Source of the DNA: Deltaproteobacteria bacterium | GTDB taxonomy: Bacteria > Desulfobacterota > Syntrophia > Syntrophales > UBA2210 | Direction: 5' to 3' | Length of the DNA: 56,852 nt | Assembly: GCA_019313695.1 (NCBI GenBank) | Contig: JAFDAS010000002.1 | Coordinates: 1-56,852, forward strand | In this document: piece by piece, positions 1 to 56,852 of the stretch | Layout: each line of letters begins with the position of its first letter | Numbering within the stretch: position 1 is the stretch's first letter | Program-made: the position numbers and the translations under genes | The notes under the pieces: model-generated | Told to the model about the DNA's origin: nothing | Seen by the model: only the letters and a program-made list of their open reading frames with translations | Databases searched by the model: none

Positions 1-129
1 TTTCCGAAGCTCCGGTGTATACTTTTCTTCCCTGTCGCATTCCTCCGCGATGGGCGCTATTTCCGCCTGAGCGAACTTGTAGGCCATATCCTGTAACATC
101 TTCATTTCTTCGGGCAGTTCAAAGTCCAT
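1..129 (-). CDS. Acyl-CoA dehydrogenase, N-terminal fragment
   Basis: Only the first 43 codons lie in the window; the gene runs off the left edge. The peptide begins MDFELPEEMKMLQDMAYKFA and continues with a helix rich in Ala and Glu (AEIAPIAEECDREE), which is typical of the first helix of FAD-dependent acyl-CoA dehydrogenases that oxidise acyl-CoA to enoyl-CoA. The ATG at 127-129 is preceded by a strong AGGAGGAAAG ribosome site. It lies downstream of, and on the same strand as, a 3-hydroxybutyryl-CoA dehydrogenase, so a shared beta-oxidation (or butyrate) operon is likely. The family call rests on a short stretch and on context. Confidence 0.75.
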   Translation of the reverse strand, partial: MDFELPEEMKMLQDMAYKFAQAEIAPIAEECDREEKYTPELRK

Positions 130-280
130 TCTTTCCTCCTCGTGTTTGTCGCACACCACTATGCGCATGGCAGAGATGCCGAACACATCCCCACTGCCGC
201 GGTGCGTGCAGATTTTGTAGATACCACTTTAGAAACTTCTATATATTGCTTTGGTGGAATCTTGTCAATAATAGACCAGT

Positions 281-304
281 GGGGACAGGTTTAAACCTGT
301 CCCC
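281..304. repeat. 24-bp perfect palindrome, REP-like
   Basis: The 12-bp arm GGGGACAGGTTT is followed immediately by its exact reverse complement. It sits 13 bp past the stop codon of the hydroxybutyryl-CoA dehydrogenase gene. No T-run follows it on either strand, so it does not look like a classical intrinsic terminator. Palindromes of this kind are often dispersed repeats in deltaproteobacteria; that assignment is inference. Confidence 0.7.
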
Positions 305-316
305 GATTATTTGTTT

Positions 317-1168
317 TCAGCTGTAATCATACACTCCTTTGCCTGTTTTTCTGCCGTATCGCTTTGCCCTTACCAGTTGTTTTAATATGGGTGCAGGCCT
401 GTATTTGTCACCCAGCTCTTCGTGGAGCCCTTCTACTACATGTAGAAGTGTGTCCAGGCCGACAAGATCGGAGAGCGCCAGAGGTCCGATCGGGTGGTTG
501 CATCCCAATACCATTCCCTTGTCTATGTCTTCCGCGCTTGCGATTCCTTCTCCCAGTGTGTAGAACGCCTCGTTCAGCATGGTACACAGTATCCTGTTTA
601 CAGCAAAGGCCGGCGCTTCCTTTACGACGATGATTTCCTTGCCGATCTTTCCACCCCAGTCTTTCGCGATCTCCAGTGTTTCTTTGGATGTTTCATAGCC
701 GTTTATGATTTCCAGAAGACGCATGACCGGCACGGGATTGAAGAAATGGGTGCCTATGAATTTATCCGGTCTTTTTGTAATGGATGCCATTTCCGTGATG
801 CTGAGACCGGATGTATTGGTGAAAAAGAGGCAATGGTCCGGCACTATCTCTTCCAGCTCGTCGTACACCTTCTTTTTTACATCCATTACCTCTATAATCA
901 CTTCGACCACTATATCGGCGTCACAGGCAGCTTCTTTCATGTCCAAGGTGGGGTTAAGCCTCCCGATAATGGTATCCACCTCTTCCTGTGTCTTTTTCCC
1001 CTTCGACACGTCGCGGCCGAGGGTCTTTCTTATTGTGTCCATACCGCCGTCAATAAAACGCTGTTCTATGTCCCTCATGGAGACATCATAACCAGCCTGC
1101 GCGCAGACCTGGGCGATGCCGCTGCCCATCAGACCCGCACCCAAAACACATACTTTCCTTATTTCCAT
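317..1168 (-). CDS. hbd: 3-hydroxybutyryl-CoA (3-hydroxyacyl-CoA) dehydrogenase
   Basis: A 283-residue NAD(P)-dependent dehydrogenase that interconverts 3-hydroxybutyryl-CoA and acetoacetyl-CoA in the cytoplasm. The Rossmann motif GAGLMGSG is at residues 10-17. The conserved NTSGLSITE stretch and the catalytic-His block [11 protein letters not shown] (His about 141) are present, and the C-terminal half has the family sequence [19 protein letters not shown]. Length matches the stand-alone bacterial enzyme (about 282 residues). The ATG is preceded by AGGAGGAAAGC. It is followed on the same strand by an acyl-CoA dehydrogenase, so the pair fits syntrophic or butyrate-type fatty-acid oxidation; direction of flux cannot be told from sequence. 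Confidence 0.93.
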
Positions 1169-1364
1169 GCTTTCCTCCTGTATGATTTGTTTTCGATAAT
1201 TGCTCAGGTATCAAATACTATCCAGTGTTTTTCTGTATGGGTGGAGACTGAAGTTGTCCCACCCGCTATTTCAGATATTTATCCGACAAGCACATCCCTA
1301 TTATAGGAGCGGTTGTTGTGTCAATAGTTTATAACAAATTTTCGCATAAAGAAGGGTTTAAGGG

Positions 1365-2690
1365 TTATGTCTCCAGGCTTCCTTTAATTCTTTCCGCTAT
1401 CTTCCTCACCCTCTCCATGGCTTCATCCTCGTTGATTGTAAGAAGCCTGCGGTTTTCCATCACTATCCTGCCGTTTATAATCACAGTCTCCACGTCTGAT
1501 CCTCCCGCGGCATAGACGATGTGAGAATATTCATCATACATCGGGGTAAGGTGAGGTTTGTTCAGATCGATAATTATAATATCCGCCTTCATGCCTGTCT
1601 TCAATGACCCTGTGATATCTCCCATCCCCAGCACCCGGGCGCCGTTTCGAGTGGCCATCCGTGTTACTGTTTTCGCGGACATCACTGTGGGGTCGAGCAT
1701 TTCGGTCTTTTCAAGCTTTGCGGCCGTGCCCATCTCACCGAACATGTCGAGGTTATTGTTACTGGCGCAGCCGTCGGTTCCCAGCCCGACAGTGATGCCA
1801 TGTTCCAGCATGCTTGATATGGGGGCGACCCCGGAAGCCAGCTTCATATTGCTTTCGGGATTATGAACTACCTTGCAGCCGTGGTCGGCGAAGATCTTTA
1901 TGTCTTCTTCATCCATACAGACACCGTGGAAGGCAAAAAAACGCTCATCAAGACAACCGATATCCCTTAAAAATGCGGTTGCCCTTTTACCGAATTTTTC
2001 CTTCAACTGTTTTGCTTCCATCTTATTTTCAAGAAAATGAGTTGCGAAGGGGACGTTGTATTGGTTGGCCAGAGCCTTGGCGTCTTTAATAAGCTGGGGA
2101 GAACATGTGTACAGTGAGTGTGGTTCAACCATGATGTTGACAAGGGGGTCGTCGGCCCACTTTTCGATGAGCATACGCGTGTATGCAAGCCCTTCCTTGG
2201 GGGTTTTTGCGTTTGGCGAGGGAAAATCAAAGAGTCCTTCTCCAAGGAGACATCTCATTCCGGCCTGGTGGGCGACCTGGGCGGTTTCGTCTTCGAACAG
2301 GTACATGTCACAGAAGGTCGTCGTCCCCGATTTTATCATTTCAGCGCATGCAAGCATACTCCCCCAGCAGGCCAGTTCCGGATCAACATTTCTGGCCTCG
2401 GCGGGAAATATATAATTGTTCAACCAGTCCATCAGTTCCATATCGTCCGCCAGGCCCCTGAAGCATGTCATGGCCGCGTGGGTGTGGCTGTTTATGAGGC
2501 CGGGCATAACCAGACAATCGTGAGCGTCTATGGTCCTGCGGCCTGAAAATCGCGTTTCTATCTCTTTGGACCTGCCGATACCGACAATTGTGTCTCCATC
2601 TATGGCGATAGAACCGGTATGGATGATAGAATCTTTTTTGTCCGATGTGAGGACCCTTCCTCCTGATATGATGATATCAACTTCCTGCAT
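1365..2690 (-). CDS. mtaD: Amidohydrolase, 5-methylthioadenosine/S-adenosylhomocysteine deaminase type
   Basis: About 441 residues of the metal-dependent amidohydrolase superfamily, predicted to deaminate methylthioadenosine or S-adenosylhomocysteine (SAM by-product salvage). Metal-binding HTH is at about residues 69-71 (INSHTHAAMTCFRGL). Further family blocks are EPHSLYTCSP, THFLEN and GLGTDGCASNNNLDMF, the last carrying the catalytic Asp. I chose the ATG at 2690 (MQEVDIIISGG), because the amidohydrolase fold starts there and AAGGAGG lies 12 bases upstream; an in-frame start 60 bases further upstream would add residues unlike the family. Close relatives deaminate other substrates (guanine, chlorohydrolases), so substrate is less certain than family. 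Confidence 0.85.
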   Translation of the reverse strand: MQEVDIIISGGRVLTSDKKDSIIHTGSIAIDGDTIVGIGRSKEIETRFSGRRTIDAHDCLVMPGLINSHTHAAMTCFRGLADDMELMDWLNNYIFPAEARNVDPELACWGSMLACAEMIKSGTTTFCDMYLFEDETAQVAHQAGMRCLLGEGLFDFPSPNAKTPKEGLAYTRMLIEKWADDPLVNIMVEPHSLYTCSPQLIKDAKALANQYNVPFATHFLENKMEAKQLKEKFGKRATAFLRDIGCLDERFFAFHGVCMDEEDIKIFADHGCKVVHNPESNMKLASGVAPISSMLEHGITVGLGTDGCASNNNLDMFGEMGTAAKLEKTEMLDPTVMSAKTVTRMATRNGARVLGMGDITGSLKTGMKADIIIIDLNKPHLTPMYDEYSHIVYAAGGSDVETVIINGRIVMENRRLLTINEDEAMERVRKIAERIKGSLET

Positions 2691-2854
2691 CCCGGGGCAT
2701 AACCTCCTTGATCTGAAAATCTCATCTCGATACGGATGTCTTCTTATCACAGCATCCGTTTGGTCTTCAAGGAGGAATATCGCTGCTTAGTTAGTGTCCA
2801 CCCAGAAATGCCCTTTTTCAAGAATGAAGACCACTGTCGTAACAATCAAGGAAT

Positions 2855-2922
2855 ATCATTTCGACCGCAGGGAGAAATCCAGGATTTCTCAGTCGTGAAG
2901 ACTCCTTCAAAATGACAGAGTT
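2855..2922. repeat. Dispersed MITE-like repeat, copy 1
   Basis: This intergenic stretch contains ATTTCGACCGCAGGGAGAAA and AATCCAGGATTTCTCAGTCG and ends in TTCAAAATGACA. It is the reverse complement, with few differences, of the core of the element at 48375-48476. It is noncoding and lies in the 335-bp gap between the amidohydrolase and the plus-strand operon beginning at 3026; nothing else stands out in that gap. Confidence 0.7.
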
Positions 2923-3025
2923 TCATTGGCATGATACCAGAATCAATTCGCCTTTTATTATTCTTGATTATTTTCACGGTTTTGTTAGACTACCGGAAAG
3001 TATATTATGAAAGGAGGATTGGGAA

Positions 3026-3373
3026 ATGGAAGAGAACAGAGACAATGGGACAAAAAGTGTTTTTGTAAGGGAATTTGCAAGGGCTGTTCCCTGGGGAATT
3101 GTAGTCATCATAACATTTCTTATCTGTTTCGGGATTACCATCTATGGTGGCAAAAATGTGATAAATTATGCCCAGGAAAATGCCGCAAATACAATACGCC
3201 AGATAGTTACAGACCCGGTCCTTGTCAATGGAATCAAGAGAAATATCAAGGAGGGGATAGAGTACACTCTTACCAGAACAAAAAAAGAGGTAAGGAGTGT
3301 TCTGACGGATCCTGAATTAAAACAGGACATGAAAGAAGCCCTGGAATACACCGGAGAGAAGATAAGGAAATAG
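3026..3373 (+). CDS. Small single-pass membrane protein of unknown function
   Basis: A 115-residue protein with one hydrophobic segment (about residues 20-42, AVPWGIVVIITFLICFGITI). A long charged helix-prone tail follows (KRNIKEGIEYTLTRTKKEVR, then a similar DPELKQDMKEALEY repeat). The ATG is preceded by AAGGAGG at 3011-3017, an ideal ribosome site. It is the first gene of a tight plus-strand operon with a tyrosine phosphatase (4-base gap) and an ExeA-like ATPase. The layout (one membrane helix plus charged tail, beside polysaccharide regulators) is shared with the 96-residue protein at 18731, although sequence identity is low by eye. Function unknown; a scaffold or anchor at the inner membrane is conceivable. 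Confidence 0.75.
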   Translation: MEENRDNGTKSVFVREFARAVPWGIVVIITFLICFGITIYGGKNVINYAQENAANTIRQIVTDPVLVNGIKRNIKEGIEYTLTRTKKEVRSVLTDPELKQDMKEALEYTGEKIRK

Positions 3374-3377
3374 GTTT

Positions 3378-3842
3378 GTGAAGATTCTGTTTGTTTGCAC
3401 CGCCAATATCTGCCGGAGCTTTATGGCGGAGCGCGTATTCAGGAAAAGATCGGAGAAGAACGGCCGTGGCGACATCGAGGTGTCGTCGGCGTCCCTCTTT
3501 AATATGGAAGGAGCGCCGGCCGATCCCGGGGCTGTTGGTATTCTGGAAGAAAAGGGGTTTGATGGTTACGGCCATAAGTCAAGGCTGTTGACAGAAGATA
3601 TGGTCGCTGAAACGGATATGATACTTGTAATGGAACAACAGCACCGGGAGATGCTCATTGAAAACTATCCAGACGCAAAAGGCAGGGTATTTCTCTTAAA
3701 ACCATTTTCCAGTGGGTGCAGCCAGCTGAACAGCGGTGATATGGATGATATCAAAGATCCGTACAATCTGTCTAACTATCATTACAGGCTTTGCTTTGCC
3801 GAGATATACCTGGCCGTCGAGGGAGTGCTGAAATGTATTTAG
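3378..3842 (+). CDS. Low-molecular-weight protein-tyrosine phosphatase
   Basis: 154 residues. The N-terminal P-loop CTANICRS carries the nucleophile Cys7 and Arg13 of the C(X)5R signature, and the general-acid Asp is in KDPYN near the C-terminus. Such phosphatases (Wzb/Etp type) dephosphorylate the tyrosine cluster of BY-kinases that control capsule or exopolysaccharide polymerisation; the likely substrate is the Wzc protein at 16440-18695. The start is GTG, 4 bases after the preceding stop, and the 3' end overlaps the next gene by 10 bases, so translation is probably coupled. Its distance from the main polysaccharide locus is explained by the intervening RiPP-like operon. Confidence 0.93.
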   Translation: MKILFVCTANICRSFMAERVFRKRSEKNGRGDIEVSSASLFNMEGAPADPGAVGILEEKGFDGYGHKSRLLTEDMVAETDMILVMEQQHREMLIENYPDAKGRVFLLKPFSSGCSQLNSGDMDDIKDPYNLSNYHYRLCFAEIYLAVEGVLKCI

Positions 3843-4630
3843 AATACTGGGGTCTTAAAAGATTTCCCTTTGAAAACGTCCCGGACCCGGATTTCATGTA
3901 CTATTCGCCCGAGCATGAAGAGGCGCTGGCCCGGCTTCTCTATGTGGTAAGAGGGAATAAAGGCATGGTTATGATTACCGGAGAGATCGGCAGCGGGAAA
4001 ACTACTTTAAGCAGGGTTTTGCTGCAACAGCTTTCCGATGTGAAGTTTGATATAGGTTTGATGACGAATCCGATTCTTAAGCCGTTGGATTTTTTAAGAG
4101 AAATTCTCTATAATCTTGGCTTGAACCCGGCCAGGAATGCCGCTAAGTCTCACCTGCTGAAGATATTAAATGAGAAACTGCTGGAAAACCTCCGGAATGG
4201 GATGTCAACTCTACTGATATTTGATGAAGCGCATTTAATTTCCAGGAAAACCTTTGAAGAAATACGACTGCTGATGAACTTCCAGTTGAATGACAGATTT
4301 ATGCTGACCATTATTCTGCTGGGTCAGCCGGAGCTGAAAGATATCGTCAAGGAAATAAAACAATTGGACCAGAGAGTCGCCACAAGGTATCACTTAAATC
4401 CCCTTAATTTTGTTGAAACGCGGAACTATATAAAAATACGTCTGGAGAAGGCCGGTTCAACCAATAATATAATTGACCCGCAGGCGTTAGATGACATATA
4501 CGATTATTCCAAGGGAATACCAAGGCTGATAAATAACATTTGCGATATTAGCCTTATGGTAGGATTTGTTTCGAAGGCGGAGATTGTTGATTCCAAAATT
4601 ATCAAAGAAGCCGCACGGGATCAGGGCTAA
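3833..4630 (+). CDS. ExeA-like AAA ATPase of polysaccharide/exosortase loci
   Basis: 265 residues starting MYLEYWGLKRFPFENVPDPD, a signature N-terminus of the ExeA/GspA-like ATPases found in exopolysaccharide (often exosortase-linked) loci. Walker A GEIGSGKT is at residues 50-57 and Walker B LLIFDEAH at about 127-134; a sensor-like ILLGQPEL follows. The ATG overlaps the 3' end of the phosphatase gene by 10 bases, and an in-frame upstream start inside that gene was rejected. No peptidoglycan-binding domain is fused to it, unlike true ExeA. Role unproven: ATP-driven assembly or regulation of the export machinery. No exosortase gene is visible in this window. Confidence 0.85.
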   Translation: MYLEYWGLKRFPFENVPDPDFMYYSPEHEEALARLLYVVRGNKGMVMITGEIGSGKTTLSRVLLQQLSDVKFDIGLMTNPILKPLDFLREILYNLGLNPARNAAKSHLLKILNEKLLENLRNGMSTLLIFDEAHLISRKTFEEIRLLMNFQLNDRFMLTIILLGQPELKDIVKEIKQLDQRVATRYHLNPLNFVETRNYIKIRLEKAGSTNNIIDPQALDDIYDYSKGIPRLINNICDISLMVGFVSKAEIVDSKIIKEAARDQG

Positions 4631-4655
4631 TTTGTAGCAGCCGATTGATTCACCA

Positions 4656-5288
4656 TTAAACTTTTTCTTTTTTGAAGATCATCAGGGGCCTTTCATTTGG
4701 CCCCCGTATTTCCCTTCCAATATTGCGGAATCCCAGCTTTTGAAAAAAACTGCAGGCAATATGAGAAGCCGGTTTTGCAATGCAGGCAGATTCATCATTT
4801 TTCTGAAGGATAGATAGTCCTTTCAGGGTTAATTCTGTTCCGATCCCCTTATTTCGAAAATCAGGAAGGACAGCCAATGTATAAAACTCGGGCATTTCAC
4901 TGATGGCAGGCATCTGATTTTTTGAGGATTCAATAAACTCTTCCGTTTTGTCTGTTCTTATTTTAGGAGAGCAAAGCCGCCTGAAGGCCGCCGAGAAAAT
5001 TCTGTGATCCGAAAAAATCCTCTTTATGACAGCGATCCCAAGAGACGCTTTGTGCTTCATTATTTCTTTTTCAAGGCACCGGCTGTCATAGACGAACAAC
5101 GCAAGCCCGACAACCTTTCCCCCTAATTCCTTCACCAGGAGCAGGGTATTTTCAGAGGTCACAACCATGGGGTAGAATTTGTTTTTCAGGAACTCTTCTC
5201 CCAATCTGGGCAGGAGGGAATGCGGCAGAGAATCACTGTGGATTCTGGCAAGAGCTTCGATGTCTGATTTTACGGCTTCTCTAATCAT
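4656..5288 (-). CDS. GNAT-family N-acetyltransferase
   Basis: 210 residues. The acetyl-CoA loop is in LPDFRNKGIGTELTLKGL (R-x-x-G-x-G type), with the preceding strand EFYTLAVLPD and the C-terminal FFQKLGFRNIG typical of GNAT enzymes. An N-terminal stretch IREAVKSDIEALARIHSDSL begins the fold. It is the last gene of the minus-strand RiPP-like operon, 57 bases after the nucleotidyltransferase gene. Substrate unknown; modification of the peptide product or self-protection are both possible. It is a second GNAT besides the one fused to the peptidase at 7054-8106. Confidence 0.85.
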   Translation of the reverse strand: MIREAVKSDIEALARIHSDSLPHSLLPRLGEEFLKNKFYPMVVTSENTLLLVKELGGKVVGLALFVYDSRCLEKEIMKHKASLGIAVIKRIFSDHRIFSAAFRRLCSPKIRTDKTEEFIESSKNQMPAISEMPEFYTLAVLPDFRNKGIGTELTLKGLSILQKNDESACIAKPASHIACSFFQKLGFRNIGREIRGPNERPLMIFKKEKV

Positions 5289-5345
5289 GGTTTTGCGGAG
5301 GCTGAGGCCGGTGATTTCGCGGAAAAATTCTTTCTTGCGCGGTCG

Positions 5346-6521
5346 CTAAACTTTAAAGACGCGTGACAACACCTCTCTGATTCGGTTAAGATAGTGCTTG
5401 TAATTCATGTCGGCCTCGGAGATATAGCTTCTCTGGGCCAGGATATCCTTCGGTGGGAATAGTGTCCTCCCCACGAACTTCAACTTTTTCACCAGGCCTT
5501 TATTCATGGATAAATGTATCAGATAGCTGAGGCCGGGTGTGCGTTTATTTTCTGCAGCTTTGCGCATGAATATCTTTTCGGGAATACTGAATCTTTTGGG
5601 CTTAAGTTTCAGCAAAACATCTTCCGGGACGTTAGCTTTAATAAAATAATGCGAAAAATAGAGGGTTGTATAGACCATTTTATTAAGGTTAAATTTGATG
5701 GTGTCTCTGACCAGAAGGTCCCAGTCCAGATCTTCCCCATAATAATTGATGGCTCTGTCAATATCACAAAAATAGCTGAGTTTGTTTAGGGAGTGAGTAA
5801 CCCGGAGGGCATGTTCGGACAGGTGTATAATAAGATGGTGCGGAGACATAACCCATGTTTTGGTGTCTGCGATATTTGTCCTTACGGCATCACGCCAGAT
5901 ATCCTCCATTTCAATATATCCGATATACGATTCGTTGGGTATTGTTGAATTGACGAAGTGCCAGTGGACATGAAAAGAAGGGGAGTTTTTAGCGGGGTTT
6001 CTGTAGTCGAGAGTTGTCAGGTAGGTTGAGTTAAAATCAACATAGTCAACAGATCGATCTGCCGGGGAATATCCCAGCTTTTTCAACAGTTCATCTGTTT
6101 GATAGAGATCTCCATTTTTTACAAGGAGGTCAACGTCCGACATGGGGCGCAGGGCCAGATTGCCGTATGCCGTTTCGGCAAGAGCCGCTCCTTTCATCAC
6201 GATTACCTGAATTCCTCTCTGATGAAACAGACCGAGAACCTTTTTAAGCTCTTCAAAGATAAGGGCATTTTTTGTGGCGCTCAGGTAGTAATCTTTTTTC
6301 AGCTCTTCTGTTACATATTCTGGAATATCGTAATGCGCTGCAATCTCGGGAAGGTGGCTGAAAACCAGGGGTGAGACGCTTTCACCTCTCGCCTTTTCCA
6401 GAAAAACGTTCCAGTCAATATCCAGTAGTTCCGGAAGATTAGTTTTTTCCGTCCTGCAGCAGTAAAGCAGTAAGTGATCTTCGCTTGACCAGGTCAATTC
6501 AATTCCCCAAAATGTCGCCAC
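5346..6521 (-). CDS. Nucleotidyltransferase family protein (NTP_transf_5 type)
   Basis: 391 residues. The block VMKGAALAETAYGNLALRPM followed by SDVDLLV (residues 108-134) is the G-x-x-L/A-x-x-x-Y-x-x-x-x-x-R-x-x-x-D-x-D-L-L-V pattern of the uncharacterised nucleotidyltransferase family PF14907; the two Asp of DVD would bind metal. Members of this family occur in lasso-peptide clusters, where in pseudomycoidin-type pathways one acts after a kinase to decorate the phosphorylated C-terminal serine. Here it shares the operon with an HprK-like kinase and a precursor ending in Ser, so the same role is plausible. The start is GTG at 6521, 15 bases after the hicA stop. Confidence 0.85.
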   Translation of the reverse strand: MATFWGIELTWSSEDHLLLYCCRTEKTNLPELLDIDWNVFLEKARGESVSPLVFSHLPEIAAHYDIPEYVTEELKKDYYLSATKNALIFEELKKVLGLFHQRGIQVIVMKGAALAETAYGNLALRPMSDVDLLVKNGDLYQTDELLKKLGYSPADRSVDYVDFNSTYLTTLDYRNPAKNSPSFHVHWHFVNSTIPNESYIGYIEMEDIWRDAVRTNIADTKTWVMSPHHLIIHLSEHALRVTHSLNKLSYFCDIDRAINYYGEDLDWDLLVRDTIKFNLNKMVYTTLYFSHYFIKANVPEDVLLKLKPKRFSIPEKIFMRKAAENKRTPGLSYLIHLSMNKGLVKKLKFVGRTLFPPKDILAQRSYISEADMNYKHYLNRIREVLSRVFKV

Positions 6522-6536
6522 TATTTTCTTTATAGT

Positions 6537-6770
6537 CTAAAGGCCCAAATAGTTGACCAGATCTTTTTTCTCTAATCCACTCTGTTTTAATATGTCGCTA
6601 AGTGTCCCTTTAGCTAAAGTTTTATGTAAAGGAACGATTGTCTTAAAAGTTTTTCCCGGAGTAACCTTTCTTAAGGAAATATGGCTCCCTTTTTGCCTTA
6701 CTTTTTCAAAACCGGCTTTTTGCAACACTTTGATTAAGTCGGCTCCTGAGATTGTTGGCAGTTTGGTCAT
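6537..6770 (-). CDS. hicA: HicA-type mRNA interferase toxin (pair 1)
   Basis: 77 residues with the YcfA/HicA dsRBD-like fold: SGADLIKVLQKAGFEKVRQK, then GSHISLRK with the catalytic His, then TIVPLHKTLAKGTLSDILKQ. HicA toxins cleave mRNA until blocked by HicB. Its ATG lies one base after the upstream hicB stop (TAAAATG), so the pair is co-translated. It is embedded between the peptidase-GNAT gene and the nucleotidyltransferase gene of the RiPP-like operon, with 15 bases to the next start. Confidence 0.9.
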   Translation of the reverse strand: MTKLPTISGADLIKVLQKAGFEKVRQKGSHISLRKVTPGKTFKTIVPLHKTLAKGTLSDILKQSGLEKKDLVNYLGL

Positions 6771-6771
6771 T

Positions 6772-6996
6772 TTATGCTGTTATTTCTAATGAGGTGAAAA
6801 TCGGTTCGGATTTTTCGACAGGCATATCTTCGGTTCCAAAACTTTCAATATACAATTCAATTGCTTCTTGAAGATTTTTTCTGGCTTCCTCGAAAGTTTT
6901 TCCTTGAGATGTAACACCAATCTCTATAGATCGAGCTACGAACCAGTCTTTTTCCTGTGTAATAATAGCGCTCAATTTATATGCCAAATGAACCAC
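6772..6996 (-). CDS. hicB: HicB-type antitoxin (pair 1)
   Basis: 74 residues with the HicB core: KDWFVARSIEIGVTSQGKTF then EEARKNLQEAIELYIESF, an RNase H-like fold lacking catalytic residues. No separate DNA-binding helix-turn-helix or ribbon-helix-helix follows, so it is the short HicB form. The annotated GTG is only one base from AAAGGAG; a TTG three codons downstream, giving MAYKLSAII, has better spacing and may be the true start. Gene order (antitoxin first) matches pair 2 at 10475-10971. Confidence 0.88.
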   Translation of the reverse strand: MVHLAYKLSAIITQEKDWFVARSIEIGVTSQGKTFEEARKNLQEAIELYIESFGTEDMPVEKSEPIFTSLEITA

Positions 6997-7053
6997 ACTC
7001 CTTTACTTGTAACTTGCTTTTTTTGACCCTCTTTGCAAATAAACGCCTTCATT

Positions 7054-8106
7054 TTACCAAGATTTGATATCCTTTACCAGAACAATTCTCAGGCGTGAGG
7101 TTTTTTTAGCCTCTTCTTGAAGCTGTTCGTTCAGTTCAGGAATGGAAATTTGGCGGAACCCTGATTTTCGATAAAGGTTGTTCGCGGGTTTGGCATCCTC
7201 AAAGACCAGAAGCTTAATTTCTGAAGCGCCATGTTTCGCTGCTATATCCGCAGCCATATTTGTCAATTTTTCGCCGATTCCCATTCTCCGATAGCGCCAA
7301 TTTACCTTCATACCAAAAAGCCACCAGCCTGTATAAGGATAGTCACTTTCTTGAAACTCGGAAAGAGTTACACTGCCGATAACCATATCTTTTTGCTTTG
7401 CTACAAGCCAGTATCCTGAATCTTTGGGATTTTTGAGCTGTTCATACAAGGCATTCGCGGGATTTTCTGACTCAGGCTGTTGGTTATACCTGTAAAGCAG
7501 GGAGAGCGAAGAGGCATCGTCAGGAGTGGCAATTTTATATCGAAAGTTCTCTTTCACCAATTTTTTGGCTAAGAAGCAGTAAAACTCAACACTTTGAAGT
7601 TTCTCCAAAATAATGCCCAGTAATCTACGCCCTTTGTGCTTTACTTTACTTCCTATGGGATAAGTCCACCGGCTGAATGGGGATAGCCAAGCAAAGAATA
7701 AGTTGATTATCCGATGAAGTTTTGTATTTAGTTTTCTTTCTCTCCCGTTTCTTTCAATGGCTGTTACCCGGCCAAGGATCCTTTGAGTATCTACCCCTTC
7801 AGGTTGACCGAAGGCGGCATCTCCTTTAATGAAAAATACCGTTCCGCTACCCTTTATTGTTTTTCGGATCACACGGTGTACGATTGCCTGATCATCCATA
7901 GTCTTATATAAGACCACATCACCGACTCTGATGGGGAAATTCCACAGTGGGCTTACAGTAATCAGATCTTCGTCCTGAATAAAAGGCCGCATACTGAAGC
8001 CCTTTGCCTGAAAACGGATGGATGTGCCTCTTTCGAGGAGATCGTTGCTCAATTTTAATAGACTGGAGTTGCTTAAAGGGACGGGGCCTTTCACTTGTCT
8101 AAACAT
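7054..8106 (-). CDS. S26-like signal peptidase domain fused to a GNAT acetyltransferase
   Basis: 350 residues in two domains. The N-terminal part (about 1-130) is S24/S26 peptidase-like: FSMRPFI with nucleophile Ser38, VGDVVLYK, then IVHRVI with His77 where bacterial enzymes have the catalytic Lys, and FIKGDA. This is the Ser-His arrangement of SipW/ER-type signal peptidases. A hydrophobic stretch around INLFFAWLSPF may be a membrane anchor. The C-terminal part (about 190-345) is GNAT: VNWRYRRMGIGEKLTNMAAD with the acetyl-CoA loop, then PANNLYRKSGFRQI. It overlaps the upstream kinase gene by 8 bases. Likely roles are leader removal and acylation of the new amine of the peptide; this is inference. 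Confidence 0.8.
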   Translation of the reverse strand: MFRQVKGPVPLSNSSLLKLSNDLLERGTSIRFQAKGFSMRPFIQDEDLITVSPLWNFPIRVGDVVLYKTMDDQAIVHRVIRKTIKGSGTVFFIKGDAAFGQPEGVDTQRILGRVTAIERNGRERKLNTKLHRIINLFFAWLSPFSRWTYPIGSKVKHKGRRLLGIILEKLQSVEFYCFLAKKLVKENFRYKIATPDDASSLSLLYRYNQQPESENPANALYEQLKNPKDSGYWLVAKQKDMVIGSVTLSEFQESDYPYTGWWLFGMKVNWRYRRMGIGEKLTNMAADIAAKHGASEIKLLVFEDAKPANNLYRKSGFRQISIPELNEQLQEEAKKTSRLRIVLVKDIKSW

Positions 8107-8980
8107 TTCTTACAAAATCGATGATTCTTTTATCCGGCAGGAAATTAAGCTCATAACAGGGCAGCTTGTTTGCCATACGATCAAGCAGGCCTAATGTGTA
8201 ATCCATTCCTTTTTGATCCCACAGTGGGGGGAAAGACCGGGTTAGAAACATTGAAATTGCCTCTGCGCCCTTTTTGGGGACAGTAGAATTCTCTTTTCCA
8301 TGTTTCAGAAAAAATACTTTACGAATTGGCATTCCCTTCGGTGACACTTCCCTAAAATCACCGTGCCATGGTGTTCCGTACATCCAGAACTGCCCGTTCT
8401 TTTCCCTTACAATAATCCTGTCATCATTCAATACTGTTGCGCCGCTTTCAAACCATAATTTTGCAATTGTTGATTTGCCGTGAGTTGATTTCCCTGAAAA
8501 AAGATGACCATAACCGTTATCATCAATAACAGCACAAGCATGTAACAATACTCCTTTACGAAGTGATGCGAGTAGGGTTATCATCAGGATCTGATTTAAG
8601 GGATATCCTAAAAGATCTGGAAAAATACGATTTGGGATATTGCCTCTGATATAGACGTTACCGGATTTAAGATCTGGCTCTAGGATAACCATGGTTTCAG
8701 GAAGAAGACCTGACTCCATGGATTCGTTCTGCAGGACATATTTTCCGAGGTTGCTGTAAAGAGACCAGTTGCTATCCGAATCGAATATCTTTCTTTTTTC
8801 TTTTATTTCAGGAATACGGTTGTGGTGTACACGAAGCTTTATCTCAGCGCTATAGCCTGTGGTAAGCTCATCGTTGATATTTTTAACTTCAAATTCAGGC
8901 AGAGGCCGATCAAAAAGAAAAGATATGCTAATATCAGCTATAACTACCGTAAATTCTTTCGGTTCTTTTCCATTTACCAC
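8099..8980 (-). CDS. HprK-like serine kinase of RiPP clusters
   Basis: 293 residues. A P-loop FSGKSTHGKST (about 161-171) is followed by the NDDR block (about 185-188), as in the catalytic half of HPr kinase. The residues around LLHACAVI and GTPWHGDF are typical of the short HprK homologues found beside PqqD proteins. No HPr or PTS genes are nearby. In lasso systems such as paeninodin, homologous kinases phosphorylate the C-terminal serine of the precursor, and the peptide encoded just upstream here ends in Gly-Ser. The start is GTG at 8980 with GGAAGGA 11 bases upstream; the 3' end overlaps the peptidase-GNAT gene. Confidence 0.85.
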   Translation of the reverse strand: MVNGKEPKEFTVVIADISISFLFDRPLPEFEVKNINDELTTGYSAEIKLRVHHNRIPEIKEKRKIFDSDSNWSLYSNLGKYVLQNESMESGLLPETMVILEPDLKSGNVYIRGNIPNRIFPDLLGYPLNQILMITLLASLRKGVLLHACAVIDDNGYGHLFSGKSTHGKSTIAKLWFESGATVLNDDRIIVREKNGQFWMYGTPWHGDFREVSPKGMPIRKVFFLKHGKENSTVPKKGAEAISMFLTRSFPPLWDQKGMDYTLGLLDRMANKLPCYELNFLPDKRIIDFVRNV

Positions 8981-9152
8981 AATATTATTATCCTTCCGGA
9001 AGTTTTTCTTGAATCACCATTTTTTGTGGGTTTCATGGCGTAAAAGCAAAATTACGGGAGTTTTTTTAATTACAATTGATTTAAGTGACAATCAAATTTG
9101 ACCGGGAGCGCACTCGCAAGTCCCGCCCTGTAGGCGAGGGGCTTCACTTAAA

Positions 9153-9344
9153 CTATGAACCCACAATATTTTGGCAGCTGCTGGCGGCAAGTCCAATTTT
9201 ACACGGCGATTTCCCGGCCCCACCTTTTGCACTACCAGCGACAGTTGCCTTACATGCAGCTAAAACAGCGTCCTCGATTTCCAGCTTGACCTGACTTACT
9301 TGTGGCTTTTTATAGTATTTATGGGTTTTTTCTTTTGGCTTCAT
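9153..9344 (-). CDS. Candidate RiPP precursor peptide, 63 residues
   Basis: A 63-residue peptide with a very good ribosome site (AAGGAG about 7 bases before ATG). The N-terminal half is lysine-rich and leader-like: MKPKEKTHKYYKKPQVSQ, then VKLEIEDAVLAACK. The C-terminal half is small-residue-rich (TVAGSAKGGAGKSP) and carries three Cys in all, at 31, 48 and 57, finishing SSCQNIVGS with Ser63 as the last residue. It lies 19 bases downstream of the radical SAM gene and upstream of the kinase gene, in the same operon as a PqqD-like chaperone. No cleavage site can be fixed; a change from leader to core somewhere after AVLAA is a guess. The 172-bp gap after it may separate expression levels. Confidence 0.8.
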   Translation of the reverse strand: MKPKEKTHKYYKKPQVSQVKLEIEDAVLAACKATVAGSAKGGAGKSPCKIGLAASSCQNIVGS

Positions 9345-9363
9345 TTTTTATCTCCTTTCTTGC

Positions 9364-10449
9364 CTAAGATTTCTTTAAATTAAATGCCTCTGCCCGAAGA
9401 TGGGCAATCTGACAGAGATATTCTACAGGGGCTTCCGGATTACCGTTCTCCAGCCATCCCCAGCCCGGGCATTGACCACACAAAGATATTAATTCACACT
9501 TGCCGCACGGATAGTCTCCTTCAGGTTTCAGGGTTAAAAATTCAGGAATAGATTTACTCCAGCCCTCTTCAAAAGGGCCACAACGCAAATCATGATTCTG
9601 AAACCTGGTCATTTCACAGGCGCTCATTTTTCCGTATGGATCTATATGGAATGTGGAGATGCCGGCACCGCAGATATAAAGATTATCGGATTCAGATGGA
9701 CCTGCAAACTTTTCGCAAAACTCTCGCCATTCTTTAACCCTTTTCTCATCAGACAAATCCAACTTTACCACCTCTTCAGGTGACAACCTGAATTTGCAAG
9801 GTGCTTTAGAGCCGTCCAGTCTTGGGTTAAGTGCGGGGTCAAAACGGAACTTCATCCCCAATCCTTCAGCGTATTCTTTTATCTGCCAGAGATCATCTTT
9901 GTTCAAGGTCATTGCCATGGTTTTCAACCCAAGGGTAATCTTCCGCTCCAAAAGCAGGTCAATACCCCTTTTGCATCGCTTAAATGAGCCGGAAATTCCG
10001 GTTACTCTTTCATGCGTTTCACTTGTTACACCATATAAAGTTATCTCCACTTTATACGGCGGATATTGAACAAGATAGTCGGCAATCTCCGGGGTAATAA
10101 GAGTCCCATTTGTAAACAACGTAACGACGAACCCTTTCTTCTTCGCGTATGTATATATTTCCAGAAAGTCTTCCCGTAAGAGGGGTTCTCCGCCGGTTAT
10201 CAAAAGCCACAGGCATCCAGCTTCTGCGATCTGGTCAAGGATATTGAATACTTCTTCAGTCGTCAGTTCTTTCTCGATTGCCTCCTGATCATTTGCCGGC
10301 AGGTTGCAGTAACAATGTGCGCATCGCAGATTGCAGCGGAAGGTAAGCTCAAACGATCCGCCGAGCGGAATCCTCCTTGTCACAGCCTTGTCATATAGCC
10401 GTTCCCCAAACTGAGCAAGGCTAATCTCCGGTATATGCGGACATTCCAT
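9364..10449 (-). CDS. Radical SAM/SPASM peptide-modifying enzyme
   Basis: 361 residues. The radical SAM cluster motif FRCNLRCAHCYC places the CxxxCxxC cysteines at 39, 43 and 46, followed by the GGEPLLR motif. The C-terminal third is a SPASM domain with many Cys (CGAGISTFHIDPYGKMSACE, then YPCGKCELISLCGQCPG), which binds auxiliary Fe-S clusters. Such enzymes make thioether, C-C or epimerised residues in ribosomal peptides. With a PqqD chaperone upstream and a Cys-containing precursor immediately downstream, the substrate is almost certainly the 63-residue peptide. The ATG lies inside a 52-bp sequence that is repeated at 10997-11046. Confidence 0.92.
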   Translation of the reverse strand: MECPHIPEISLAQFGERLYDKAVTRRIPLGGSFELTFRCNLRCAHCYCNLPANDQEAIEKELTTEEVFNILDQIAEAGCLWLLITGGEPLLREDFLEIYTYAKKKGFVVTLFTNGTLITPEIADYLVQYPPYKVEITLYGVTSETHERVTGISGSFKRCKRGIDLLLERKITLGLKTMAMTLNKDDLWQIKEYAEGLGMKFRFDPALNPRLDGSKAPCKFRLSPEEVVKLDLSDEKRVKEWREFCEKFAGPSESDNLYICGAGISTFHIDPYGKMSACEMTRFQNHDLRCGPFEEGWSKSIPEFLTLKPEGDYPCGKCELISLCGQCPGWGWLENGNPEAPVEYLCQIAHLRAEAFNLKKS

Positions 10450-10477
10450 GATTCTTACTCTTCTGTTATGGCTTTTA
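10426..10477. repeat. Direct repeat flanking hicBA, copy at the radical SAM start
   Basis: About 52 bp covering the start of the radical SAM gene and a remnant of the pqqD-like 3' end. Read on the minus strand the remnant encodes IKAITEE-stop, against INAITEG-stop of the intact gene. It matches 10997-11046 in all but about six positions and one 2-base gap. The hicA stop codon lies inside this repeat. Confidence 0.85.
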
Positions 10478-10702
10478 TACTTTCTGAAGCAATTGAAAGT
10501 ACTTCTCTCTGCTCATCCCGATTATACGCATGTTGTTTTTGATAACGAATGCCGGCACTTCTTTGTGTTTCGGTATGACCACAGGCCTGATAGCTCCGGG
10601 ATAATGATAAATAACATGATCACCTTTTGTCCGAGCATACACGCACCCGGCCATTTCAAAAATCTTGATCTGAACTTGATAATGAGTCGGCTTAATTTTC
10701 AT
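10475..10702 (-). CDS. hicA: HicA-family toxin (pair 2)
   Basis: 75 residues of the YcfA/HicA family: THYQVQIKIFEMAGCVYART, then KGDHVIYHYPG with the putative catalytic His, then RPVVIPKHKEVPAFVIKNNM and a C-terminal SREKYFQLLQ helix. It differs clearly from pair 1, so it is a separate acquisition rather than a recent duplicate. The ATG overlaps the hicB stop by one base. It is co-oriented with the RiPP-like operon, and its stop codon is supplied by the flanking direct repeat. Confidence 0.85.
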   Translation of the reverse strand: MKIKPTHYQVQIKIFEMAGCVYARTKGDHVIYHYPGAIRPVVIPKHKEVPAFVIKNNMRIIGMSREKYFQLLQKV

Positions 10703-10971
10703 CAGGCAGACACTTCGATAGGCGTAAATCCAACCAACTCTTTGCGCGCGCTCAATGTGTCGGCACTAATTTCCTCCAATCCGCAATCTTCAATAAACTG
10801 CTCAAATGTCCCCATCTTTTTCGTTTCTTCAATATTGATTGTAATTGCTTCCAGGAGATTTTTTTTTGCCTGCTGGACATCCTCGCCGCAGGAAGAAATA
10901 TCCAATTCAGGACAATATGAAACATACATGTTGCCCTCTTTCCATACCTCTTCAGTCAAACGTATTTTCAT
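10702..10971 (-). CDS. hicB: HicB-family antitoxin (pair 2)
   Basis: 89 residues when started at ATG 10971 (MKIRLTEEVWKEGNMYVSYC), which has AAGGAG eight bases upstream; an upstream in-frame start would run into the direct repeat and lacks such a site. The core PELDISSCGEDVQQAKKNLL then EAITINIEE is the HicB fold. The C-terminal ADTLSARKELVGFTPIEV is an unassigned tail. It forms a co-translated pair with the downstream hicA and separates the PqqD-like gene from the radical SAM gene. Confidence 0.85.
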   Translation of the reverse strand: MKIRLTEEVWKEGNMYVSYCPELDISSCGEDVQQAKKNLLEAITINIEETKKMGTFEQFIEDCGLEEISADTLSARKELVGFTPIEVSA

Positions 10972-10996
10972 GGGTTTAACTCCTTCGTAATCTGGT

Positions 10997-11046
10997 CTCC
11001 GATATGAGGACATTCCATAATTCTTAGCCTTCTGTTATGGCGTTTA
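10997..11046. repeat. Direct repeat flanking hicBA, copy at the pqqD end
   Basis: About 50 bp covering the last codons and stop of the PqqD-like gene, followed on the minus strand by a ghost of the radical SAM start (ATGGAATGTCCTCATAT, encoding MECPH, as in the real gene). It is the partner of 10426-10477. Confidence 0.85.
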
Positions 11047-11314
11047 TTTCTTCTAATTGCATGAGGTGTTCCACGATATCCTTTTCGGCTTCTTCAGGCG
11101 TTACTTCGAATTCTTCAATCAGCTTTTCTTTTATTTTCTCGACTTTCGTTTTGCCGTCGATCAGCTCCCAAATGTACGCGGCGGTTTCATTCAGAGTATA
11201 GATGCTTTCCAAGTCACCTACGTTTTGCCTGATGGGAACCAGGATAAATTCATCGGCTATCTTTCTGGATACGATGGAATCGCTCTTGCTGTAAACTTTA
11301 TCAAGAAAATTCAT
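11024..11314 (-). CDS. PqqD-like peptide chaperone (RiPP recognition element)
   Basis: 96 residues of the PqqD winged-helix family: DEFILVPIRQNVGDLESIYT, LNETAAYIWELIDGKTKVEK, then LIEEFEVTPEEAEKDIVEHL. The LNETAAYIWELIDG block is the hallmark of these domains, which bind RiPP leader peptides and present them to the modifying enzyme. It is the first gene of the minus-strand operon, behind a good sigma-70-type promoter at 11352-11380. Its 3' end is duplicated next to the radical SAM gene, which suggests that the two genes were adjacent before hicBA was inserted. Confidence 0.9.
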   Translation of the reverse strand: MNFLDKVYSKSDSIVSRKIADEFILVPIRQNVGDLESIYTLNETAAYIWELIDGKTKVEKIKEKLIEEFEVTPEEAEKDIVEHLMQLEEINAITEG

Positions 11315-11351
11315 AAGATTTAATTCCTAATATCAATGATTTTGTGGTAAT

Positions 11352-11380
11352 AGTTTAGCGAACATAATAGTGAAAGTCAA
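11352..11380 (-). promoter_or_regulatory. Candidate sigma-70 promoter of the RiPP-like operon
   Basis: On the minus strand TTGACT (11375-11380) is followed after exactly 17 bases by TAAACT (11352-11357), matching 5 of 6 and 4 of 6 consensus positions. It would start transcription about 30 bases upstream of the PqqD-like ATG. Confidence 0.5.
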
Positions 11381-11415
11381 ACTTCTTTTTACGGTTAACC
11401 GGAGGCAAAACACTT

Positions 11416-11925
11416 GACAGGATAACAGGATAAGCATGATATAAATCCAAACAATATCAAGTTAATCCTGTCAGAAGATTTTTCAACAGCCCGCAGGTGG
11501 TAATATGGAATATAAAGAAGTGACGGAGACAATTATCGGCTGTGCTTATCGTGTTTATAATAAAATGGGTTTTGGTTTTCTTGAAAGCGTATATGAAAAA
11601 TGCTTGCTCATAGAATTGCATAAAGCAGGCCTTAAGGCAGAATCACAAAAGCCAATTACAGTTTACTATGAGGATGAAATCGTAGGACAATTCGTAGCTG
11701 ACATTATAGTTAATGATACGATTATCCTGGAGTTGAAGTCAGTAAGAAAGATTATTAAGGCGCATGAAGTTCAGTTGGTTAACTATCTTGTTGCTACTGG
11801 AAAACCTGTGGGGCTGATTCTTAATTTTGGAGAACAAAAAGTTGAAATTAAGCGTAAGGTCAAGGATCTAAACTAAGAGATCAACAGGATAAGGAAAATT
11901 ATCAAGTCAATCCTGTTATCCTGTC
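11416..11925. repeat. Inverted-repeat-bounded cassette around a GxxExxY gene
   Basis: The cassette is bounded by GACAGGATAACAGGAT at 11416-11431 and its exact reverse complement at 11910-11925. Additional related words (AATCCTGTC near 11462, CAACAGGATAAG near 11882, and TATCAAGTTAATCC versus TATCAAGTCAATCC on the two sides) show that both flanks are built from the same repeat family. No transposase is encoded inside. Confidence 0.75.
11505..11876 (+). CDS. GxxExxY protein (PD-(D/E)XK nuclease-like)
   Basis: 123 residues of the GxxExxY family: the name motif is GFLESVYE near residue 24. The nuclease-like core is in QFVADIIVNDTIILELKSVR (D-x(n)-E-x-K), with ending VNYLVATGKPVGLILNFG. The family is widespread as scattered single genes, and its function is not established. 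It lies between the RiPP-like operon and the ABC exporter, within an inverted-repeat cassette, on the opposite strand from the operon, so it is probably a passenger. The ATG has only a weak upstream AGGTGG. Confidence 0.9.
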   Translation: MEYKEVTETIIGCAYRVYNKMGFGFLESVYEKCLLIELHKAGLKAESQKPITVYYEDEIVGQFVADIIVNDTIILELKSVRKIIKAHEVQLVNYLVATGKPVGLILNFGEQKVEIKRKVKDLN

Positions 11926-11957
11926 TAAAAAACAGATGAACTGTTAGGTTAAACAGT

Positions 11958-13787
11958 ATGGAAAGCTTTTTTGCATATATAAAACATGGCCTTTCCCGGA
12001 AACAGTCCGAAGATCCTCTGGCCGGAGAACGTGGTCATTCCGTAATCAGGGAAAACCTTAAGAATTTGCACCCGTTTATAAAGCGGCACTGGAAGAAGGG
12101 TCTTTGGGGTGCACTTATTATTGCAGCAACCTCTCTGCTCAGTTTTCCGGCGCCCCTTATTTTCCGCTATCTTGTTGACGACGTGATACTGAGCCGTCAG
12201 ATGGCTCTTCTTGCGGGTACAATCATTTTGCTTGCGGTGATTTTGTTGGTTTGGAAGCTTATGGAGCTATGGGGGCAGTTCTATTTCAAACGGCTGGAGC
12301 AGGAGATTATTCTCGATGTCCAGCAAGCTCTTTTTGACAGGACACTTCGCTTTCCCAAGGCGTTTTTCGACAGGAATAAAACCGGCTATCTCATGTCACG
12401 GCTTTCCTCTGATGTGGAGGAACTGCGCTGGTTTTTTTCCGGCACTATTGTTTACATAATCAGCAATGTGCTCCGCTTCATCGGTGGTCTGGCATTTCTC
12501 TTCTATCTCGAATGGAGGCTTGCCATCGGGGTTCTCATCGTTATCCCGGGGCTTTTTTACAGCATTCGCTACTTTTCCGGGAAAATACATGTCTTGAGTC
12601 ATGAGGGTATGGAGCAGGATGCCAATGTGTCGAGCCGCCTCCAGGAATCAATTGCCGCCATTCCACTGATAAAGGCATTTTCTGCCGAGGATCGCGCGGG
12701 AAAAGGCATCATAGCCGAATTGAAGAAGGCCTTTCAGATATCGCTGGAAGAGACAACAGTCAGTTCAGTGGCAGGTCTGGTGATCAATTCCATGCCGTGG
12801 CTTGCCAAGGGCTCTGTCCTGGCATTAGGGGCCTACTGGGTTATTAAGGGGCAGTGGACCCTTGGTTCTCTCCTCGCTTTTCTGGCATATCTTGGTTACG
12901 TCTTCGGACCGGCGCAATTTCTGGCATCGGCCAATCTTCAGCTTCAAAAGGCGCTCGCCGCCCTGGAGAGAGTATCCGCACTTTTTGATATCACTGTTGA
13001 GGAGAATGTGGGTGTCGGCAGGAAGGTTGAGAAATTGAAGGGAAAGATTGAATTCAGGGAAGTTACTTTTTCTTACGATGAGCGGGAGCCAGTGCTCGAA
13101 AATGTTTCCCTTGTAATAGAACCGGGGGAGCGGGTTGCGCTTGTGGGGCCAAGCGGTGTGGGAAAGACCACCCTTTTGAGCCTTGTGCTCTGTTTCTACA
13201 GACCTGTCTCCGGTGAAATTTTCTTTGATAATCTACCGGTGTCGGAATGCGATGTAAGTTCCCTGCGAAGCCGGATTGGTTATGTTTCTCAGGATACATT
13301 GCTTTTGTCCGGCACTATTGCTGAAAATCTCTGTTACGGCAATCCGGAGGCAAAAAAAGCGGATATCGTCAAGACCGCCAAAACAGCCGGCATACATGAT
13401 TTTATTGAGAGCCTGCCGGCCGGTTATGAAACCCTTATCGGTGAAAAAGGAGTTAACCTGTCGGAAGGGGAAAAGCAGAGAATGGCCCTTGCCAGAGCAC
13501 TCATCAAAGATCCCGATATCCTGGTTCTGGATGAGCCGGCCTCCGCGCTGGACAGCGTGACGGAAAGGTCAATCTTTCAGTCGCTTCCCGACCTTGTAAA
13601 GGGCAAGACCCTTATTGTGGTTGCCCACAGGCTCTCCACAATCATGGATTCCGACAGGATTTTCCTTCTGAACGAGAACAGACTTGTGGCGGTTGGCACC
13701 CATCTAACACTTCTGGAAACAAACGATTATTATCGCTTTCTGGTTGCCTGCCAGCAAACGGACGACAGGCAGATAGACAGGTTGTAG
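11958..13787 (+). CDS. ABC transporter, fused permease-ATPase (peptide/lipid exporter type)
   Basis: 609 residues. The N-terminal membrane domain (about 50-330) has the six-helix exporter layout beginning KKGLWGALIIAATSLLSF, with the conserved coupling region FDRNKTGYLMSRLSSDVEEL. The ATPase domain follows from about 355: Walker A GPSGVGKTT (about 395-403), signature LSEGEKQRM (a variant of LSGGQ), Walker B ILVLDEPAS and the H-loop AHRLST. No C39 peptidase domain is present. It probably exports the RiPP product, being the only exporter beside that operon, although it is transcribed from the opposite strand and could instead serve the polysaccharide locus. It converges with the HD-GYP gene, with one base between the stops. 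Confidence 0.88.
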   Translation: MESFFAYIKHGLSRKQSEDPLAGERGHSVIRENLKNLHPFIKRHWKKGLWGALIIAATSLLSFPAPLIFRYLVDDVILSRQMALLAGTIILLAVILLVWKLMELWGQFYFKRLEQEIILDVQQALFDRTLRFPKAFFDRNKTGYLMSRLSSDVEELRWFFSGTIVYIISNVLRFIGGLAFLFYLEWRLAIGVLIVIPGLFYSIRYFSGKIHVLSHEGMEQDANVSSRLQESIAAIPLIKAFSAEDRAGKGIIAELKKAFQISLEETTVSSVAGLVINSMPWLAKGSVLALGAYWVIKGQWTLGSLLAFLAYLGYVFGPAQFLASANLQLQKALAALERVSALFDITVEENVGVGRKVEKLKGKIEFREVTFSYDEREPVLENVSLVIEPGERVALVGPSGVGKTTLLSLVLCFYRPVSGEIFFDNLPVSECDVSSLRSRIGYVSQDTLLLSGTIAENLCYGNPEAKKADIVKTAKTAGIHDFIESLPAGYETLIGEKGVNLSEGEKQRMALARALIKDPDILVLDEPASALDSVTERSIFQSLPDLVKGKTLIVVAHRLSTIMDSDRIFLLNENRLVAVGTHLTLLETNDYYRFLVACQQTDDRQIDRL

Positions 13788-13788
13788 C

Positions 13789-14859
13789 CTAAACGATCTG
13801 ATTTGAGGGAAGTTCTTCTTCGCTGACAGCGGCTGTGACGTATAAAATGGGATGTTCTTCGAGATTGATTACGTTTTTACCAGATGCTTTATTTCCATGT
13901 CCGTTAAAGGTGATTTTAATAGTTGGTTTAAGTGGATGGTCCTTGCTGGTTGCAATTACTTTGCCTATTTCCGAATTGTTGAGCCTGACATAGCTTCCGA
14001 CAGGGAAAACTCCCATTTCATCAAGAAATGCTTTGATTATCTTTGAAGAAAACAGAAAATTCTTTGATCCAACCAGCTCTTTCACCGAAAAATGCTGTGC
14101 CAATGCTTTTCTGTACGGGCGGTTGTGGATCATGGCATCAAAGGTATCAACAAGCCCCATTATTTTTGCGTATTCGCATATCTCATTCCCCTCTAACTGC
14201 GCGGGATAACCACTGCCATTTTCTCTTTCATGATGTTCCCGGGCGACCCGGGGCAGCATCGGGTGCTCAGTCTGAAAACGGGACAGGATGTCCCCCCCGA
14301 TTTCGGCATGTTTTTTTATGATATCTAACTCAGCGTCTGTCAGCGTTCCTCTTTTTTCCGTTATCTTCTCCGGCATCTTGAAGAGTCCTATGTCGTAGAA
14401 GAGTGCGGCCAGTCCAAGTTCAAGGAGTTTCTTCCTGGAGTATTTTAAGCCTGCTCCAACCTTGAGTGCATATACCATGACCTTGATCAGATGATAAGTT
14501 AAGTAATCTTCATTATCATTCTTGGACAGGATTGTTGCCTGGTAGAACTTTTCAACCAGATCAGGCGTGTTTACGATATGGGCTACGGTATCAACGGCCT
14601 GCTTGATGTCGAACGGCTCATCATTTTTGACCAGTCCCTGAACTTTCTTAAGATAATCCACAATGGTTGCACAAAGCTGCTCCATGTATTCAGTGTCTTT
14701 TTCCGCAGGCAGGGCGGCTAACTCTGAAGATGTGCTGAATTCCTTTATGGCGCTGAAACGTAAAGAGGCATCAGTCTTTTTTGGATCTGTCAGGTCTTTT
14801 GTGCCGTCTTCATCCTTTTTTTTGACACTGTCCTTTATGATATCGGAGTATCTTACCAT
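13789..14859 (-). CDS. HD-GYP domain protein with a substituted HD motif
   Basis: 356 residues. The C-terminal half carries the HD-GYP family blocks: a His at about 123 (YHLIKVMVYAL), HAEIGGDIL (His184), EHHERENGSGYP (209-219) and GLVDTFDAMIHNRPYR. The HD signature itself reads LFYDIGLFKMP, so the metal-binding His is Tyr155 and the usual following Lys is Leu; catalysis of cyclic-di-GMP hydrolysis is therefore doubtful. The first 100 residues are low in recognisable motifs, and no receiver domain is seen. It is divergent from the polysaccharide locus that starts at 15211, so a c-di-GMP-sensing or regulatory role there is plausible. Confidence 0.85.
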   Translation of the reverse strand: MVRYSDIIKDSVKKKDEDGTKDLTDPKKTDASLRFSAIKEFSTSSELAALPAEKDTEYMEQLCATIVDYLKKVQGLVKNDEPFDIKQAVDTVAHIVNTPDLVEKFYQATILSKNDNEDYLTYHLIKVMVYALKVGAGLKYSRKKLLELGLAALFYDIGLFKMPEKITEKRGTLTDAELDIIKKHAEIGGDILSRFQTEHPMLPRVAREHHERENGSGYPAQLEGNEICEYAKIMGLVDTFDAMIHNRPYRKALAQHFSVKELVGSKNFLFSSKIIKAFLDEMGVFPVGSYVRLNNSEIGKVIATSKDHPLKPTIKITFNGHGNKASGKNVINLEEHPILYVTAAVSEEELPSNQIV

Positions 14860-15210
14860 AAAATTACCACGTTACTGTGTTGAAAACGTACAGCATTTGT
14901 ATTTTTTCGCAACTCGGCGCAGGGATATTCAAATACTCGGCAAAAATTCTCACATCCCTATTTTGTGCAATTACCCGTTTAAAATCAATATGTTACAAAA
15001 CCCATCTGCGGTGAACTTTATAACATTTACAAGTTTTGCAAGCACTTTACCTTGCAGCGCTTGGAATAATATATGATAACTTGTCCGAATTCAAGATAAA
15101 TATTGATTTTCTTTTCTTTTTTTGGTTTAACTGAGAAAAGTTTTTATGCAGTGATGTATAATTAAACCTGTGAGGGACTTGATGCAGGGTAAAATTAAGG
15201 AGAGATGTCT
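14860..15210 (+). promoter_or_regulatory. Divergent intergenic region with a candidate wza promoter
   Basis: This is 345 bp without a gene, between the HD-GYP gene and the export-lipoprotein gene. A perfect TATAAT (15157-15162) preceded by TG lies about 48 bases before the chosen start, but no good -35 element is at the right distance, so an activator may be needed. The rest is AT-rich with no clear operator that I can see. Confidence 0.35.
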
Positions 15211-16353
15211 ATGTCTTGCAGGACAGTAAATATGATTCTGGCATTGTTTGCGGGTTTTTGTGTTCTGTTTATTTCATCGTGTACCTTCGAGACAAGGGGG
15301 ATACCGGTGAAGGAATTCAGGCCTGCAGCGGCAGCTGAAGAGGCAGATACAAAACAGAAAAAAGAGATGGAAAAAGAGATTGTCAGGATGAGTCAGATTA
15401 CAGGAAACAGTGTATTTACAGAGATACGGGGTGTTTCTGAATACAGGATAGGTCCTGGCGATGTACTGATCATTACTTTCTGGGATGTAGCCAAATCCGT
15501 GCCGTATACCACTGTGGTCAGACCGGATGGGAAAATATCATATTCCTATATGGATGATATTGCAGTGGCTGGTCATACTTCTCACGAGGTGGATGAAATA
15601 TTGACGAAAGCGCTTAAAGAATATATCAGAAAGCCGAGGCTCGATGTTGTGGTAAAAGAGTATAGAAGCAAAAGTGCCCTGTTGTTTGGGCAGATAAACC
15701 GTCTTCAAACAGGGATTTCAGGCCCCGGAAAGTATCCGCTAATGGGCAAGACAAGGATACTTGATCTTATTGTAATAGCAGGAGGGCCAATTGCGGGTGA
15801 GGAGTTTGGAAACGCGGATCTCAGGAAAGTGGAAGTGGTAAGAAGGGGAAAAAGCTATACAGTCAACCTTTATGAGGCGATGTTCAAGGGAGATATGAGT
15901 CAGAATATCGTTATAGATAATGGTGATATCGTAACAGTGCCGGAGCTTCCGACTTACGGGGAAAGGGTGTATGTTTTTGGAGAGGTCAACTCTCAGGGCA
16001 TATACAGGCTCAAGGATGCCTATGATCTTCTGGCGGCTGTATCCAAGGCAGGCGGCACGACGAGGGTGGCTGTGGATTCAGATGTAAAAATTATCAGGGG
16101 CTACGAGAAAGATCGGAACAAGCCGATTATACTTGCCGCGAACCTTAATGAAATCTTAAAGAAGGGGGATATAGCTCAGAATATTTCCCTTCAGGATGGT
16201 GATGTGGTTTATGTGCCAAGGACAGCGATAGGCGATATTAATGAGTTTATCGCAAATACAGTGCCGCTTCTGGATTATCTGCTCTATCCTGATACATACA
16301 GAGACGCGTATTTTAATCCAGACACCATGCTTCGTTTTAACAAGCTTAATTAG
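15211..16353 (+). CDS. Polysaccharide export outer-membrane lipoprotein (Wza type)
   Basis: 380 residues. A lipoprotein signal (MILALFAGFCVLFISSC, lipobox ISSC) is followed by the polysaccharide-export domain (YRIGPGDVLIITFWDVAKSV, then VRPDGKISYSYMDDIAVAG). Two SLBB-like repeats follow, around KYPLMGKTRILDLIVIAGGP and VYVFGEVNSQGIYRLKDAYD. It would form the outer-membrane or periplasmic channel for the polysaccharide. I chose ATG 15211 over ATG 15205 because AAGGAG (15197-15202) is eight bases from the former and only two from the latter. It is the first gene of the plus-strand polysaccharide locus, upstream of the matching Wzc kinase. Confidence 0.92.
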   Translation: MSCRTVNMILALFAGFCVLFISSCTFETRGIPVKEFRPAAAAEEADTKQKKEMEKEIVRMSQITGNSVFTEIRGVSEYRIGPGDVLIITFWDVAKSVPYTTVVRPDGKISYSYMDDIAVAGHTSHEVDEILTKALKEYIRKPRLDVVVKEYRSKSALLFGQINRLQTGISGPGKYPLMGKTRILDLIVIAGGPIAGEEFGNADLRKVEVVRRGKSYTVNLYEAMFKGDMSQNIVIDNGDIVTVPELPTYGERVYVFGEVNSQGIYRLKDAYDLLAAVSKAGGTTRVAVDSDVKIIRGYEKDRNKPIILAANLNEILKKGDIAQNISLQDGDVVYVPRTAIGDINEFIANTVPLLDYLLYPDTYRDAYFNPDTMLRFNKLN

Positions 16354-16439
16354 TTAAAGGATAACAGCTAATCCGCAAGGCCCAAAGGTCTGTAAAATAG
16401 TCGACCACTTGACTACTCAACCAAGGGGGTTTTCCCAGT

Positions 16440-18695
16440 ATGGCGATACAATATGATTTGAACCTCAGAGATTACTGGCGTGTTCTCAGAAAAAGGAAGA
16501 TTATTATCATCTTTACCATGGTTGCCATGGGAGTTTTCAGCTTTTTGTTTTCGATTATGCAGCAGCCCGTTCCTCTGTATCAGGCAACTGCCAGCGTAAA
16601 GGTTGAGCAAAGCGGTTCCATCACAGGTCTTTATATCCAAACAGTTTCCTGGTCACAGACAGATTATATGCAGACCCAGGCAGCCATAATAAAAAGCTAT
16701 TATGTTATGGAAACTGTCGCAAAGAAGCTCGGCCTTATACCTTCTGATCTTCCATCCGAGAAAGTGCGTGCCAGTCAGAAGTATCAAAGTATCATGACAG
16801 ATCTGAAAAAAAATGTAGAAACAGAGCAGGAGGGTTACAGCAACATCATTAATATACTGGTAACTTGGGAAGACCCTGTGTTTGCCCAGCGGATGGCCAA
16901 TACCATAGCCCATGTTTACAAGGAACAGCATGCCCTCGATCTTAACAAGAGAACATTCGAAGCGAAAAAGTTCATCGAGAGCCAATTGACAACCGTCAAG
17001 GAGAAATTAAGAAATTCCGAAGACGCGGTCAGAAAGTTCAGGGAAGAGAGCAAGTTGATTTCATTGAGCGCTCAGACCTCCAGAATGCTGGGCCAGATGA
17101 CGGCACTGCAGGCAGGCTATGAAAAGTCATTGGAAAGCTATAAAAAGATAAACAATATAGAAAAACTGCTTGAAAGGGCAGGAGACAAGCCACTGACCTC
17201 AGAGACAAGTTATTCTATTAAAGAGGCGCCCGGTCTTTACCAAAGTCTCAATAGCAGACTTGTTAGCCTCATGTTAAAGAGGGATTCGCTGCTTCTTATT
17301 TACACGGAGAAATATCCTCAGGTTGTAGAAATCAACGAGCAGATCCGTGAAATAGTGGTGAATATGACGGCCCAGCTTTCTTCCCAGAAAAAGATTCTTG
17401 CAGAAAGCATAAAAACCCTTAAAAAGAAAATTGATGAGATGGATGAGCAGATCAAGGCGCTGCCGGCGAAGGGGTTGGAACTGGCGAGACTGGAGCAAAG
17501 GGTAAAGCTCAACGGGGTGGTTTATACACTCCTGGAAAAGAAGTATCAGGAAGCACTTATAAAAGAGGCCGAAAAGATAGAAGAAGTACAGATAGTGAAG
17601 CCCGCCCTGGAACCGACCAAGCCTGTAAATCCGCCAAAGACAATGGCAACCGGCGTTGTCGGGACCATTATCGGATTAATCCTGGGCCTTCTATTTGCCT
17701 TTGTGGCGGAGGCTTTTGATACTTCCATAGGCGCCATCGAAGAAGTCGAAGAGATTACAGGTGTTCATGTTCTGGGTATTATTCCCCATGTCACAATCCA
17801 GGAGATCAAAGCAACACTTCTTGGTGGAGAAAGTCCGGAGGAGATGGATGACAAAACCGCGGAGAAGTATTCAAGAATCGTGTCGCATTTTGCGCCCAAA
17901 TCTACTCTGGCGGAAAGTTACAGGGCGCTCAGAACCAATTTGAGTTTTGCCGGCCTGGAAGGTGATATGAAGACAATTGCCTTTACCAGTTCCTCTCCGA
18001 GGGAAGGTAAAACTACGATAGTGATAAATCTCGCTGTTACCATGGCCCAGGCCGGCAACAAAGTCCTTCTTATAGATGGAGACATGAGGAAACCCATGGT
18101 TGCCAATGTGTTTGGCATTGAACCGGTGCCTGGTCTGTCGGATGTAATATTAGGAAACTATTCACTGGAAGATACTGTAAGGAGTGTTACGGATATCATG
18201 ACGGGGAAAATAAGCATGGAAGATATTATGAAAACCCCCGGAATGGATAACCTTTACATTGTAACGAGTGGAACAATCCCACCTAATCCTGCCGAACTGG
18301 CCGGTTCCGGCAGGATCGCGGAACTGATTGAACAGGCAAAATCTGAGTATGATATGGTTTTGATCGATACTCCTCCGCTTCTTTCCGCGACCGATGCCGC
18401 AATTTATGGCTCCATGGTGGATGGTGTAATTCTGGTGTATCGTGTGGGGATGGTTGGCCGGGCTGTCCTGAAAAGGGCGAAAGCTCAGCTCGATAATGTC
18501 AGGGCAAAGGTTATGGGCATTGTTCTTAACGGCCTGAAAGCGGAGATAAGTCCTGATTTTACCCGTCATGATTATTACAAATATTATTACTATTACGGTG
18601 GAGGAGAAGACAAAGGAGGGCAGGAAGAATCACTTTGGGGCAAGTTACTGTCGATTCCCGGCCGTCTGTCCGAATGGGTCCCAAAGAAGAAATAG
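16440..18695 (+). CDS. Chain-length determinant / BY-kinase (Wzc type)
   Basis: 751 residues. An N-terminal Wzz domain begins DLNLRDYWRVLRKRKIIIIF with the first membrane helix at about 20-40, a long periplasmic coiled-coil follows, and the second helix lies near 400-420 (MATGVVGTIIGLILGLLFAF). The cytoplasmic tyrosine kinase follows: Walker A SSPREGKTT (about 518-526), Walker A' VLLIDGDMRKP (about 541-552) and Walker B VLIDTPP (about 640). Near 707-716 is an autophosphorylation cluster HDYYKYYYYYGGG. It controls polymer length and export, partnering the Wza lipoprotein; the phosphatase at 3378 is its likely antagonist. The Tyr cluster is followed by about 30 residues rather than being at the extreme C-terminus. 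Confidence 0.95.
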   Translation: MAIQYDLNLRDYWRVLRKRKIIIIFTMVAMGVFSFLFSIMQQPVPLYQATASVKVEQSGSITGLYIQTVSWSQTDYMQTQAAIIKSYYVMETVAKKLGLIPSDLPSEKVRASQKYQSIMTDLKKNVETEQEGYSNIINILVTWEDPVFAQRMANTIAHVYKEQHALDLNKRTFEAKKFIESQLTTVKEKLRNSEDAVRKFREESKLISLSAQTSRMLGQMTALQAGYEKSLESYKKINNIEKLLERAGDKPLTSETSYSIKEAPGLYQSLNSRLVSLMLKRDSLLLIYTEKYPQVVEINEQIREIVVNMTAQLSSQKKILAESIKTLKKKIDEMDEQIKALPAKGLELARLEQRVKLNGVVYTLLEKKYQEALIKEAEKIEEVQIVKPALEPTKPVNPPKTMATGVVGTIIGLILGLLFAFVAEAFDTSIGAIEEVEEITGVHVLGIIPHVTIQEIKATLLGGESPEEMDDKTAEKYSRIVSHFAPKSTLAESYRALRTNLSFAGLEGDMKTIAFTSSSPREGKTTIVINLAVTMAQAGNKVLLIDGDMRKPMVANVFGIEPVPGLSDVILGNYSLEDTVRSVTDIMTGKISMEDIMKTPGMDNLYIVTSGTIPPNPAELAGSGRIAELIEQAKSEYDMVLIDTPPLLSATDAAIYGSMVDGVILVYRVGMVGRAVLKRAKAQLDNVRAKVMGIVLNGLKAEISPDFTRHDYYKYYYYYGGGEDKGGQEESLWGKLLSIPGRLSEWVPKKK

Positions 18696-18730
18696 GTATG
18701 CTGAACTGAGCAGCGGCGGATACTTGAAAT

Positions 18731-19021
18731 ATGGGTGAAAGACGAAAATACAAGAAGGCAAAGAGAAAAGAGTCCACCTTTAAGAACGAATTGCGATATC
18801 TGGTTCTAATTACCTTTATTTGCCTTATACTTGGTTTTGTTCTGGCTTTCGTCACCGGCAATGTCCCGTCTTTTCTGGATAGAACGATTCAAAAGCAGGC
18901 GGATCGTATAGTTAGTGAAAAGGTGAAAGATGTTGAAAGTGAAATAATGGAAAAGGTCAAAAAAGAAAACATGGATGATGTTATTAAAAAGTATAAAGAT
19001 AAGGCAAAAGGCTTACGTTAA
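18731..19021 (+). CDS. Small single-pass membrane protein of unknown function
   Basis: 96 residues. A strongly basic N-terminus (MGERRKYKKAKRKESTFKNE) precedes one hydrophobic helix (about 25-45, LVLITFICLILGFVLAFV). A charged, helix-prone tail (VSEKVKDVESEIMEKVKKEN) follows and is probably a coiled coil on the periplasmic side. It is in the operon between wzc and the polymerase/ligase gene, 35 bases after wzc. No family recognised. The overall layout resembles the 115-residue protein at 3026, which precedes the tyrosine phosphatase. A role as accessory or anchor for the kinase complex is a guess. Confidence 0.75.
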   Translation: MGERRKYKKAKRKESTFKNELRYLVLITFICLILGFVLAFVTGNVPSFLDRTIQKQADRIVSEKVKDVESEIMEKVKKENMDDVIKKYKDKAKGLR

Positions 19022-19052
19022 CATGGCAAGCAGTCAGTAGTCTCCCGGTGAA

Positions 19053-20456
19053 ATGATAAGAACAGAAAATGGACAAATCGAAGCAAAATCAACATTCCTT
19101 TTACTTGCCCTCGTCATCCTGACAGGCCTTGGCGGTCTTCTTGTTGCCAAAGCATCCATAACCATATCTCTGCTCGTAGTAACGCTTTTTGCGCTTATTG
19201 TTGTCGGTTTCCTGAGTGCGGAAGTAGCGTTGTATCTTCTTATTGCGTCCATGCTCCTCAGTCCGGAGTTTATAGTGGGGGACCTGTTGGGCAAAGGAAC
19301 AGGTGAGCGAGGCGTTACCATTCGATTTGACGACATCCTGTTGATAGTTATAGGCCTTGGCTGGTTTGCAAAAAGCGCCATAAAAAAGGAGCTTGGTCTT
19401 TTTCTGAAGACTCCGCTGAACAGACCAATTGTACTCTATATTGTTATCTGTCTTGTATCAACCTTGATTGGATTCGCAATGGGCAGGCTTGAGTTAAAAA
19501 CGGGGTTATTCTATGTCTTAAAATACTTTGAATATTTCATCGTATATTTTATGGCGGTAAATCATCTAAGAGACAAGGAGCAGGTTAAGCGCTTTGTTGT
19601 GGTCATGCTGGCGGTTTGCATGGTTATTTGTGTTATCGCGATACTGCAGATACCTGCAGGCGGCAGGGTGACGGCGCCGTTTGAAGGTACGGCTGGTGGT
19701 GAGCCGAATACACTTGGCGGATATCTTGTTTTAATGCTTTCGATCACTCTTGGGCTTCTGGTAACATCGGATTCAATGAAAGGGAAAACATTTTTGGGAG
19801 TTCTGGTGATCTTGATTGCAATTTCACTTTTAGCAACTCTTTCCAGAAGTTCCTGGCTGGCAATGGGGCCTATGCTGCTTACCCTTATCTATTTCAGCAA
19901 GAGGAGGCTGGTAATCGTTGTTCCCTTGGTCATCATTATGTTAATTTTACCGTTTGTTATGCCGAAGGCAGTAAAAGAAAGGGCGCTTTTTACCGTTACA
20001 CAGAGACAACATATGGGACAGATAGAAATAGGCGGCATAAGGCTTGATACTTCTACTTCTGCAAGGGTAAAGGCTTGGAAACGTATTTTGACAACGGAGT
20101 TTATCGAGTATCCTGTTTTCGGCCGCGGTGTTGCTGCCTATGGCCTTATAGATGCGCAATATCCAAGGGTTTTAATTGAGACGGGAATGTTAGGTTTGGT
20201 TGCATTTTTAGCACTACTTTTTTTCATATACAAACACGCGTTGAGTACGTATCGAAATACCTCGGATCCCTTTTTAAACGGTGTTTCTCTTGGATATCTG
20301 GCAGGGTTTGTTGCCATGGCTATACATGCAATTGGGACAAATACCTTTGTTATCGTGCGCATCATGGAACCCTTCTGGTTTTTGACAGCTATTATCATTA
20401 CGATTCCCACGATAGAAGCAGGTGAAGTAGAGGCAGAAGTGTCCGTGAAAGGTTGA
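19053..20456 (+). CDS. O-antigen ligase/polymerase (Wzy/WaaL family)
   Basis: 467 residues with about ten hydrophobic segments. The family's large central loop carries conserved positions (LATLSRSSWLAMGPMLLTLI, then ARVKAWKRILTTEFIEYPVF followed by GRG). Such proteins either polymerise repeat units in the periplasm (Wzy) or ligate the finished chain; sequence alone does not decide. The position in a Wzx/Wzc locus that lacks another polymerase favours Wzy. Start ATG 19053 has a weak upstream site. Confidence 0.85.
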   Translation: MIRTENGQIEAKSTFLLLALVILTGLGGLLVAKASITISLLVVTLFALIVVGFLSAEVALYLLIASMLLSPEFIVGDLLGKGTGERGVTIRFDDILLIVIGLGWFAKSAIKKELGLFLKTPLNRPIVLYIVICLVSTLIGFAMGRLELKTGLFYVLKYFEYFIVYFMAVNHLRDKEQVKRFVVVMLAVCMVICVIAILQIPAGGRVTAPFEGTAGGEPNTLGGYLVLMLSITLGLLVTSDSMKGKTFLGVLVILIAISLLATLSRSSWLAMGPMLLTLIYFSKRRLVIVVPLVIIMLILPFVMPKAVKERALFTVTQRQHMGQIEIGGIRLDTSTSARVKAWKRILTTEFIEYPVFGRGVAAYGLIDAQYPRVLIETGMLGLVAFLALLFFIYKHALSTYRNTSDPFLNGVSLGYLAGFVAMAIHAIGTNTFVIVRIMEPFWFLTAIIITIPTIEAGEVEAEVSVKG

Positions 20457-20472
20457 AAATATACGCTTTTGT

Positions 20473-20492
20473 CATTCCCGCGCAGGCGGGAA
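20473..20492. repeat. Short palindromic repeat (GTCATTCCCGC family)
   Basis: ATTCCCGC-GCAG-GCGGGAAT hairpin followed by CCAGAAT, within the 164-bp gap between the polymerase and flippase genes. The GTCATTCC...GGAATCCAG words also occur in the elements flanking aspS, so it is probably a truncated member of that dispersed family. Confidence 0.6.
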
Positions 20493-20620
20493 TCCAGAAT
20501 AGAGTATGTCGATCATGTCCCTGAAGATAAGGAAATTTTTTTTGGAAACTGTAGTGGTAAGGATTTAAGTGTAGAGGAACAGTAGCTGTTGAAAAACTAA
20601 ACAATGGTGAAGCAACTAAC

Positions 20621-22096
20621 ATGAACAATAACCATGAGCCCGAATCCCTTTCAAAAAAAGTTGTCCGTGGCGGAATGTGGGTCTTTGGGCTGCGGATTAT
20701 CGATCGTGGCCTCGGCTTTGTCAGAACCATTATCCTTGCACGACTGCTTGCTCCGGAAGATTTTGGCCTCCTCGGCATTGCTATGCTTGCCATAGCCACT
20801 CTGGAAACCTTTTCACAGACAGGATTTCAGACTGCCTTAATACAGAAGAAGGAAAATGTTGAATCATACCTTGACACCGCCTGGACGGTTTCCGCTATAA
20901 GGGGTGTCCTGATTTTCCTTATCCTGTTTCTTTTCGCTCCTCTGGTAGCCACATTCTTTAACTCGCCCCAGGCCATGCTGGTGATAAAAGTCATTGCCGT
21001 ATCTACGCTCCTTTCGGGATTTAGAAACATTGGTATTCTGTTCTTTCAGAAGGAACTGGAATTTAATAAACAATTTATTTATGAGTTTTCCGCTACTTTA
21101 GTTGATATTACTATAGCAATCACACTGGCATTTATGCTCCGAAGTGTCTGGGCACTGGTCTGGGGAGGGCTTGCAGCTAACTTTGTTCGGCTTTTCATGT
21201 CTTATATCCTACACCCATACCGACCTCATGTCAGACTCAATAAAGGTGAATTTAAAGAGCTTTTCGGTTTTGGCAAATGGGTTCTGGGCTCAAGCATATT
21301 GGTCTTTCTGGTTACTCAGGGCGATGATATTTTTGTAGGTAAAATGTTGGGTGTTACAGCTTTAGGTTTTTACCAGATGGCTTACCTGATATCCAATATG
21401 CCAACCACCGAGATAGCTCATGTAGCTTCCCAGGTAACATTCCCGGCGTATTCAAAGTTGCAGAATGATATACAAAGGTTGAAGGAAGCATATTTTGATG
21501 CGTTGCAGCTGACTGCTTTTGTTTCGATACCGATGGCAGGAGGAATATTTGTTCTTGCTCCTGAGTTTACGCAAATATTTTTAGGGGAGAAATGGATGCC
21601 TATGGTGTCGGCGATGCAGGTATTAGTTTTAGCAGGATTAGTGAGATCAATTGCAGCTACGGCAGGCACCCTTTTTGTAGCAATTGGGAGACCCCAAATA
21701 GATACCCTGTGGGAGATTACCCGCTTATTTGTTTTGGCTACTTTAATATATCCATTTGCTATGAAATGGGGACTGACAGGTGTTTCAATTGTTGTATTTT
21801 TAAGCATTTTAGTAATGAGTATAGGATTTGGTTTTGAAGTGGTAAAGATCACAAAGTGCAGAGGAGAAAGATTTTTGAGAGTTGTATTCTTTCCCCTAAT
21901 AAATACAACATTTATGATATCGTTGATATCAACTTTGAAGATTGGTAATAATATGGTAGGTATCTGGAGATTTTTTCTATTTATAATTATAGGAGTTTTA
22001 GCTTACTTTGGCATAGCTTACTTGCTAGATAGATTCTTTAATTATGGAATACGGGCTCTAATAAAACAAAGTTTAGCAACCTTTATGGCGCCATAA
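20621..22096 (+). CDS. Polysaccharide flippase (Wzx, MOP superfamily)
   Basis: 491 residues with about 12-14 hydrophobic helices. The N-terminal GGMWVFGLRIIDRGLGFVRT and ILARLLAPEDFGLLGIAMLA stretch is the hallmark of lipopolysaccharide flippases of the RfbX/MviN-related family. It moves undecaprenyl-linked repeat units across the inner membrane before polymerisation. It has the neighbours expected of a Wzx/Wzy-dependent pathway (Wzy-like protein upstream, glycosyltransferases downstream). The ATG follows an AT-rich 160-bp gap with a palindromic repeat. Confidence 0.92.
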   Translation: MNNNHEPESLSKKVVRGGMWVFGLRIIDRGLGFVRTIILARLLAPEDFGLLGIAMLAIATLETFSQTGFQTALIQKKENVESYLDTAWTVSAIRGVLIFLILFLFAPLVATFFNSPQAMLVIKVIAVSTLLSGFRNIGILFFQKELEFNKQFIYEFSATLVDITIAITLAFMLRSVWALVWGGLAANFVRLFMSYILHPYRPHVRLNKGEFKELFGFGKWVLGSSILVFLVTQGDDIFVGKMLGVTALGFYQMAYLISNMPTTEIAHVASQVTFPAYSKLQNDIQRLKEAYFDALQLTAFVSIPMAGGIFVLAPEFTQIFLGEKWMPMVSAMQVLVLAGLVRSIAATAGTLFVAIGRPQIDTLWEITRLFVLATLIYPFAMKWGLTGVSIVVFLSILVMSIGFGFEVVKITKCRGERFLRVVFFPLINTTFMISLISTLKIGNNMVGIWRFFLFIIIGVLAYFGIAYLLDRFFNYGIRALIKQSLATFMAP

Positions 22097-22433
22097 TGGG
22101 GGAGTATGATTTTAAAACACAACAATTTATTCTATCGTGCAAGTCATCTTGTAAGACAGCAGAAAACTTGCCTGGAAATGTTGCCTTTTGTTAATATTTT
22201 GAGTAACTTTTTAAAATGTAAGAAAACCAGTACCCATTATATTCCAAAGGTTTTCTACATAGAGACCACCTAATATCTTAAACACAACTTTTGATTATAT
22301 CTCACTTAAACGTTCACGACAGCTGTTCTGATCTGTTCTTTGTTCAAATATTTCCTAGGATATATTCTTTGAGTCGGTTGTAAGGTGTGTGTATGGGCAA
22401 TAAATACAGGATGATAGCAACTGGGGTAGAGGG
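22097..22433. other. 337-bp AT-rich gap without a recognised gene
   Basis: No convincing coding frame, RNA gene or repeat is visible. It separates the export genes from the AsnB-like and glycosyltransferase section, so a secondary promoter may lie here, but I cannot place one. Confidence 0.4.
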
Positions 22434-24329
22434 ATGAGCGGACTGGTTGGATCTCTATTATTTGACTCGGACGGATTGGAATTCACTCTGGATATGGCGA
22501 AGACCCTTATTTTTACCCATGAAGCCCAAATCAAAAACTGGGGCAAGGATAACTTAAACATCGCTCGTGTTCATCATGGAAAGACTCTAGCAGATAAGCA
22601 ACCTGTCTGTAATGAAGATGAATCCATTTGGGTGATGATAGAAGGGGAGATTTTTAATTGGGAAGGGGAAAAGGAAAACCTGATAAATCGCGGATGCCGG
22701 TTTAGGTATCCTCATAATGATGCGGAATATTGCCTTCGGCTGTGGGAAGCAAAAGGGGAAAAGGGGCTGAGAGAGCTGAATGGCTCATTTGTTCTTGTCA
22801 TCTATAACAGTAAAGATAGGGAATTAAATATTGTTACGGATCGATTTTCATCGTGTCCCTTGTTTTATTACTACGACGACCACGGATTGATATTTGCAAC
22901 GCAGCTTAGCCCTCTTTTACTTTATGATCGGTTGCCAAAGGAATTAGACAGAACAGCGGTATTTGACTTTTTTACGTTTAAGGCAGTGCAAACCGGAAAG
23001 AGCTACTATAAAAGCGTTAGGGTGCTATTACCTGCGACAATTTTTAAATTCGCACTTCATGCAGCGTCGAAGAAGAAATATTGGGACATGCAATATCATG
23101 ATGAAAAGCATAGTGAAGAATATTTTGTTGAAGCTCTCGCAGACGGCATTAAGCGATCAGTCGAGAGGAGGACCAGTGATTCAAAGAAGAGGTACGGGGT
23201 GCTACTTAGTGGTGGCCTTGATTCCAGAGCAGTCCTTGCGTGTATAGACAGCAATGTAAAGGGGATCACGTTAGGTGATTATTTCAATCGGGAAGTCAGT
23301 ATTGCTAAAAAGACCTGTGAGATTAAAGGATGTGAACACATCTTCCTGAAAAGAGATTCTAACTATTTTCCTCGAATCTTGGATCGGTCTGTTCGTCTTG
23401 GCAATGGCATGTTCTCGTTTGTACATGCCCATAATTTGGGGTTCGTAAATGAAATTACGAATCAATGCGATGTATTGTTAAGTGGTTTTGGTTTTGACAC
23501 TTTTTTCAAAGGCCTTCACATTCCCATGAAAGGAATTACACTGTTTGGTTCTCGCTTTGAGATACTTGTTCCAAGGCTCAGCTCAAGCGCTTCCCCTGAT
23601 GCTGTCGCAGATCTGATGCTGAAGGAAAGTCTTTATGGTAAAGGTTCGGAAATGATTTTCAGGGCTGAGTTCCGAAATGAGCAAAAGGATTACCTGTATT
23701 CAGCTGTTCGAACGCTCGTGCGAGAAGCGTTGAATTGTGGAGGGAGTGACGCACATCGGATGATGGACTTTTTCGTATTTCACGGTGCACTTCAGGTCCC
23801 GGAATATCTCCATGTTTTACACAACCGTGCATTTATCAAGGAGAGAACCGTTTCTTTTGATAACGAGCTTTTTGATATCTACCTTAAAATGCCGTATCCC
23901 ATGCGTGCAAACGGTAAAGTTTTTAGAAAGGTACTGAAACGGATAGATCCTTGCTTAGCTTCCCTGCCGAGTGCCAACACAGGATTTCGAGCTGATATTC
24001 CGCCCGTATATGAAAAATGCCTGCTTTTTGGGAAGAGCATCCTTAGGGCCGCAAGAATTATTCCAAGAGAAGGTCAAGGCCTGCCTGATCCGACATTCAC
24101 CCGGGGGTCATGGCCAGAGTATTCAGAGCTCATTCGCCGAAACGAAAGTATGAAATTGATTATAAACTCGCTGATCAACGATAATAACTCTCTTGATCCA
24201 ATGCTGTTTGACATTCCGAATATACGAAAAATGTTTAATAATCATTTAGACAGAAAAGAGAATTACGTGGATTTGTTATTACTTTTAATGACCTTTGGAA
24301 GTTGGCATCAAAAGTATGGGCTTAAGTAA
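22434..24329 (+). CDS. Asparagine-synthase-like protein with inactive glutaminase domain
   Basis: 631 residues of the AsnB fold. The N-terminal Ntn-hydrolase half is present (MSGLVGSLLFDSDG..., with DNEDESIWVMIEGEI-like blocks), but the catalytic Cys2 is Ser, so glutamine hydrolysis should not occur. The synthetase half has the PPi loop LLSGGLDSRAVLA (SGGLDS about 258-263). The enzyme could adenylate a carboxylate and use ammonia or an amine from elsewhere. Homologues occur both in surface-polysaccharide loci (amidation of uronic acids) and in lasso-peptide clusters (macrolactam formation). It lies 11 kb from the RiPP-like operon, so the sugar role is the default. The start fits an AsnB terminus exactly. 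Confidence 0.82.
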   Translation: MSGLVGSLLFDSDGLEFTLDMAKTLIFTHEAQIKNWGKDNLNIARVHHGKTLADKQPVCNEDESIWVMIEGEIFNWEGEKENLINRGCRFRYPHNDAEYCLRLWEAKGEKGLRELNGSFVLVIYNSKDRELNIVTDRFSSCPLFYYYDDHGLIFATQLSPLLLYDRLPKELDRTAVFDFFTFKAVQTGKSYYKSVRVLLPATIFKFALHAASKKKYWDMQYHDEKHSEEYFVEALADGIKRSVERRTSDSKKRYGVLLSGGLDSRAVLACIDSNVKGITLGDYFNREVSIAKKTCEIKGCEHIFLKRDSNYFPRILDRSVRLGNGMFSFVHAHNLGFVNEITNQCDVLLSGFGFDTFFKGLHIPMKGITLFGSRFEILVPRLSSSASPDAVADLMLKESLYGKGSEMIFRAEFRNEQKDYLYSAVRTLVREALNCGGSDAHRMMDFFVFHGALQVPEYLHVLHNRAFIKERTVSFDNELFDIYLKMPYPMRANGKVFRKVLKRIDPCLASLPSANTGFRADIPPVYEKCLLFGKSILRAARIIPREGQGLPDPTFTRGSWPEYSELIRRNESMKLIINSLINDNNSLDPMLFDIPNIRKMFNNHLDRKENYVDLLLLLMTFGSWHQKYGLK

Positions 24330-24516
24330 TGCCTCATGGCTTGGCGAGGTGCTTGATAGAAAAATACGCGGAATAACTAATACATCAATTTTTTGTATCC
24401 GTTTTTAATGATTTTTCTGGAGGTGGTTTCAAAACAAAAGAGAATACAACCCCAGAGAAAAATTTTGATTTTAGAGGAATTCAGCGGTTTATCCAAGGAT
24501 CTCAGGTTTTGGTAGA

Positions 24517-24795
24517 ATGAGTAAATATTTTCAAGTGCGTAATAGTTGCCCTGTTTGCAATTCTTCGAAAGTCAATAGTATTTATTCAAACAGCTATCTA
24601 TCATCATCAATTAAGGAAGCCTTGGAAAGGTTCTATCCACGGCAAGGGAAAATAGAGTTTGAATATTTGATCAATGCAACATATGTTCTGAAGGAATGTA
24701 ATGACTGTGGTTTGATTTACCAGAAGGAAGTCCTGATGGTTTTTTTAACGACAAACACTGTATGAGGAATGGATTGTAGTATGCGGGGGTGACAA
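24517..24795 (+). pseudogene. Broken zinc-ribbon methyltransferase, N-terminal remnant
   Basis: The first 70 or so codons parallel the intact gene at 25844: CPVCNSSKVNSIYSNSYLSS and KECNDCGLIYQKE match CPSCKST... and EECNDCGLVFQKE. After KEV the frame breaks: the expected continuation PDGFFNDK is found in one alternative frame and LYEEWI in another, so at least two indels are present, and no SAM-binding domain follows. The next 24 kb of the locus contains intact relatives. A 17-base match (CCAGAGAAAAATTTTGA) to the intact paralogue also lies upstream of this remnant, near 24450, hinting at rearrangement. Confidence 0.75.
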
Positions 24796-25595
24796 GAGTG
24801 ATTATGAATTCCGGATATGATGAGTCGATTTGGAAAGAGGTGTACCGAGAGTTTTCCTCGGAGAGGTATTTCCAGGGCACCGTTTTTCGAAATAAAAAAA
24901 TTATAAATGAATTTGTAAAATTTGTAAAACCAGAAGATGGACCAATTCTTGATGTGGGTGCATATCGTGGATATAATTCCTTTACTTTGAACTTGATGGG
25001 TTATTGTGTCAATGCAATTGACGTTTTGACAGTAATAAACGAGCATAGCATCGCATTGCATTATACTAAACGTAATATCCCTTTTAGATCATATAAAGTG
25101 GGGCAAGGACAAAGAATTCCTGCCGATGCCGAGAGCTATGCTGGCGCTCTCGTCGTTGAAGTATTGGAGCATTTGCAAGTCAATCCGATGTACCTGTTTT
25201 TTGAGTTAGAGCGTGTCCTATTACCGGGGGGCTATGTTATTCTTACCACTCCCAATCAAGTCCGATTGAGAGGAAGGATAAAGGTTCTTTTCGGGCATTC
25301 TATGAATGATGATTGCAGTAGTTTCTTTAAAAAATTCGATTCACATAAATATTTTGACGATACTGGGTATCATTGGAAGCTCTATACATTGCACGAAGTC
25401 AAAAAGCTAGCCGTTGCGGCAGGATTACAGGTTGTTTCTGCTAAGTATCAATGGATGCCTGTTGCTTCGCAAGGGAGTTTTGTTGAGTTGATGATTAGAA
25501 ATATAGAACGAACTATCGGAATAGGTATTCCATCTTGTCGGGATTGGTTGGTTTTCATAATAAGGAAAAAGAAGAGTTATTACACCGGCAACTAA
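24789..25595 (+). CDS. Class I SAM-dependent methyltransferase
   Basis: About 268 residues. The SAM motif I is PILDVGAYRGYNSFTLNLMG (about 55-75). The motif IV/post region ALVVEVLEHLQ and VLLPGGYVILTTPNQVRLRG is typical of Methyltransf_11/23 enzymes. Start is uncertain: GTG 24789, GTG 24798 and ATG 24804 are in frame; ATG 24804 (MNSGYDESIW) is the most conventional. It overlaps or abuts the broken methyltransferase remnant. A role in methylating a sugar of the polysaccharide is inferred from context. Base composition is AT-rich compared with the wza-wzc region. The 248 bp after it show nothing recognisable. Confidence 0.82.
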   Translation: MTRVIMNSGYDESIWKEVYREFSSERYFQGTVFRNKKIINEFVKFVKPEDGPILDVGAYRGYNSFTLNLMGYCVNAIDVLTVINEHSIALHYTKRNIPFRSYKVGQGQRIPADAESYAGALVVEVLEHLQVNPMYLFFELERVLLPGGYVILTTPNQVRLRGRIKVLFGHSMNDDCSSFFKKFDSHKYFDDTGYHWKLYTLHEVKKLAVAAGLQVVSAKYQWMPVASQGSFVELMIRNIERTIGIGIPSCRDWLVFIIRKKKSYYTGN

Positions 25596-25843
25596 ATATG
25601 GCAATGCATGATGGACGTTTACAAGTGAAATACAGACAATTTGCTCAAATTCAATGGTCATGTTTAATTGCCGGAGTAATAATAAAGAACTTTTTGTTTT
25701 TGCTTCTAATGTGGAAATACAAAAATGTTCCATGGGCGACTCAGCAAAGCTATAGTAGATAATAGTTTACTGTCATATATCATAATGGATATCATTGAAA
25801 ATATTTTAGGCAAACAAAATTAGAGGAGACAATTTTCAGGCAG

Positions 25844-26797
25844 ATGAATCAGTATTTTATTACACGTAAAAATTGTCCATCATGCAAGTCAACAAAGAAC
25901 AGAGTTATTTATTCTTGCAGTTTCCTGTCATCACCTATCAAGGAGTTCTTGGCTGGATTTTATTCGCCGCAGGGAAAAATAGAATTTGAATATTTAAGTA
26001 ATGCAACGTTTATTCTTGAAGAATGTAATGACTGTGGCTTGGTCTTTCAGAAAGAGATTCCAAATGAATTCTTGACGGGTAAATTGTATGAAGAATGGAT
26101 TGATCCAGAGAAAAATTTTGAGCGGAACTTAAACAGTAATGATTTGTTTTATCGTTCTAAGTCTGCGCAGGAAGTAATGATTATAATTGCATTTTTTAAC
26201 GTGGCAGCCAGCCGGTTAAAGATACTCGATTTTGGAATGGGGTGGGGCAAGTGGTGTTTTATGGCAAGTGCATTTGGTTGCAATTGTTATGGAGTTGAAT
26301 TGTCAAATTCCAAATCGGAATATGCTAAATCGCGAGGAATAAAAGTGATTACGTATAATGAAATTTCAGATCACAACTTTGATTTTATTAATACCGATCA
26401 AGTTTTTGAACATATTCCGGAACCTTTCGAAACCCTATGCCACATGAAAAAATCCTTGAAACCAAAAGGTGTTATAAGGATAAGCGTGCCGGATGGACGG
26501 AATATTGAAAGGAGATTAAAAATTGAGGATTGGACAGCACCTATAGGGTCTCCAAATTCCCTTAACCCTGTTAGTCCACTTGAGCATATAAATTGTTTTA
26601 ACCGGGAATCTCTTATTAAAATGGTATGGTTGGCAGGGTTTGAAATTGTACAAATGCCTATATTGCTACAATTATCTTATGCAACAAACTGGAGTACACC
26701 CAAAAATATACTTAAAAACTTAATCTATCCTGTATATAGAAATATATTTTCAAAGGGTACGGATTTATATTTTCGCAAAAAGAAAGATCATAAATGA
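25844..26797 (+). CDS. Zinc-ribbon SAM-dependent methyltransferase
   Basis: 317 residues. An N-terminal CxxC...CxxC zinc ribbon (CPSCKST at about 11-17, ECNDCGLVFQ at about 58-67) precedes a class I methyltransferase: ILDFGMGWGKWCFMASAFGC as motif I, TDQVFEHIPEPFETL and LKPKGVIRISVPDG. This arrangement is common in surface-polysaccharide and nucleotide-sugar methyltransferases. It is the intact paralogue of the remnant at 24517. The next gene starts 4 bases after its stop, so they are co-transcribed. Confidence 0.87.
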   Translation: MNQYFITRKNCPSCKSTKNRVIYSCSFLSSPIKEFLAGFYSPQGKIEFEYLSNATFILEECNDCGLVFQKEIPNEFLTGKLYEEWIDPEKNFERNLNSNDLFYRSKSAQEVMIIIAFFNVAASRLKILDFGMGWGKWCFMASAFGCNCYGVELSNSKSEYAKSRGIKVITYNEISDHNFDFINTDQVFEHIPEPFETLCHMKKSLKPKGVIRISVPDGRNIERRLKIEDWTAPIGSPNSLNPVSPLEHINCFNRESLIKMVWLAGFEIVQMPILLQLSYATNWSTPKNILKNLIYPVYRNIFSKGTDLYFRKKKDHK

Positions 26798-26801
26798 CAA
26801 A

Positions 26802-27971
26802 ATGATAAGAACCAGCGAGACCCTTAAGATTTGCTATGTCGTTTCTACTTTCTATCCAACGCCTGGAGCTACAACGCCCTATGAAATATCATCTCATGTT
26901 GCATCGAGGGGCCATGATGTTTTCGTAGTTGCTCCCAGGTTAAAGGGCCAGAGGCGTTTAGAAGAAGTCAATAACGTGGTGGTTTATCGTGTGAATGTTC
27001 CCGGCCGCCCGGTACGTTTTAGTAATATTGTTCTTGCCTTGAAGGCTCTCATGATCGTGTTGCGAAAATCTCCTGATATTGTCCATGTAACATTCTCTCC
27101 CCAACAGTTTTTACTTCCTCTATTGGGAAAGCTGCTCTTCAAACTAAAAAAACCTAAATGGATATTTCACATGATTTCTGTGTCTGTTGATAAAAATCCT
27201 ATGAGAAGGTTTTTGCAGAACAAAAAGTCGAAATTTGAATCCAGATTTTTTGACGCCGTTGTAACTTCCAATAAGTATATTAAAGAAAGAATGCTTGGCA
27301 GAAATTGGAGGCGTCCAGTGTATCTGGTGCCGATAGGCGTTAATTGTACGCGTTTTGCCAATCCTGATCCTTGTGATATTGAAGAGCTCCGTAATAAATG
27401 GGGAATAAAGTCAAATCAGTGCATCTTGATCTATGTCGGTACGTTATCAGGCAGAAATCTTTCAATACTTATTAATGCCTTTAAAAGAGTTACAGAACAT
27501 CATGAAGGAGTACGCCTTTTTTTAGTAGGGGAAGGTGAAGAAAAGGAGAAATTGCATCGGTTGGCTGAAAGATTGAATATTTCTAATCAGGTTGTATTTA
27601 CGGGTTACCTGGCCTATCAATTGGTTCCGGCTTTCTTGAAATTGGCTCAAATAGCCATTTCACCTATACCGAAAAATGATATATACGACATACAGCCACC
27701 ACTGAAAACCCTTGAGTATATCTCCAGCGGCTTGCCAACAGTAGCAACTGATACCCTTGCCAACCGGATTTTTATAAAAGATGGGATCAATGGGATTTTG
27801 GTAAGTGATGATGAAGAAAGTATTTTCAATGGAATGGATCGATTACTTTCAGATGAAAAACTTCGTAGCTCGCTGAGTTCTAATGCGAAGATATCAGCAG
27901 GTAGTTTTGATTGGGATGTATCGGTTGGAAATAGCCTGGAACCGGCTTACCGTGATATTTTAAGGAGATAA
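26802..27971 (+). CDS. Glycosyltransferase family 4
   Basis: 389 residues, GT-B fold. The N-terminal domain is YVVSTFYPTPGATTPYEISS, the nucleotide-binding domain opens with ILIYVGTLSGRNLSILINAF, and the donor-site region is PPLKTLEYISSGLPTVATD, an E-x7-like motif in which the second acidic residue is displaced. It should transfer a sugar from a nucleotide donor to the growing lipid-linked unit at the cytoplasmic face. Four bases separate it from the upstream methyltransferase gene. Confidence 0.88.
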   Translation: MIRTSETLKICYVVSTFYPTPGATTPYEISSHVASRGHDVFVVAPRLKGQRRLEEVNNVVVYRVNVPGRPVRFSNIVLALKALMIVLRKSPDIVHVTFSPQQFLLPLLGKLLFKLKKPKWIFHMISVSVDKNPMRRFLQNKKSKFESRFFDAVVTSNKYIKERMLGRNWRRPVYLVPIGVNCTRFANPDPCDIEELRNKWGIKSNQCILIYVGTLSGRNLSILINAFKRVTEHHEGVRLFLVGEGEEKEKLHRLAERLNISNQVVFTGYLAYQLVPAFLKLAQIAISPIPKNDIYDIQPPLKTLEYISSGLPTVATDTLANRIFIKDGINGILVSDDEESIFNGMDRLLSDEKLRSSLSSNAKISAGSFDWDVSVGNSLEPAYRDILRR

Positions 27972-28087
27972 TAATTAGACAAGATTGGTGATTGCAACTG
28001 AGGTATGTATTTCGTTTGTGTAAAAATAAAATCTTATCAAAATGTTTGGTAGCATCGCATGAAAAATACTTCGAAAAGGATAGATCT

Positions 28088-29209
28088 ATGAGGGTGCTTC
28101 TCCTGACAAGTGGGGGTGAAGGTGGTATCGGAGGATCAGAAGTTTTTGATATGGAATTGATCAATCGAATCGATAAGAACACTTTTCACTTTATGGTGTG
28201 CTGTATAGATAAAGGCAACCTGACAGAGATGTTAAAAGATGTTGCTAATGGAGCCGGTTGCGAGTTTTTCGAAGTCAAATACGAAAAGAAGTTTCGCGTA
28301 GATATAAGGGCTATTTTACGAATCAGAAAAATTATCAAGAACCGAAAAATTGAAGTTATACATGCTTCTTCCGGCTATACTGCAATATCCAGTATACTGG
28401 CAAGTTTGTTTTTGAAATTACCTATTATTTATACTCACCAAATGCCCGCGAATTTTTCCTGGTGGACAAGACTTTTCTTTTCTTTTTTCGGAAGGCGGAT
28501 AAGTCGACGTACAGCTGTTTCAAGAGCGACGGCACAAAGTGTAGAGCAGGGGGGATATTCGTTTACATCGCAAAAGGTAGACCGTGTTATATACTGCGGC
28601 GTTGATTTAAGACGCTTCGTACCTGTAGATACGGGTAAGGCAAAGTGTTCCTTGGGCCTGCAGGGGAATGTTGTAGTGGGAGCTGTGGGGAAGCTCATCC
28701 CTCTGAAAGGATATAGTTATTTAATCCATGCCATTCCAAAAATAAAGAAGGTGTTTCCGGATGCCAAGTTGGTTTTAGCAGGTGAGGGTGAGGAGGAAAA
28801 TAAGCTGAGATTATTAGCTAATAGATTGGGTATTGAAAACGACGTTGTCTTTCTTGGGAACAGGAGAGATATCCCTGATGTTCTAAGCAGTTTCGATGTG
28901 TTTGTATTGCCATCTTTTTCCGAGGGCCTGCCCATTGTTATATTAGAAGCTTTTTCTTTATGTAAACCAGTCGTTGCAACGAATGTAGGGGGTATCCATG
29001 AGATGGTAATTAATGGGGAAAATGGTTTTTTGGTGCAGCCAAAAGATTCAAATGCTCTGGCAGAAAGAATTATCACCTTGCTAAAGGATCCGCTATTGGC
29101 CGGTAGAATGGGTAAGAAAGGCAGACGTCTGGTGGAAGAGAATTTTGATATAAACAATAAGATAAGGGAATACGAATCCCTGTATCTGGAGGTTAGAGAC
29201 AGGAAGTAA
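28088..29209 (+). CDS. Glycosyltransferase family 4
   Basis: 373 residues from ATG 28088 (MRVLLLTSGGEGGIGGSEVF), where the GT-B fold begins; an upstream in-frame TTG at 27992 would add a non-homologous basic extension. AAAAGGA lies about 8 bases upstream of the chosen start. The GT4 core is clear: VVGAVGKLIPLKGYSYLIHA, VFLGNRRDIPDVLSSFDVFV and the retaining-enzyme motif SFSEGLPIVILEAFSLCKPV (E-x7-E). Donor and acceptor unknown. Confidence 0.9.
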   Translation: MRVLLLTSGGEGGIGGSEVFDMELINRIDKNTFHFMVCCIDKGNLTEMLKDVANGAGCEFFEVKYEKKFRVDIRAILRIRKIIKNRKIEVIHASSGYTAISSILASLFLKLPIIYTHQMPANFSWWTRLFFSFFGRRISRRTAVSRATAQSVEQGGYSFTSQKVDRVIYCGVDLRRFVPVDTGKAKCSLGLQGNVVVGAVGKLIPLKGYSYLIHAIPKIKKVFPDAKLVLAGEGEEENKLRLLANRLGIENDVVFLGNRRDIPDVLSSFDVFVLPSFSEGLPIVILEAFSLCKPVVATNVGGIHEMVINGENGFLVQPKDSNALAERIITLLKDPLLAGRMGKKGRRLVEENFDINNKIREYESLYLEVRDRK

Positions 29210-29266
29210 ATAGTTTTGAATTTGAAGGATATGTTGTTGCTCATGTAGACTGGGGAGAGATGAGAA

Positions 29267-30448
29267 TTGAATAGTACAGATTGCTCGATATCAATACTTT
29301 TTGTCATCGATGGTTTGGAGTTTGGAGGCGGCGAAAGGACTTTCCTGCAGCTAATACAGGGATTGCCATGTGAACGTTATGCCATTCATGTCGCTACAAG
29401 TCCTGAAGGTGACTTTTTTAAAATTCTGACCGGGATGGGAATAGATGTTGTCCCGTTGGATCTGAGGAAAAGGGTAAGTGTCAATAATATTAAAAAGCTG
29501 TCTGGAATTATCCGGAAAAGGAAGATTGATATTGTTCACAGTCAGGGGGGGAGATCTGATTTTTATGCCAGAATCGCGGCAAGGAGACTAAAGCCGAAGA
29601 TTAAAATTGTGAATACTGTTGCGATGCCCGTCAAAGGTTATGATGTGAGTGCATTGAGAAAGGGGGCTTATCGGTTTTTCGATTGGGTTTCTGAAAGATA
29701 TGCAGACCGGTTTATTGTAGTTTCCGAGGTTCTGAAAGAAACTTTGCTCAATAGTTACAGGATACCGCCTGATAAAGTGATTAAAATTTATAATGGCATA
29801 GAGCTGAATGAATATAGGCCAAATGGTAAAGAAGTCAGAAGTCAGAAGTCAGAAGTCAGAAGAGAGTTTGGGCTATCAAAAGATGCTCCGGTTATTGGCG
29901 CGATTGGTAGGATGGTCTGGCAAAAAGGGTTTGAATATTTGATTGAATGTATTCCCGAGATTGTAAGGACATATCCGGATGCAAAAATATTAATTGTTGG
30001 TGATGGGCCGTTAAGGGAAAGACTCGGAGCTTTGAGCGAAGAGCTTGGAGTAAGAGATAATGTAATTTTTGCCGGGTTTCGAAGTGACATAAAAGAAATC
30101 CTTTCTGCTGTTGATTTACTGGTGGTTCCTTCGCTTCTTGAAGGCTTCCCAATGGTAACTCTGGAAGCCATGGCTATGGCCAAGCCGATTGTTGCTACGA
30201 ATATAGATGGGATAACTGAGCAGATAACAGATGGAATTGATGGGATTTTAGTGTCGCCAAGAGACCCGTCTACGTTGGCTAAGGCTGTCATTCGAGTTTT
30301 AAATGACAACGAACTTGTAAGAACTATGGGATTGTCCGCGAGAGAAAGAGTTGAGCAAGATTTTTCCGTTGAAAAGATGGTTGCAGAAACAGAAAAAGTT
30401 TATATGTCTCTTCACTACTGTCCGGTTAAACTCTATGGATCAACGTAA
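29267..30448 (+). CDS. Glycosyltransferase family 4 containing a heptanucleotide repeat
   Basis: 393 residues from a TTG start with GGGGAGAGATGAG upstream. Typical GT4 blocks: LFVIDGLEFGGGERTFLQLI, VIGAIGRMVWQKGFEYLIEC, and the E-x7-E motif SLLEGFPMVTLEAMAMAKPI. Between the two Rossmann lobes lies KEVRSQKSEVRREF, encoded by four tandem copies of AGAAGTC (29830-29857). Because the unit is 7 bp, gain or loss of one copy shifts the frame, so the gene is a candidate for on/off switching. In this sequence the frame is open throughout. Confidence 0.9.
   Translation: MNSTDCSISILFVIDGLEFGGGERTFLQLIQGLPCERYAIHVATSPEGDFFKILTGMGIDVVPLDLRKRVSVNNIKKLSGIIRKRKIDIVHSQGGRSDFYARIAARRLKPKIKIVNTVAMPVKGYDVSALRKGAYRFFDWVSERYADRFIVVSEVLKETLLNSYRIPPDKVIKIYNGIELNEYRPNGKEVRSQKSEVRREFGLSKDAPVIGAIGRMVWQKGFEYLIECIPEIVRTYPDAKILIVGDGPLRERLGALSEELGVRDNVIFAGFRSDIKEILSAVDLLVVPSLLEGFPMVTLEAMAMAKPIVATNIDGITEQITDGIDGILVSPRDPSTLAKAVIRVLNDNELVRTMGLSARERVEQDFSVEKMVAETEKVYMSLHYCPVKLYGST
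29830..29862 (+). repeat. Tandem heptanucleotide repeat AGAAGTC x4 plus partial
   Basis: Four exact copies of AGAAGTC (29830-29857) followed by AGAAG. It lies inside the glycosyltransferase coding region at the lobe junction. Confidence 0.95.
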
Positions 30449-30607
30449 AAATCATTTGATAACAAAGGTTTGCATCGTTATTTTGATTTGTCGACTTCAA
30501 TATTTTTCAAATACTGCAATCAATGAACTCAATAGCTTGTAGCTGGAAATTGCCAACAATTTGAGTTGACCGGACAGTAGTGATGTCTCTTATTGGAGCT
30601 AATTAGT

Positions 30608-31444
30608 ATGAATTGTCCATACTGCAAAGCCTCCGGGAATTTCTATTTTAAGGTTGCTTCAAGTGCCTATAACCGGTGTACGGGGTGTGATCTTATTTAT
30701 AAGGAAGACCAGGATTCTTATGATAACGTCCTGGCCCATTATCGTGATGATTACTTTGGCTGGTATTCTGCTGACCAGATGAACGGGAACAGGGACAGGT
30801 TGTTTGGCAGGATTTTAGATTTGATAGAAAAGAAAGGGGGTACTGGCAGATTATTGGATATTGGCGCCGGCTGTGGGAGATTTCTGACAGCAGCTCAAAA
30901 AAGGGGATGGACGGTAAAGGGGATTGAACCCTCAATACAATCGGTTGAAGTGGCTCGAGGTCAATATGGCCTTGATATTTATAATGGCGCTTTTCAAGAA
31001 TACGATGAGGATGGTAAATTTGATGTAATCACTCTTATTAATGTTCTTGATCATTCAGTAGGGCCTTGGGAGGAGATCGGAAAAGTTTATAGTTTGCTTA
31101 AACCGGGAGGCATTATTTACCTGAGGTTTCCTAATGGCCTTTTCCATTCATTCCTTTTTAAGACGTCAGAAAGTCTTAATATTGAGCGAATTATCAGAAA
31201 ATTTCTTGTTTTTCATGAATATTGCTTCACGCCGGGATTTATAAGAAGGCTGTTGCCTGATCAGGGTTTTGCAAATGTTGAGGTTTGTAATGCGAGCCTT
31301 TCCGGGGAAAGTTTAATTAGCTCCTTTCCTGCTTTTAGTTTTGTTACGAGACCAATTGAAGTAGTGAAAAAATTAACAGGTTTAATTTCTGGCGGAAAAG
31401 TTCTCTGGTGTCCTTCGCTGGAAGTGATCGCAAGAAAAAAGTAG
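30608..31444 (+). CDS. Zinc-ribbon SAM-dependent methyltransferase
   Basis: 278 residues from ATG 30608, which has GGAG nine bases upstream; a TTG five codons earlier lacks a site. The zinc ribbon is CPYCKAS...RCTGCDLIYKED, followed by motif I RLLDIGAGCGRFLTAAQKRG and VITLINVLDHSVGPWEEI, then LLKPGGIIYLRFPNG. In this family the ribbon precedes the catalytic domain in enzymes that methylate deoxysugars or nucleotide sugars. It is the last gene before the accessory island. Confidence 0.85.
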   Translation: MNCPYCKASGNFYFKVASSAYNRCTGCDLIYKEDQDSYDNVLAHYRDDYFGWYSADQMNGNRDRLFGRILDLIEKKGGTGRLLDIGAGCGRFLTAAQKRGWTVKGIEPSIQSVEVARGQYGLDIYNGAFQEYDEDGKFDVITLINVLDHSVGPWEEIGKVYSLLKPGGIIYLRFPNGLFHSFLFKTSESLNIERIIRKFLVFHEYCFTPGFIRRLLPDQGFANVEVCNASLSGESLISSFPAFSFVTRPIEVVKKLTGLISGGKVLWCPSLEVIARKK

Positions 31445-31660
31445 GAGATTTTATTGAACTGTAAAAGCGAGGAAGAAATATAACGTCTCCTTTACCTTCT
31501 CTGATCAACCTTCCCTGAAATTTCCCTGTCCTTGAAAAACCAATCCAATTTCCGTCACAAAAAAACTTTACTCTTATTATTGTTTATGACATAATAACCC
31601 CTAAAGATATCATTTATAATAAATAAAAGACCCCTTATAAAATCTCAACATAGGAGCGAT

Positions 31661-33049
31661 ATGTATCGTTTTGCATCTGAATATCTAAAGAAATGGAAAT
31701 CGAGTAAACGTCGCAAGCCATTGGTAATTCGAGGCGCCCGGCAGGTTGGAAAGACATATTTAGTCAGATCCTTTGCCGGAGAACATTTTGATCGGCTGCT
31801 GGAAATAAATTTTGAACAGGAACCTGATATTGCGTTGCTTTTTTCTTCCAACAAACCTCATAAAATAATTGAATTGCTTGAATTGCAATTCAATATTCCG
31901 ATATCTGGCGGGAAAACACTTATTTTTCTTGATGAAGTTCAGGCTGCCCCGGAAGTATTGGGGTCACTACGATATTTTTATGAGGAAGTTCCAGAGCAGC
32001 ATATAATTGCGGCCGGTTCATTATTGGAATTTGCATTTGAAGAACCGTCTTTTCCCATGCCGGTTGGTCGTATAGAATATTTATACCTGGGGCCTATGCA
32101 GTTTGAAGAGTTCCTACTTGCATCCGGAAAAGATAAACTTGTTTCATTTCTTGGTAATTTTAATTATCAGGATAGTATTCTAAAACCGGTTCATTTACAG
32201 CTTATAGAGTTGATGCGGACATTTTTTGTTACCGGTGGTATGCCTGAACCTGTCTCAACATATTTAGAAAGCCGTTCATGGCGGGAGTGCGAATCAGTCA
32301 AACATGCTCTATTTAGAACCTTTCAGGATGATTTTAATAAATACGGCAGGCGGATTAAAAATCGGAGGCTTCAGCTTTTGTTTAAAAAAATACCACTTGT
32401 TGTCGGTAATAAGTTTAAATATGTGAATATCGATCGTCACGAAAGAGCCGGAGATCTGGCCAAGGCTTTGAATCTGCTTTGTCTCGCGCATTTAGTATAT
32501 AGAGTTCAACATTCATCATGCACTGGAATTCCTGTCGGTGCAACTGCTGATGCCAAAAAATTTAAAACAATTTTTCTTGATGTTGGAATAATGTCAACTG
32601 TGTGCGGTTTGAATCTGCTTGATTACGAAAAAGTTGAAGATGTTATGCTGGTTAATTCAGGTAGTATTTGTGAGCAGTATATTGGCCAGCATTTGTTATT
32701 TTCTCAACAATTCTTTAAGGAACCTGAACTACATTACTGGATCAGAGAAAAGAAAGGCTCTTCGGCTGAAGTTGACTATGTGATAGCAGAAGGCGCGCGC
32801 ATTGTTCCTGTTGAAGTTAAAGCCGGCAAAAGTGGAAGCCTGAAATCTCTTCAAGTATTTGTTAATGAAAAACGTCCTGATATGTGTGTCCGCTTTAATA
32901 GCGAACCCCCTTCTTTTTTTAAGGGATTAACTGCACTGCCGGATGGGCAAAAGACACCTTTTCAATTACTTTCCCTGCCCTTATATATGGCAGGTCAGAC
33001 AAGACGTCTAATAGCCCAGGTCGCAAGTGATGATAGATACCTGGGTTGA
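31661..33049 (+). CDS. AAA_14/DUF4143 ATPase
   Basis: 462 residues. The N-terminal AAA domain has Walker A GARQVGKT (25-32) and Walker B LIFLDEVQ. The C-terminal DUF4143 domain carries the nuclease-like ending KKGSSAEVDYVIAEGARIVPVEVKAGKSG (D-x(n)-E-x-K). These ATPases are common, frequently horizontally transferred and of unproven function. The ATG has AGGAGCGAT upstream, and the 5' gap contains AT-rich promoter-like words. It begins an island of mobile-type genes within the glycosyltransferase cluster. Confidence 0.9.
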   Translation: MYRFASEYLKKWKSSKRRKPLVIRGARQVGKTYLVRSFAGEHFDRLLEINFEQEPDIALLFSSNKPHKIIELLELQFNIPISGGKTLIFLDEVQAAPEVLGSLRYFYEEVPEQHIIAAGSLLEFAFEEPSFPMPVGRIEYLYLGPMQFEEFLLASGKDKLVSFLGNFNYQDSILKPVHLQLIELMRTFFVTGGMPEPVSTYLESRSWRECESVKHALFRTFQDDFNKYGRRIKNRRLQLLFKKIPLVVGNKFKYVNIDRHERAGDLAKALNLLCLAHLVYRVQHSSCTGIPVGATADAKKFKTIFLDVGIMSTVCGLNLLDYEKVEDVMLVNSGSICEQYIGQHLLFSQQFFKEPELHYWIREKKGSSAEVDYVIAEGARIVPVEVKAGKSGSLKSLQVFVNEKRPDMCVRFNSEPPSFFKGLTALPDGQKTPFQLLSLPLYMAGQTRRLIAQVASDDRYLG

Positions 33050-33184
33050 TGACTCCGCCATATAACAAAAGGAGTTGCTTTTTTAGAGCATATAATCCTA
33101 TATTATAAGACAGGTAAGGTATATTTGATCATAGCTCCAAGGAAAATAAAATAAAGCAAACTGGTATTTAAGGAGATTCTGCAC

Positions 33185-33373
33185 ATGCAAACTGAGAGTA
33201 TGAAACAGGAAGCCTATCACATATTGGACAATCTGTCGGACGAAGCGACATGGGATGATTTAATGTATAAAATCTATGTTCGTCAGACGATTGAAGCGGG
33301 AGTAAAAGATAGCGATAAAGGCCGAACAGTCGATGTCAAGGAAGTACGCAAAAGGTTTGGACTGGCCGAATGA
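33185..33373 (+). CDS. Antitoxin of a RelE/ParE-type pair
   Basis: 62 residues, acidic: EAYHILDNLSDEATWDDLMY then KIYVRQTIEAGVKDSDKGRT and KEVRKRFGLAE. Proteins of this size and pattern are the usual partner of RelE/ParE toxins lacking a classical DNA-binding domain. A good AAGGAG precedes the start, and its stop overlaps the toxin ATG by 4 bases (ATGA), which is typical of such pairs. Confidence 0.8.
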   Translation: MQTESMKQEAYHILDNLSDEATWDDLMYKIYVRQTIEAGVKDSDKGRTVDVKEVRKRFGLAE

Positions 33374-33666
33374 GAGTTCACTGGACAGAGAACGCCATCG
33401 GGCATCTTGTTAATATTTACGAATATATTGCTATCAATTCTCCAACCTATGGCAAGCGAATGGTGGATAAAATCACCCGACGCTCCAGGCAAATCGCTAT
33501 TCATCCCCTCTCCGGTCGCAAAGTACCGGAATATGAAGCCGAGGACATCCGGGAACTAATCGAAATGCCATATCGGATCATTTACCGGATTAAACCGGGT
33601 CAAATCGATGTATTGGCGGTCATTCACGGTGTACGTTTACTAACGGATGAAATTCAAAAACGGTAG
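33370..33666 (+). CDS. RelE/ParE-family toxin
   Basis: 98 residues: VHWTENAIGHLVNIYEYIAI, SRQIAIHPLSGRKVPEYEAE and IRELIEMPYRIIYRI, ending DVLAVIHGVRLL. This is the ParE/RelE fold with its conserved Arg and the YRI-Y strand. ParE members poison gyrase and RelE members cleave ribosome-bound mRNA; the H-x-x-R end fits either. It overlaps its antitoxin by 4 bases. Confidence 0.88.
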   Translation: MRVHWTENAIGHLVNIYEYIAINSPTYGKRMVDKITRRSRQIAIHPLSGRKVPEYEAEDIRELIEMPYRIIYRIKPGQIDVLAVIHGVRLLTDEIQKR

Positions 33667-33736
33667 TGTCTCTGAACTGCGCAGCCACTGAGTTATCTGC
33701 AAAAAGTATTGTGACCAGTTGCTATTCGGTTTGATT

Positions 33737-33791
33737 GCTGAAAAAAGCATGCTGAAAAAAGCATTGACAATTTTAATAATATGCGTAAAAT
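33737..33791 (+). promoter_or_regulatory. Strong promoter with tandem 14-bp operator-like repeat, leaderless geometry
   Basis: GCTGAAAAAAGCAT occurs twice in perfect tandem (33737-33750 and 33751-33764). It is followed by TTGACA (33764-33769), a 16-base spacer and TAAAAT (33786-33791). Only seven bases separate the -10 box from the ATG at 33799, so the transcript would start at or next to the start codon. Confidence 0.6.
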
Positions 33792-33798
33792 GTAAAGC

Positions 33799-35070
33799 AT
33801 GTCTTTAAAATCACGCCTAATAGCAAAAAAGATTGTGGCTCTCCACAAGAGAAGCCGTGGGAGGATTGTGGTTCTTACCGGGGCCAGGCAGACAGGCAAG
33901 ACAACTTTGGCTTCAAAGTTGTTTCCTGATCATGTTTTGCTCTCTATGGAAGATCCGGTTGTTCGCCCTGAGTTTTCCCGTTTGACGGCTAAGGACTGGG
34001 CGATAAGGTATCCAAAGGCTGTTATTGACGAAGTACAGAAACTTCCGGCCCTGATGGAGACCATCAAGGCTTGCTACGATCAATTCGACAATGTGCAATA
34101 TGTTTTGTTGGGTTCAAGCCAGATAATGTTGATGAAAAGTGTTCAAGAGACGCTGGCCGGACGGGTAGCCATAAAACATTTGTTCCCACTGACATTGCCT
34201 GAATTGATGACATCTTCATGGGGAGAAATACCACAGGAAAGCCGTCTTATCAAATGGCTGTCGCAATCACCCTCTTGTGATCCCGGCGATTTTTTAACAG
34301 GGATTCCGGGTGTTGATGAACGTTATGCAAAAGCTAAAAGGTGTTGGGAATATTATTTGGAGTGGGGCGGCATGCCGGCTCTCCTGCACAATGACTTCAC
34401 TCTGGATGACCGAAAAAACTGGCTCGAAGATTACTTTGCCACCTACCTGCAAAGAGACCTTTCTGATCTTGCGCGCTTGAACGATCTTGAACCGTTTGTC
34501 CGGGCACAACAGGCAATAGCTCTGAAGACCTCCAAGGCCATCAATTATTCTGAACTTGGCCGGCTGGCTGGTGTGAGTTCACCTACAGCCAAAAAATTTA
34601 TGCGCTATCTGGAGATAAGCTATCAGGTTCTGCAGATCCCCGCGTTCTATAGAAATCTCGAAAAGAGGTTGTCGAAACAGCCGAAGGTAATATGTCTGGA
34701 TCCTGGCGTGCGGAGGGGCATACTCAGAAAAGGGGGCATGATGGATGGCCTGGAGTGGGAATCGACTGTTATTGCTGAAATATTCAAGCAAGTAAAAACA
34801 GCTTCTTTGCCTGTGTCATTTTATCATCTGAGAACACTCGATGGAAAAGAAGTAGACCTCCTTCTCGAATGCGATGAAGGATTTGTGGCTGTGGAATGTA
34901 AAATGGCTCGTCGAATTGTGCCCGCAGACTTCAGAGCAATAAAGAGTCTGCCGGCCATTCTCGATAAACCGCTTTTGGCTGGATTTGTTATATGCCGGGA
35001 AGATTCGATTCAAAGATGGGAGGGCGACATCCCCCTTTATTCAGTCCCTGCTGCATGGCTGTTATCCTGA
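33799..35070 (+). CDS. AAA_14/DUF4143 ATPase, second copy
   Basis: 423 residues. Walker A GARQTGKT (28-35) and the family sequence VIDEVQKLPALMETIKACYD are followed by LLGSSQIMLMKSVQETLAGR. The C-terminal DUF4143 has GKEVDLLLECDEGFVAVECK (D-x(n)-E-x-K). It is only distantly similar to the ATPase at 31661. Its promoter lies immediately upstream and leaves almost no 5' leader; no ribosome site is visible between the -10 box and ATG. Confidence 0.9.
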   Translation: MSLKSRLIAKKIVALHKRSRGRIVVLTGARQTGKTTLASKLFPDHVLLSMEDPVVRPEFSRLTAKDWAIRYPKAVIDEVQKLPALMETIKACYDQFDNVQYVLLGSSQIMLMKSVQETLAGRVAIKHLFPLTLPELMTSSWGEIPQESRLIKWLSQSPSCDPGDFLTGIPGVDERYAKAKRCWEYYLEWGGMPALLHNDFTLDDRKNWLEDYFATYLQRDLSDLARLNDLEPFVRAQQAIALKTSKAINYSELGRLAGVSSPTAKKFMRYLEISYQVLQIPAFYRNLEKRLSKQPKVICLDPGVRRGILRKGGMMDGLEWESTVIAEIFKQVKTASLPVSFYHLRTLDGKEVDLLLECDEGFVAVECKMARRIVPADFRAIKSLPAILDKPLLAGFVICREDSIQRWEGDIPLYSVPAAWLLS

Positions 35071-35239
35071 CAGAAATTATATTCGCTCTATTGTAACAAT
35101 GTCCTTTGTCCTGCTTAATTCTGGATTTCCGGTAATGATAAATGCTGGAAATTTAAGGGCAGTGACTGCGACGAAATCCCGACTCGTCGGGACGCTGATA
35201 TGGCAAATCTGGTTTTGATTTCATGGCCTTCATTATGAT

Positions 35240-35268
35240 TTGACAAAGTATTTTTATATTGGTATGAA
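35240..35268 (+). promoter_or_regulatory. Candidate sigma-70 promoter of the AbrB-VapC pair
   Basis: TTGACA (35240-35245) with a 17-base spacer to TATGAA (35263-35268), about 30 bases before the AbrB-like ATG, which has a GGAGG ribosome site. Upstream, TCCCGAC-TC-GTCGGGA (35177-35192) is a small perfect hairpin of unknown role. Confidence 0.55.
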
Positions 35269-35299
35269 TTACTTATTCAGAAAGATGGAGGTATAAAAT

Positions 35300-35515
35300 A
35301 TGAAAATATCTGAACGAGGACAAATTACTGTCCCCAAGCCGCTTCGCGATCGATTTGGTCTGTATAAAAATGTTGAGATCCAAATGATTTCGTCGAAAGA
35401 AGGTATTCTAATCCAAAAACAAAGCCGTGGCAAACATCCTGTTGATTTAATATACGGGATTCTCGAGAAACCGTCTGATACTGATACATATATTGAAGAG
35501 GTCCGGGGAAGATGA
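35300..35515 (+). CDS. AbrB/SpoVT-type antitoxin
   Basis: 71 residues: MKISERGQITVPKPLRDRFG is the swapped-hairpin AbrB DNA-binding motif, followed by a short tail that would wrap the toxin. It would repress its own operon and neutralise the PIN protein downstream. GGAGG precedes the start, and the stop overlaps the next ATG by 4 bases. Confidence 0.9.
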   Translation: MKISERGQITVPKPLRDRFGLYKNVEIQMISSKEGILIQKQSRGKHPVDLIYGILEKPSDTDTYIEEVRGR

Positions 35516-35913
35516 TCACTGCTGTTGATACCAATATCCTCCTGGATGTTTTCCTTCCGGATAAAAAATTTGCCTCAGATTCTTCAAAACTTCTAAAGCT
35601 GGCATACGACGAGGGGGCGTTGGTCATCTGCGATATAGTTTATGCTGAACTTGTGCCCCAATTTGAGAAGAGACTTGTGCTGGATAGCACACTGACAACC
35701 ATAAATGTATCTTTGTCATCTGTGGATAAAGATGTTGCATTTATTGCCGGGGAAAGATGGAAAAAATATAGAGAGTCGGGTGGAAAAAGGGAACGAATCA
35801 TTACAGATTTTCTCATAGGTGCACATGCTATGATCAAGGCAGAACGCTTCCTCACTCGAGACAGAGGTTTCTATAAATCCTATTTTCCTGATCTTAAAAT
35901 ATTTTCCCTGTAA
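35512..35913 (+). CDS. vapC: PIN-domain toxin (VapC type)
   Basis: 133 residues. The PIN acidic residues are recognisable: Asp6 in TAVDTNILLDV, an acidic residue in YAELVP, and the C-terminal ITDFLIGAHAMIKAERFLTR then DRGFYKSYFP. VapC toxins are metal-dependent endoribonucleases, often against tRNA or rRNA. Gene order (AbrB antitoxin then toxin, 4-base overlap) is canonical. The glycosyltransferase cluster resumes 92 bases downstream. Confidence 0.9.
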   Translation: MITAVDTNILLDVFLPDKKFASDSSKLLKLAYDEGALVICDIVYAELVPQFEKRLVLDSTLTTINVSLSSVDKDVAFIAGERWKKYRESGGKRERIITDFLIGAHAMIKAERFLTRDRGFYKSYFPDLKIFSL

Positions 35914-36005
35914 TCGGTCAGTCTTATCTGGTTGGACGTTCCATTTGAATCAGTATTATCAAAAAGAGTTTGATCGAACTGTTGGTGGTAAAAGAGGGTT
36001 GAATC

Positions 36006-37220
36006 TTGAATGTTTTGTTCGTTTCCGATGTTTCAATAACTAAAGCGACTTCTGGAGCCGAAAGGGTTCTATTTGAGCAGAGCACCATCTTGCAAAAGAG
36101 GGGACATAGTGTTCATATCCTAACCCGTAAATTGCCGGAACATGAATCAAGTCATGAAATTATTCAGGGTGTTAATGAATGGAGATACGATGCTGATCAG
36201 AAAAGTATTCCCTCTTTTAGTAAATCAATTTTTTTTGACTGCAAAAAGCTTTTCGAGTTTCTTCAGGACCAATTTTCTTTTGATGTAATAAATTTTCACC
36301 AACCATTTTCCGCTTTCGGTGTTATCCGCTCGTCCGCCAGTCAGAAAATAAAAAAAATCTATACATGCCATTCTTTGTCGTTTGAGGAGTTTCAATCAAG
36401 GAATTCAAAACCGAGAAACGTTATAAAAAAAGTCTTATATTCACTAAATATTAAAGTACGGAGATTTATCGAAAGAAAAGCGCTGAATTCATCCGGAAAG
36501 ATTGTTGTTCTCAGCCGGTTTACGCAGGAGAAATTGCAGTGTATCTATAAAATCCCTGTTGAAAAAGTCACAGTTATTCCGGGAGGAGTCGATCTTAAAC
36601 GATTTCATCCCACTGTCGAAAGAACAAAAGTAAGGCAGCGTTTAAATATTCCTAAAGAAAAAATGATATTGCTTACAGTGCGTGATTTGGAACCGCGAAT
36701 GGGTTTGGAAAATCTCATTTATGCTGTAAAAAAAGTAAGGTTGGAGTTGCCTGATATTTATCTCGTTTTAGGCGGGAAGGGGCCTTTGGGTGTAGACCTT
36801 AAATTGTTAACTCGAAAGCTTGGTATTGAAGATTGCATCAGATTTACCGGTTTTATTCCGGAAGAACTACTTCCTGATTATTATCGAATGGCCGATATTT
36901 TTATTCTTCCAACTTTAGAATTAGAAGGGTTTGGGTTAATTACCCTGGAAGCACTGGGATCAGGTGTTCCTGTTCTGGGAACGCCGGTAGGCGGCACAGT
37001 TGAAATTTTGAGCAGGCTGAATTCCAAATATCTTTTCAAAGATACCAAACCAGAGTCCATGGCAGAATTAATTATTGAGACATGTCAGGAGTTTGAAAAC
37101 AATCCAGAACTCTGGCAGAATGTTTCTTCTCAGTGCAGGTTATTTGCGGAGGAAAATTATTCCTGGGAGAAGAATGCCAAATCTCTGGAAAATTTATTTG
37201 CAGAAGTAACAGCAGGGTGA
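36006..37220 (+). CDS. Glycosyltransferase family 4
   Basis: 404 residues from a TTG start (MNVLFVSDVSITKATSGAER) with AAGAGGG upstream. The GT4 nucleotide-binding domain contains LLTVRDLEPRMGLENLIYAV and VLGGKGPLGVDLKLLTRKLG, with ELEGFGLITLEALGSGVPVL (E-x7-E) for donor binding. The 3' end overlaps the NodB-like gene by 4 bases (GTGA). It resumes the sugar locus after the toxin-antitoxin island. Confidence 0.9.
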   Translation: MNVLFVSDVSITKATSGAERVLFEQSTILQKRGHSVHILTRKLPEHESSHEIIQGVNEWRYDADQKSIPSFSKSIFFDCKKLFEFLQDQFSFDVINFHQPFSAFGVIRSSASQKIKKIYTCHSLSFEEFQSRNSKPRNVIKKVLYSLNIKVRRFIERKALNSSGKIVVLSRFTQEKLQCIYKIPVEKVTVIPGGVDLKRFHPTVERTKVRQRLNIPKEKMILLTVRDLEPRMGLENLIYAVKKVRLELPDIYLVLGGKGPLGVDLKLLTRKLGIEDCIRFTGFIPEELLPDYYRMADIFILPTLELEGFGLITLEALGSGVPVLGTPVGGTVEILSRLNSKYLFKDTKPESMAELIIETCQEFENNPELWQNVSSQCRLFAEENYSWEKNAKSLENLFAEVTAG

Positions 37221-38014
37221 AAGTCGTGAAAGAAATACCAGTTTTACTCTATCAAAATGTAGGCCATTATCCGGCGGATGCAATGGAGGATGGCCTTCCA
37301 CCTGAACCGTTCAAACGGCAGATGAGATTCCTTTCAGAAAATGGCTATAATATCGTAACGCTGGATCAGGCGTTGGATCATCTTGCCGGTCATGACAAGC
37401 TACCCCCCAAATCCCTTGCGATCACCATTGATGGCGGCTATCGAGACGCCTGCACGAATGTATTCCCCGTTTTAAAAAGTCATGATTTTCACGCAACATT
37501 TTTTATCATTCCGGAATGTGTTGGTGGTGAAAGGAAAATTAAGGGGAATTCTATAGCGTGCTTAAATTGGAACCAGGTAAATGAAATGGCAGATAGTGGT
37601 ATGGAAATAGGTTTGCTGGCCTATGAGGGCAGAGGGATTAAAGGTCGGTATGACGAGGAGTCCGTAAAACAAAGCATCTCCGATTCACTAAAGATAATAG
37701 CTGAAAACTATAGTGGGGATATTCGATTCTGTGCGTTCAAGGAGGGAGTGCCGGAAAAACCATTATGGAATTTTTTGAGGGGCCGGGGATTTCAGGCAGT
37801 TTTCACGCAGTGTCCTACAAATAGGCGACCCGGTCTGTCCGGTATTGGCCGAATCCAGATCGATGACGATGACCACAATATCTTTCTCACCAAGATTTCT
37901 AAAATATACCTCTTTTTTAAAGATAAACGCTCTTGGAAATATATTCGCAGGTATAAAATTGACAAGCTGGCCCATCGAATATCTGAGACACTGAATGCGA
38001 TTAGAGGGGGATAA
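37217..38014 (+). CDS. NodB-like polysaccharide deacetylase homologue with a degenerate active site
   Basis: 265 residues from GTG 37217, which overlaps the upstream stop as GTGA; GTG 37226 is an alternative. The fold is recognisable: IPVLLYQNVGHY, LAITIDGGYRDACTNVFPVL, ATFFIIPECVG. However, motif 1 (TFDDG) reads TIDGG, and the zinc-ligand motif 2 (normally H-S/T-x-x-H-P after EIG) reads EIGLLAYEG, so both zinc histidines are absent. It may be a non-catalytic carbohydrate-binding relative or have another chemistry. It sits between two GT4 genes, consistent with a polysaccharide role. Confidence 0.75.
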   Translation: MKVVKEIPVLLYQNVGHYPADAMEDGLPPEPFKRQMRFLSENGYNIVTLDQALDHLAGHDKLPPKSLAITIDGGYRDACTNVFPVLKSHDFHATFFIIPECVGGERKIKGNSIACLNWNQVNEMADSGMEIGLLAYEGRGIKGRYDEESVKQSISDSLKIIAENYSGDIRFCAFKEGVPEKPLWNFLRGRGFQAVFTQCPTNRRPGLSGIGRIQIDDDDHNIFLTKISKIYLFFKDKRSWKYIRRYKIDKLAHRISETLNAIRGG

Positions 38015-38085
38015 GGACTGCTTTATAAGGGATAACACGAGTCAGTGATTTGCTGGTATTCCAATTATATGGAAGGATAATATTG

Positions 38086-39282
38086 TTGGAAAAGATAAAG
38101 GTTGCGCATATCATTACCCGATTTGATAAAGGTGGGTCTTCAGAAAATACCTTTTTGACGGTTGTGGGTCTTGATAAAGAAAAATACGACGTTATTTTGA
38201 TCAAAGGCCTTTCGCTGGAGTCTGAAATGGGTGTACGGGAAGCCCGGTCGGTGAAAGATAACCTGACTGAGGTTGAAAGGTGCAGGATCAGAACATTAAC
38301 CATTCCCGAGCTTGTTAGAAAGATTTCTCTTCTGCATGATTTGAAAACCTTTATTTCTTTAATCAAAATATTCCTGAAAGAAAAACCACATATTGTTCAT
38401 ACCCATACTTCAAAGGCTGGGATTCTGGGAAGATGGGCGGCTTTTTTTGCTCTAATTCCTGTCATTGTTCATACTCCACACGGCCACGTATTCTGGGGGT
38501 ATTTTGGCAGGTGTAAGACAACATTCTACATTATCCTCGAAAAGTTGACGGCCTGCATCACGGATAAGATTATCGCGCTTACACAGCAGGAAAAAAACGA
38601 TCATCTTCACTTCCGCATCGCTCCCGAGGATAGGTTTTCAGTTGTGCATAGCGGTGTTGATCTGGACAAGTTTTTCAATACGTCTGTTAATCCCGCGGCG
38701 ATGAAAAAAAGACTGGAGATTCCCGAAGGCAATCTGGTTGTGGGAACTGTCGGTCGGCTTACACCGATAAAAGGACACAGATATTTGATCGAGGCGGCAG
38801 GGAAAAATTTGGATGTCAGGCCGGATACGACGTTTGTCTTTTTGGGCGATGGCGAACTTTTAGGCGAACTCAAAAATATGGCCACTAAGTTGGGCGTAAA
38901 AGAGAATGTAAAGTTTTTAGGCTGGCGTGATGATGTGGCTGAAGTAATGTCAGTATTTGATATATTTGTTCTGCCTTCGCTGAACGAAGGAATGGGACGG
39001 GTACTCGTTGAGGCAATGGCCCTTGGGAAGCCGGTTGTGGCAAGTGATGTAGGCGGAATCCCTGACCTTGTAGTCGACTGTAAAAACGGATACCTGGTCC
39101 CTGTTGGTGATGTAGAGACCCTGGTTGCGAAAATAAAAGAACTTCTTGATGATCCCGGAAAAATGGAAGAAATGGGCAAATGCGGAAAGAAGATAGCCGT
39201 TGATTACAGTGCGAATGCAATGGTACAAAAAATTGATCAGTTATACCATGAGTTGTTGCGTGGGAAGGATATAACGATCTGA
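38086..39282 (+). CDS. Glycosyltransferase family 4
   Basis: 398 residues from TTG 38086 (MEKIKVAHIITRFDKGGSSE), with GGAAGGA eight bases upstream; TTG at 38083 or 38050 are in-frame alternatives. Core blocks: HTHTSKAGILGRWAAFFALI, VVGTVGRLTPIKGHRYLIEA, VKFLGWRDDVAEVMSVFDIF and SLNEGMGRVLVEAMALGKPV (E-x7-E). The N-terminal HTHTSKAGILGR block is shared with the WbpH/CapM-like subset. One base separates its stop from the PHP gene. Confidence 0.9.
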   Translation: MEKIKVAHIITRFDKGGSSENTFLTVVGLDKEKYDVILIKGLSLESEMGVREARSVKDNLTEVERCRIRTLTIPELVRKISLLHDLKTFISLIKIFLKEKPHIVHTHTSKAGILGRWAAFFALIPVIVHTPHGHVFWGYFGRCKTTFYIILEKLTACITDKIIALTQQEKNDHLHFRIAPEDRFSVVHSGVDLDKFFNTSVNPAAMKKRLEIPEGNLVVGTVGRLTPIKGHRYLIEAAGKNLDVRPDTTFVFLGDGELLGELKNMATKLGVKENVKFLGWRDDVAEVMSVFDIFVLPSLNEGMGRVLVEAMALGKPVVASDVGGIPDLVVDCKNGYLVPVGDVETLVAKIKELLDDPGKMEEMGKCGKKIAVDYSANAMVQKIDQLYHELLRGKDITI

Positions 39283-39283
39283 C

Positions 39284-40729
39284 ATGGGAAAACCTTTCAA
39301 AATAAAAAAATGCCTCCTTATTCTTTCGATCATTGCGTTGTTGCTTTTGCCTGTTGCCTCCCAGGGGGCTTCATATCAGCAGGTTGCCGGTCTGATTGAC
39401 CTTCGCAGTACTTTTTCTGATGGCGCTTATGATATAGAAACCCTTGTGAAAATGGCAAAGGCCAGGGGATTTGAGGTTCTTGTTATCAATGACCACGACA
39501 GGGTGGCCATGGAATACGGGGTGCCGCCTTTCAGGAATATACTCAGGAAAAGGGTAGAGCTGCCCTCCATAAACAAGAATGGCGCAAAGGCCTATCTGGA
39601 TTCAATAAAGCGTGTGCAGGAAAAGTATCCCGATATGGTCATCATTCCCGGTTCGGAGACAGCCGCTTTTTATTACTGGACCGGTTCCTATTTCAAAAAA
39701 AATATTACCGCCCATAATCACGAGAGGCGCATCCTGACCATAGGAATGGAAGAACCCGAGGACTATGAAAATCTTCCTATTTTACACAACGGTTCTTCTA
39801 CTAAGTATATGCGCGCCGCTGTTTTTGGGGTACTGCTGGGGCTGGTCTTTATACTGGTTTCATTTTTCCTTGTCAGAAAAAGGGGTTTTTACAGGGCGTG
39901 CGGTGTAATCTCTCTGATTTTGGGTGTGGTCTTTATTATCAACAGCAATCCCTTCAGGAGTTCGCCCTTTGATCAGTATCATGGTGACCAGGGGATGGCA
40001 CCTTACCGGCTTCTGACAGATTATGTAAATTCGAGAGGTGGACTGACCTTCTGGAACTATCCTGAAACAAACTCCGGTGTCAGAAAAATGGGACCGATTA
40101 TGGTTGATACGCCCCCTTATCCGGAGGTACTGGAGGAATCTGAAGGCTATACGGGATTTGCCGCTCTTTACGGGGACAACATAACTGTTACTGAACCCGG
40201 GAATATATGGGATAGAGTTCTAACCGCGTATTGTAAAGGGGTAAGAAACAGACCGGTCTGGGGAATATCTACGGCTGATTTTCATAAGGAAGGTGGAGCC
40301 GGGGAAAAACTGGGGAATTTTCCGACGGTTTTTCTTGTTCGGGAAAAAAGCAGGAAAGGCGTTATGGAAGCGCTGAAAAATGGAAAGATGTATGCCTATA
40401 GAGGTGGATATCCGCAGTTCGTCAGGCTTGATGAATTTTCTGTCTGTTCGCCCGACGGTAAAAATGAGGGCATTTCAGGGGACGAGATCGTATTAAAAGA
40501 AAGCCCAAGAATCAGGATCTCTCTTTCAGCCTCAGAGATCTCAGAAAAAAAAGTAAAAGTTCGGTTGATAAGATCGGGAGAGCTGGTTAAGACCTTTGAA
40601 GGAACGCTGCCTATGCAGATCGATTATGAAGATAAATATTTTCAACCCGGTGAGAAGGTTTTTTACAGAATGGATATGCGCGGCTGTGGTACACTCGTCT
40701 CCAATCCTATCTTTGTGAGGTTTGAATAA
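39284..40729 (+). CDS. Membrane-embedded PHP-domain-like protein
   Basis: 481 residues. A signal peptide or N-terminal anchor (LLILSIIALLLLPVASQGAS) is followed by a PHP-like start (IDLRSTFSDGAYDIETLVKM and VINDHDR). Two adjacent membrane helices at about 178-220 (AAVFGVLLGLVFILVSFFLV, then ACGVISLILGVVFII) follow, then the PHP continuation ending WGISTADFHKEG. The first metal motif is degenerate: the D-L-H-x-H-T pattern reads DLRSTF. A hydrolase or binding role at the periplasmic face is possible. Its last 14 codons are repeated at 43755-43798, downstream of the next two genes. Confidence 0.78.
   Translation: MGKPFKIKKCLLILSIIALLLLPVASQGASYQQVAGLIDLRSTFSDGAYDIETLVKMAKARGFEVLVINDHDRVAMEYGVPPFRNILRKRVELPSINKNGAKAYLDSIKRVQEKYPDMVIIPGSETAAFYYWTGSYFKKNITAHNHERRILTIGMEEPEDYENLPILHNGSSTKYMRAAVFGVLLGLVFILVSFFLVRKRGFYRACGVISLILGVVFIINSNPFRSSPFDQYHGDQGMAPYRLLTDYVNSRGGLTFWNYPETNSGVRKMGPIMVDTPPYPEVLEESEGYTGFAALYGDNITVTEPGNIWDRVLTAYCKGVRNRPVWGISTADFHKEGGAGEKLGNFPTVFLVREKSRKGVMEALKNGKMYAYRGGYPQFVRLDEFSVCSPDGKNEGISGDEIVLKESPRIRISLSASEISEKKVKVRLIRSGELVKTFEGTLPMQIDYEDKYFQPGEKVFYRMDMRGCGTLVSNPIFVRFE
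40682..40725 (+). repeat. 44-bp direct repeat, left copy (end of the PHP gene)
   Basis: GGCTGTGGTACACTCGTCTC begins the repeat, which encodes CGTLVSNPIFVRF. It matches 43755-43798 at 42 of 44 positions. Confidence 0.92.
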
Positions 40730-40745
40730 TTTATTGAGGGATTAT

Positions 40746-42170
40746 ATGAAATTATCAATTATCATGCCTGTCTATAATGAGCGCTATACAATCAGAGAAT
40801 GTATAAACAGAGTTTTGAATGCGGAGCTACCTGAGAACACAACAAGAGAACTGATAATAGTTGATGACCACTCAGATGATGGAACCTGGGAAATAATTCA
40901 GGATTTGGCGAAGTTGCATGATAACATAACAATTTTAAGACAGGAAAAAAACCAGGGAAAAGGGACGGCTATAAAAAGGGCTGTGGATGAGATATCCGGT
41001 GATATAGTTATTATCCAAGATGCAGATCTGGAGTACAGCCCTGATGAATATAAAAAGCTTATAAGACCTATATTAAATGGAGATGCCGATGTGGTATATG
41101 GCTCCCGTTTCGGTTTTTCTGAGATGAGGCGCATTCTCTATTTCAAGCATGCTCTGGGGAATAAGCTCTTAACATTCTTATCAAATTGGTTTACTGACTT
41201 GAATTTAACAGATATTGAGACCTGTTATAAAGCTTTCAGGGCATCAATATTAAAGAGTATACCGATCAGATCAAAAAGATTTGGTTTTGAACCGGAAATT
41301 ACAGCAAAAATAGCAAAAAGAAATCTAAGAATTTTTGAGGTTCCTATTTCCTATTTTGGACGGACCTACCGCGAGGGAAAGAAAATTACCTGGAGAGATG
41401 GTTTTGCTGCAATATGGGTTATAGTAAAATTTTGGTTTATTGATGATCTTTATAGGGATGAAGATAAAACTATTCTTCTTGCAATGTCCAATACACGCCA
41501 TTTTAACAAGTGGCTTGCCTCTCTTCTCAGGCCGTATTTAGGTGATAAAATTTTAGAAGTGGGTGCGGGCATGGGAACTATGACATTAGAATTTCTCCCC
41601 AGAGAGCACTATACTTGTCTGGAAATAGACCCGTTGCACATAATAACGCTGGAAAACATGTTTATGAACAAATCAAATGTCGATGTATTAGAGTTAAACA
41701 TTGAGGACACAAAAAAAGTAAAAACGCTTAACAAATCATACGATACAATGCTGTGTCTGAATGTTTTGGAGCATTTACAAGATGATTATGAGGCATTAAA
41801 AAATATGAATGAATTACTTACAGAAGGAGGGAGGCTTGTATTGGTTGTTCCAAATTGCCCGAAACTATACAATTCGCTTGACAGAGCGCTTGGACACATA
41901 AAGAGATATAAAGTAAAAGATATAGAAAATTTATTGACAAGCTTCGGTTATAAAATCATATGGCTGAAAACGTTTAACAAGGTTAGTATCCTTGGCTGGT
42001 TTTTAAATGGGAATTTGCTTAAAAGAACTCATTTCAGCAAAATTCAGCTAAAAATTTATGATTGTTTTGTCTGGCTTTGGAGACTTGTAGATCCTTTTCT
42101 GCCTTGGCCAGGGCAGTCAATTATCGCTGTTGGAGAGAAGAGTGCCAATAAAGAGGGTGCCACAGAATGA
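40746..42170 (+). CDS. GT2 glycosyltransferase fused to a methyltransferase
   Basis: 474 residues from ATG 40746 (MKLSIIMPVYNERYTIRECI), with GAGGG upstream; an earlier in-frame start at 40722 adds eight non-conserved residues. The N-terminal half is a dolichyl/undecaprenyl-phosphate-mannose-synthase-like GT2 with IIVDDHSDDGT, QDADLEY (DxD) and GRTYREGKKITWRDGFAAIW. The C-terminal half (about 255-470) is a class I methyltransferase: ILEVGAGMGTMTLEFLPREH and LCLNVLEHLQDDYEALKNMN. The next gene is a GT39-type membrane transferase that would use a polyprenyl-phosphate sugar, so the two may form a donor-acceptor pair. Confidence 0.88.
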   Translation: MKLSIIMPVYNERYTIRECINRVLNAELPENTTRELIIVDDHSDDGTWEIIQDLAKLHDNITILRQEKNQGKGTAIKRAVDEISGDIVIIQDADLEYSPDEYKKLIRPILNGDADVVYGSRFGFSEMRRILYFKHALGNKLLTFLSNWFTDLNLTDIETCYKAFRASILKSIPIRSKRFGFEPEITAKIAKRNLRIFEVPISYFGRTYREGKKITWRDGFAAIWVIVKFWFIDDLYRDEDKTILLAMSNTRHFNKWLASLLRPYLGDKILEVGAGMGTMTLEFLPREHYTCLEIDPLHIITLENMFMNKSNVDVLELNIEDTKKVKTLNKSYDTMLCLNVLEHLQDDYEALKNMNELLTEGGRLVLVVPNCPKLYNSLDRALGHIKRYKVKDIENLLTSFGYKIIWLKTFNKVSILGWFLNGNLLKRTHFSKIQLKIYDCFVWLWRLVDPFLPWPGQSIIAVGEKSANKEGATE

Positions 42171-42186
42171 GTGACATTTAAGCTTT

Positions 42187-43689
42187 ATGAAAATATCAAG
42201 TGAAAGAAAAATATACATACTTCTTTTTATTATTATCGTGCTGACAGCAGCAATTTATCTCATCTCATTTAGACCTGGTCATAACTGGGGTGGAGATTTT
42301 TCTGAATATATAGCACAGGCAAGGAGCATATCTGAAGGGCATGACTTTCCTGGTGAATTTACGGGAACATATGTCGCATCATCTGTAGGCCCAGATGCAT
42401 ATCCGTGGGGGTTTCCACTTCTATTATCTCCTATTTACTCTCTTTTTGGGTTAAACATATTTGCGATGAAAGTTTATGTCAGCTTATTTTTTCTTTTCTC
42501 ATTACCAGTAATTTTTCTGCTCTTTAAAGAAAAGCTAACCTCTGTCCAGGCATTATTACTTGTTACTATTTTTGCGTTAAATCCTGAGTTTTTTTATTTT
42601 AAAGATAAGGTGCTATCCGATATTCCCTTCTTTTTCTTTTCTTTGCTTTCGATACTTTTAATCCAAGAGATAGTTATAAATAAAAAAATATGGATAAATA
42701 GATTTGTTAGTTACTCGCTGATTGGATTTTTTATATTCTGTTCATATTTTATTAGAACACAAGGAATTTTATTAATTCCCACATTGTTAGTTTGCCAATT
42801 CATTAATAATAGAATTTTTTTTCAACAAGATCTCATATCCTGTATACGATCGAATAAGTCAGAATTTATTCCATATATAGTATTTATTACCTTTGTAGTA
42901 GTTATTAACAATGTATTTCCAAAAGGTGGCAATGGCTACTATGAACTGTTATTGCAGAATTTGACAATCCAATCGGTTATACGAAATATTTATTATTATA
43001 CAGTTCTCATGTCTGACTTTTTCGGCAGTCGGTCGATTGCCAAGGTACTTTTTGGCATTACTGTCCCATTTGCAACTCTGGGAATAATTAAAAATGCCAA
43101 AGAAGATTATTTGTATTTAATATATGTATTTTTTACACTACTACTATTGATTTTTTGGCCGCATCAACAAGGATTGCGTTTTATATTTTCCATGTTACCT
43201 TTTTATGTGTATTTCTTATTTATGGGGCTATCAAAAATTCCTACCTCTCTTTTTATCTCTGATAAATTCAATCCACTAAACTGGAACCTGGTTAATATTG
43301 CCAGTGTCATGCTCATTTTATATTCATGCCTGTATACTGGTGCTATTTACGATCGATATCACTCCAGTGTAATTGAAGGACCTTATACCGCTGAGAGTGT
43401 TGAGATGTTTGATTACATTTCTACAAATACCTCAAAAAGGGATATAATTGCATTTAGAAAACCACGTGTTATGACATTATATACAGATAGGACATCCTTA
43501 TTGTCTAATAAATTTAATAAATTCGATCAAATAATAAGCTCAAAAGTAAATTATTTGGTGTGCTGGGAACACCTTCCCAAGCCATTGCTAATTACTATTA
43601 TAAAGGACAATGAAGAAAGTTTTGAGCTCGTATTCCAAAATAATAAATTTAAAATTTATAAGATTATAAGGCCATTTTCTGAAACGTAG
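42187..43689 (+). CDS. GT39/ArnT-like membrane glycosyltransferase
   Basis: 500 residues with about 10-11 membrane helices. The first periplasmic loop has the acidic motif NWGGDFSEYIAQARSI, as in GT-C enzymes that use polyprenyl-phosphate sugars, and FALNPEFFYFKDKVLSDIPF resembles the PMT family's second acidic loop. A short soluble tail ends the protein. The coding sequence is visibly AT-richer than neighbours at 38-40 kb and 44-47 kb, which supports acquisition from elsewhere together with the upstream fusion gene. Both are bounded by the 44-bp direct repeats. Confidence 0.82.
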   Translation: MKISSERKIYILLFIIIVLTAAIYLISFRPGHNWGGDFSEYIAQARSISEGHDFPGEFTGTYVASSVGPDAYPWGFPLLLSPIYSLFGLNIFAMKVYVSLFFLFSLPVIFLLFKEKLTSVQALLLVTIFALNPEFFYFKDKVLSDIPFFFFSLLSILLIQEIVINKKIWINRFVSYSLIGFFIFCSYFIRTQGILLIPTLLVCQFINNRIFFQQDLISCIRSNKSEFIPYIVFITFVVVINNVFPKGGNGYYELLLQNLTIQSVIRNIYYYTVLMSDFFGSRSIAKVLFGITVPFATLGIIKNAKEDYLYLIYVFFTLLLLIFWPHQQGLRFIFSMLPFYVYFLFMGLSKIPTSLFISDKFNPLNWNLVNIASVMLILYSCLYTGAIYDRYHSSVIEGPYTAESVEMFDYISTNTSKRDIIAFRKPRVMTLYTDRTSLLSNKFNKFDQIISSKVNYLVCWEHLPKPLLITIIKDNEESFELVFQNNKFKIYKIIRPFSET

Positions 43690-43754
43690 ATGTAGTTGGA
43701 GAAAAATGATCATATTTTGATCAAAATAGTCGAAGGGAAGAAAAGCGGGTTGTT

Positions 43755-43798
43755 GGCTGTGGTACACTCGTCTCCAATCCAATCTTTGTGAAGTTTGA
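43755..43798 (+). repeat. 44-bp direct repeat, right copy (ghost of the PHP gene end)
   Basis: It reproduces the end of the PHP gene in frame (CGTLVSNPIFVKFEG-stop) with two substitutions, eleven bases before the WbqC-like ATG. This is probably the original junction between the PHP and WbqC genes. Confidence 0.92.
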
Positions 43799-43808
43799 GG
43801 GATAAAAG

Positions 43809-44486
43809 ATGATCGTTTCGGTACATCAGCCGCAATATCTGCCGTGGCTCGGTTATTTCGATAAAATCGACAGGGCGGATATATTTGTCCTGCTTGATAA
43901 TGTTCAGTTCAAGAAGAATGAATGGCAGAACCGGAATAAGATTAAGACTGCAAACGGCTGGCAATGGCTGACCGTTCCTGTCATGTACAAATTTCCACAG
44001 TTGATAAACGAGGTTGAGATTAACAACAAAGACAAATGGCGGCACCGGCAGAGGCAGACGATTATCTCTAATTATAAAAAGGCCCCCTGCTGGTCTCTGC
44101 TTGAGGGATTTTTTGAGGAGATATTTTCCTCTGAGTGGCAGCATGTTTCTCAATTAAATATTCACGTGGTGAAGAGGCTTGCCGGATTGTTAGGCATTAC
44201 GACGCCCATCCATGTTGCCTCTGAGCTTGGCGAGTTTCCTGAAGATCCTGACGACAGGCTGATTGCCTTGACGAAGCATTTTAATGCGGATATATATCTT
44301 GCTGGAGGCGGTGGGAAGGGATACATGGATATGGAGAAATACACCCGAAGTGGCATAAAGGTCATTTTCCAGGAGTACTCTCATCCCGTTTATGATCAGC
44401 TTTTTGGCGTATTTGAGCCGTTTATGTCGATTGTTGATCTCATTTATAACCATGGAGAAAAGAGTCTTGAAATATTAGTAAGTTAG
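43809..44486 (+). CDS. WbqC-family protein
   Basis: 225 residues starting MIVSVHQPQYLPWLGYFDKI, then IFVLLDNVQFKKNEWQNRNK, the defining block of the WbqC family found in O-antigen and glycan loci. The biochemical role is not firmly established; members are often beside sugar aminotransferases and acyl or glycine transferases. It is followed by a PIG-L deacetylase and a DegT aminotransferase, so a part in making or modifying an amino sugar is likely. A 14-bp-stem hairpin follows the stop. Confidence 0.88.
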   Translation: MIVSVHQPQYLPWLGYFDKIDRADIFVLLDNVQFKKNEWQNRNKIKTANGWQWLTVPVMYKFPQLINEVEINNKDKWRHRQRQTIISNYKKAPCWSLLEGFFEEIFSSEWQHVSQLNIHVVKRLAGLLGITTPIHVASELGEFPEDPDDRLIALTKHFNADIYLAGGGGKGYMDMEKYTRSGIKVIFQEYSHPVYDQLFGVFEPFMSIVDLIYNHGEKSLEILVS

Positions 44487-44523
44487 AAATTATTTTCTGC
44501 ATTTTTCCGGCAGAAAATAATTT
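44487..44523 (+). terminator. Hairpin after wbqC, possible terminator or attenuator
   Basis: AAATTATTTTCTGC (44487-44500) pairs perfectly with GCAGAAAATAATTT (44510-44523) around a 9-base loop. Only one further T follows the stem, so termination may be weak; mRNA processing or attenuation before the PIG-L gene is equally possible. Confidence 0.5.
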
Positions 44524-44567
44524 TGCTAACGCGCTTATCCCGTTTATCGGGGATTAAGGGGGGAATC

Positions 44568-45185
44568 ATGAAAATTCTTGCCATAGGGTCCCATCCCGAT
44601 GATATTGAAATTGGCTGCGCAGGCAATCTTTTAAAATATGTCGATTCCGGCGATGATCTGTATCTGATGGTTATGACGATGGGTGGAAAAGGGGGAGAGA
44701 CGGAAATAAGAAAGGCGGAGCAGATCAGGTCCGCGGAGATTCTGAAGGCCAGGGACCTGGTCTGGGGCGGGTATGAAGATACACAGCTTACACCCCGCAT
44801 GAATGATATGGTTGTTGATATTGAAAAGCTTTTAAAGAAAATAGAGCCGGATTTCTTTTTTGTTAATTACGGCGACGACAGCCATCAGGATCACAGGGCG
44901 CTATGCAAGGCCGCTACCTCCGCTTCACGATACATAAGGAATGTCCTTTTTTATGAAGTGCCGACCACGCAGAATTTTTTGCCATCCGTGTTTGTGGATA
45001 TCAGGGATACAATAGACGGCAAGGTGGACGCACTGCTGGCCCATGAATCCCAGGCGGCAAAGACAAATATTGAGGGGTTGTCCATAGTTGATGCCGCGAG
45101 ATCCACTGCGGTTTTCAGGGGAATCCAGGGAAGGGTTCATCTGGCGGAGGGGTTCGTGCCGCTTCGGTTGTTTGTAAATATTTAA
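44568..45185 (+). CDS. PIG-L family deacetylase
   Basis: 205 residues from ATG 44568 (MKILAIGSHPDDIEIGCAGN), preceded by AAGGGGGGAA; an upstream in-frame start at 44523 lies within the hairpin and was rejected. Zinc-site motifs SHPDDIE (near the N-terminus) and HQDHRA (mid-protein) define the LmbE/PIG-L family, which removes N-acetyl groups from GlcNAc-containing substrates. Next to WbqC and a DegT aminotransferase, it probably acts on an amino sugar of the polysaccharide. Confidence 0.92.
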   Translation: MKILAIGSHPDDIEIGCAGNLLKYVDSGDDLYLMVMTMGGKGGETEIRKAEQIRSAEILKARDLVWGGYEDTQLTPRMNDMVVDIEKLLKKIEPDFFFVNYGDDSHQDHRALCKAATSASRYIRNVLFYEVPTTQNFLPSVFVDIRDTIDGKVDALLAHESQAAKTNIEGLSIVDAARSTAVFRGIQGRVHLAEGFVPLRLFVNI

Positions 45186-45208
45186 TGGAGATTGTCGCAG
45201 GATAACGT

Positions 45209-46243
45209 ATGATCGCGCACTCAAAACCAACTCTGGATGTAGATGATTACAGAAGTGTTATGGATGTTCTGAAATCGGGCCAGCTTGTTCAGGGTGAACA
45301 GGTTGCAAGGTTTGAGGAAGGCATCTCCTCTTTTGTCGGCGTCAAAAGCGGAGTTGCCGTCAGCTCCGGCACAGCGGCCCTCCATTTATCGCTCATTGCC
45401 CTTGGAGCAGGGAAGGGCGATGAGGTCATTGTTCCGAGTTATGTCTGCTCCGCTCTTCTCAACGCGGTCATGTATGTAAATGCCGTTCCTGTTGTTGCGG
45501 ACATTGACAGATCCACGTTCAATATCGATATCGATGATCTGAAAAAGAGGATAACAAAAAGGACAAAGGCGATCATTGTTCCCCACATGTTCGGTCTTGC
45601 GGCAGATATCGATGAGATTGTGTCACTGGGCATTCCTGTCATTGAGGATTGCGCCCAGTCCATCGGGGCGAAATATCAGGGCCGTTATACTGGGAGTTTC
45701 GGCGTCTGTTCAATATTTTCTTTTTATGCCACCAAGATGCTTTCTACCGGCGAGGGGGGGATGATCCTGTCGGATGACGACAGGCTTGCAGGGATTGCAA
45801 GGGATTTGCGGGATTATGACGAAAAAGACGGCTATTCGATAAGATATAACTACAAGATGACCGATATGCAGGCGGCGCTGGGCATAAGCCAGTTGAAAAA
45901 GCTTCCATCTTTTATTGAGAGAAGAAAAGAGGTCGCTGGTCTCTATAATGAGGCGTTGCAAAAGATGGCCTTCCCGATTCCGATGGTTCAGGAAGGACGG
46001 GAGCACATCTATTACAGGTATGTCTTGTCCCTTGACGATTCATCCGGATTTGTGGAAGAGATGCTGAAGCTGGGAGTTGGGTGCAGAAGGCCGATATTCA
46101 AACCGCTGCACGAATATCTCGGCCTGTCCGGATACTCTGGTACAGAGGAAGCGATGGCTCGGGCGGTATCCATCCCTCTTTATCCTTCACTGAGCGATGA
46201 AGAGGCGCGCAAGATTGCCGCCGGTATGGTGGATAGGTTGTAG
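45209..46243 (+). CDS. DegT/DnrJ/EryC1 sugar aminotransferase
   Basis: 344 residues of the PLP-dependent aminotransferase family acting on nucleotide-linked keto sugars. The PLP lysine is Lys176 in SFYATKMLSTGEGG. Other family blocks are VAVSSGTAALHLSLIALGAG, VIVPSYVCSALLNAVMYVNA and VIEDCAQSIGAKYQG, with YNYKMTDMQAALGISQL after the lysine. Product position (3-, 4- or 5-amino) cannot be told. AGGATAACGT precedes the ATG, and the gene is 23 bases after the PIG-L gene. Confidence 0.93.
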   Translation: MIAHSKPTLDVDDYRSVMDVLKSGQLVQGEQVARFEEGISSFVGVKSGVAVSSGTAALHLSLIALGAGKGDEVIVPSYVCSALLNAVMYVNAVPVVADIDRSTFNIDIDDLKKRITKRTKAIIVPHMFGLAADIDEIVSLGIPVIEDCAQSIGAKYQGRYTGSFGVCSIFSFYATKMLSTGEGGMILSDDDRLAGIARDLRDYDEKDGYSIRYNYKMTDMQAALGISQLKKLPSFIERRKEVAGLYNEALQKMAFPIPMVQEGREHIYYRYVLSLDDSSGFVEEMLKLGVGCRRPIFKPLHEYLGLSGYSGTEEAMARAVSIPLYPSLSDEEARKIAAGMVDRL

Positions 46244-46244
46244 C

Positions 46245-46336
46245 GTTGCCCCTCTGCGGGCAACATGATTGTTGGGCAGAGACCCCACTTAATCTGTAGC
46301 GTGCCCACTCTGTGGGGCACAGAGCCCCCACGCTAC
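46245..46336. repeat. Two adjacent hairpin repeats between the DegT and WecA-like genes
   Basis: GTTGCCC-CTCTGC-GGGCAAC lies at 46245-46264. A longer imperfect hairpin at 46296-46336 has outer arms GTAGCGTG and CACGCTAC and an inner CTCTGTG...CACAGAG. The two share the words TAGCGT and GCCC. They fill most of the 110-bp gap and look like degenerate palindromic repeats; one could also weaken read-through. Confidence 0.6.
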
Positions 46337-46353
46337 ATGTGAAAGGCTAACGG

Positions 46354-47490
46354 ATGTTTGATTCAAAAGGGATATCATTCAGGAGTATCGTCTGGTGTTT
46401 TTCTCTTGTTATTTTTGCCGCGCTTCTTCTTCCGTGGTTTCGCAGCCATTTTACTTATCTGGGCTTGAGATGGCTCTATATCTTTCTATTTTCCTTTTCT
46501 CTTTCGGTCATATTGACACCGGTGATGCGGCTTGTTGCCCTGAAATTAAGGATCGTTGACATACCCGGGGGGCGAAAGATTCATGAAAAAGTGACACCAC
46601 TTCTTGGAGGCGTCGCAATCGTTGTGGCTTTCAGCGTCGCCCTTCTGGCGAATATGGTTCTGGAAAGGGATGTTGTTTTTCTGCTCTGTGGAGGGGTTGT
46701 TGTTGCAATGATGGGGCTGGTGGATGATTGGCGTGGTGTGTCGGCCAGGCTGAAGCTGTTTGTCCAGATTCTTGTTGTTCTTGTTTTGATTCACTCCGGA
46801 ATTGTATTGAATCTGTTTCCTCATACCATGTGGGGATACTGGTTAAATGTTTTATTTACGATCCTCTGGATTATCGGGCTGACAAACGCAATGAATTTCA
46901 TTGACGGCATGGATGGACTGGCATCGGGTATTGCCGCGATTATGGCCATGTTTATGGGAATGGTGGCATTTCAGACCGATCAGCCATTTATGGGGTGGAT
47001 TGCCATAGCCATGATGGGAAGCTGCCTCGGGTTTCTCCCCTTTAATTTTGGGTTAAAGAGACCTGCCTCCATATATCTCGGCGACGCGGGGAGCACCTTT
47101 ATCGGTTTTATGCTGGCTGCCCTGGCCATCAAGGGAGACTGGGCGGACAGCAGCCGGATTGTATCGTTTTCCGCGCCTGTGCTGATCTTCTGGGTGTTGA
47201 TATATGATATGACCTACATAACGGTGGAGAGGATCGTGACCGGCAAGGTAAAGAGTCTGAAGGAATGGATCGATTATGTCGGCACGGATCACATCCATCA
47301 CAGATTATATGCCCTTCTCGGTGACAGAAGAAAGGCCGTTTTATTCATTTATTTCCTGTGCGCGACGCTGGGTATCAGTGCCATAACCCTTCGTTACGCG
47401 AGACCTATCGATGGTGTTCTCCTTGTCATTCAGGCCTTTCTGGTTACCATTCTTGTTTCCATAGCGGAATATTCGGGCCGGAAGCGATAA
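46354..47490 (+). CDS. Polyprenyl-phosphate sugar-1-phosphate transferase (WecA/TagO/MraY family)
   Basis: 378 residues with about ten membrane helices. Family motifs: VDIPGGRKIHEKVTPLLGGV, MGLVDDWRGVSARLKLFVQI, NAMNFIDGMDGLASGIA, YLGDAGSTFIGFMLAALAI and DHIHHRL. It should load a HexNAc-1-phosphate onto undecaprenyl phosphate, the first step of repeat-unit synthesis, and is the only initiating transferase visible in the locus. GKVTPLLGG-type and HHRL ends favour WecA/TagO over MraY. It closes the plus-strand polysaccharide locus. Confidence 0.92.
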   Translation: MFDSKGISFRSIVWCFSLVIFAALLLPWFRSHFTYLGLRWLYIFLFSFSLSVILTPVMRLVALKLRIVDIPGGRKIHEKVTPLLGGVAIVVAFSVALLANMVLERDVVFLLCGGVVVAMMGLVDDWRGVSARLKLFVQILVVLVLIHSGIVLNLFPHTMWGYWLNVLFTILWIIGLTNAMNFIDGMDGLASGIAAIMAMFMGMVAFQTDQPFMGWIAIAMMGSCLGFLPFNFGLKRPASIYLGDAGSTFIGFMLAALAIKGDWADSSRIVSFSAPVLIFWVLIYDMTYITVERIVTGKVKSLKEWIDYVGTDHIHHRLYALLGDRRKAVLFIYFLCATLGISAITLRYARPIDGVLLVIQAFLVTILVSIAEYSGRKR

Positions 47491-47657
47491 TGTGTCTTTA
47501 TTCGTCTGGTGTGAGGATTCTTCCTCAAGTATGTCTAATATAACCTTGACATGTTTTTTTAAAAATAATAGTAACTGTTCTGAAATTACAGGCAGGGAAG
47601 GTGGATCAGCGCCGAAGGCCGAATCCACCGGATTTCTGCCGGATGTACGCATTGTAT

Positions 47658-47745
47658 GCCTGGGTGGCGGAACTGGTAGACGCAAGGGACTTAAAATCCC
47701 TCGGTGCTTAGCACTGTGAGAGTTCGATTCTCTCCCCAGGCACCA
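47658..47745 (+). tRNA. tRNA-Leu (anticodon UAA), CCA encoded
   Basis: Acceptor arms GCCTGGG (47658-47664) and CCCAGGC (47735-47741) pair fully, followed by discriminator A and an encoded CCA. The anticodon stem AGGGA/TCCCT encloses loop CTTAAAA with anticodon TAA. A long class II variable arm (CGGTGCTTAGCACTG) and the T-arm GAGAGTTCGATTCTCTC confirm a leucine tRNA. TTGACA occurs about 110 bases upstream, but no convincing -10 box at the right spacing is visible. Confidence 0.97.
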
Positions 47746-47751
47746 CATTGA

Positions 47752-47842
47752 GGGTCACATCTTAATTATTAACTATTCGTTCGCTGTTCAGTTTAAAACC
47801 TTCGAGGCGAAGATCGAATAGTTAATAATTAAGATGTGACCC
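47752..47842. repeat. Long inverted repeat (28-bp perfect arms), complete copy
   Basis: Arms at 47752-47779 and 47815-47842 are exact reverse complements (outer word GGGTCACATCTTAATT), separated by 35 bp. It starts 6 bases after the tRNA and ends 20 bases before the lipoprotein start. A related, degenerate copy lies at 48573-48656 upstream of adk. Confidence 0.95.
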
Positions 47843-47862
47843 TACTTTACGGGGGTTATCAA

Positions 47863-48369
47863 ATGCGCATTATTAAGAGCAGAGCATTCAGTGGCATCCT
47901 GGGGTTTGTTTGCATTCTCTTGTTGGTGACTTCCTGTTCCATGCATGGCGGATTTTCCGGAAGATATGGCGGGATAGCGCCGAACAGAGAAGCCACAAAA
48001 TCGTTTGAGTCCTACAGTGTAAGCAGTGACCTTAATTACTATATAAGCGGACCCGATTTATATCCGAATGCCATTATTGGTATTGACAGGAGGCATGTTC
48101 TTGTTTCTGATTTGTGGAAGAAAAGAGAATTTACACCTGATGGGTTGAAGATTCTTGTAAAAAACATGCAGTCAAAGGCATGGGAATATGGTTCTATGAT
48201 GCATGGATTCAATGTTCTTGATGACAGGGGGAACGATATTGGCGACATGTATTCAATCCTGTCGGTGATTATAACCGTTAAGATGGTAGATGAGAACAAA
48301 GTAATTATTTATACACCGCCCCTTGATACCTACGAGAAATTCAAGATTAAAATGAGAGACAGTGATTAG
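47863..48369 (+). CDS. Lipoprotein of unknown function
   Basis: 168 residues from ATG 47863 (MRIIKSRAFSGILGFVCILL), with a GGGGG stretch upstream. A lipoprotein signal peptide ends in VTSC (Cys about 28), so the protein should be lipidated and placed in the inner or outer membrane. The mature part has no motif I recognise (YYISGPDLYPNAIIGIDRRH, MQSKAWEYGSMMHGF). It is bracketed by two dispersed-repeat elements. Confidence 0.82.
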   Translation: MRIIKSRAFSGILGFVCILLLVTSCSMHGGFSGRYGGIAPNREATKSFESYSVSSDLNYYISGPDLYPNAIIGIDRRHVLVSDLWKKREFTPDGLKILVKNMQSKAWEYGSMMHGFNVLDDRGNDIGDMYSILSVIITVKMVDENKVIIYTPPLDTYEKFKIKMRDSD

Positions 48370-48374
48370 CGGGC

Positions 48375-48476
48375 AGTGTCATGTCAACGGTACTCTGTCA
48401 TTTCGAAGGAGTTTTAGCGACTGAGAAATCCTGGATTTTCCCCTGCGGTCGAAATGACATTTCCTGACATGACACT
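48375..48476. repeat. MITE-like element, about 102 bp, with nested inverted repeats
   Basis: Outer arms AGTGTCATGTCA (48375-48386) and TGACATGACACT (48465-48476) are perfect. Inner arms TGTCATTTCG (48396-48405) and CGAAATGACA (48450-48459) are also perfect. The core (GAGAAATCCTGGATTT) matches 2855-2922 in reverse orientation. It starts 5 bases after the lipoprotein stop. Confidence 0.85.
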
Positions 48477-48572
48477 ATATTCTCTTGTATCCATAAATTG
48501 TCCTTTACGCCGGCCAGTTGGCAAAATCTATTTTCTTGACCCCCGCGCCGGTTTCACCTATATAACGCTTCC

Positions 48573-48656
48573 GGATCACATCTTAAATATTGCCAGCGAT
48601 TATCTTTGCGAATTCTTGATATAAGATATGAATAGTTAATAATTAAGATGTGACCC
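48573..48656. repeat. Long inverted repeat, degenerate copy upstream of adk
   Basis: The right arm (48630-48656, AATAGTTAATAATTAAGATG then TGACCC) is the same as in the element at 47752-47842. The left arm is decayed (GGATCACATCTTAAATATT from 48573). As in the first copy, the right arm is followed by TACTTT and a gene start about 23 bases on. Confidence 0.85.
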
Positions 48657-48678
48657 TACTTTTAATGGAGGTTTAAAT

Positions 48679-49326
48679 ATGAAGATCGTACTTTTGGGTG
48701 CGCCCGGGGCCGGAAAGGGCACCGTGGCCAAGCTTCTTTCGGAGATTGACGGTTCTGTACAGATTTCGACAGGGGATATCCTGCGCGCCGCTGTGAAGGG
48801 CGGGACTGATCTCGGTAATAAGGCGAAGGCGTATATGGATGCCGGTGATCTGGTCCCCGATTCCCTGATCATGGAGATTATGGAAGTTCGTCTGAGGGAA
48901 GATGATTGCGAAAAGGGATTTATCCTCGACGGTTTTCCGAGGACGATCCCGCAGGCCGAGGCGCTTGAGGAACTTCTGGGCAGGCTGGGCAGCGCCCTGG
49001 ATTTTGTGGCCAATCTCGAGGTTCCGAGAGATGTCATACTGGATCGTCTTACCACGCGAAGGACCTGCTCTAATTCCGAATGCCAGGAGATATATAACAT
49101 CAAGAGCAATCCACCCACGCCGGACGGAATGTGCAAAAAGTGTGGCAGCCCTGTCATACAGCGCGATGACGAGACGGAAGAAGCGATACTGAACCGTCTT
49201 GAAACATACAACGAAAAGACCGCGCCTCTGATCGGGTTTTATGAGGGGAAGGGTCTTCTCAGAAATTTTGTTTCCCTCAGCAGTAAAGATACTGTTGGAG
49301 AGATTAAGAAAAGCATCAAGGACTGA
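48679..49326 (+). CDS. adk: Adenylate kinase, zinc-LID form
   Basis: 215 residues. P-loop GAPGAGKGT is at 7-15, followed by STGDILRAAV, GFILDGFPRTIPQAE and the LID. The LID has four cysteines (TCSNSEC...MCKKCG), i.e. the zinc-binding form seen in many anaerobes and Gram-positives. The first Cys pair is spaced by four residues (CSNSEC) rather than the usual two. It interconverts ATP, AMP and ADP. GGAGG precedes the ATG. It is followed by a helicase gene after 27 bases. Confidence 0.96.
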   Translation: MKIVLLGAPGAGKGTVAKLLSEIDGSVQISTGDILRAAVKGGTDLGNKAKAYMDAGDLVPDSLIMEIMEVRLREDDCEKGFILDGFPRTIPQAEALEELLGRLGSALDFVANLEVPRDVILDRLTTRRTCSNSECQEIYNIKSNPPTPDGMCKKCGSPVIQRDDETEEAILNRLETYNEKTAPLIGFYEGKGLLRNFVSLSSKDTVGEIKKSIKD

Positions 49327-49353
49327 CGCGAAGCAGCCCTGTAAACGAAAAAC

Positions 49354-51309
49354 GTGATTGACTACGAAAAAGAACTCAACCCGGAACAACTCGATGTGGT
49401 GAAGGCCGCGGGCGGTCCTATCCTCGTGATTGCCGGCGCCGGAAGCGGCAAGACGCGGGCATTGACGTACAGGGTTGCCCACCTGATAGATCAGGGGACA
49501 GATCCGGAGCGTATCCTGCTTGCCACCTTTACCAACAAGGCCGCGCGCTCCATGCTCTCCCGCGTTGAGACGCTTGTGGATGTGGATATCGGCAAACTGT
49601 GGGGCGGAACCTTTCACCATGTGGGAAATCGCATGCTAAGGAGACACGCCGGGCTTCTCGGTTATGAGAGAAACTATTCAATTGTGGACGCGGAGGATTC
49701 CAGACAGCTTCTCAATGCGTGCATAAGGGAGCTTGGAATCCATACCGCGGATGGAAATTTTCCCAAGCCCGGCGTTGTGGGAGATATCATAAGCCTTTCT
49801 TCGAACACCAGAGTAGAAATAGAGGATATAGTCACAAACAGGTATCGCAGTTTTTCCCATTGCATCACCGATATTCTCAAGGTTGCCCTGCGCTACCGGA
49901 TCAGGAAAAGGGAACTGACCGTGATGGACTTTGACGATATCCTCATCAACTGGTGTGAGCTGTTATCCGGTTTCCCCGACGTAAGAGACGAATATTCAGA
50001 AAAATTCCGGCATATACTTGTGGATGAGTATCAGGACACCAATATCATCCAGGCGGAGATACTGGATCTTCTCGCCGGTCATCATAAAAACCTGATGGTG
50101 GTGGGGGACGACTCACAGAGCATATATTCCTTCAGGGGGGCGAATTTTGCCAATATTATCAGGTTTCCGGAAAAGTATCCGGACGCGAAGATATTCAAGC
50201 TCGAAACCAACTACAGGAGCACGCCTGAAATTCTCCACCTGGCAAATATGAGTATCGAAAACAACCGGCAGCAGTTCGAAAAGGAGCTGAGGGCGGTCAG
50301 GAGAAAGGGTGTCAGGCCTGTCTTTGTTCCTGTGAGAAATGTCCTGCAGCAGGCCGATTTTGTCGCTCAGCGCATAATTGAACTGATCGATAAAGGGATG
50401 CCGATGGAAGAGATCGCCGTGCTTTACCGGGCCCATTATCACTCCATGGAACTGCAGATGGAGCTGGTCAGAAGGGGCATTCCCTTTGAGATTAGATCGG
50501 GAATCAGGTTTTTTGAGCAGGCCCACATAAAGGATGTGACCGCGTTTATGAGGATTGCCGCGAACCCCCTCGATGAGATCGCGTGGAAGAGGGTGATGAA
50601 ACTCTATGACAAGATAGGGGAGGTGACGGCAGGCAGGATATGGGGGTTTGTGTCTTCCCATGATGAGCCCCGCGCAGCTGTCTTCTCCGATGAGTTTCTG
50701 GAATGTGTTCCGAAGGCTGCCCTGCCGGGCATCAGGAGATTCAGGGAGACCCTCACAGACATTCTGGAACTGTCCGGGGTCAATGCCCTGACAGAGATTA
50801 CAGGAGCCATACTGAATGGTGGCTACAGGGAGTGTATAGAGGAGAGATACGGGGACGTAACCTCACGCGAAGATGACCTGAAGCAATTATCAAACTTTTC
50901 CTCGGAATTTGCTTCGCTGGAGGAATTTCTGAGCGATCTCGCCCTGATGGCTAACATAACGGAGGAAGACTCCGGTCGAACGGGAGACGACAACCACAAG
51001 GTTGTCCTGAGCTCCATTCACCAGGCCAAGGGCCTTGAATGGTCGGCGGTGTTCATGATCTGGTGTTCTGAAGGCATGATTCCTCTGGCGCGGGCACTGA
51101 GGGAGCCCGGCGGTGAAGATGAGGAGAGGAGGCTCTTCTATGTCGCGATCACCAGGGCGAAAGACCAGCTGTATTTCTGTCATCCTCTGGTAAGTCGCTC
51201 CGGGGGCGCGTGGGGCAGGGATGCTGTTCCGTCCCGTTTCATAGCGGAACTGGCCCCCACCGATCTCGAACCCGAAGAGCTGCCCTTTGATCAGTGGGTG
51301 GTGCGCTGA
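49354..51309 (+). CDS. UvrD/Rep-family superfamily I DNA helicase
   Basis: 651 residues from a GTG start. Motifs in order: Q-motif LNPEQLDVVKA, Walker A GAGSGKT (about 27-33), TFTNKAARSML (Ia), LVDEYQDTN (II), GDDSQSIYSFRGA (III), LETNYRST (IV), HQAKGLEWSAVF (V) and LFYVAITRAKDQLYF (VI). It is shorter than UvrD/PcrA (about 720), lacking the C-terminal extension. A role in repair or replication restart is likely. It is probably co-transcribed with adk and converges with the aldolase gene. Confidence 0.93.
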   Translation: MIDYEKELNPEQLDVVKAAGGPILVIAGAGSGKTRALTYRVAHLIDQGTDPERILLATFTNKAARSMLSRVETLVDVDIGKLWGGTFHHVGNRMLRRHAGLLGYERNYSIVDAEDSRQLLNACIRELGIHTADGNFPKPGVVGDIISLSSNTRVEIEDIVTNRYRSFSHCITDILKVALRYRIRKRELTVMDFDDILINWCELLSGFPDVRDEYSEKFRHILVDEYQDTNIIQAEILDLLAGHHKNLMVVGDDSQSIYSFRGANFANIIRFPEKYPDAKIFKLETNYRSTPEILHLANMSIENNRQQFEKELRAVRRKGVRPVFVPVRNVLQQADFVAQRIIELIDKGMPMEEIAVLYRAHYHSMELQMELVRRGIPFEIRSGIRFFEQAHIKDVTAFMRIAANPLDEIAWKRVMKLYDKIGEVTAGRIWGFVSSHDEPRAAVFSDEFLECVPKAALPGIRRFRETLTDILELSGVNALTEITGAILNGGYRECIEERYGDVTSREDDLKQLSNFSSEFASLEEFLSDLALMANITEEDSGRTGDDNHKVVLSSIHQAKGLEWSAVFMIWCSEGMIPLARALREPGGEDEERRLFYVAITRAKDQLYFCHPLVSRSGGAWGRDAVPSRFIAELAPTDLEPEELPFDQWVVR

Positions 51310-51417
51310 GGTACCGGTTGTTTAGGCTGAAGGCTGTTAGCCAGGCATTCATAACCCACCACACGTGGCAAATAAAGTATGTGTTTTTTCGGTGGATTCG
51401 ACGCTCCTGCCTCCTAA

Positions 51418-53200
51418 CTACTGACTACGATCCCTTCTTTTTTTCGCCTCGTATTCCGCCTTCAGGGCAAGTCTCGTCGCTTCCGCTATATCCTCCACCC
51501 TGTTTGCCCATTCTTCGAACTTGATATCCACGCCGAATATGCCGGCAACATCATCGTTGTCATCCATAATGGGGCCTGACACGGTTATGCACAATGCCCC
51601 TGTCATCCTTGATATGTAGAAATTGGTCACATGTGTCTTTCCTGACTGCAGGGGGCCATAGTACCACTCTCTGTCTGAATAGTCTGTTCCCACGCCAAAG
51701 TTTTCGTACCTTGCCCTGTCGGCTATACTGGTAATGTTCTTTGTGGTCTTTATGCCGTTTACATCCACGACATAGGCCCACTGAATGGAGGGATTCTCGT
51801 CGATCACCTGCTGCATGACGGGCTCCTGAAGATCGGATTTCATCGTCCTCATCGCCGGATGTTCCACAGCTTTTTCAACGACTGCCATGGCTGCCACCGA
51901 CGCATTGTGTTTTATCTTTTCCATATCGGACATGAACAGTTCCGGGAGGAACTTTCGAACCTTTTTTTCCATTTCTTCATGGGAGATGCTGGTTATCCTG
52001 CCCGTTTCATATTCGCCGGCTATCCACTTATGTATCTTTGAGATACCGGGGTGTCTTTTTGTTATGACATCTTCACCCTTCAGTCCAAGACGTATATTTA
52101 TCCAGTGCGAAACCCCGGCCTTGCCCGATTTGTCAGTAATCTCTATCAACACCGGCCTTTTCAGTATCTTTTCGGTGTCAAATATATTGTATATTTCCTC
52201 ATTTTTGATAAGACCGTCCACGTGAACGCCGGCCCTCGTAACGTTGAAGTCAGAACCAACAAAGGGCATATTGTTCGGAATTTTTACACCCAGTTCTTCT
52301 TCGAAGTAATTGGCTATTTCCGTAATAACGGTTGTGTCGATTTCCGCTTCGTTGCCTCGCAGGGCGATGTATTCCATTATGAGACTCTCTATGGGGGTAT
52401 TCCCCGTTCTCTCGCCAAGACCCAGAAGCGTGCCGTTAGCCGCGCCGCACCCGTACAGCCAGGCGGTGGAGGCATTTATATGGGCCTTGTGGAAATCGTT
52501 GTGACCATGCCACTCAAGAAGATGTCCCGGCACCCCGGCATCGTCGATGAACGCGCGCACCATTTTAGGCACGCTGCGCGGGAGCGCCGCCTCCGGATAT
52601 GTGATCCCGTAGCCCAGCGTGTCGCAGAGTCGTATCTTGATATCAATACCGCTTTCCTCTCTTATCTTCATCAGCTCTATGGCGAACGGTATGCAGAAGC
52701 CATAGATGTCCGCTCTTGTTATGTCCTCAAAATGGCACCTCGGGACGATGCCCGCGTCCAGGATTGATTTGACTATGCCAAGATAGGCGTCCAGCGCTTT
52801 TTTCCTTGTGAGTCCCAGCTTCAGAAAGATGTGATAATCGGATACAGATGTAAGGATGCCGGTCTCCCTCAGTCCGGCATTTTTAACAAGGGGGATGTCT
52901 TCCTTTTTGGCCCTTATCCATCCGGTAATCTCCGGGTACCTGAAGTTCATTTCGAGACATCGATCCAACGCTTCTCTGTCTTTATCGGTGTAAAGAAAGA
53001 ATTCCGACTGTCTTATGATGCCGCTTTTGCCGCTTAGCTTGTTCAGCATCTTCCATAGATTGAGTATCTGCTCCACGGTAAAAGGGGGTCTCGACTGCTG
53101 GCCATCTCTGAAGGTGGTGTCTGTTATAAAGCAGGGCGCATTGATAGGATTTTGAATGCTGATGCTCGAAGATGTTTTTTTCCTTATTCCATTTCATCAT
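51418..53200 (-). CDS. Aldolase-type synthase (isopropylmalate/homocitrate synthase-like) fused to a Cache sensor domain, with a 5' frameshift
   Basis: The conserved body runs from 53200 to 51418. The HMGL/LeuA barrel has TDTTFRDGQQSRPPFTVEQI, HFEDITRADIYG, CDTLGYGITYPEA and the metal motif EWHGHNDFHKAH, and it continues to GLKGEDV. From about 170 residues before the end, the sequence is Cache/PDC-sensor-like: YVVDVNGIKTT, TDYSDREWYYGPLQSGKTHV, TNFYISRMTGALCITVSGPI, VAGIFGVDIKFEEWA. The likely start is ATG ATG at 53195-53200 with AAAGGA upstream, but its frame reads into the barrel only if one base of the seven-A run (53175-53181) is skipped. Downstream of that run no start codon precedes the DTTFRDG motif until GTG 53076, which would delete it. 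Confidence 0.8.
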
Positions 53201-53220
53201 GATCTGTCATCCTTTAAATA

Positions 53221-53258
53221 TTTTAAAAAAAATAGGGGGCACCTTTTGTGCCCCCTAT
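53221..53258 (-). terminator. Intrinsic terminator of the LysM lipoprotein gene
   Basis: ATAGGGGGCAC (53232-53242) and GTGCCCCCTAT (53248-53258) form a perfect 11-bp stem with a 5-base loop. On the minus strand it is followed by seven T. It lies 26 bases after the LysM gene stop, between it and the aldolase gene. Confidence 0.9.
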
Positions 53259-53284
53259 AGTGAATACGGGATTGAAAGGTGTGT

Positions 53285-53761
53285 TTAATCAAGGGGCGGC
53301 ATAGAGCCCTCCGGTGGAGTGTATGGATGCTCCGCTCCGGCCCAGCGTCTTGCCTCTCTGATCTCATCCATTGAGTATCCGCTCCTGGGAATGTAGAACG
53401 TCTGGCCCGGGTAGATGAGGTCGGGATTCCTGATCTGATCACTGTTAGCGCTGTAGATCAACGGCCACATGAAGGGATCGTTGTATATGTCCTCATATTC
53501 CGCAATCCACCAGAGACACTCGCCGCTTTTTACAACATGATTCCCGGTAAGAACGGCCTTTTCTTCCAAGGCTTCTGTCAGGACAAAATCTCTCTTTTCA
53601 AGAACAATGATCTCTTCCGTCACTGTTTCTTCCAGAACGACGGTCTGTTCTTCCGCGGCAGGCGTCGAGGTTACACCCTGTTTTTTCGCGCAGCATCCTG
53701 AAACCAAGAAAACAAGGCCCACCAAAACAATGATAGATATAAACAATGTGCCTCTTTTCAT
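53285..53761 (-). CDS. LysM-domain lipoprotein
   Basis: 158 residues from ATG 53761 (MKRGTLFISIIVLVGLVFLV), seven bases from GGGGG; ATG 53767 is too close to that site. The lipobox is VSGC. A Thr/Glu/Val-rich linker (EEQTVVLEETVTEEIIVLEK) precedes one LysM-like domain (HVVKSGECLWWIAEYEDIYN, ending NPDLIYPGQTFYIPR), which binds peptidoglycan glycans. The C-terminal tail is AEHPYTPPEGSMPP. It probably anchors an envelope structure to the cell wall. Its transcription ends at the terminator described above. Confidence 0.9.
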   Translation of the reverse strand: MKRGTLFISIIVLVGLVFLVSGCCAKKQGVTSTPAAEEQTVVLEETVTEEIIVLEKRDFVLTEALEEKAVLTGNHVVKSGECLWWIAEYEDIYNDPFMWPLIYSANSDQIRNPDLIYPGQTFYIPRSGYSMDEIREARRWAGAEHPYTPPEGSMPPLD

Positions 53762-53867
53762 TTCCATGCCCCCTTTTGTTGTATGGGATTTTGCCGTATG
53801 CGGCGACAATTGAAACAAGTGCTACTTATATGAATATCCCGGGTGTCTGTCAAGCGATAGAATGACA

Positions 53868-53985
53868 CATTCGTAAAAAGTCCCAAAAACGTCATGCCGG
53901 ACTTGATAAGCCTGCCCCGTACTTGATACGGGGGCATCCAGAACATATTGAAATTACTGGATTCCGGCTTCCGCCGGAATGACAT
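53868..53985. repeat. MITE-like element, left copy flanking aspS
   Basis: It begins TTCGTAAAAAGTCCCAAAAA, contains CCCCGTACTTGATACGGGG and ends ATTCCGG...CCGGAATGACA. It is the reverse complement of the element at 55988-56148, with very few differences over about 100 bp, and it occupies much of the 391-bp gap before aspS. Confidence 0.88.
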
Positions 53986-54152
53986 ACAAAATCGCCATAA
54001 CTTATTGATACTTCTTAACATATGCCAAGTAATACACGAATTTAAATAATGCAAGTTACTTCCAGTTATAATGTCCCGACTCGTTGAGGCATAGCGGAGC
54101 TTTTTACGAGTTCATCAAGAATGGTGGTGCGATAAAGAATGCCGTATCAGGA

Positions 54153-55928
54153 TCATATCGTTTTCAGTGACAGCTCGGCAAGTTGTTCGGCGCTGACCTC
54201 CGATGGCGCGCCGGTCAGGAGGCACGTCGCCTTCAGCGTCTTCGGGAATGCTATTACATCCCTTATGGATTCTGCACCCGCCATTATCATGAGCATGCGG
54301 TCGAGACCGAAAGCTATGCCGCCGTGCGGTGGAGTGCCGTACTTGAGCGCGTCCAGGAGAAAGCCGAATTTTGCCCGCGCCTCATCTTCACTTAATCCAA
54401 GGGCTTTAAAGGCCATTGACTGGACATCCGATTTGTGGATTCGAATGCTTCCTCCGCCTATCTCGGAACCGTTAAGGACGAGATCGTAGGCCCTGGCCCG
54501 TACTTTGCCGGGGTCGGTTTCGAGGAGGGGTATGTCCTGTGCCACCGGGGAGGTGAAAGGATGATGGGTCGCCATATAGCGATCTTCCGTTTTGCTGTAT
54601 TCAAACATCGGGAATTCAGTAATCCAGGTGAAGGCAAAGACATCCGCGTCGATCAGGCCCAGTTTTTCCGCGAGGTGTATCCTCAGAGCTCCGAGGGCGT
54701 TGTTGACCACATCCTCCGTGTCGGCAACGAAAAGTATCAGAGACCCCGGCCCTGCACCCATTTTTTCGTTTATACGTTTTATCTCTTCCTGATCGAAGAA
54801 CTTGGCTATCGAGCCCGTCCATCCATCTTCATTCACCCTTACCCATGCGAGCCCCTTCGCGCCATATCCACCCACAAACCCTCCAAGGGCGTCGAGATCT
54901 TTCCGTGAGAGGGTTTTCCCATCCGCCAGGAGCAGGGCTTTTACCATGCCTCCGTTCTTTACAACCTCGGAAAAGACGCGAAAACCCGATCCCCCGGCGA
55001 TGTCCGTCAGGTCTTCAAGCTCAAGGGAGAAACGCGTGTCGGGATTGTCTCTTCCATATCTGTCGATCGCCTCTCTGTAGGTAAGCCGGGGAAATGGAAC
55101 CTGCAACTCTCTGTCGAGACATGCCTTGAAGATGTGCGCCATCATGCCTTCAATTGTATTGATGATATCGCTCTCCGATATGAAAGACATCTCCATGTCT
55201 ATCTGGGTAAATTCAGGCTGACGGTCCGCTCTCAGATCCTCATCGCGGAAGCATTTTACTATCTGGTAATATTTGTCGAAACCGGACACCATCAGCAGCT
55301 GTTTGAAGAGCTGGGGTGATTGTGGAAGGGCGTAGAAGGCCCCGGGACTTACCCTGCTTGGAACGAGATAGTCACGCGCCCCCTCAGGTGTGCTTTTTGT
55401 CAGGAAGGGTGTTTCGATTTCGATGAAGCCCTCCTTCTGAAGATAACTTCTTGTTTCAGCCGCAACCCTGCTTCTCAGGATGATGTTCTGCTGTATGCCT
55501 CTGCGCCTCAGGTCCAGGTAACGGTATTTGAGGAGCAGATTCTCGGATACCTCGGTCTCGCCGTCGAGGACGAAGGGTGGTGTGTCGGATTCATTGAGGA
55601 TCTCAAGTTCATCGGTTATAACCTCGACCTCGCCGGTTTTCAGTGAAGGGTTGATCATGTCGGCGGGGCGAAGATTTACACGGCCCTTTATTGCCAGCAC
55701 GAATTCGCTTCTTATATCGTGCGCAAGCGCGTGCGCCTGTGATTTTTTCTCCGGATCGAAGACGATCTGTACGATTCCCTCTCTGTCTCTCAGGTCTATA
55801 AAGATCAGTCCTCCGAGGTCTCTCCTCCTGTGAACCCATCCCATAAGCACAACATCTTCACCCGCGTGCTGTGCCCTGATGTTGCCGCAATAATGAGTCC
55901 GTTTATCTTCGGTTATAAATTCAGACAA
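54153..55928 (-). CDS. aspS: Aspartyl-tRNA synthetase
   Basis: 591 residues from TTG 55928 ([20 protein letters not shown]), with AAAGGTGAT six bases upstream; the open frame continues to 56012, but the extra 28 residues are unlike the family. The anticodon-binding OB domain ([20 protein letters not shown]) is followed by class II motif 2 ([20 protein letters not shown]) and the bacterial insertion (GAD) domain. Motif 3 is [13 protein letters not shown] near the end. Bacterial-type length (about 590). It attaches Asp to tRNA-Asp; whether it also charges tRNA-Asn cannot be judged. It is bounded by inverted copies of a MITE-like element. Confidence 0.97.
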
Positions 55929-55987
55929 AAGATCATCACCTTTCTTCGATGTTCGTAACCATTGTATTAATTGTATTATTTGACAAA

Positions 55988-56148
55988 GTCGTAAAAAGTC
56001 AAAAAACACCATTTTTTGTCATTCCGGCGCGTCACCCCGGCAAAAGCCGGGGCGGAATCCAGTAATTTCAATATGTTCTGGATGCCCCCGTATCAAGTAC
56101 GGGGCAGGTTTATCAAGTTCGGCATGACGTTTTTGGGACTTTTTATGA
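55988..56148. repeat. MITE-like element, right copy upstream of aspS
   Basis: About 160 bp with terminal arms GTCGTAAAAAGTCAAAAAAC and GTTTTTGGGACTTTTTATGA, internal hairpins (CCCCGGCAAAAGCCGGGG and CCCCCGTATCAAGTACGGGG), and GTCATTCCGG/CGGCATGAC near the ends. It is inverted relative to 53868-53985 and is the more complete copy. It lies 60 bases upstream of the aspS start, so it is probably in the aspS promoter or leader region. Confidence 0.88.
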
Positions 56149-56167
56149 GTGCATCTTATTTAATATT

Positions 56168-56565
56168 TTACTCTTTCGGCAATGAGTTGACGATGGTCCA
56201 GTAAAGTTTCATCTCTTTGATTTTCTTCACAAACTCGCCAAAGTCCACAGGTTTGGTCACGTAGCTGTTGGCCCCGCCTGCATAGCTTCTCGCTATCTCT
56301 TCATCCCTGGATGACGTGGTCAGCATGATGATGGGGATGGACTTGAGATCGGCAGGTGGATATCGAGAAGTATCAAACCCGGCCTGGGGTATTTTTCCGC
56401 ATCTTCGTATTTGCCTCGATGATATACAAAATCGAGCGCTTCCTGTCCATCTTTAACAACATGGATGTCATTTATGAGATGGTTGTTTTTCAGCGCCCTC
56501 AACGTCAGTTCCGCATGATCCTCATTGTCCTCTACTAACAGAATGTCTATCGGTTTTCCTTTCAT
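56168..56565 (-). pseudogene. Response regulator (single receiver, Rcp1-like), broken by an internal deletion
   Basis: The first part is a normal receiver: ILLVEDNEDHAELTLRALKN with acidic residues, then GLILLDIHLP containing the phospho-acceptor Asp. The expected KxDGxEVLxxIKxDP segment is missing. The sequence then continues in another frame with DLKSIPIIMLTTSSRDEEIA, GGANSYVTKPVDFGEFVKKI and MKLYWTIVNSLPKE. The missing piece is about 46 nucleotides, so the frame is lost, and the in-frame product stops after 81 residues. Intact genes of this type usually act with a membrane histidine kinase. A GGAG site precedes the ATG. An assembly error is possible. Confidence 0.8.
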
Positions 56566-56667
56566 TTGATATTAACTCCTTTATATTCAGGTATTTAGGT
56601 TGAAGGTAGAAGACTGAAGAAAAACAGACTGAAGGCTGTTAGGGCTGAAGGAATAGTAATCATAACC

Positions 56668-56695
56668 ACCTTCTACCTTCTACCTTCTACCTTCC
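56668..56695. repeat. Tandem heptanucleotide repeat ACCTTCT x3 plus a variant
   Basis: Three perfect ACCTTCT units and one ACCTTCC unit. The repeat overlaps the last codons and the stop of the GGDEF gene on the minus strand; similar GAAGGTAGAAG words occur in the gap to 56590. Confidence 0.9.
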
Positions 56696-56852
56696 ACCTT
56701 TTTTATCCCTATACAGCGCATCATCAGCTGTCTTGATGAAATCTTCCATGCTGCTTTCATGATCATATTCCGCAACGCCCGCGCTGATGCCGATATTGCC
56801 CATCTTCTTTTCTCTGACCAGTTCCCGGATTCGCCCGGCCACGACGTCGGCC
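56687..56852 (-). CDS. GGDEF (diguanylate cyclase) domain, C-terminal fragment
   Basis: The last 54 codons of a gene entering from the right edge: VVAGRIRELVREKKMGNIGI then SAGVAEYDHESSMEDFIKTA and DDALYRDKKGGR-stop. The SxGVA block and the A-D-x-A-L-Y-x-x-K end are diagnostic of GGDEF domains. The active-site loop is outside the window, so activity cannot be judged. It lies upstream of, and on the same strand as, the broken response regulator, suggesting a signalling operon. Confidence 0.85.
   Translation of the reverse strand, partial: ADVVAGRIRELVREKKMGNIGISAGVAEYDHESSMEDFIKTADDALYRDKKGGR

Follow-up and report, generated by a model that had tools for sequence, protein, structure and literature searches.

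A radical-SAM-type RiPP locus with an HprK-like kinase and a precursor predicted to be phosphorylated at its conserved C-terminal serine

Introduction

Three lasso kinases, PadeK, ThcoK and PsmK, use a His-Lys-Asp-Asp set of residues to phosphorylate their precursors on the C-terminal Ser, and PsmN, which is annotated as a nucleotidyltransferase, is required for the addition of a hexose to the phosphate (PMC9266682). BsfK, an HprK-like lasso kinase of Bradymonas that is aided by an RRE protein, targets core Ser3, not the C-terminus, of a precursor that ends in Asp (PMC10368454). In the literature that we searched, C-terminal phosphorylation by HprK-like kinases is described only for lasso peptides, and no paper joined HprK with radical SAM RiPPs; subscription papers fell largely outside this search, so the novelty claimed below is provisional. 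The SynChlorMet (SCM) cassette likewise groups HprK-like, PqqD-like and radical SAM/SPASM genes. Ranthipeptide and sactipeptide systems (PapB, StsB, AlbA) combine a SPASM-type maturase with a Cys-bearing core, and we know of no HprK-like kinase among them.

Here, we describe a locus in a 56,852-nucleotide stretch of DNA (the window, meaning this whole stretch) that probably makes a non-lasso, radical-SAM-type RiPP whose precursor is phosphorylated on its C-terminal Ser, a reading based on gene content, conservation and analogy. Like the paeninodin/pseudomycoidin-type lasso clusters, the locus has an HprK-like kinase with the His-Lys-Asp-Asp set and a Ser-ending precursor, and it shares with them a PqqD-type RRE, a nucleotidyltransferase (present in some of those clusters) and a YxxPx[LV] leader (PMC9266682, PMC10368454). 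Unlike them, it has a radical SAM/SPASM maturase, a Cys-bearing core and a signal-peptidase-like gene, and it has no B2 protease, lasso cyclase or Asp/Glu for a macrolactam. At its C-terminus, the locus appears from its sequence to work as the phosphorylated lasso systems do. The resemblance to PapB, StsB and AlbA is weak, extending to the type of maturase and the Cys-bearing core, whereas the maturase scores far under the cut-offs of those families.

Gene content of the locus

The features on which the analysis draws are as follows.

9153..9344, minus strand: 63-aa precursor, made up of a leader (residues ~1-32) and a short core that bears Cys and ends in Ser63
9156..9158, minus strand: Ser63 codon TCA, followed by a TAG stop; proposed phospho-acceptor
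8099..8980, minus strand: HprK-like kinase, 293 aa, the sole copy found in the genome
8540..8542, minus strand: kinase His147, predicted catalytic His of the His-Lys-Asp-Asp set; 69/69 conserved and aligned with the HprK His
8468..8494, minus strand: kinase P-loop GKSTHGKST, residues 163-171
8417..8425, minus strand: kinase Asp186-Asp187-Arg188; D186 in 69/69, D187 as 63 Asp and 6 Glu
9364..10449, minus strand: radical SAM maturase, 361 aa, with a C-terminal Cys-rich SPASM-like region; best NCBIfam matches are other SPASM maturases, far below cut-off
11024..11314, minus strand: PqqD-like RiPP recognition element (RRE), 96 aa; best NCBIfam match is the lasso PqqD chaperone, below cut-off
7054..8106, minus strand: signal-peptidase-like (S24/S26) domain with a Ser38/His77 dyad, fused to GNAT; candidate leader protease
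5346..6521, minus strand: NTP_transf_5 nucleotidyltransferase, the only copy in the genome; candidate phosphate-capping enzyme
11958..13787, plus strand: MsbA-type ABC exporter without a C39 peptidase; possible exporter of uncertain membership, placed by position only

The precursor gene lies between the radical SAM/SPASM gene and the kinase gene, is preceded by an AGGAGA ribosome site and is separated from the preceding radical SAM gene by 19 nt. Its product carries the leader motif YxxPxV...EDAVLAACK, Cys31, Cys48 and Cys57, and it ends in ...SSCQNIVGS; it holds no Asp or Glu beyond residue 25, hence none past Cys31. The leader and the terminal Ser are common to its homologues. ORF translation and domain matches bear out the first-pass annotation, which had described a precursor ending in Ser (NIVGS) beside an HprK-like kinase and a nucleotidyltransferase. 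The features by which a radical SAM RiPP is recognized are all present here, namely a maturase, an RRE and a short precursor with a conserved leader and a variable core. The 172 nt that separate the precursor from the kinase (8981-9152) contain an inverted repeat rich in G+C. It may act as an attenuator that sets expression of the precursor above that of the enzymes.

The kinase has matches to PF07475 in Pfam (17.5 bits) and to TIGR04355 HprK_rel_B (30.6 bits) and TIGR04249 ScmC (28.4 bits) in NCBIfam, all below cut-off. A profile of its family matches the solved HprKs 2qmh and 1jb1 (E 1.9e-5), with the His, the P-loop Lys and the Asp-Asp-Arg aligned, and by these comparisons the product is a remote HprK-like protein. 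H147, K169 and D186 are invariant in 69/69 kinases on the window's side of the kinase tree, and the conserved H, K, D and D/E correspond to the His-Lys-Asp-Asp set found in lasso kinases whose target is a C-terminal Ser (PMC9266682). Their spacing is near-identical to that of BsfK (H148, K169, D186 and D187; PMC10368454). An AlphaFold2 model of the kinase, made from six sequences, reached a pLDDT of 32 and gives no structural support. In many clusters, the kinase and the radical SAM domain are one fused protein. Membership in the SynChlorMet cassette was considered and rejected on NCBIfam cut-offs (ScmC 28.4/125, ScmD 34.2/100, ScmE 78.6/400 and ScmF 83.6/400 bits).

Among loci of at least 11 kb, a PqqD-like RRE gene occurs in 53/55 and an NTP_transf_5 gene in 26/55. 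The nucleotidyltransferase of the window scores 165 bits against PF14907 (cut-off 31), and no significant solved relative was found for it by sequence. In 58 signal-peptidase-like sequences from 56 loci, the dyad His is present in 58/58 and the Ser in 54/58, and this Ser-His protein is a likely candidate for the leader protease.

Several observations concern the surroundings. Two HicB/HicA-like pairs lie within the cluster (10475-11013 and 6537-6996), 10475-10702 matching Pfam HicA_toxin, and a HicB-like ORF is similarly placed in the related loci L002 and L004. An AAA ATPase, an HD-domain protein, and export and chain-length genes are found at 3791-4630 and 13789-21000, and the cluster seemingly sits inside an exopolysaccharide (EPS) locus; L002 also has an exopolysaccharide setting, with the cluster in a different orientation relative to those genes. 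A decayed cluster (L026 1-4334, genome G013) has a truncated radical SAM gene, a broken kinase and no precursor that we could find, together with intact signal-peptidase/GNAT and NTP_transf_5 genes that are very similar to those of the window.

Conservation of the C-terminal serine

The precursors of all six close relatives (L002-L006 and L020), namely five from a genome scan and G080, end in -GS, with cores and lengths that differ, and the kinase is present in each of the six. We tabulated precursors from regions around kinase and precursor matches in two phyla; among the 89 sequences, some of which had been detected by models extending over the C-terminus, the last residue is Ser in 83, Thr in 3, and Tyr, Asp and Gln in 1 each. 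After cores more than 60% identical were dropped, 64/69 ended in Ser and 3/69 in Thr. The Asp and Gln ends belong to two remote precursors (L209 and L203, respectively).

Because the tabulated precursors had in part been found by models covering the C-terminus, a leader-only model, rebuilt from ten leaders and blind to the C-terminus, was run on 17,753 ORFs. Its 72 matches end in Ser (69), Thr (2) or Tyr (1). Among ORFs of 200 aa or more in the same DNA, 8.8% have Ser as the last residue. The conservation of the terminal Ser is not due to chance (69/72 versus a background of 8.8%), with the qualification that these counts ignore ancestry and that binomial values overstate their significance. 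The sole leader-model match without a terminal Ser or Thr (L119 9876-10397, ...NLASY) adjoins an intact kinase. All six Ser codons occur at the precursor end (AGY 30, TCN 53), and this use of both codon boxes, together with the diversity of the neighbouring residues, argues for selection on the terminal residue itself.

We also applied a profile built from leaders only (39 leaders, A5) to 147 previously unused genomes from the phylum of G534. It found 12 new ORFs, with Ser as the last residue in 9 and Thr in 3. Of the Thr-ending ORFs, L295 is probably truncated: at 9667-9921 of L295, an in-frame TGA stands just ahead of the VGS end that its relative L294 keeps, and the Thr end is probably the product of a recent nonsense truncation. 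The kinase adjoins the precursor at L289-L292 and L294 of this held-out group. The phylum of G535 re-samples that of the window, with identical contig positions, and does not count as independent evidence. Many of the loci are from metagenome-assembled genomes, for which the taxonomic assignment may be in error. A terminal Ser unconserved in kinase-encoding clusters, which the first-pass annotation had named as grounds for abandoning its reading, was not seen in the tabulated, leader-only or held-out sets (83/89, 69/72 and 9/12 Ser).

Two natural variants stand out. At L118, both precursors (12713-12934 and 15399-15560) end in Thr and the kinase is intact, so that the proposed acceptor has been exchanged from Ser to Thr in nature. 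At L121 (8180-8869), a shortened kinase ORF without the His and Asp-Asp motifs accompanies a precursor that still ends in GS, and an intact kinase is found at L120 of the same genome.

Co-occurrence of kinase and precursor

Among genomes of the window's phylum, the same 18 carry the precursor (E ≤ 1e-3) and the kinase (E ≤ 1e-35). In the second phylum, a kinase match is present in 36/37 genomes with a leader match (E ≤ 1e-3) and in 82/297 overall. The 37th genome with a leader, G667, has a contig that begins within the kinase gene. Contig ends explain the incomplete pairs, the kinase being cut in G667 and the precursor in G743. No kinase-less relatives were found, the weak precursor matches in G036, G291, G307, G350, G476 and G491 not being convincing members of the family. 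Ser-ending precursors do occur at loci without a local kinase (L090, L091 and L093-L096).

A quick tree built from 110 kinases contains a clade of 70 rows (SH-aLRT 97) that is accompanied almost only by Ser- or Thr-ending precursors. The neighbouring HprK clade (support 95) is SCM-like and differs in having YEPP-leader, repetitive precursors that end in Arg, Ile, Phe or Pro, whereas the precursors of some remoter kinases again end in Ser. Since the sister clade has no terminal Ser and remoter kinases have Ser-ending precursors, the trait follows the lineage of the kinase, and the presence of some HprK gene does not by itself predict it. The SCM-like loci L027, L028, L092, L099 and L102 combine HprK with YEPP-leader precursors, mostly of Cys/Gly-rich repeats, that do not have a terminal Ser.

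Discussion

The near-invariant terminal Ser across kinase-carrying relatives strongly suggests that the kinase attaches a phosphate there, and phosphorylation of Ser63 is the best reading because of the analogy with the lasso kinases. In the pathway that we propose, the PqqD/RRE protein would bind the YxxPxV/L leader, and the radical SAM/SPASM enzyme would then modify the Cys-bearing core. The HprK-like kinase would phosphorylate the hydroxyl of Ser63 on the leader-bearing precursor, and the NTP_transf_5 enzyme, where encoded (as here), may extend or cap the phosphate. The Ser-His signal-peptidase homologue could remove the leader by cutting close to the conserved EEAVLxxC motif, and export would be the last step. 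This order of steps, and the product to which they would lead, are predicted from the genes, the leader, the terminal Ser/Thr, the catalytic residues and the co-occurrence described above. The first-pass annotation had taken it as the simplest reading that Ser63 is both phosphorylated and capped. Conservation of the terminal Ser and of the kinase residues supports phosphorylation as the probable fate of Ser63; capping is plausible as an optional step, given a gene present in 26/55 loci.

The terminal Ser could be kept for some other reason, such as recognition by the radical SAM enzyme, a protease or the exporter, or C-terminal cyclisation, while the kinase acts on another residue or protein. 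BsfK is a precedent for a non-terminal site (PMC10368454), Ser and Thr are common in the cores (10% and 8%), and the precursor of the window holds further Ser residues at 17, 38, 46, 55 and 56. We nevertheless consider this unlikely: none of the other last eight positions is dominated by Ser/Thr as the final one is, Thr, which is also a phospho-acceptor, is the main substitute there, kinase and precursor co-occur as adjacent genes, and many clusters encode kinase and maturase as one protein.

Phosphorylated Ser63 might instead be a mere intermediate, eliminated to dehydroalanine and lost to leave a C-terminal amide or an otherwise shortened end. Phosphorylation followed by elimination is the chemistry of class III/IV lanthipeptides, and position -2 of the precursors is mostly Gly or Ala; no lyase-like gene was recognised in the cluster, however, and a phosphate that is retained would accord with the NTP_transf_5 gene found at about half of the loci, which makes this course improbable.

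That the locus is a phosphorylated lasso peptide cluster can be rejected with near certainty. A PqqD nearest to the lasso PqqD, an HprK-like kinase, NTP_transf_5, an ABC transporter and a YxxPx[LV] motif as in lasso leaders (PMC10368454) all recall such clusters, as does an AsnB-like gene at 22434-24329. Yet this gene lies ~13 kb off, among EPS genes, and its protein reaches 77 of 525 bits as a lasso cyclase and scores higher as an asparagine synthase and an EPS amidotransferase; Transglut_core3 (B2, PF13471) was not found in the whole genome, which is 95% complete; and the precursor offers no Asp/Glu as macrolactam acceptor, either at core positions 7-9 or anywhere past Cys31. The remote HprK similarity might point to a regulatory HPr kinase/phosphorylase with no link to the peptide. 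We give this hardly any credence, since the kinase reaches 17.9 of the 240 bits required for hpr-ser, is tied by phylogeny and genomic position to the precursor family and is fused to radical SAM domains in relatives.

With phosphorylation of the C-terminal Ser as the preferred reading, a broader proposal can be made, for and against which we find the balance about even: these loci would represent previously undescribed, widespread radical-SAM RiPPs with a [YW]xxP...EEAVLxxCK leader, a phosphorylated C-terminal Ser (further capped in about half), leader removal by a signal-peptidase-I homologue, and one enzyme set that matures dispersed precursors in trans. If this is true, C-terminal phosphorylation would be a general RiPP tailoring module, found in a non-lasso family spanning several phyla. 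The many kinase/substrate pairs would lend themselves to studies of specificity, and a terminal Ser/Thr together with this kinase clade would provide a simple rule for spotting precursors. Finally, the conserved signal-peptidase-like gene points to a type of leader protease that goes unmentioned in a review of such RiPP enzymes from 2023 (PMC10885120).

Follow-up and report, generated by a model that had tools for sequence, protein, structure and literature searches.

A pqqD/radical SAM operon junction as a serial hotspot for toxin-antitoxin pairs

Our results show that the junction between the pqqD-like and the radical SAM genes of a peptide-maturation operon is a serial hotspot for toxin-antitoxin pairs in relatives of the DNA analysed here. 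The original prediction, made from the window (the whole analysed stretch of 56,852 nucleotides), concerned the single hicBA pair found at this junction; the hotspot, which it missed, is the larger finding. We consider it likely that the two genes were adjacent in the ancestor, that an insertion duplicated their junction, that the duplicated piece then eroded, and that the site captured further pairs repeatedly, with spread of the cassettes through pqqD.

The duplicated junction in the window

The operon reads, on the minus strand, pqqD-like gene, hicB, hicA, radical SAM gene, small Cys ORF, HprK-related gene, S24/GNAT gene and NTP_transf_5 gene (Table 1). The PqqD-like protein is 74-89% identical (amino acids) to PqqD of close relatives, and counterparts of the small Cys-tail ORF, 34-54% identical, lie 3' of the radical SAM gene in relatives.

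Table 1. Features of the operon and its duplicated junction (window positions)
Feature	Position	Strand	Basis
Upstream repeat copy: true pqqD end + ghost radical SAM start	11002..11054	-	direct repeat, 85% identity
Downstream repeat copy: ghost pqqD 3' end + true radical SAM start	10433..10485	-	compared with empty junctions
pqqD-like gene (PqqD family peptide chaperone), complete, true 3' end	11024..11314	-	PF05402 E 3.8e-18
hicB-like antitoxin gene	10702..10971	-	ORF; position before hicA; preceded by AAGGAG; overlaps hicA at TGATG
hicA toxin gene	10475..10702	-	PF07927 E 1.4e-10; aligns to 1whz, E 0.0041
Radical SAM/SPASM-type peptide maturase gene	9364..10449	-	PF04055 E 4.6e-22; many SPASM-family NCBIfam matches below cut-off
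Small conserved ORF, Cys-containing tail, candidate precursor peptide	9153..9344	-	counterparts in relatives
HprK-related kinase gene, same operon	8099..8980	-	TIGR04355 E 1.9e-7, below cut-off; syntenic in relatives
S24 peptidase-like + GNAT fusion gene, same operon	7054..8106	-	syntenic in relatives
NTP_transf_5 gene, same operon	5346..6521	-	PF14907 E 2.1e-48; syntenic in relatives

The pqqD end and the radical SAM start occur twice, as a direct repeat of 53 nt (45/53 identical) with a start-to-start spacing of 569. A 2-nt gap lengthens the repeat slightly, to about 10426 (CATATACCGGAGA / CATAT--CGGAGA). It had been predicted as 88% identical over 50 nt; the repeat is real, with the corrected figures of 85% over 53. 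Its ungapped score of 31 is far above chance: the best direct repeats spanning 354 control points scored 10 in the median and 13 at the 95th percentile.

The true pqqD stop (11024-11026) lies inside the upstream copy, which also carries the ghost radical SAM start, ATGGAATGTCCTCATAT from 11018 downwards, with the ghost ATG at 11016-11018. In the downstream copy, the ghost pqqD end (..KAITEE-stop) stands immediately ahead of the true radical SAM start at 10449, and the hicA stop (10475-10477) falls within this ghost. As predicted, therefore, both ghosts can be read and hicA ends inside the repeat. Note that the region where ribosomes presumably bind for the radical SAM gene is retained in the downstream copy. 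When the window's genome was searched with the whole 635-nt segment, no further copy of the repeat appeared, just a 53-nt hicA piece on contig C184 and short chance-level matches; an origin of the repeat as a dispersed element was rejected on this ground. The C184 piece (positions 1501-1553 of locus L067) corresponds to the hicA 3' end, is 91% identical and lies among many other toxin-antitoxin-like genes.

The hicBA pair of the window is apparently intact. HicA keeps its conserved histidine, that of the KG-D/G-H motif, aligned with the one in 1whz. The most likely hicB start is at 10971 (MKIRLTEE, with AAGGAG ahead) and not at 11013, and the 14 codons upstream of it derive from the ghost. The HicB-like protein had no significant Pfam match, is 33% identical to the other HicB of the window and gave a weak best match to a HicB structure (E 0.73); its relatives at loci L158 and L123 gave weak UPF0150 or DUF7387 matches only.

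That second, different hicBA lies at 6537-6996, between the S24/GNAT and NTP_transf_5 genes, and is absent in genome G035 (locus L097); its flanks were checked and hold no long repeat. Other operon junctions with toxin-antitoxin pairs, in L097 and in locus L028, likewise gave no clear long duplication; those of L028 carry ParDE-like and MNT/HepT-like pairs (5240-5724 and 7039-8706). Large internal deletions affect both the radical SAM and the HprK gene of L097 (contig C234), with a toxin-antitoxin pair after each. A GxxExxY (PDDEXK_3) gene adjoins the operon at window 11400-11940, with 26-nt inverted repeats on both sides (GACAGGATAACAGGAT type). The two flank ends are also present in L035, about 280 nt apart and with the gene missing, which would fit an insertion of the gene into a dispersed repeat.

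Empty, filled and stacked junctions in relatives

Relatives of the radical SAM protein were drawn from a set of 84,980 species genomes; some of the loci are short MAG contigs with doubtful phylum labels. In seven loci (L027, L030, L032, L033, L034, L035 and L036) pqqD lies directly beside the radical SAM gene with one copy of the junction, while L031 carries hicBA with a repeat of its own. This comparison of orthologous operons, which had been proposed as the check, supports the predicted former adjacency of the two genes and the duplication of their junction by the insertion; neither a hicBA that is always without a junction repeat in relatives nor a repeat that is an unrelated dispersed element was found. 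In several of the empty junctions, the final codons of pqqD (GAAGG) occupy the expected ribosome-binding position of the radical SAM gene, suggesting that its ribosome-binding site would lie within the last codons of pqqD.

Six species of the window's genus have no close radical SAM homologue, and therefore offer no near before-and-after pair. No such pair of one strain exists either, so that the insertion itself is not directly seen. No relative of the protein was found in viral contigs, and searches of the window's own order (155 genomes), of a 395-genome phylum sample and of the family and class of genome G227 added only L005, L073-L076, L092 and L094. Radical SAM proteins 76-88% identical to that of the window region 5346-11314 occur in bins labelled as several other phyla, which may reflect horizontal transfer or misbinning.

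The filled junctions carry hicBA, DUF4160/DUF2442, ParDE-like and DUF2281-VapC cassettes and a MazF-like gene, singly or in arrays. The pqqD ahead of these cassettes is complete or truncated at its 5' end, and most cassettes are followed by a pqqD 3' piece of about 27 to 117 nt; every pair is co-directional with the operon, with closely spaced genes. ParE, PIN, PemK, DUF4160 and DUF2442 are the family matches among the cassette proteins; the names ParD and DUF2283 are our own assignments, presumed from position and from recognition of the proteins, without a family match.

The simplest cases are L031, where the same hicBA (92% DNA identity) is followed by a 117-nt copy of the pqqD tail at 91%, and L029, where a ParDE-like pair is followed by a 27-nt ghost of the tail. 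The array of L026 reads pqqD, DUF4160/DUF2442, pqqD tail, ParD remnant, MazF-like gene, DUF2283-like gene, hicB remnant, DUF2281 gene, truncated pqqD, second DUF4160/DUF2442, pqqD tail and radical SAM gene; ghosts of the pqqD end and of the radical SAM start stand ahead of its hicB remnant (2570-2600). L028 reads DUF2281-VapC, pqqD fragment, DUF4160/DUF2442, pqqD tail, hicB remnant and pqqD tail. Its DUF2281-VapC lies between a hicB remnant and the pqqD fragment, and the same joints are found in L026, where VapC is largely lost. L095, on a 240-kb contig of G227, a genome scored 100% complete, reads pqqD, DUF4160/DUF2442, pqqD tail, hicB remnant and pqqD fragment, and then comes a second, more distant operon. 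In all three arrays hicB is truncated.

Origin and spread of the cassettes

The left joint of DUF4160/DUF2442 follows pqqD residue 93, and pqqD sequence is taken up again in the ghost at about residue 71-73; this holds for both copies in L026 and for L095. In L028 the right joint is the same and the left side looks deleted. Because these joints are shared, the joint probably represents one event that later spread. Ghost length differs between cassettes, with about 65-85 nt for DUF4160/DUF2442, 53 (window) and 117 (L031) for hicBA, and 27 for the ParDE-like pair of L029. In L026 the radical SAM start, ATGGAATGTCCTCATATACCGGAGA, precedes hicBA; this ghost looks to have suffered a short deletion in L028 and L031 and a 2-nt deletion in the window. 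On the 3' side of hicA, pqqD sequence returns near residue 62 in L031 and near residue 88 in the window, a difference consistent with erosion.

The pqqD copies themselves suggest how the cassettes moved. In L026 pqqD is a mosaic, with residues 1-79 nearest to the window/L029 group and residues 80-93 nearest to L095, and the truncated second copy changes ancestry likewise, so that the switch holds in both cassette-linked copies. The cassettes seem to have carried along a piece of pqqD, which recombined into the resident gene, and the mosaic thus points to spread by homologous recombination through pqqD. As to a single target sequence behind both copies, those of L095 are identical over 56 nt, pqqD of L026 is mosaic, and the copies of the window are too short and diverged for assignment. 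The window ghost is 86% identical to the intact junction of G035, from the same order, and 79% to its own upstream copy, and the upstream copy is similar to the left flank that this hicB cassette has in L026, nearest-neighbour calls on ghosts of 40-60 nt being weak. Hence the two copies of the window may have differed in ancestry from the outset. Since they need not share one source, their 15% divergence is no measure of age, and the suggestion that it marks an old event falls.

The observed repeat, empty sites, several cassette types, variable ghosts and mosaic pqqD of L026 would be explained as follows. Initially, pqqD and the radical SAM gene would be adjacent, with the ribosome-binding site of the latter inside the last codons of the former. 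As the molecular step of the first insertion we tentatively infer one-ended homologous plus illegitimate capture, or else template switching, presumably with no dedicated recombinase. The duplicated piece would then erode, leaving 117 nt in L031 and 53 in the window, the same site would capture other toxin-antitoxin pairs in relatives, with differing ghost lengths, and the inserted cassettes would be exchanged between lineages by homologous recombination within pqqD. The ghosts may persist because insertions that sever the radical SAM gene from its start signals are lost.

An unlikely alternative order of events is that pqqD and the radical SAM gene were first duplicated in tandem, and that hicBA then replaced the middle (the first radical SAM body and the 5' part of the second pqqD), leaving the outer scraps. 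This would account for the presence of both ghosts in the window and in L026, and further downstream L095 does have another pqqD/radical SAM pair, a more distant one. However, no locus was found to retain a fragment of a radical SAM body between pqqD and the radical SAM gene, short pqqD pieces are all that the DUF4160/DUF2442 and ParDE-like insertions leave, and the ghost starts vary by cassette.

Placement of the pairs by integron-type or other site-specific cassette insertion seems quite improbable to us. It draws on attC-like palindromes found after the ParDE-like pair of L028, after the DUF2283 gene of L026 and, three in a row, in contig C16 of G192, but at the pqqD/radical SAM junction no such right end was seen on hicBA, DUF4160/DUF2442, DUF2281-VapC or the L029 ParDE-like pair. 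Moreover, repeat length varies between 27 and 117 nt, which does not suit a fixed core site, and the window's own genome lacks the attC-like pattern. As the cause at this junction the attC-like pattern was rejected; it fits some pairs in relatives, not this site. The palindromes, TAACAACAGGCC...GGCCTTGAACGTT, lie 3' of toxin-antitoxin-like genes (L167 on G192 C16; L026 2434-2500; L028 5724-5785), and the three consecutive ones suggest an integron-like cassette array in G192.

Junction-duplicating insertion is also preferred to a recruitment of hicBA as regulator of the peptide operon, with the repeat as an accident, which we regard as very improbable. The shared direction and close spacing of all junction pairs would suit a regulator, but selection against disruption of the operon also predicts co-orientation; besides, unrelated pairs use the site, several are truncated, and seven relatives lack any. 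That the arrangement is an assembly artefact of metagenome bins is scarcely credible: most loci are MAG contigs, several below 6 kb, but L031, an independent genome, has the same hicBA and a repeat of its own, and the L095 array lies on its 240-kb contig.

Known systems and other hicA loci

The closest known phenomenon is the insertion of restriction-modification systems with long, variable target duplications (Nobusato et al. 2000, via PMC1643837, PMC3874152, PMC3031569). As described in the passages of these papers that we draw on, both cases share an addiction-type complex, a variable direct target duplication (of the order of 100 bp) and no linked mobile element; a single-copy unoccupied site in relatives and long repeats that vary between events are seen here too. 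In contrast to those descriptions, several unrelated toxin-antitoxin families are stacked here at a single junction of an operon, and their later movement went by recombination via copies of the host gene.

Chromosomal toxin-antitoxin insertion loci are described as plastic, with an unelucidated integration mechanism, examples being ccd in folA-apaH and mazEF/parDE in relA-mazG (PMC7167474). In those cases, as here, different pairs occupy one intergenic site and are absent where the genes of relatives adjoin, whereas the relevant passages of PMC7167474 do not mention a junction duplication. Integron toxin-antitoxin cassettes are also small, arrayed and in one orientation; the cassettes at this junction differ in having no attC at their ends, no fixed recombination site and varying ghost lengths. 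In the open-access literature, we found no report joining toxin-antitoxin insertion with long target duplication.

With its filled, empty and stacked states and readable scars, the junction offers a footprint of toxin-antitoxin entry into chromosomes, and ties the mobility of these pairs to the phenomenon described for restriction-modification systems. More tentatively, and with considerable doubt, we propose as a general reading that toxin-antitoxin pairs might settle in tight operons by long-target-duplication insertion that regenerates both neighbours, the duplicated host-gene ends then serving as homology arms for recombinase-free exchange and stacking between species. The junction itself leads to the prediction that such duplications next to toxin-antitoxin pairs should turn up genome-wide.

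hicA genes were listed in 14 genomes, and 54 loci besides that of the window were examined with their flanks for a direct repeat scoring at least 18 at a module-sized spacing (450-780). Such repeats flanked 8 of the 54 loci and none of 133 control points (Fisher p 3e-5), the controls being arbitrary genomic points, unmatched to intergenic positions. The excess at hicA loci is real, but only about three of the eight support the same kind of event. In L141 one repeat copy lies partly within hicA, in L134 the repeats are a pair of attC-like sites, and those of L149, L157 and L123 look dispersed. The three that resemble target duplications are L152, with a 31-nt intergenic duplication, and L104 and L158, with duplicated gene-end-like pieces.
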